A stretch of DNA of 21,505 nucleotides from positions 1-21,505 of the IMG/VR virus record IMGVR_UViG_3300005607_000397, one strand, 5' to 3'. The notes beneath the pieces were generated by a model. It saw only the letters and a list, made by a program, of their open reading frames with translations. It did no database searches and was not told where the DNA came from. The DNA comes from a virus. This document shows positions 1-21,505 of the stretch, piece by piece; within the stretch, counting starts at the first letter, position 1; each line of letters begins with the position of its first letter. A program made the position numbers and the translations under genes.

Positions 1-118
1 CAAAGCGCAGGCGGATCGCGCGCACGGTCTCATCCGAGGTGAGCCGCACAGGCGTCCCTGGCACGGCCACGGCAATCTTGCCGAACGATCGTGCTTCCAG
101 TGCAAAGCGGTCAGCCAT
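1..118 (-). CDS. Partial small phage-type protein, C-terminus beyond left edge
   Basis: An open frame reads leftward from an ATG at 118 and runs off the window after 39 codons (start MADRFALEARSF). An AGGTG ribosome-binding site lies about 8 bases upstream. I do not recognise the family. It is the last visible member of a run of small minus-strand genes and is separated from the gene before it by an intrinsic terminator at 138-176, so it may have its own promoter or depend on read-through. The residues that are visible are mixed strand-forming with no signal peptide. A small structural or accessory phage protein is a guess based on location only. Confidence 0.5.
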   Translation of the reverse strand, partial: MADRFALEARSFGKIAVAVPGTPVRLTSDETVRAIRLRF

Positions 119-137
119 GGGAATTCACCTGCGTGTG

Positions 138-176
138 AAAAAGCGGGCGGCCCTGCGGAGGAGCGCGGGACCGCCC
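138..176 (-). terminator. Intrinsic terminator, minus strand
   Basis: Read on the minus strand, GGGCGG-T-CCC pairs with GGG-CCGCCC around a 13-base loop. The single unpaired T sits in the left arm and A170/C-type mismatches are minimal. The stem is followed by GC and a run of five T (plus-strand A at 138-142). It lies between the stop of the 145-aa gene (200) and the start of the left-edge gene (118), so it should end or attenuate transcription of the former. Confidence 0.7.
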
Positions 177-199
177 TTCATGCGCCCGGAGGAGAAAGA

Positions 200-637
200 C
201 TACTTGCGACTGGCGAGCGCGTCGGCCACGGCGGCGGCGACGACCGCGCCGATGGCCTTGAGCGAAACGTCGTCGATCGCCACAGCGCGGGCCGTCAGCG
301 TGTCGCCCGCGCCTTGCTGGATGGGATTCCATTGACCGTCGATGGCGATGTCCGAGTGGCGCACCGCTTGCTTCGACACCAGGTTCGCCGTCTCGACGGC
401 GTTCTGGAGCGCCTGCGAGGCGATCTGGTTCAGCCGCGTCTGCTCGGTCAGAGCTTGCCGCGCGGCCTGGATGTCCAGATCCTGGTAGACGTCGTAGGTC
501 CGCTTGATGTTGGCGAACGTCACGCGCTGGTTTTCGCTGTGCGCGGCTCCAGAGGTGGCGCTCGTGTTTTTGAACGATTCGTCCGTCCCGGTCTCGAACT
601 CGCGTTCGGCCTGGTTCGGCGTGGCAACTTCAGGCAT
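200..637 (-). CDS. Hypothetical 145-aa protein, helical middle region
   Basis: The start at ATG 637 (MPEVATPNQAE) was chosen over a longer frame beginning at 772, because GGGAGAA sits about 9 bases upstream of 637 and the extra N-terminal residues look like untranslated leader. The N-terminal 35 residues are polar and low-complexity (Glu/Thr/Ser). Residues about 40-95 are predicted amphipathic helix rich in Gln, Ala and Asn. The C-terminal end is Ala/Val-rich (residues about 125-141) and ends in Lys. There is no signal peptide and no motif I can name. The composition of the helical stretch loosely recalls R-body (RebB-type) small proteins, but I do not make that call. An intrinsic terminator follows the gene. 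Confidence 0.6.
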   Translation of the reverse strand: MPEVATPNQAEREFETGTDESFKNTSATSGAAHSENQRVTFANIKRTYDVYQDLDIQAARQALTEQTRLNQIASQALQNAVETANLVSKQAVRHSDIAIDGQWNPIQQGAGDTLTARAVAIDDVSLKAIGAVVAAAVADALASRK

Positions 638-888
638 GGTTGGTAGTTCTCCCTTCGAAGGTTGGTTTTGAATCAGAACGGTTTGCCCGTCACGGTGTGA
701 ACGGGCTGAGATCTCTGGGCATGTCAACCACGGCGAGCGAATCGGGTGACAGCGTAATGGGTTTCGTAACAACCACTTGCATCAGGCCGCGTCAACCCGT
801 GTCAGCCTAGTTTTTGACCTTGGCGCTAGCGGCAGCGTGTACTCTGCCCACCCGCCGCCCAGAGCCTCTTCCGAGGACCCAATGGACC

Positions 889-1002
889 TCAACGTGCCTT
901 ACAGCGCGGCCGCCTCTTGGGCCGGCTCGCCGATCGGCTGGTGAACGCACCGCGCATCCAGGCAATGAAGCGTCCACCTTGTTTGGGCTTGCGGGTTGTC
1001 AT
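889..1002 (-). CDS. Possible 37-aa very basic protein, translationally coupled
   Basis: The ATG at 1002-1000 overlaps the TGA (1001-999) of the upstream 111-aa gene as ATGA, the arrangement used repeatedly by the real genes of this window. The frame closes with TGA at 889. The predicted peptide starts MTTRKPKQGG and has a high Lys/Arg content, especially in its last dozen residues. There is no independent Shine-Dalgarno site, so it would depend on coupling. It could be a small nucleic-acid-binding protein, or a chance frame in GC-rich DNA. The remaining stretch 638-888 has no gene I can support. Confidence 0.35.
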   Translation of the reverse strand: MTTRKPKQGGRFIAWMRGAFTSRSASRPKRRPRCKAR

Positions 1003-1334
1003 CGGGCAAGGCATCCCTGGACCACTGAGAAGAACGCCGGCTCGATGTTGAATTCGACGCCGTCCTCGTCGCGCAACCGGAGCTTCCGAAGCCTCCAGCA
1101 GCGACCGTTCTCCAGCGTTTCGATGAAGCTGTAGCGTGTGCCGAGCTTCACGCGCGCCTCAACCGGACTCGTGCCGTCCTCCCGCCGCAGCCAGATCGCC
1201 TTCAAGTGTCCTTTGCGCCCGTAGGACGGCTTCACGAATCCACCGTCGATCAACCGCTTGGCGGCTTCGGCGGTTCGGAAACCAAGCGACCGTCCATCCG
1301 GCGCATAGTAGGGGATCTTCTGGTCAGGCTTCAT
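999..1334 (-). CDS. Hypothetical 111-aa protein
   Basis: The frame starts with MKPDQKIPYYAPDGRS and ends at TGA 999. A longer frame exists with a TTG start at 1463, but that start falls inside the bipartite repeat or promoter at 1457-1499, so the ATG at 1334 is preferred although its ribosome-binding site is weak. Residues 1-40 (a YYAPDGRSLGFRT segment and a helix around AEAAKRLIDGG) look like a small alpha/beta fold. Residues about 50-95 alternate charged and hydrophobic positions like a beta-rich domain. The family is not recognised. It lies directly downstream of the repeat, which may carry its promoter. Confidence 0.6.
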   Translation of the reverse strand: MKPDQKIPYYAPDGRSLGFRTAEAAKRLIDGGFVKPSYGRKGHLKAIWLRREDGTSPVEARVKLGTRYSFIETLENGRCWRLRKLRLRDEDGVEFNIEPAFFSVVQGCLAR

Positions 1335-1456
1335 CGAGGCACACTTCGGGTACGACAGCACAGGGAAGGAGATTGGCGAGAGTCCCGTCTCTCGGTATCC
1401 GTTGTAGGAGATTCTTCCGGAGGGTGCGCTTTGCGCCGGCCTGTCGAACCGAGCCC

Positions 1457-1499
1457 CTGACAATAGATACTCACGCGATTGGCAAACTGTCTACTCAGG
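1457..1499 (-). repeat. Left copy of bipartite long-range repeat (promoter-like or att-like)
   Basis: Positions 1461-1478 (CAATAGATACTCACGCGA) recur exactly at 21001-21018. After five mostly different bases, AAACTGTCTA (1484-1493) recurs at 21024-21033. On the minus strand the two blocks resemble -35 TAGACA (1493-1488) and -10 TATCTA (1469-1464) with an 18-bp spacer. It lies just after the stop of the 267-aa gene (1502) and upstream of the 111-aa gene (start 1334), so a shared promoter or operator is plausible. Being near one end of the block, with the other copy beyond the serine recombinase cassette, it could instead be an attachment-site half. Confidence 0.6.
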
Positions 1500-1501
1500 A
1501 A

Positions 1502-2305
1502 TCAACGGAGGCGTGTAATCCATGGTTGCTCGACGAGCATGTTGTAGAACCGCTGCCGCACACCATTGGGCAGGATGATCTCGATCGACTGGCGCGTAAC
1601 CTCACCAATCTCGTCGTGAGGTTTCAGGTAGCAAACCAAGCCCCGGTCGTGAGAGACGCCAAACCTGCCGGACGGACCTGTGGCGTAGAGTTGGTCCGTG
1701 GTCCATCCCAGACTCACTGCTCGCTCTCGAATCGCATCAACCTTCGCCAGGACGGTGTCCTTTACTGCCTCTGCGGGTCGGGTCGGCTGCGGAGGAGAAT
1801 CCGGTTCGGCGACAGGCTGCTCGTAGGTTCGTGGGTCGAGGCCGCGGACAGCTTCCAGCAATTCGGGCTCGCCGAATCGACGGATGGCCCAATCCTGAAT
1901 GATGTTGAACTTCTCCCGGAGCGCATCGAACTCTTCGCGGCGGATCTGGCCGGCATTGGCGGCCAGCTTTGCCATTGTCATCTTCGAGCGGAGCCATGCA
2001 AAGTATTCCGGGTCGAGCCGTCGATAGCCTGTGTCGTTGATCTGAACATCACGCGCGAAGACTTGTGGCCGGTCGGTGGTCCACGTTCGCAAGCAGGTTG
2101 AGACGAACATCTCGACCTGAGCTTCGTGTTCCACTGTTCCAGTCTCTGCGCTTGTGGCGCCGCCCTCGACCAGAACACCGCAAGTTTCACGATGCACAAG
2201 GCTTTCTGGCCCGTGTGCCAGTGTTCCAGTCCCGCATGCGGGTTCCGTACTCTTTCCATAAAAATTTGAACTGTGTGAGTCAACCCGGGTCGCGGAGCTA
2301 TGCAT
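1502..2305 (-). CDS. Hypothetical 267-aa protein of the replication operon
   Basis: The ATG at 2305 has AAGGA six bases upstream; a longer GTG frame from 2350 is rejected. I recognise no family. The N-terminal 60 residues are polar and probably disordered. Residues about 80-150 are mainly helical (segments around LDPEYFAWLRSKM and REEFDALREKFNIIQDWAIRRFG). A Pro/Glu linker follows at about 160-180. A compact C-terminal domain of about 70 residues ends in a strand-rich segment (IEIILPNGVRQRFYN). It follows the primase-helicase gene with a 132-bp leader that holds an iteron-like array, so it may be expressed separately from the operon. Its 5' half also carries three inverted copies of the same motif. 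Confidence 0.65.
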   Translation of the reverse strand: MHSSATRVDSHSSNFYGKSTEPACGTGTLAHGPESLVHRETCGVLVEGGATSAETGTVEHEAQVEMFVSTCLRTWTTDRPQVFARDVQINDTGYRRLDPEYFAWLRSKMTMAKLAANAGQIRREEFDALREKFNIIQDWAIRRFGEPELLEAVRGLDPRTYEQPVAEPDSPPQPTRPAEAVKDTVLAKVDAIRERAVSLGWTTDQLYATGPSGRFGVSHDRGLVCYLKPHDEIGEVTRQSIEIILPNGVRQRFYNMLVEQPWITRLR

Positions 2306-2433
2306 TTCAATTCCTTTCTCGCGTGCGCGCGCGATGAATAGCTGGAACACTGGAACACCGCTTCGAAAACAAAACAGTTAGACTGGAGCACCAAGCCGGA
2401 ACAACAACCGGAACACGGGTGGGAATGGAACAC
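2126..2433 (+). repeat. Iteron-like GGAACAC array
   Basis: Six direct copies of a 9-mer close to CYGGAACAC lie on the plus strand, beginning at 2342, 2350, 2383 (GGAGCAC), 2396 (GGAACAA), 2408 and 2425. Three inverted copies (GTGTTCCAG-like) begin at 2126, 2134 and 2221. Spacing is irregular (8-33 bp) in the dense part. AT-rich patches lie inside it (2257-2272 and 2364-2381), unusual for this GC-rich region. The array lies directly downstream of the primase-helicase gene. A replication origin or a multi-site operator are the likely readings. Confidence 0.5.
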
Positions 2434-2437
2434 ACCG

Positions 2438-5182
2438 TCACTCGTCGTTTACCGGCCGGCGGTACCGCCACTCCCTTGCGCCGCGCGGCCCAGCGTTGAA
2501 CCGTGTCCACCCGTTCGCCCGAAGGCAGCGAGCAACGCGAATGCGGTCCCACTGCGTCCAGGCATCCTTCTTCTTCTCGAGGCACATGCTGAGAACATCC
2601 GCGATCGACACCGACTCCCGCTCAGCCGCCCACTCGAGGATCAGTTCGTCCCATGGGTCGCCTTCGTACCGCTCAGCCTGCTCCTGAGCCGCTTCGCGGT
2701 TGAGCGCCACTGAATCGAGCCACCACGGTTTCCCGTCGAAGTACAGCGACGTTGCCTCAGCCCAAAGCTGGTTCCGGTTCTCCGCCAGCGATTCGACATC
2801 GATCACCGGCGCTTTGCATTCGACCGGCCAGAAGCGGCGCCCACCGGTTTCGTCACGTAGGTAGGCCGCATGATTCACGCTGCCGGCGAAAATGCACTGG
2901 CGCGGTGACTCGATGGGCCGCTTCCCGTAAGGAGGGCGGAAGCGATCCGCACCGCGACTCATGAACGCCTTGATCTTGCCGATGTCCGACCGGGACAACG
3001 AGTCCAACTCCGCGATCTCGATCACCCAGACACCACGGGTCTGCAGCGCGGCATCCTTCGAGCCGATGTCGGCGATCTCGTCGGTGAACCACGGCTGGGC
3101 GAGGATGCGCAGGGCGGTGGACTTCCGGATGCCCTGTTCGCCTTCGAGGATCAGGCAGCAGTCGGCCTTGCAGCCCGGCTCGAACACGCGAGCCACCGCT
3201 GAGATCATCCACCTGGATCCGACCGCCGCAGCATAGGGGGAAGCGGGAACGCCCAGGTAGTCTGATAGCCAGAGGTGAAGCCGCGGTGTACCGTCCCAGA
3301 CCAGGCTCTTTAGGTATTCTCGGACCGGATGGAAGAGCCGCTCTCGGGCGACGGACTCCACCGCCTGCGCAGCACTTTCCACCGACACGTAGATGCCCTG
3401 GTGGTGCAGCCAATCGGTCGCCAGAATGTCGTCATTCGGGCACCAATCCACCGGCAAACTGGCGTCCGGCGTCATCCATGGCGCAGGCTTCTGAATGACG
3501 GTGAAGTGGGCGAACTCGTTGTAGGCGAGGACGCCCGACCACTCGGGCGCGCCCCGAAGCGCCGTGATCGCATTGGCGAGCACTGGTTTCACTGTCCCGT
3601 TCAGGTTGAGTAGAAGGGAATCGCGCCATGACTGCCCGCCCGGTTTGGCGGCTGCGGCGGCTTGCTGGCGCGATCGGCCTCCTCGCGGAGTGTCAATCCG
3701 GACCACCTTCATCTGCTGCCGCAATGCCGAAATCGGAACACGGTCCTTCCCGCACTTCTCTTGAATGAGTTTGAGGTGGCGCGGCTGTTCGATGGGATCA
3801 AGTTGCTTCACCTCGACAAGGACCGGGCCCAGCGTCTTCGCCAGTTCCGCGTCCGGTGTATCGGGAGAGAGTTTCGAGATGGCCGACTCGAGGGGCGTCT
3901 GCGCGGCGGCAAGGATCTGCTCGAAATCCGATGCGGACTTTCCAGAAGCAAAGTACTCGTTGACGTCGATCTTCGCCTCCGCCAGTAGCCGCTGCGCCTC
4001 TGAGCTGTCAGCGGGCGCCGATGCCAATGCCTGGCGTGCGGCGAGTTGCTTGTCCCCCAGCGGCAAGATGGCCACTCGCGTTGCGATACCGTGTTCGGCA
4101 AGGATGCGCGCCGTCTTCAGCGCGCCTTGTGCACCGGCCTGCGAGACCTCGTTGTCCTGGCAGATGAACACGGTCTTCACTCCGGCGAGTTTCGGGAGGA
4201 GGCGATCCCAGTCAGCGTCGCGGATCTGCACGGTGACGGGCGATACCGCAGGGAAGCCCTTCTCCATGAGCGAAATGCAGTCGGTCACCCCCTCGGTGAT
4301 AACGACCCGCTCCGGGCGCGTGACCAGCACGTCCTCGTTGTACAGAACGTCGTTCCGGATGCACGGCGCTACGTGGCTGTTGTTTCGGTCGTTGCGGACA
4401 GCCAGCTTCTTGTACTTGGACTTCTCCCACTCGAACTCCGGTGTCCATGGAGTCCGGCGCCCAATCATAAAGACGACATGCCCGCGGCTCCAATACGGAA
4501 ACACAATACGTCCATCAAAGAAAGGAACGACACCGTCCTGCGCCGTTGGCCGGAATGCCGAAGTGGCGGTCAGTTCCCGCAGACTGAAAGCACCGGGCCC
4601 TTCTTGAAGGACGCGCGCAGCACTGGGTTCCGCGTTGTCCGCGAAACCGATCCTCAGTCTTGCAGTGGTCTCGAACCCAATGCCGTACTTCGCTTGAAAC
4701 CATCCGAGCACTTCGGTGTTCCCGATCAACCGTTGGTGATACACGTCGGCCAGTGCCGTCAATGCTTCCCGCACCCGAAGGCTGAGGCGATGTTCCTCCT
4801 CGATCTCTGAGATCTCCTCCGCGTTGCGCCCGATACGAGACAGGGCGGGAAGCCCGACGCGTTCGGCGAGGAAGTCGCGGGCCTGCCGGTGCGATTCGGG
4901 CATCGCTCCCGATCGGCCGCGCGTGACGACACCGAACCGGATGAACTCGACAAGTTGGAGTACGTCACCGCCCAAGCCGCAGCCGAAACAATACCAGCCC
5001 TGCCGATCGAGCATGATGTGCAACGAACGTTGTGACTGGCTGCGATGGTTCGGGCAGTCGCAGAAAAGCGTCCGGTCAGACTCCTGCATGATCCGGCCAC
5101 AGAGCAGTTCACGCGCCAGTTCGCCGATATCGACATCGGTCAGCCGCCGGTAATACTCTTGCACCTCCCCAGGCGCACTCAT
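2438..5182 (-). CDS. Fused primase-helicase: CHC2 zinc finger, Toprim, VapE-type ATPase
   Basis: This 914-aa protein combines a DnaG-like primase front with a virulence-associated-E type helicase back. The CHC2-like zinc site is C43, H46, C65 and C68 (a CPNH then CFGC pattern). A Toprim core is seen at about 290-400, with ITEG (E297) and a QDNE acidic motif near 343. A linker of about 100 residues (430-530) precedes the ATPase, with Walker A GEQGIRKST at 681-689 and a Walker B-like VIEIAEL at 720-726. The glycine normally before the Walker A lysine is arginine here. Its role would be priming and unwinding at the element's origin. The ATG at 5182 overlaps the helicase stop as ATGA, so it is translationally coupled. 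Confidence 0.88.
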   Translation of the reverse strand: MSAPGEVQEYYRRLTDVDIGELARELLCGRIMQESDRTLFCDCPNHRSQSQRSLHIMLDRQGWYCFGCGLGGDVLQLVEFIRFGVVTRGRSGAMPESHRQARDFLAERVGLPALSRIGRNAEEISEIEEEHRLSLRVREALTALADVYHQRLIGNTEVLGWFQAKYGIGFETTARLRIGFADNAEPSAARVLQEGPGAFSLRELTATSAFRPTAQDGVVPFFDGRIVFPYWSRGHVVFMIGRRTPWTPEFEWEKSKYKKLAVRNDRNNSHVAPCIRNDVLYNEDVLVTRPERVVITEGVTDCISLMEKGFPAVSPVTVQIRDADWDRLLPKLAGVKTVFICQDNEVSQAGAQGALKTARILAEHGIATRVAILPLGDKQLAARQALASAPADSSEAQRLLAEAKIDVNEYFASGKSASDFEQILAAAQTPLESAISKLSPDTPDAELAKTLGPVLVEVKQLDPIEQPRHLKLIQEKCGKDRVPISALRQQMKVVRIDTPRGGRSRQQAAAAAKPGGQSWRDSLLLNLNGTVKPVLANAITALRGAPEWSGVLAYNEFAHFTVIQKPAPWMTPDASLPVDWCPNDDILATDWLHHQGIYVSVESAAQAVESVARERLFHPVREYLKSLVWDGTPRLHLWLSDYLGVPASPYAAAVGSRWMISAVARVFEPGCKADCCLILEGEQGIRKSTALRILAQPWFTDEIADIGSKDAALQTRGVWVIEIAELDSLSRSDIGKIKAFMSRGADRFRPPYGKRPIESPRQCIFAGSVNHAAYLRDETGGRRFWPVECKAPVIDVESLAENRNQLWAEATSLYFDGKPWWLDSVALNREAAQEQAERYEGDPWDELILEWAAERESVSIADVLSMCLEKKKDAWTQWDRIRVARCLRANGWTRFNAGPRGAREWRYRRPVNDE

Positions 5183-7356
5183 TGACCACGATCCCCCTCG
5201 AGCAGGAAAGAAAGGAAGGTGTTCCGCCGATCCACCTGTCGCTTGTTAGCGCAATTGTCGATGCCCCAGCGATCGCCCAGGATGATCACCGACTCCTTCG
5301 CACGGGTCACTGCGGTGTACAGCAGGTTGCGATGGTGCATGAAGGAGTGCGATTTGTGGGCGATCACGACTGCACACGGGAACTCCGATCCCTGCACTTT
5401 GTGGATCGACGTCGCGTAAGCGAGGTGGATGTTTCCGATGGCATCGGACCCGGCATCGATTTCCACCGGTCTGCCATCGAAGTCGATCGACAGCGAACCA
5501 TCGGATCGGACCTCAAGCACGACACCCATCGCGCCATTCATTACGCCCAACTCGTAGTCGTTCTTCGTCTGAATGACCTTGTCGCCGGCGTAGAGCGGCG
5601 GCCGACGGTTGGGATCGACCGGCGGAACGTTGAGCCCATACAGCCGCTTCTGCAGAAGCTGTTGCAGTGCTACGTTCAACTCCGCCGTGCCGAGCGGACC
5701 CTTGTGCGTTGGCGTTAGCACTTGGACATCGCGGATCAGGTCGTACCCGAGCCGATTGCTCAACACCTCGTCGAACAACAAGAGCAGCATTCTGTGGACG
5801 TCTTCCCGATCGGAGAATTTGTCGATGACGTACCAAGGGCGGCGCGCGCCCACCTGCTCATCCGATGTCGGCCGAACCTCGCCATCGAGGATCGCGGTGG
5901 AGTTCTCTTTCAATACCCCCGCCTGGCGGATGATTCGCGTCAGGATGGTTGTTGGAATTGCCGCCGAACGGACCAGATCCCTGAGCAAATTCCCCGGCCC
6001 TACCGGTGGCAGTTGGTTATGGTCACCGACCAACACGACCGCAGTCCGCGAGCGGTCGATCGCTTGGAACAGCCGCCAGGCGAGCGGAACATCCACCATG
6101 GAAACTTCGTCGATGACGAGGATGTCGGCCTCGACGGGGTTGATCGCATCGCGCGCGTAGGTGTGGCCGTTGAAGCCCAAGAGCCGGTGGATCGTGCTCG
6201 CCTCGATGCCCACTACCTCTTCCAGCCGCTTGGCCGCCTTGCCCGTCGGAGCCGCAAGGACAACCTTCCGTTCCAGCCGCTCGGCGATAGAGGCGATCGT
6301 CGAAACCGCATAGGTCTTTCCGCTGCCCGCGCCGCCGGTCATCAACGACAGGGAATACGTCAGTGCGTTCCTCACAGCCTGACGCTGCTCGGCATTGAGT
6401 TCGCCGCCCTCGGCATCGAGCAATCGATCGACATCGGCAACCGAATGTGGGCTGCTTGCCGTACCCGCCTTCAAGATAGTGGCGAGTTCCGCTTCCATGC
6501 GATGGATCTCCGGATCGGCAACTACGAGCCGCTCAAAGGCATGAGAGATCAGGCGCCCTTCCGTGATCAGATCTTCCAGGTGGGTCTCGATCACCTCACG
6601 GCTGTCGAGGGTGTCCATCACCAGCAGAGTGTTGGCACGGTCAAGAAGATCCTCGTATTCGACCCAGCAGTCGCCGTTGTCCAAAGCCTCAAGGACGCAG
6701 TAGTGCAGCCCCGCGCGGATGCGGGATGGGAGGTCCTTCGGCGTTCCGAGCTTCCGCGCGATCTTGTCGACCCGCTTGAACCCGAACCCAACAATCTCGC
6801 GTACCAGGACATACGGATCGTGCTCCAAAATCGGGACCACTTGGCTGCCGAACTTCCCGACCAGCGTCGTGACCTGGTGGTGAGTCAGTCCGAAGGCCGC
6901 GAGGTACGCCATCGCCGTGTTGAACTCGCTGTTGGCGATCCAGATCCGCTGCAGTTCCATCGCGATCTCGACCGGAACCTTCGCGGTGGCGGCAATCTCC
7001 TCTGGTTGGTTGCGGATTGCTTGGTCGAACTCACGGCCGAACCGGTCCGCAATCAGCCGCGCTTTCGCGGGTCCGATGCCCTTCACGTCGGGGTGATTGG
7101 CGAGGAAGTTGGCCAGCCCCTCGGGGTCCATCTCCAGGTCGTGCCCCATACAGTCCGCCTCGAACTGGCGGCCATACTTCGGGTGGTTCACCCACCGCCC
7201 TTCCAACCTGACGGCATCGCTCGTTCGCACGAATACCCGCCCCGCGAATTTGACATCCTCGCCTTCAGAAGTGCGAAGCCGCCCGGCGCTGAACGTCGGC
7301 CCCGAGTAGAACACCGTCTCCACGGTGCCGCGGATGCATGTGCGATCTGCTGTCAT
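5179..7356 (-). CDS. RecD2-type SF1B DNA helicase
   Basis: The start is ATG 7356, with an ideal AGGAGGTG site about 7 bases upstream; the longer frame from 7407 is rejected. The protein is 725 aa, the size expected for RecD2. The N-terminal 300 residues carry the RecD2 OB/HhH-type region (VKGIGPAKARLIADRFG at about 91-107, FGFKRVDKIARKLG at about 191-204). Helicase motifs follow: Walker A GGAGSGKT (341-348), APTGKAAKRL, Walker B VIDE (414-417), GDHNQLPPVG (444-453), LTRIIRQA, and the C-terminal HKVQGSEFP and YTAVTRAKE motifs. It would unwind DNA 5'-3' in phage replication or recombination. It overlaps genes on both sides by ATGA. Confidence 0.93.
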   Translation of the reverse strand: MTADRTCIRGTVETVFYSGPTFSAGRLRTSEGEDVKFAGRVFVRTSDAVRLEGRWVNHPKYGRQFEADCMGHDLEMDPEGLANFLANHPDVKGIGPAKARLIADRFGREFDQAIRNQPEEIAATAKVPVEIAMELQRIWIANSEFNTAMAYLAAFGLTHHQVTTLVGKFGSQVVPILEHDPYVLVREIVGFGFKRVDKIARKLGTPKDLPSRIRAGLHYCVLEALDNGDCWVEYEDLLDRANTLLVMDTLDSREVIETHLEDLITEGRLISHAFERLVVADPEIHRMEAELATILKAGTASSPHSVADVDRLLDAEGGELNAEQRQAVRNALTYSLSLMTGGAGSGKTYAVSTIASIAERLERKVVLAAPTGKAAKRLEEVVGIEASTIHRLLGFNGHTYARDAINPVEADILVIDEVSMVDVPLAWRLFQAIDRSRTAVVLVGDHNQLPPVGPGNLLRDLVRSAAIPTTILTRIIRQAGVLKENSTAILDGEVRPTSDEQVGARRPWYVIDKFSDREDVHRMLLLLFDEVLSNRLGYDLIRDVQVLTPTHKGPLGTAELNVALQQLLQKRLYGLNVPPVDPNRRPPLYAGDKVIQTKNDYELGVMNGAMGVVLEVRSDGSLSIDFDGRPVEIDAGSDAIGNIHLAYATSIHKVQGSEFPCAVVIAHKSHSFMHHRNLLYTAVTRAKESVIILGDRWGIDNCANKRQVDRRNTFLSFLLEGDRGQ

Positions 7357-7808
7357 CGATCCCACCTCCTTCGCGCCGCAAGCAGGTATGCCTGCGTGAA
7401 ATGGCAAGCAGCCTGGCGATTGCCGCAGAAGAACACCGGGATGCGGTAGTCGAGGATGATCGACAGGGCGCTGCCAAGGACAGCATTCGGGTGGGCGTCG
7501 CCTCGATAGCGCTGCTGGAGCACGTCGGCGATACCAGCCTCCACCACCACACAGGCCGCCCGGTAACCGGCCAGCACTCGCAACTCCCGGCGGAATCGCG
7601 CCCGGGCATGGACTACCGTCCCGACAAAATCGTCGAGAGACTTGCGCTCAACAGCGACCTCGCCTTCGAGGCCCGCAATGGAGTAGTCCCCGGCCGGCAG
7701 CGCTCGCCGCACGGCAGCCGCCAGCCGGGTATCGAACGAATATGGCTCCTGTTCGCGGGTGTCGATGACGATGGTGGCCGCTGATTCCTCAGAACGGGAC
7801 AAGGGCAT
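7353..7808 (-). CDS. ERCC4-type nuclease
   Basis: This 151-aa protein is a single ERCC4/XPF-like nuclease domain. The catalytic signature is visible as D16-T-R-E19 near the N-terminus, then GDYS (40-43), then the E54-R55-K56 triplet followed by SLDDFVGTV. Such stand-alone domains in phages and mobile elements cut branched or flap DNA. Here it sits between the DUF669 gene and RecD2, which fits processing of replication or recombination intermediates. The ATG at 7808 lies 20 nt inside the DUF669 gene, and its stop overlaps the helicase start as ATGA. There is no helicase or HhH domain attached, unlike cellular XPF/Mus81. Confidence 0.88.
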   Translation of the reverse strand: MPLSRSEESAATIVIDTREQEPYSFDTRLAAAVRRALPAGDYSIAGLEGEVAVERKSLDDFVGTVVHARARFRRELRVLAGYRAACVVVEAGIADVLQQRYRGDAHPNAVLGSALSIILDYRIPVFFCGNRQAACHFTQAYLLAARRRWDR

Positions 7809-8247
7809 CCCCGGCGTCCTGGCGAAATTTGCCCGGCTCGCGGCTGGTGTCGATGCGGCGATTGAAAAAGATGTTCTCGTTGTCGCCCTTGGTGCGCTTG
7901 GTGACCTCGAGCTTGACGTCCAGCAGCTTGCTCAGGTGTTTGGGCAACTCGGAGATCCGTTCCAGGTCAAGCCCGCACAAGTGCAGGTCGGTCTTGACGT
8001 ACTTCAGCGTGTTGTGGGTGATCACGCTGTTCCGCCACATCAGCCGGTTGACGAACTTCGGCGCGATGACGCGGAGCGTCCACTTGATCATCGGGTTTCC
8101 GGTCGACTGCGCCTCGGTCAGTTCCACCTTCTCCACGTTGACTTGGTACTTGCCATCAGGCACGCTCTCGAAGTCGCTTCGCTCTTCGGGCTGCTCGCTG
8201 CGGAATCCATCATCGAACTGCGAGAGATCAATCGAATGTTTACTCAT
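7789..8247 (-). CDS. DUF669-like phage protein, probable ssDNA-binding role
   Basis: The start is ATG 8247 with AGGAGAA about 6 bases upstream, giving 152 aa. The pattern of an acidic N-terminus followed by VPDGKYQVNVEKVEL, a central TLRVIAP strand and a C-terminal VTKR/NIFFNRRID segment matches DUF669-type phage proteins. These lie beside RecA-like Sak4 ATPases and are thought to act as single-strand binding or recombination partners. The neighbours here (Sak4-like upstream, ERCC4 nuclease downstream) agree. I see no catalytic motif. The function is from family context, not from a visible active site. Confidence 0.75.
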   Translation of the reverse strand: MSKHSIDLSQFDDGFRSEQPEERSDFESVPDGKYQVNVEKVELTEAQSTGNPMIKWTLRVIAPKFVNRLMWRNSVITHNTLKYVKTDLHLCGLDLERISELPKHLSKLLDVKLEVTKRTKGDNENIFFNRRIDTSREPGKFRQDAGDALVPF

Positions 8248-8269
8248 GGTTTCTTCTCCTGTCGGGAAC

Positions 8270-9022
8270 TCACTTGGCCGCTGCTGGCGCCTTCGCTGCG
8301 GCAACCGGTTTCAGCGGGGCCACGGGAGTATTGAAGGCGTCCATGAACTTGCGGAAATCGAGGTCGATGGTCTCGGGGAGCCGCCCCGTGCGATCGCCGG
8401 CTTCGTAGTAGAGGCTGGGCTTTGTGCGGATCACGCGGCGTACACTCTGGGCCCCGTCTTCCCCGGTGGCCACCTCGAGGTCACAGAAGAGGACCATGTC
8501 CACCATGCCCAGCACGATCTTGCGGGCCTTGTCGGGCAACGTCGGCACGATGCGCGTGTACTTGCCGGTCCGCGTTTCCACCTCGATCTCCTTGGCGTGC
8601 GAGATGAGGAACAGCCCATAGGGCAGGAACGCGAGCTTCGTCAGTACCCGTTGGAACTCGTTGTTGACGATCGCGTACCCCTTCCCGTACGCGAGGTCGG
8701 ATTCGTGCTCAACCTTGAACTTCCGCAGGATGTAGTCGGTGCAGAACTTGTAGGCGTTGTCGATCGTGTCGATGACGACGGTCTTGAAGGGATGCTTTCC
8801 CTCACCGATCTCCGCGCACGCGTTGAGCAGATCCTCCCAGGTCTGAATCGGCGCCTGGTAGACATCGAGCGCATTGAGACCAGGCTCGGTGGCGAGGAAC
8901 AGTGCGTTGTCGGCATTCGAGCACAGCGTCGATTTGCCGATTTTCGTTTGCCCATAGACCAGCACGGTCAGATCCGCGAGGTTGGGCTTCGGTTGGGTCT
9001 TGGCAGTTGGCAGTAGTGGCAT
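8270..9022 (-). CDS. Sak4/RecA-like phage recombination ATPase
   Basis: The start ATG 9022 has AGGAGAA about 4 bases upstream; the longer frame from 9073 is rejected. The 250-aa protein has Walker A GQTKIGKST (24-32), a Walker B-like TVVIDTID (81-88) and an LISHAKE segment around H142 typical of the phage AAA/RecA-core family. The C-terminal 20 residues are an Ala/Pro/Lys tail. Members promote single-strand annealing or strand exchange during phage recombination. It is flanked by the PD-(D/E)XK nuclease and the DUF669 protein, the usual exonuclease, annealer and SSB grouping. Confidence 0.85.
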   Translation of the reverse strand: MPLLPTAKTQPKPNLADLTVLVYGQTKIGKSTLCSNADNALFLATEPGLNALDVYQAPIQTWEDLLNACAEIGEGKHPFKTVVIDTIDNAYKFCTDYILRKFKVEHESDLAYGKGYAIVNNEFQRVLTKLAFLPYGLFLISHAKEIEVETRTGKYTRIVPTLPDKARKIVLGMVDMVLFCDLEVATGEDGAQSVRRVIRTKPSLYYEAGDRTGRLPETIDLDFRKFMDAFNTPVAPLKPVAAAKAPAAAK

Positions 9023-9035
9023 GATTTCTCCTCGA

Positions 9036-10058
9036 TCAGAAAGCTGGGGTGACTGCGTCGGCGGTGAGAACACGGAGTTCTTCGTGCGGCTCGACGCGTT
9101 GATAGAAGTTCTCCATCACGTTGGGATTTCCGTTCGAACGGCACAACGCGAAGTAGGGACAAGGCCGCTGGTAGTTAAAGCAGAAGCTGGTGTTCTGGTA
9201 GAAGGCGCCCCGCCGCCGGGCGTCGAGAAATGACTGCGTCAGCTCCCACAACTCGGCCTGCAAGACGGCGAAGCGGTCGCGCGAGATATAGAGCCGCTCG
9301 CGGTGGAACATGCCAGGTTCGGCGTACTTCTCCGCCAGCCGCTGCTGAAACTCTTCGTCGGTTTCGGGGAGCTTGCGCTTGGCGGTCGTTTTGCCGGTCT
9401 TCGACTTGGCCAGCAACTCAGACCGCCGCGCTTCGAACTCCTCCTCGGTTTCGCCCTGGCTCTGCTGCAGGCGCGTCTTGACCAGGATGTTGTAGAGGAT
9501 CCCCGTTATCTGGAAGCCGAAACGCTGCTCCAAATACCAGGCGTAGAGGGTGATCTGGAAGTCCGTCCACAACCGCTCCAGGTAGTCGGATCCAAGCTGC
9601 GCCGCTGTCTTGTGTTCGAGCAGGTAGTAGTCGCCGTCGATTCGAACGATGCCATCCACCTTGCCAGCCAACACGAAGCTGCGCGAAGTAGCGCCCGTTG
9701 CGGGATTCACGATCGGCATGTTCGTGAAGGTCTCTTCGAGCGCGATCACCTCGAATTCCTCCACTGCGTACAGCTCCGCGTAGCCCTTCATCATGGCGGT
9801 GGCGTAATGCCAATCCCGGCGCTGGTCCTCGTCCTGCGCTCGGCCCGCGCACCGGCGGTCGATGTGGTCGAGCACGCTCGCGAGGTCACGATCCCGATGC
9901 CACATCTCCAGGCATTCGTGGATCAGAGATCCGAAGTGCAGGTTGCGGTCACGTTCGATTGGCGCGAGGTTCTGCAGATACCGCCAGTCGACCGCCTTCC
10001 GGCAATTCCGGAAAAGGCTCCACATCGAATAGGTCGTTACCATCGGGGCGGCGCTCAT
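9036..10058 (-). CDS. RecB/Cas4-like PD-(D/E)XK nuclease with four-Cys Fe-S signature
   Basis: A 340-aa protein with the RecB-type nuclease motifs in order: GSLIH (H47), AGKVDG (D135), LLEHK (E148, K150) and QITLY (Q168, Y172). One cysteine, C19, lies near the N-terminus and three near the C-terminus: C293, C300 and C306. This is the one-plus-three arrangement that binds a 4Fe-4S cluster in AddB, Cas4 and Dna2 nucleases. A charged insertion occupies about 200-250. It likely resects DNA ends to make single strands for the Sak4-like ATPase encoded next. GGAGGTG lies about 4 bases before ATG 10058, and the start overlaps the previous stop as ATGA. It is not near a CRISPR array, so a Cas4 call is not made. 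Confidence 0.87.
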   Translation of the reverse strand: MSAAPMVTTYSMWSLFRNCRKAVDWRYLQNLAPIERDRNLHFGSLIHECLEMWHRDRDLASVLDHIDRRCAGRAQDEDQRRDWHYATAMMKGYAELYAVEEFEVIALEETFTNMPIVNPATGATSRSFVLAGKVDGIVRIDGDYYLLEHKTAAQLGSDYLERLWTDFQITLYAWYLEQRFGFQITGILYNILVKTRLQQSQGETEEEFEARRSELLAKSKTGKTTAKRKLPETDEEFQQRLAEKYAEPGMFHRERLYISRDRFAVLQAELWELTQSFLDARRRGAFYQNTSFCFNYQRPCPYFALCRSNGNPNVMENFYQRVEPHEELRVLTADAVTPAF

Positions 10059-10585
10059 CGGGCACCTCCGCTTGGTGCAAGGCCCGCTTCCCGAAAGGCC
10101 TGCCTGATCTCGCCGATCATCTGGTAGATTCGCGGCCGCGACTTGCCCGTCTCCCGCCTCACCTCTGCCACCGACATCCGGCTGAGCAGGACAGCAACCT
10201 CGCGCAGGTGCTCCGGAAGGGACGCGACGACCTTGCGCACATCCATCTGCAGTTCGATTGAGCGGGCCAATGCCGGTGCGGGCGGCTCAGCGCAGGAACT
10301 CCGCATCAGCACCCGGTCGTCGACGCCGCTGATGAACGTCGGACGCCGGCCGTTCTGGATGGCGAGACGCGCGGCACGATTTCGGACGACGCCGAAGATG
10401 AAGCCCCGGTGTTCCCCGCGCCCCGACTGGTAGTGGCGGCTGCGCTTCAGGTAGTCGAGCAGCAAGTCTTGGCGCAGATCGTCCCAGTCGGCGCGAGGGA
10501 AACCGAAGGATGCGACGAGTTGGCTGGCGCGAATCCCGGCTTGCTGAAGAGCGAAGGGATCGATGGTCGCAGGTACGGGCGTCAT
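10055..10585 (-). CDS. Sigma-70-family-like RNA polymerase sigma factor
   Basis: The 176-aa protein has the two-domain layout of an ECF-size sigma factor. Residues about 20-80 resemble region 2 (WDDLRQDLLLDYLKR, then RGFIFGVVRNRAAR). Residues about 115-165 resemble region 4, a helix-turn-helix with LPEHLREVAVLLSRMSVAEV then TGKSRPRIYQMI. The long linker between them is Pro/Arg-rich. It is inside the replication operon, with ATGA overlaps on both sides, so it may redirect transcription to late or other element promoters. A DNA-binding protein without sigma activity is the main alternative. Confidence 0.6.
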   Translation of the reverse strand: MTPVPATIDPFALQQAGIRASQLVASFGFPRADWDDLRQDLLLDYLKRSRHYQSGRGEHRGFIFGVVRNRAARLAIQNGRRPTFISGVDDRVLMRSSCAEPPAPALARSIELQMDVRKVVASLPEHLREVAVLLSRMSVAEVRRETGKSRPRIYQMIGEIRQAFREAGLAPSGGAR

Positions 10586-10923
10586 GACAACACCCCTGCC
10601 GGCACAGCCTCAACGATCATCCGGAACGGCAGCCCATGCCGGACCTCGATCCGCTCGATAGTGCCGTCTTCCAGGCGTGCGACCTGCTCGAAGAACCGCT
10701 CAATCGGACGCCGCAACGCGAAGTCACTGAGCCGCGATTCCGGGCGCGGGCCATCTTCTGCATCGAGCTTCACTTCGACGAAGACCCGCGGCGCCGGGCT
10801 GAACTGCGGCTCGCCGTTGCGGATCTCCAATTCCTCGATCCGGCCGAAGTTGATCGTTTGAAACAGCCGCACGAGCCGCGCGCGTTCGGGGGAAAGGTCA
10901 TGAAAAGCGGTAGGGCGGATCAT
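10582..10923 (-). CDS. Hypothetical 113-aa protein
   Basis: ATG 10923 overlaps the upstream stop, and its own TGA overlaps the sigma-factor start (both ATGA), so it belongs to the operon. The family is not recognised. The protein reads as two similar halves: a VRLFQTINFGRIEELEIRNGEPQF type segment at about 18-41 and a VARLEDGTIERIEVRHGLPF type segment at about 81-100. Both contain an I-E-x-(L/I)-x-(I/V)-R-(N/H)-G-x-P pattern, suggesting an internal repeat of a small beta-rich unit. No enzyme motif is visible. Confidence 0.6.
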   Translation of the reverse strand: MIRPTAFHDLSPERARLVRLFQTINFGRIEELEIRNGEPQFSPAPRVFVEVKLDAEDGPRPESRLSDFALRRPIERFFEQVARLEDGTIERIEVRHGLPFRMIVEAVPAGVLS

Positions 10924-11258
10924 GCGGCGCTCTCCCCCATCCGGCTGCGGTTGCGCGCCAGAAATTCATCAACGGCGGGGTGAGTCCGCGGCGGCCGAAC
11001 GGCGGTCGGCTCAAACTCCTCGCGCCCGGTCACGCCACTCAGGTTGCGGAGCAGTCGGACGCGGATCCGGTCGAGCCGCTTCATGACCGTCCAGAGGATG
11101 TCGTCGTCGAGGTTGTGGATAGCGGCGGCGGAGCCGACTAACAAGGCAATGTCGTCAAAGGAGTCGCGGATCAGGGCCTCGTGCGCCGCAGCGATAGCCG
11201 GCGGAGCCTTGGTGGCATCCCCATTCCGCTTCGGAGGGTTCGTAGCAGGTGAAGTCAT
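10920..11258 (-). CDS. Hypothetical 112-aa protein, first gene of the replication operon
   Basis: ATG 11258 follows a GGGAA ribosome-binding site by about 7 bases. The N-terminal 20 residues are basic and Pro-rich. Residues about 22-72 are predicted helical (EALIRDSFDDIALLVGSA, then DILWTVMKRLDRIRVRLLRNL). The C-terminal 30 residues are basic and polar. No family is recognised. As promoter-proximal gene of a nine-gene minus-strand run it could be an early regulatory or accessory protein. Its upstream region contains a TGTGAA/TTCACA dyad 25-38 bases before the start codon. Confidence 0.6.
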   Translation of the reverse strand: MTSPATNPPKRNGDATKAPPAIAAAHEALIRDSFDDIALLVGSAAAIHNLDDDILWTVMKRLDRIRVRLLRNLSGVTGREEFEPTAVRPPRTHPAVDEFLARNRSRMGESAA

Positions 11259-11282
11259 TTTCGGTTTCCCTGCTACCCTTCC

Positions 11283-11296
11283 TGTGAACTTTCACA
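11283..11296. promoter_or_regulatory. Operator-like dyad TGTGAA-N2-TTCACA
   Basis: A perfect 6-bp inverted repeat with a 2-bp centre (TGTGAACTTTCACA) lies 25-38 bases upstream of the start of the minus-strand replication operon, where a repressor would block its promoter. A related TGTGA/TCACA dyad lies at 11400-11414. No clear -35/-10 pair was found for the minus strand. Confidence 0.4.
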
Positions 11297-11399
11297 TTCC
11301 GGAGCCGATGGCGAGCGATGAGACAGCTAAGTGCTTGAAAGGACGGGTGAAGATTTTCGCTCTCGGGTCAACATTTTCTCTCCGGACCCCTCGCCGGAA

Positions 11400-11414
11400 T
11401 TGTGAAGCTCACAA
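11400..11414. promoter_or_regulatory. Operator-like dyad TTGTGA-N3-TCACAA
   Basis: Positions 11400-11414 form a perfect 6-bp inverted repeat with a 3-bp centre. It shares the TGTGA/TCACA arms of the dyad at 11283-11296 (117 bp away) and falls in the same divergent intergenic region. Two matching arms suggest one regulator. The arms resemble those of LacI/CRP-type sites but the spacing differs. Confidence 0.4.
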
Positions 11415-11455
11415 ACGCGGCCCGCGATGCGGAGTTTTCCACAGCCTTGCAAAGG

Positions 11456-11482
11456 CAGGATCCAGGCAAGAACTGGATCCTG
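11456..11482. promoter_or_regulatory. 10-bp perfect inverted repeat, possible operator
   Basis: CAGGATCCAG (11456-11465) and CTGGATCCTG (11473-11482) are perfect inverted arms around seven bases. The site ends 29 bp upstream of the candidate -35 box of the plus-strand operon. No T run follows on either strand, so a terminator is unlikely; a regulator binding site is the better reading. Confidence 0.45.
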
Positions 11483-11511
11483 ATTGCCATCAGGCGATTG
11501 GCTCGTGGAAA

Positions 11512-11541
11512 TTGTTCGCCTTATGTTCGCCATGCTAAAAT
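11512..11541 (+). promoter_or_regulatory. Extended -10 promoter for the plus-strand two-gene operon
   Basis: TTGTTC (11512-11517) and TAAAAT (11536-11541) are separated by 18 bp, and TGC precedes the -10, making an extended -10. Transcription would begin near 11548, about 105 nt before the first gene. An 18-codon ORF starts at 11550 (ATG TTA ATC) and stops at 11606; it would be a leader peptide on an essentially leaderless message, if it is used at all. The rest of 11259-11653 holds no gene I can support. Confidence 0.45.
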
Positions 11542-11653
11542 CGAGGCTCATGTTAATCACCACGGACTTTCCAGGCCGGTCCCCCCAGGCCCCGGCAGCG
11601 ATGTAAAACGCTTGCTTGGGTACTGCTGGCCTCGGTCCATCTAGAGGATCGGT

Positions 11654-12823
11654 ATGCCCATGCACTTCACCCCAAAAGCGTTTCTGCGGCATGTGCCAAA
11701 TGGACTGTTGCAGGACTACTTCGCGAAGCGAAGCCAACTCCAAGAAATCCTGTGGGATCAGCTCTCCGAGACGGGCATCGAGGCTGTCCACGACGCCATC
11801 GTTCAACTGCCGGAGGCGCAGGTACAAGAGATCTGCGGCCATTTCCGCGCGGTGTGGGAGATGGCGGCACGCGAGTACACTCCCTGGCTGATCCAGGTCG
11901 CGCGCGAGCACGGCGTCGACCTCGCGGCATCGATGCAGAAGCAATCGAATGCCTATGAGCGCGCGTTTCGGGTTTTCCTCGAACACCCCGCGATCTTCGA
12001 GGAGGCGAAGGCACTGGCGCACTGGGAGAGCCTGCCTCGCCGATCGACCGAGAAGCGAAACGGGATGCCGAAGATGGCACCGGCGATCAACGAACTCACC
12101 CTCGAGCAGTTCGGCGCGACCGTATCGCGGTACTACCAGGAGGCCCAAGGACGCGGCGAGCACTGCAAGGTCGAGCACTTTGTCCGTTCCGGTCACATCG
12201 ACTTCTTCTTCGCCTATCCCGCCGACTACTCAGACACGATGATCTGCTACGAGGATGACGGCAACTTCGCCCGCAAGGAATGGAAGCCGGCATTCGAGGT
12301 CGTGGTCATGTTCGACCGCAGCACCGGCACCGCGGAACTCTACGCCGAGGGCAGTGCCGACGTCCGCGAGAACCTGGCCGGCATCTTCGCGCGCACCATC
12401 CTCGGCGTCGACGAGGTCCCGAAGCGTGTTCCGAAGCCGCCATACGACCTTCAGCCGCTGCTGAACCCGCACTTTCGTTTCCCGACACGTCCGGAAGACA
12501 AGATCCTGCACACTCGGCTGAAGTCGATCCGGCTTCAGAAGTGGAACGACGACGGACGCATTATCTTCGACGCCGGCGGCCGAAACTCCCGAAAGAGTGC
12601 CCTCGATCTCGTGGCTGAGGCTCTCAATGAGGTTCGGTTGCCGCGTGACAAGTTCCGCGTCACACAGGCGGCCTTCCAGGCGGTGTTCGAGAACGGGCGG
12701 AAGCGGCCGAAGACCGTGAGTTTCACGATCACGCATCCTGCCGGCTGCTCTCTCCGCGACAGCGACGAAGATCTGATCCTCCGCCGCTGCCTCCGCGACT
12801 GGGGGATCGCAAACGATGAGTGA
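11654..12823 (+). CDS. Unknown 389-aa protein, first of a two-gene operon
   Basis: ATG 11654 follows AGGA at a short spacing; a second ATG at 11660 is possible. There is no characterised family I can name and no signal peptide or membrane segment. Residues about 10-125 are helical, with a GLLQDYFAKR start and a hydrophobic stretch at 60-85. After a basic linker (128-142), residues 150-260 form an alpha/beta block with VEHFVRSGHIDFFFAYPADY (173-192), then EWKPAFEVVVMFD (209-221) and AELYAEG. Residues 285-388 form a C-terminal strand-rich domain (SFTITHPAGCSL at 356-367). It overlaps the next gene by 8 bases, so the two products probably act together. I vaguely recall similar uncharacterised pairs in other bacteria, but cannot cite one. 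Confidence 0.75.
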   Translation: MPMHFTPKAFLRHVPNGLLQDYFAKRSQLQEILWDQLSETGIEAVHDAIVQLPEAQVQEICGHFRAVWEMAAREYTPWLIQVAREHGVDLAASMQKQSNAYERAFRVFLEHPAIFEEAKALAHWESLPRRSTEKRNGMPKMAPAINELTLEQFGATVSRYYQEAQGRGEHCKVEHFVRSGHIDFFFAYPADYSDTMICYEDDGNFARKEWKPAFEVVVMFDRSTGTAELYAEGSADVRENLAGIFARTILGVDEVPKRVPKPPYDLQPLLNPHFRFPTRPEDKILHTRLKSIRLQKWNDDGRIIFDAGGRNSRKSALDLVAEALNEVRLPRDKFRVTQAAFQAVFENGRKRPKTVSFTITHPAGCSLRDSDEDLILRRCLRDWGIANDE

Positions 12824-14252
12824 TCTGCTCCGCGAACTCTGGTCCCGCGCCGAGTGCGAGGAGTCTTCATTTTCGGCGGAGGAAATCGAGTGGTCGCCGC
12901 CAGGGCAGTTCGAACTGCTCTGCAACCTTGGCTTGCTGAAGGAAACGGACCGGGCGACGTGGGCCCGCTGCGAGGCCTGCGGCGACGGTCACGTCGAAAA
13001 CGTTGCCTGGGTCCAGAACGCCACCACCGGCAGGTCGGCGCCGTTCGTCCCGTGCCCTGAAAATGGAGGTGCCTCCGTTTCCATCGAGCGCCTCCGCCGC
13101 TGGGCCATTGACCTCGATGCGATCGCCCAGGCAACACGCCGGGCGCTCGAGTTGATCGGTAATGACTCCGTCCTGTTGCCAGGTCGGGTCTGGTTTCTCG
13201 GCCGCCGCCATGTCGCCGGGCGGTTCCGCGACTTCTTCTTCGTCGTCGGCGCCGCCCGCGAGGACGCCCACACCCTTTGGGACCGATGCCCCCAGATCGA
13301 GGATGCTCCTTCGCCGGTCATTCTGGTTCCCAGCCAAACGCCATCCGAACGAAAGGCGTCGGCCTTCCGCCTGGCCGACCTGGCCTCCATCACCGACGAC
13401 CGAATAGTCGTGGACCTCGATTACGTTGGGGACGCGCTGCCGAGTGAGCGTGGTGTCACGCCGGCGAAGACAGTGGCCAGTTTCCCGGTACCGGCAGACG
13501 CAACATGGGCCGATCTCCGTCTGGTGGTCCGGGAGCACACCATCGTGGCGCGCCTCCGAAACCAGGAGCAGGAGTTCGGCTTTGAGGATCTCGGCATCTC
13601 CGGAACAACCGACCGGCTGTGGCAGTTGCTTTGCACCCTCGCACGCGTCGGTGGCCAGACTCCGGCTCGAAGTCGAACCGTATCCGAGCAGGGCGCGGCC
13701 ACATTTCGGAAGCAGGTCAGCGACCTCCGCCAACGTCTTTCGACGGTGTTCCCCATCAACGGCGAGCCGATTCGGGCGGTGCACGGAACCGGAGGCTACC
13801 GGTGCCTATTCCAGATCAGCCTGGACCGCGTTGACGGTTTTCCGGTGCAACCGGCACGATGGGACGAATGCCGATTCACCGAACTGCCTGATGGCCGTAT
13901 CGCGATCTCTGTTCGGACAAAGGAGGTCTTCGCCGCCAGGACCATTTCGGACGAGACCACAAGTCGCACCGATCTGGAGGCGGCGGAGCGCTCTGGTGTT
14001 CGAACGGAGGAATATGACCTCCGCGCGCTCGGCCTCGCCGACCAAGTCGGCCGCCCAACAGCCGAGGGTCGAGTACTCCTGGAATTCCTCCGCAACGGAG
14101 GGAAGCTGACGCGGAGGGGTGACGATAAAGACATCCTCCGTCTCGCACAGCGACTCCGGGACTGGATGGGGCTCGAAGTCGAGCCATTTCGTTTTACGCA
14201 GAGCCGGGCGCTCTGGAGCACGGTCTTTGAGTCTTTTAGGTCTGACCAGTAG
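12816..14252 (+). CDS. Unknown 478-aa protein with Cys pair and C-terminal winged-helix segment
   Basis: ATG 12816 lies inside the end of the 389-aa gene, with GGGGGA about 9 bases upstream. The N-terminus (1-50) is helical. C52-x2-C55, H59 and C80 (followed by PENG) look like a zinc ribbon or finger. Residues 85-260 are mixed alpha/beta with an RVWFLGRRHVAGRFRDFFFV core (124-143). Residues about 265-335 fit an OmpR-type winged helix: LWQLLCTLARVGG, FRKQVSDLRQRL (297-308), then the IRAVHGTGGYRCLF wing (319-332). The last 100 residues end with another helical segment. It may be the DNA-binding or regulatory partner of the 389-aa protein. Function unknown. Confidence 0.72.
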   Translation: MSDLLRELWSRAECEESSFSAEEIEWSPPGQFELLCNLGLLKETDRATWARCEACGDGHVENVAWVQNATTGRSAPFVPCPENGGASVSIERLRRWAIDLDAIAQATRRALELIGNDSVLLPGRVWFLGRRHVAGRFRDFFFVVGAAREDAHTLWDRCPQIEDAPSPVILVPSQTPSERKASAFRLADLASITDDRIVVDLDYVGDALPSERGVTPAKTVASFPVPADATWADLRLVVREHTIVARLRNQEQEFGFEDLGISGTTDRLWQLLCTLARVGGQTPARSRTVSEQGAATFRKQVSDLRQRLSTVFPINGEPIRAVHGTGGYRCLFQISLDRVDGFPVQPARWDECRFTELPDGRIAISVRTKEVFAARTISDETTSRTDLEAAERSGVRTEEYDLRALGLADQVGRPTAEGRVLLEFLRNGGKLTRRGDDKDILRLAQRLRDWMGLEVEPFRFTQSRALWSTVFESFRSDQ

Positions 14253-14333
14253 GCGACATTGAACTAGAGCACAGGATTTCCGCCTCTACTGAAGAATCCT
14301 AATCGGCCGCGGTCTGCAGTAACTGTCTTTGGT

Positions 14334-14364
14334 TTGGACCAGTCATGCGTTGCGACGCTAATAT
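14334..14364 (+). promoter_or_regulatory. Weak candidate promoter upstream of the YiiX-like gene
   Basis: TTGGAC (14334-14339) and TAATAT (14359-14364) are 19 bp apart, longer than ideal. They lie in a 132-bp gap between the two plus-strand transcription units, 21-51 bases before the GTG start. The gap suggests the hydrolase gene has its own promoter rather than reading through from the two-gene operon. Confidence 0.3.
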
Positions 14365-14384
14365 CTTGAGAGCGAGGTGCAATT

Positions 14385-15089
14385 GTGGCGAATACCGACT
14401 ATGAGAAACCAATCCTGCTGAACGCTGTCGATGTCCAACCGGGCGACGTGTTGCTTTGTAACTGCGGACCCTATAGCGATTTTTCGCAGCGAAGGATTGA
14501 AGATGTCACAGGCAGCCCCTATGTCCATGCGGCCATCTCCGTCGGCGCCGGAATGGTTGCGGAGTCTACCACGGGCGGCTTGCAACAGGTGTCGCTTGCG
14601 GAGTTATTGGAGCGCTACGCTCATGTTGCGGTTTTTCGAAGTTCCTATGTTTGGAGTGAGGACCGAGTTCGCAAGCTCAAGGCGTTCGTTGAGCGTGAAA
14701 TCCAGCGCCAGGCGAAGTATAGTTTCATCGGCGCCTTCAAGCTGCTGTGGAAGCCGAAGAAACACGCCGCTACGATCCACCAGCAGCTGCAGGATTTCTT
14801 CAATCGGGCGCCAGAGTCTAAGAAGAAGGTCGTTTTCTTCGGCCACAAACGGTACTTCTGCTCCGAGTTTGTCGCACAGTGTTTCATCGAGGCAGGTTTC
14901 ACCGAGGGGGCCGGTGCTGTTTTCTTTCGCCCAGATGTCCAGACCCCGGCCGCGCTGGGGAGGGACTGGTTGTACGGCGTTCTCGTTGGGTTCATCACCA
15001 ACAAGAACGACTATGTCGTTCCTGCCGAAGACGAGTTCTATAACGATGCGACGTACAGAGAAATATTTCTCGACGAAGCGAATGGGTAG
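14385..15089 (+). CDS. YiiX-like permuted papain-fold (NlpC/P60 superfamily) cysteine hydrolase
   Basis: The GTG at 14385 follows GAGG by about 8 bases. The 234-aa protein shows the permuted NlpC/P60 layout: QPGDVLL strand (18-24), then GSPYVHAAISVG with catalytic His48, and the nucleophile in YFCSEFVAQCF, Cys159. The KYSFIG segment (111-116) fits the substrate-pocket strand. Family members cleave amide or thioester bonds in peptides, peptidoglycan or lipids. There is no signal peptide or transmembrane helix, so a cytosolic substrate is expected. It faces the CHAT gene tail-to-tail with 30 bp between stops, with no terminator visible there. Its role could be a toxin-like effector, but this is inference. 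Confidence 0.78.
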   Translation: MANTDYEKPILLNAVDVQPGDVLLCNCGPYSDFSQRRIEDVTGSPYVHAAISVGAGMVAESTTGGLQQVSLAELLERYAHVAVFRSSYVWSEDRVRKLKAFVEREIQRQAKYSFIGAFKLLWKPKKHAATIHQQLQDFFNRAPESKKKVVFFGHKRYFCSEFVAQCFIEAGFTEGAGAVFFRPDVQTPAALGRDWLYGVLVGFITNKNDYVVPAEDEFYNDATYREIFLDEANG

Positions 15090-15119
15090 CAGCTGAAATC
15101 GTTCTGCGCTTGGGCTCCG

Positions 15120-17969
15120 CTACTCCTCGGCTCGGAGTCTGTCTAGCAGCCTCGTCGCATTCTCTACGCCGTCTCCGTCATTGTTTTCGGCGAACTTGTT
15201 GCGCGCTGTCATAAGCCAAGTCGCGGCGCTCGTCTTCTTTCCTTCGATGAGATCGATTTCTGCCCAGAGTAACGAAAGGCTTGCAACAACATTGATCAGC
15301 CCGCAGTTGTGCGCCAGTGGCAACGCTTCCCGAATCCGTTCCCTTGCTAGGGTGTATTCCTCTTCGTCGATATAGATGCGCGCTATGGCGTGCAGTGAGA
15401 TGGCCACTCCCGCTTCATCGCCCCGCAAGAGATCGTGCTGGTAGCTCTCTAGAAAGTGCTCTAGTGCGTCGGGTGCGTTGTACCGTTCGAGGAGGAGTGC
15501 TTTCAGGTGGAGAAATCGGGAGCGAAGCGCAGGGGGCATCTGCACGTTCTCCACCGCGTTGAGCTCCTCGACCGCTTCCCTGTCGCGGTTGGCTCGTCGG
15601 AGCAAGTCTGCCTTCGTATGCCGTAGCTCTGCGACAAGCACCTCCGGGCAATGGGTGTCTACGGCGAGTTGCACTGCTCGTGACGCGGCAGCAATAGCCT
15701 CATCCGACCGGTCTTGCTCACGGCGTATGTGGGCGAGTTGTCCCATGAGCCGCGCCTCGGCTTCTCCTTGGTCCTCCGTGAGTTGCTGGAGCAGATCGTG
15801 CGCCTCCTGCCAGCGCCGTTCGGCATCGTCGAGCCTATCGAGCTCTATCAGGCAGTCAATTTGCTGCGTGATCGTCGCCTGCAAGTTCTTGATGTAGTCG
15901 TCGTTATCCCGGAAGGCCTGCAACTCAGCCTCGATCCGTTCGTTCTCCACAAGGCCGGTACGGTAGTCACCCCGAAGCATTGCGATTGTGACGAGGTGCC
16001 CGCGAAGGACCACGCGTTCAAGGCCCGTCGCGTGGGGGACTAGCTGCTCAATAAAGCCTTTCATCTCGTGCAGCCTACCGTTCATACCAAACCACCGGCA
16101 AAGCGTGATGCACATCAATGGGGCCACTTCCCAATCTTCAATGCGGATCGCCCAATCGAGCAGCCGGACATCCCGGGGGTCGATCCTGCCGCTCGCGGCG
16201 AGCATACCCATCGCGCCTACGAGCCGCCGGAATCCTTCGCGATGCTCTGCTCGCCAGTTGGGGAACCATCGCTCGCCAAGCAGCATGAATTCCGGCGCTA
16301 GCAGCAGCGCTTCGTTTTCCTCGTGAATGACGGTTGCAGCGAGCGCGTTCTCTATGCCTGCCAGGATGACCGCCGAGGGGACTCCGAAGTTCTCCATCAT
16401 GTTCGCAAACTCGGCCCGTTCAGCGAAGGTGGTCCTCGCGATTCCCTGGTTGGATACGAGCCAGCTCGCAAATACGATGCCGTCGCGATTCAGTCTAGCG
16501 GCCCGCTCAGCCATGCGGTTTTCGCGCTCAAAGCGTGCGACCGCCTCGTCTTCTGTCCGACCAGCGATCAGGTCTTGCACAAACCCAGATACACCGATGA
16601 GGGGATGGTTCTTTACCCGATCCGCGAGGCCGCGATCCTCGGCTGCGAGCAAGCGAACAGCGAGTTTCTTGTCCATCCCGTCGCAGTACACGATGTTCTC
16701 TCCGGGCACGGGAATGAACGAATGTGGGTGCGCCAGCCGCACGAGTTGGCCGTCAGGGACGTCGAGAATTGGCGTACCGTCGTTCTCAACACGCCACCGA
16801 GCGGACATGCTCTGCGACCGCCGAACAAGTGCTGCCCAATGCTGAATTGCCGCATCACCGCCAGCACCCACCGGCGCGAGCAGGGTTGTCGGCCCGGTCT
16901 GGTGCGCAAAACTGTTCAACGTACTCAGTTGGAGCTCCATGCCGGGACATCGTGGTGCAGGTGAGCCGGCCAAGGGAGGAATGGCATTCGTGATGCGCAA
17001 CGAACGAGCACGTTCTCGATGGAGATGGACGGCGTTGAAGAACGCATACTCATCCGCCGTATCGAGTGCTCGCACCGCCATCATCGCCTCCTCAACGGTT
17101 CGACCCCGAACCAGTTCACGGAACAGACAGGCGATGCTGTTCGTGGCGGTTGTTGAATCCAGGGGGAACGTGAACGCGATGAGATCCGCAGGGAGTATCG
17201 CCCCCTCATTGACCACAGGTCCACCGAGACGAGCGCTCTCGCACGTCGAAAGGATGAGAAGCTTGCACCCATAGGAAGCGCACAGCCCGACAAGCTGTGC
17301 TGTCCGGGCGCGCCGACCGTCGCCAAGGAAGAGATGGTGTTCACCTTGAAGGTCGTCGTAACGGCCATGCCCGGAAATGACAACGATTTGTGGGCGAAAC
17401 CCGTCCAACACCGCCTCGACGTGGCCAGGGGACGGATCGATAAGAAACTCCATCGGGATGCCTGTGGGGACCGTTTCGAGGAGCCTGCAGCGTTCCTCAT
17501 CGAAGCGGAGTCCATTGTCCGAGCCCAAGCTCATGTGAACGATATCGACAAGAGGATTCCGTCGTTTACTTCTTGCAGCGGTCGCGGGTACGTAGCGCAC
17601 AAGATGACTGCCTGGCGCCCCGATCAGGAACGTATCATCGACACGAAGGAGTTCCCATGGAAACGGCATCAACGGATGCACTGCTTGCGCGAACTGAACG
17701 CGCACCTGCCGCGCCTCATTGGCCAATCCCAGCTCATTCCATTGCTCGGGTGATGCGATCAGAGCGGCGAGCCGCTCTCCGACGTCATTGAGCAGAACAT
17801 CGCCCGGGTCGCGAGCCCCGACTGACTTCCAGCGCAACAGCCGCAGATCCTCATGGAGGCTTGTCGCAAGATGCGGATCGACGGCTGTCGTGAACTCGCG
17901 CGTACCGGCACTGACGCGGAACCGGTACTGGCCGCCGGCGTCAACGTCGATTTGAATGCGAAGATCCAT
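15120..17969 (-). CDS. CHAT-domain caspase-like protease with C-terminal TPR repeats
   Basis: The 949-aa protein starts with a strand-rich 140-residue segment. A canonical CHAT protease follows (about 140-330): VVISGHGRYDD with His201 and LLILSTCESARLGG with Cys243, then the typical GRTVEEAMMAVRAL helix. A middle region of about 300 residues (340-640) is not recognised and has no P-loop. Helical TPR-like repeats run from about 650 to 945. The layout resembles TPR-CHAT proteases, with the order CHAT then TPR. It is likely cytosolic. There is no Shine-Dalgarno site before ATG 17969 and a -10-like TAAGAT lies 10 bases upstream, so the mRNA may be nearly leaderless. No CRISPR genes are present, so it is not a Craspase component. 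Confidence 0.88.
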   Translation of the reverse strand: MDLRIQIDVDAGGQYRFRVSAGTREFTTAVDPHLATSLHEDLRLLRWKSVGARDPGDVLLNDVGERLAALIASPEQWNELGLANEARQVRVQFAQAVHPLMPFPWELLRVDDTFLIGAPGSHLVRYVPATAARSKRRNPLVDIVHMSLGSDNGLRFDEERCRLLETVPTGIPMEFLIDPSPGHVEAVLDGFRPQIVVISGHGRYDDLQGEHHLFLGDGRRARTAQLVGLCASYGCKLLILSTCESARLGGPVVNEGAILPADLIAFTFPLDSTTATNSIACLFRELVRGRTVEEAMMAVRALDTADEYAFFNAVHLHRERARSLRITNAIPPLAGSPAPRCPGMELQLSTLNSFAHQTGPTTLLAPVGAGGDAAIQHWAALVRRSQSMSARWRVENDGTPILDVPDGQLVRLAHPHSFIPVPGENIVYCDGMDKKLAVRLLAAEDRGLADRVKNHPLIGVSGFVQDLIAGRTEDEAVARFERENRMAERAARLNRDGIVFASWLVSNQGIARTTFAERAEFANMMENFGVPSAVILAGIENALAATVIHEENEALLLAPEFMLLGERWFPNWRAEHREGFRRLVGAMGMLAASGRIDPRDVRLLDWAIRIEDWEVAPLMCITLCRWFGMNGRLHEMKGFIEQLVPHATGLERVVLRGHLVTIAMLRGDYRTGLVENERIEAELQAFRDNDDYIKNLQATITQQIDCLIELDRLDDAERRWQEAHDLLQQLTEDQGEAEARLMGQLAHIRREQDRSDEAIAAASRAVQLAVDTHCPEVLVAELRHTKADLLRRANRDREAVEELNAVENVQMPPALRSRFLHLKALLLERYNAPDALEHFLESYQHDLLRGDEAGVAISLHAIARIYIDEEEYTLARERIREALPLAHNCGLINVVASLSLLWAEIDLIEGKKTSAATWLMTARNKFAENNDGDGVENATRLLDRLRAEE

Positions 17970-17979
17970 GAAGGGTTCT

Positions 17980-17985
17980 ATCTTA
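17980..17985 (-). promoter_or_regulatory. Candidate -10 box for the CHAT gene
   Basis: On the minus strand TAAGAT lies 10 bases upstream of the CHAT start codon, with no good -35 match 17 bp further upstream (GACGGA). If used, transcription would begin about 3 bases before the ATG, in keeping with the lack of a ribosome-binding site. The rest of 17970-18230 contains inverted repeats but no gene I can support. Confidence 0.25.
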
Positions 17986-18230
17986 ACCTCGGGACCTTCT
18001 CTTCCGTCGGCGGACGATCTTCGCGTTGGTTCTACCCAGGCTAGGAATGAACACCGTCCGGACGAAGATCAGCGGACGCTAGCCTTTCACGGAGCGCGAA
18101 GGAGCCCGCTATCGTAATCACCGCATGCTGCTTTGATTTCACTCTCCTCGAATCGTCGGCAATCCGGAGAGTAAGAGGTCTGGCCTAGTCGAGGCGACTA
18201 CTGTCAGCGCTGGAAGTCTTCGGTGCCTTA

Positions 18231-18250
18231 CAAACGCTTTCCACGAAAGC
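18231..18250 (-). terminator. Weak hairpin terminator after the recombinase cassette
   Basis: On the minus strand GCTTTC-GTG-GAAAGC forms a 6-bp perfect stem with a 3-base loop, followed by GTTTGT. It starts 3 bases beyond the stop of the last cassette gene (18253). The stem is short and the T tract is broken, so termination would be partial. Confidence 0.35.
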
Positions 18251-18252
18251 CG

Positions 18253-18677
18253 TTATAGCGAATCTCTAACCTTGGGGGCCAACTCCTCCCACCGTTCACG
18301 CTGCACCTCCCACGCCGGCAGTCGCGCCACCAATCGCAGCGCGGTCTCTGACACCGGAAATCGGCCACCCCGCGTCTTAGGCAGGCCGAGCACCTCCTGC
18401 TGGATGTCCGGCGCCAGCCAGGCTAGCATCATGATCTGGCTCATGCGCTCGCGGCTGATGCAGCCCAGGCGGGCTAGGTCAGTGTGGTTCCGGACCTCGC
18501 CGCGATCCAGCATGTCCTGAAAGTGGATGGCCAAGGCGACCACCTGCACGATGCGCGGGTAACGGTCGAAGCGGCGGCGTGCTGCCTCCTGCTTGGGCTT
18601 TTCTCCGGACTGCCGGTCAATGGCTCGGACGCCTGGCTTCAGGTTGAACTCGATCTCGAAGGTCTTTGATTCCTGCC

Positions 18678-18681
<4 letters not shown>
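18253..18681 (-). CDS. ParB/KorB-like HTH protein of the recombinase cassette
   Basis: The GTG start at 18681 overlaps the recombinase stop as GTGA. The 142-aa protein begins with a polar strand segment (1-25) and is basic around 26-40. Residues about 45-65 hold a helix (VVALAIHFQDMLDRGEV), then a helix-turn-helix with DLARLGCISRERMSQIMMLAWLAP (about 68-91), the pattern of KorB/ParB central domains. There is no nuclease or CTPase part, so it is not a full ParB. I recall such short HTH proteins encoded directly after large serine recombinases in soil bacteria, and expect an accessory role in recombination or its regulation. Confidence 0.7.
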
Positions 18682-20229
<1,548 letters not shown>

Positions 20230-20243
<14 letters not shown>

Positions 20244-20742
20244 TGGACTTCTCCTTGGTCAGGCCGAAAAAGAGGTAGCCATTCCACTTTGTGCGCGTGA
20301 TCTCAAAGGCGACGGCGCTCAGCGATGGAAAGAGGCAGCCCTCGTATTCGAAGCCGTTGTCACGCACGGTCACGACATACGTGTTGCCCCGGTACTGCTT
20401 GACGATCAGCCCTCCCGGCAGCGGAGTGCGGGCATCGTGCGCCGGCTCGATGGTGGTCGTCGATGAGTTGTCCATCGGCATGCCTGCCCGCAGCCGCTCC
20501 ACGTTCGTCAGCACGCGAGCCCGGAGCGGCGTGTCCCGGGCAATGCTCCGCGCCAGTTCGATCGCCGACTCCGGTAGCCCGCCTTGCACCTTGGCTTGGA
20601 GATGCCAAGCCAGCTTCCGAAACAGATGCTGCCGGTGTGCGCATGTGGTCTCCTTACCGAAGAACTCCAGGTGGCGGGTCTGCAGCGCGGCGACATCCAT
20701 CGCGGCCAGTTCGTCGATCTGTTGTCGGAGGGTCTTCTTCAC
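20230..20742 (-). CDS. DUF2924 family protein
   Basis: A GTG start at 20742 overlaps the previous stop as GTGA. The 170-aa protein is helical at first (QQIDELAAMDVAALQTRHLEFFGKE), then LFRKLAWHLQAK. After a polar linker comes a strand-rich C-terminal domain at about 105-165, including PGGLIVKQYRGNTYVV and the SLSAVAFEITRTKWNGYLFFGL segment (about 138-160). The layout matches DUF2924, which is repeatedly encoded just before serine recombinases on mobile elements. The molecular role is unknown; help in recombinase-DNA complex formation is an inference from the fixed gene order. Confidence 0.82.
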
Positions 20743-20927
20743 GCGTCAACCTCATGACTATGAAGGCTCTCCGGGCGCGCGTTATCAAGTTCTCCGTTGA
20801 CGGTTTCTCCGCCGTCCGACTTGGGGAGTTCGATGCGCCGGACGCGCCGGTAGCGCTGGTATGCCTGGGCGAGAAGAGTGGCGATCTGGGCGACGGCCTC
20901 GGCCGTAGTGCGGTCGCGGAGTTCCAT
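20739..20927 (-). CDS. Small 62-aa helical protein, first gene of the recombinase cassette
   Basis: ATG 20927 (MELRDRTTAEAVAQ) has AAAGGA about 11 bases upstream and is preferred over a TTG at 20960. Residues 5-35 form a basic helix (AEAVAQIATLLAQAYQRYRRVRR); the C-terminal half is polar. No motif identifies a function. Short helical ORFs at this place, before DUF2924 and the recombinase, fit a conserved four-gene cassette, so it is likely real despite its size. Confidence 0.6.
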   Translation of the reverse strand: MELRDRTTAEAVAQIATLLAQAYQRYRRVRRIELPKSDGGETVNGELDNARPESLHSHEVDA

Positions 20928-20996
20928 GTGTTGCCGGTCCTTTGGGTGTCCGGCCCACAACGGCTTCCGCTGGGCGGCCTGGCGCGTCGTCTGGCT

Positions 20997-21039
20997 CTGT
21001 CAATAGATACTCACGCGAGTTCGAAACTGTCTAATCGGT
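20997..21039 (-). repeat. Right copy of bipartite long-range repeat
   Basis: Positions 21001-21018 match 1461-1478 exactly, and 21024-21033 match 1484-1493, with five mostly different bases between and the same spacing. On the minus strand it reads -35-like TAGACA (21033-21028), 18 bp, -10-like TATCTA (21009-21004), about 77 bases before the first gene of the recombinase cassette. It may be the promoter of that cassette, or an attachment-site half. Confidence 0.6.
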
Positions 21040-21040
21040 C

Positions 21041-21305
21041 CCCCTCTCTCAAACGGAGTGTCAACAAACGCGGAGGCGTCAACAGAGAAACCCGAGAGTT
21101 CGGGGAGTTGAGAGAGGCCAAGGGGCTCAACCACCATGGTTGAGAGCGAGGCCCGGACGTGCACGTCTCGAACTGGAGAACCGCGCCGAAACGCAAATAC
21201 TGGCGAATGTTTGGGATACGGGCGGGAGGTCAGACAGGGAGGCTGTCAACGAAATCGGGTGGTGGAAAGTTCGCGATTGAAGGAATGGCTCCCCTCTCTC
21301 AACCG
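21041..21305. repeat. CCCCTCTCTCAA boxes in the right-hand control region
   Basis: The box CCCCTCTCTCAA occurs at 21041-21052 and 21291-21302 in the same orientation; TTGAGAGAGG (21108-21117) is an inverted copy, and TTGAGAGCGAGG (21140-21151) a variant one. Several GTCAAC steps lie between. This fills most of the gene-free stretch 21040-21410 and looks like a cluster of regulator binding sites in front of the gene at the right edge. I see no ORF here that I can support. Confidence 0.45.
21126..21144. promoter_or_regulatory. 8-bp perfect dyad CTCAACCA/TGGTTGAG
   Basis: CTCAACCA (21126-21133) and TGGTTGAG (21137-21144) are exact inverted arms around three bases, spaced like an operator for a dimeric repressor. 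It sits among the CCTCTCTCAA boxes and its right arm runs into one of the inverted variants. Confidence 0.4.
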
Positions 21306-21410
21306 TGCTCGAACTTTCTCCATGTCACGGCGTTATGGTTTACGCGCGATTCGTGCCATCACATTGCACAAAACGCACACAGACCGTTACCGTAGAACTG
21401 GGGAGATCCT

Positions 21411-21505
21411 ATGCCACGCATCTTGCGCGCCGAACCCAAGGCGCCGTCGAAAACGGTTGGCTCCAGGACCGCCCAATTGCTGACCGCCCTCTACGAACGC
21501 GGCGA
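21411..21505 (+). CDS. Partial regulator-like protein, N-terminus, runs off right edge
   Basis: The ATG at 21411 has GGGGAG five bases upstream. The frame stays open for 31 codons to the window end. It starts MPRILRAEPKAP, is basic, and then reads TAQLLTALYERGE. That pattern resembles the N-terminus of AbiEi-type antitoxin or winged-helix regulators, but too little is present for a firm call. The repeat-rich region before it suggests an autoregulated gene. It is the only plus-strand gene right of the recombinase cassette. Confidence 0.45.
   Translation, partial: MPRILRAEPKAPSKTVGSRTAQLLTALYERG

Follow-up and report, generated by a model that had tools for sequence, protein, structure and literature searches.

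A two-gene module beside the replication genes of temperate phages, mainly in Acidobacteriota, with paired candidate operators at a conserved spacing

In the gal operon of Escherichia coli, GalR and HU form a loop between the operators OI and OE, which lie 113 bp (~11 helical turns) apart; GalR looping is best at spacings of 103 and 113 bp and poor at 108 and 118 bp (PMC4693257). The gene pair described here, A-B, resembles gal in that a palindromic candidate operator lies on either side of a promoter region that lacks good -35 elements, but its proteins are unrelated to GalR and HU and its operator spacings (106–107 or 116.5–119 bp) are off the best gal phase. Phage repressors of the LexA, CI, and XRE-ImmA/IrrE kinds have the same element position and the same likely target (the early or replication operon) as A-B, which is set apart from them by the zinc-like domain and exchangeable helix-turn-helix (HTH) of B and by the obligate partnership of B with A. 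The winged helix of OmpR/PhoB is a further point of comparison, as there is a Trans_reg_C match (E=1e-5) in the B protein of one relative and the first winged helix of B in the window is alike by eye, whereas B lacks a receiver domain and the B protein of the window itself has no Pfam match. The protein families are new and the kind of job is known; A-B is undescribed as far as the tools show, and no relevant literature came up in searches on elements of this type or on a phage repressor that depends in this way on a partner.

The stretch of DNA analyzed (the window) is a 21,505-base IMG/VR viral record that includes genes for a serine recombinase and a DUF2924 protein, together with a replication operon that runs leftward. 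A near-identical A-B pair (A 97%) occurs in Bryobacterales F-183, whose chromosome sequence is nearly complete, within a prophage-like region (L024/L025) that also carries a gpA-type terminase large subunit gene, and we therefore take the window as most likely a fragment of a temperate phage. Weak matches to phrog_2 (terminase) in these contigs fall on a RecD2-like helicase gene and were discarded as terminase evidence. The genes and protein segments of the window considered here are as follows:

2438–10923, minus strand: rest of the replication operon, downstream of the 'LGG' gene
10920–11258, minus strand: first gene of the divergent replication operon, encoding the 'LGG' protein, with the operator pair directly upstream
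11654–12823, plus strand: gene A (389 aa), from its ORF, a phrog_37634 profile match, and an AlphaFold2 model
12816–14252, plus strand: gene B (478 aa), from its ORF, with a zinc-like N-terminal domain and two winged-helix-like segments
12969–13055, plus strand: metal-site-like motif of B, C52-x2-C55-x3-H59 ... C80, from conservation in homologues
13611–13817, plus strand: winged-helix segment 1 of B (WH1, aa 266–334), with the best co-variation with the operators
14055–14213, plus strand: winged-helix-like segment 2 of B (WH2, aa 414–466), from alignment and model
18253–18681, minus strand: recombinase companion, a small HTH-like protein (integration gene)
18678–20243, minus strand: serine recombinase (integration gene)

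The long portion of the replication operon (2438–10923) codes for an unnamed 113-aa protein and includes sigma-like, PD-(D/E)XK nuclease, AAA_24, DUF669, ERCC4, RecD2-like helicase, and VapE-like primase/helicase genes. Small conserved 'LGG' and 'NFG' genes (10582–11258) open the operon, and one or both are found in most related elements.

The original prediction, made from this DNA alone, saw a coupled gene pair, and the reading frames of A and B do overlap by 8 nt. The pair recurs in dozens of loci, at 30–97% identity, among the viral contigs and genomes scanned, so that the linkage exceeds chance. B is the next gene after every intact A whose contig continues, with an overlap or a short gap; at five loci (L011, L022, L064, L073, and L075) A is at the contig end and B is hence not seen, and truncated remnants of A are present at three others (L071, L074, and L077). 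A and B are fused into a single gene at L066, L067, and L076, which is strong evidence for their joint work. In the gene-neighborhood survey as a whole the pairing is essentially complete, and the homologues are neither always single nor clearly members of known families. The hosts of A-B are prophages and viral contigs, mainly of Acidobacteriota. A is rare, with the A profile finding it in 20 of 299 genomes of one class and the PHROG profile in 3 of 396 genomes of the phylum, and tblastn searches of phage and plasmid records with A and B gave no match. The MAG containing L011 is labelled Acidimicrobiia; its phylum draw consists of the same genomes as Acidobacteriota, and the label may be wrong.

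Neither A nor B has a match at a useful level in Pfam, NCBIfam, or PADLOC, and profile searches against PDB sequences gave no credible match to either. A does match phrog_37634 along its full length (E=6.3e-29, residues 5–387 on 4–406 of 416), a family to which PHROG gives no function. The AlphaFold2 model of A (pLDDT 85) predicts a helical N-terminal part (~aa 1–127) followed by two alpha/beta units (~aa 170–250 and 284–382). Foldseek relates this model to CENP-N (E 2e-4, probability 0.98), RnlA (probability up to 0.99), and phage RdgC (probability 0.94–0.99), with a faint TBP-like resemblance, but the TM-scores against the CENP-N, RnlA NRD, and RdgC folds are low (~0.16–0.39), with ~10% identity and large rmsd, and superposition of the CENP-N or TBP-like fold on a domain of A has a best E of 2e-4 yet a TM of 0.2–0.39. 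Given good Foldseek probabilities alongside low TM-scores, we treat a DNA-binding scaffold role, which A may perhaps have, as a lead. An identity of A as an RnlA/RnlB toxin was rejected, there being no Pfam match to a HEPN toxin domain in A and a match to the RnlA fold that is both partial and weak.

In B, an N-terminal domain of ~200 aa is conserved and the C-terminus varies by lineage in its length and type of HTH. The cysteines C52, C55, and C80, which the original prediction had picked out, are invariant among 28 diverse B homologues, and H59 is at least 90% conserved; the Cys/His domain appears to be zinc-like, with a putative metal site. The predicted winged-helix-like C-terminus was also borne out, in that alignment and modeling indicate two such segments in the window B and sibling B proteins have HTH family matches in Pfam (HTH_Crp_2, HTH_3, and Cro, in addition to Trans_reg_C). 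Some B proteins also have a CII-like PHROG match. Judging from these matches, the C-terminus of B is exchangeable between HTH types. Foldseek with the whole of B gave no match. No S24 or M78 protease was matched in A or B, and the S24 peptidase and HTH combination of a LexA or CI(S24) repressor was matched in neither, so this identity was set aside.

Within the elements A-B sits between integrase/repressor genes and the replication operon, and the genes around the pair vary. Upstream of A there is, depending on the element, a serine recombinase with its HTH-like companion (these genes directly adjoin A-B in L010, L011, and L027), LexA, or an XRE protein with an ImmA/IrrE-type peptidase, and downstream of the pair there are AlpA-like genes or the replication operon. 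LexA (S24) is a separate gene directly upstream of A in L087 and L089, and the XRE and peptidase functions are directly upstream of A in L093 and form one fused divergent gene in L016; these neighbors suggest that A-B belongs with the lysogeny-control genes there. In the window clade the A-B cassette is inverted relative to L010 and L027 and is divergent from the replication operon, and its other flank varies: the window has between B and the recombinase companion (14252–18253) a papain-like gene of the YaeF/YiiX type and one for a TPR protein, the latter named as CHAT in the original prediction, and relatives have different genes here. At L019 (6–1184) a distant A-B pair, with an AlpA-like gene after it, is next to a gene for Cas9 (Cas9_a E=1.6e-9). 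The constant location by integrase/repressor and replication genes points to a phage control position and not to cargo.

The following features lie in the noncoding DNA ahead of A and of the first replication gene:

11242–11276, minus strand: possible hairpin with arms GTAGCAGG / CCTGCTAC, at the translation start (ribosome-binding site and start codon) of the first replication gene
11283–11296, no strand: proximal candidate operator, palindrome TGTGAACTTTCACA, nearer the replication operon
11297–11399, minus strand: inter-operator region, probable replication-operon promoter, from homology to the inter-operator region of other elements
11400–11414, no strand: distal candidate operator, palindrome TTGTGAAGCTCACAA, the two centers being 117.5 bp apart
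11513 and 11524: direct repeats TGTTCGCC, 11 bp apart, preceding the A-B extended -10
11533–11541, plus strand: A-B promoter extended -10 TGCTAAAAT (TG-C-TAAAAT), kept in relatives

The extended -10 that the original prediction placed upstream of A is thus present, and it is retained as TGCTAGAAT in the 80%-identical L009 though much of the intergenic DNA has diverged; a strict sigma-70 scan found no consensus promoter. The TTCGCC core of the repeats in front of it (11513–11531) is also kept in L009, and these could be an autoregulatory site. A hairpin similar to that over the ribosome-binding site is predicted in most related elements and, as its covariation is weak, we simply note it here.

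The two palindromes are versions of each other set a fixed distance apart, a GalR-like feature, and flank the probable promoter, with the proximal one between this promoter and the ribosome-binding site of the first gene of the operon. The inter-operator DNA has a consensus like GAAAAATCTTC...TTTCAA...TAGC and is lower in G+C than the element. The distal palindrome is kept in L009 as ATTGTGAAATTCACAAT, and the palindrome sequences vary between elements. An unbiased scan of spacings from 60 to 160 bp, scored against shuffles, placed nine loci above their own shuffles, and the spacing was 107 bp in eight of these, L100 being the ninth. A 107-bp spacing is found in 13 elements (L027, L061, L065, L070, L103, L107, L108, L109, L110, L111, L112, L114, and L138), 106 bp in L120 alone, 116.5–118.5 bp in the window clade (the window, L002, L003, L008, and L009), and 119 bp in L010. 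Five of these (L120, L138, L103, L107, and L109) were outside the set that defined the pattern, yet have the palindrome pair. As a control, 560 stretches of 540 bp, drawn at random from the same loci, were scored, and scores of 24 or more were all at a spacing of 106 or 107 bp, i.e. the pair itself; in those elements that were searched with their own motif, matches with at most two mismatches fall nowhere but at this site. With a loop that is absent or very short, the palindromes fit dimer binding sites better than RNA hairpins. The two spacing classes (106–107 and 116.5–119 bp) are about one helical turn apart, which is compatible with a phase constraint.

No such pair was found in the A-B elements under LexA, XRE-ImmA, or AlpA-type control, indicating that B there reads other sites or has another role, and this absence is the main gap in reading A-B as a control module. 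T-type operators were predicted for elements with a Tyr-type B but different control genes (L087–L089, L092, and L100), and the pair was not found there. The first replication gene has a relative in L137, where the DNA examined includes neither A-B nor the palindrome pair. Single palindromes and G+C-rich repeats at other loci were at background level.

Which protein reads the palindromes was addressed by correlating protein similarity with operator similarity, and B-WH1 is the best correlate in every comparison, with rho of 0.77 for 11 elements, 0.60 for nine less redundant ones, and 0.34–0.62 in the smallest sets; with near-copies removed the operator correlations are marginal (p 0.008–0.11). 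For WH2, the largest non-redundant set gives no correlation with the operator sequences. The candidate recognition helix in WH1 is R298-K299-Q300-V301-S302-D303-L304-R305, within a model helix of aa 291–311, and one of its residues corresponds to the sixth base of the half-site, with Gln (Q300 in the window) paired with A, Arg with C (G on the other strand), and Tyr with T, with no exceptions and amounting to about two independent changes on the tree. Gln-A and Arg-G are usual protein-DNA contacts. The cleanest single contrast is that of L010 with L027 (A 68% identical), where both helix and operator differ. From these sequence comparisons, B is most likely a DNA-binding protein that reads both palindromes through WH1.

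On balance we think it probable, if by no means secure, that A-B is a module by which temperate phages control replication and lysogeny, acting as an on/off switch. B dimers would bind the two operators flanking the probable replication-operon promoter, with the half-sites read by the first winged helix, and with both sites occupied, some ten or eleven helical turns apart, a nucleoprotein loop would form and hold the promoter off during prophage dormancy. A is proposed to bind the conserved N-terminal domain of B and to be required in the complex as a scaffold with a bridging or DNA-bending function, and it may also sense the inducing signal. Repression is favored by the proximal palindrome lying between the probable promoter and the ribosome-binding site and the distal one ~107–118 bp upstream, as compared with gal OI/OE. 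Looping by direct analogy to GalR is not assured, considering how poorly gal loops at 108 and 118 bp. The original view that neither gene serves replication is probably wrong in effect, since the replication operon probably has its promoter between the operators that B is most likely to read. More tentatively, A and B may together clamp two operators lying at a constant distance of 107 or ~117 bp, closing the replication promoter, and so form an undescribed class of switch in which A would be a conserved TBP/CENP-N-like protein and B an adaptor that has a zinc domain and an exchangeable end for reading DNA, specificity being changed between phages by swapping one winged helix and both operators; we regard this fuller version as possible but doubtful.

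It is rather unlikely that A-B is instead a pair of replication initiators, in which the palindromes and the A+T-richer stretch constitute an origin that B recognizes and A opens or loads with helicase. The location of A-B always beside replication genes in the elements read, the less G+C-rich inter-operator DNA, and the faint likeness of the A model to DNA-handling proteins such as RdgC would all agree with an origin, but there is no iteron array, the proximal palindrome is operator-like in lying just ahead of the ribosome-binding site, several B variants have ordinary transcription-regulator HTHs, and other classes of A-B element are without the palindrome pair. B, with or without A, could also be an activator that recruits RNA polymerase from the distal operator to a promoter without a good -35, as the lack of a consensus promoter in the sigma-70 scan and the CII-like match of some B proteins might indicate; a site between promoter and start codon would be unusual for an activator, and we consider this unlikely.

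Similarly, the palindromes could be read by the recombinase-linked HTH protein, which is encoded in the same elements, or by another factor, leaving A-B a separate role early in phage growth, and the phylogeny that operators and B share would accommodate such a reader. However, the recognition helix of this HTH protein ([ST]RER[MVI]SQ[IVM]M) is nearly invariant across elements with differing operators, and both it and the recombinase correlate with the operators less well than B-WH1 does, making this explanation quite improbable. The proposal of the original prediction was of a cargo system, perhaps for defence, or a regulatory pair, and only the regulatory pair has held up. Cargo is at odds with the constancy of A-B beside the integrase/repressor and replication genes while the surrounding genes vary. 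A role in defence, anti-defence, or as a toxin-antitoxin cargo could be argued from the Cas9 gene beside A-B in L019, the type I R-M-like genes near it in L068, and the match of A to RnlA, but this last is weak, PADLOC gave nothing for A or B up to E=1 and Pfam nothing, and both the genomic context and the exchangeable DNA-binding end of B are contrary to it, such that we view it as highly improbable.

A control module of the type we favor provides a function hypothesis for two families that had none, from phages of a little-studied phylum, the Acidobacteriota, with the target DNA named and the recognition position, Q300, predicted. The 20 elements with matching operator pairs make up a naturally occurring series in which the specificity of a modular phage regulator varies, and the immunity groups of these prophages could be predictable from sequence.
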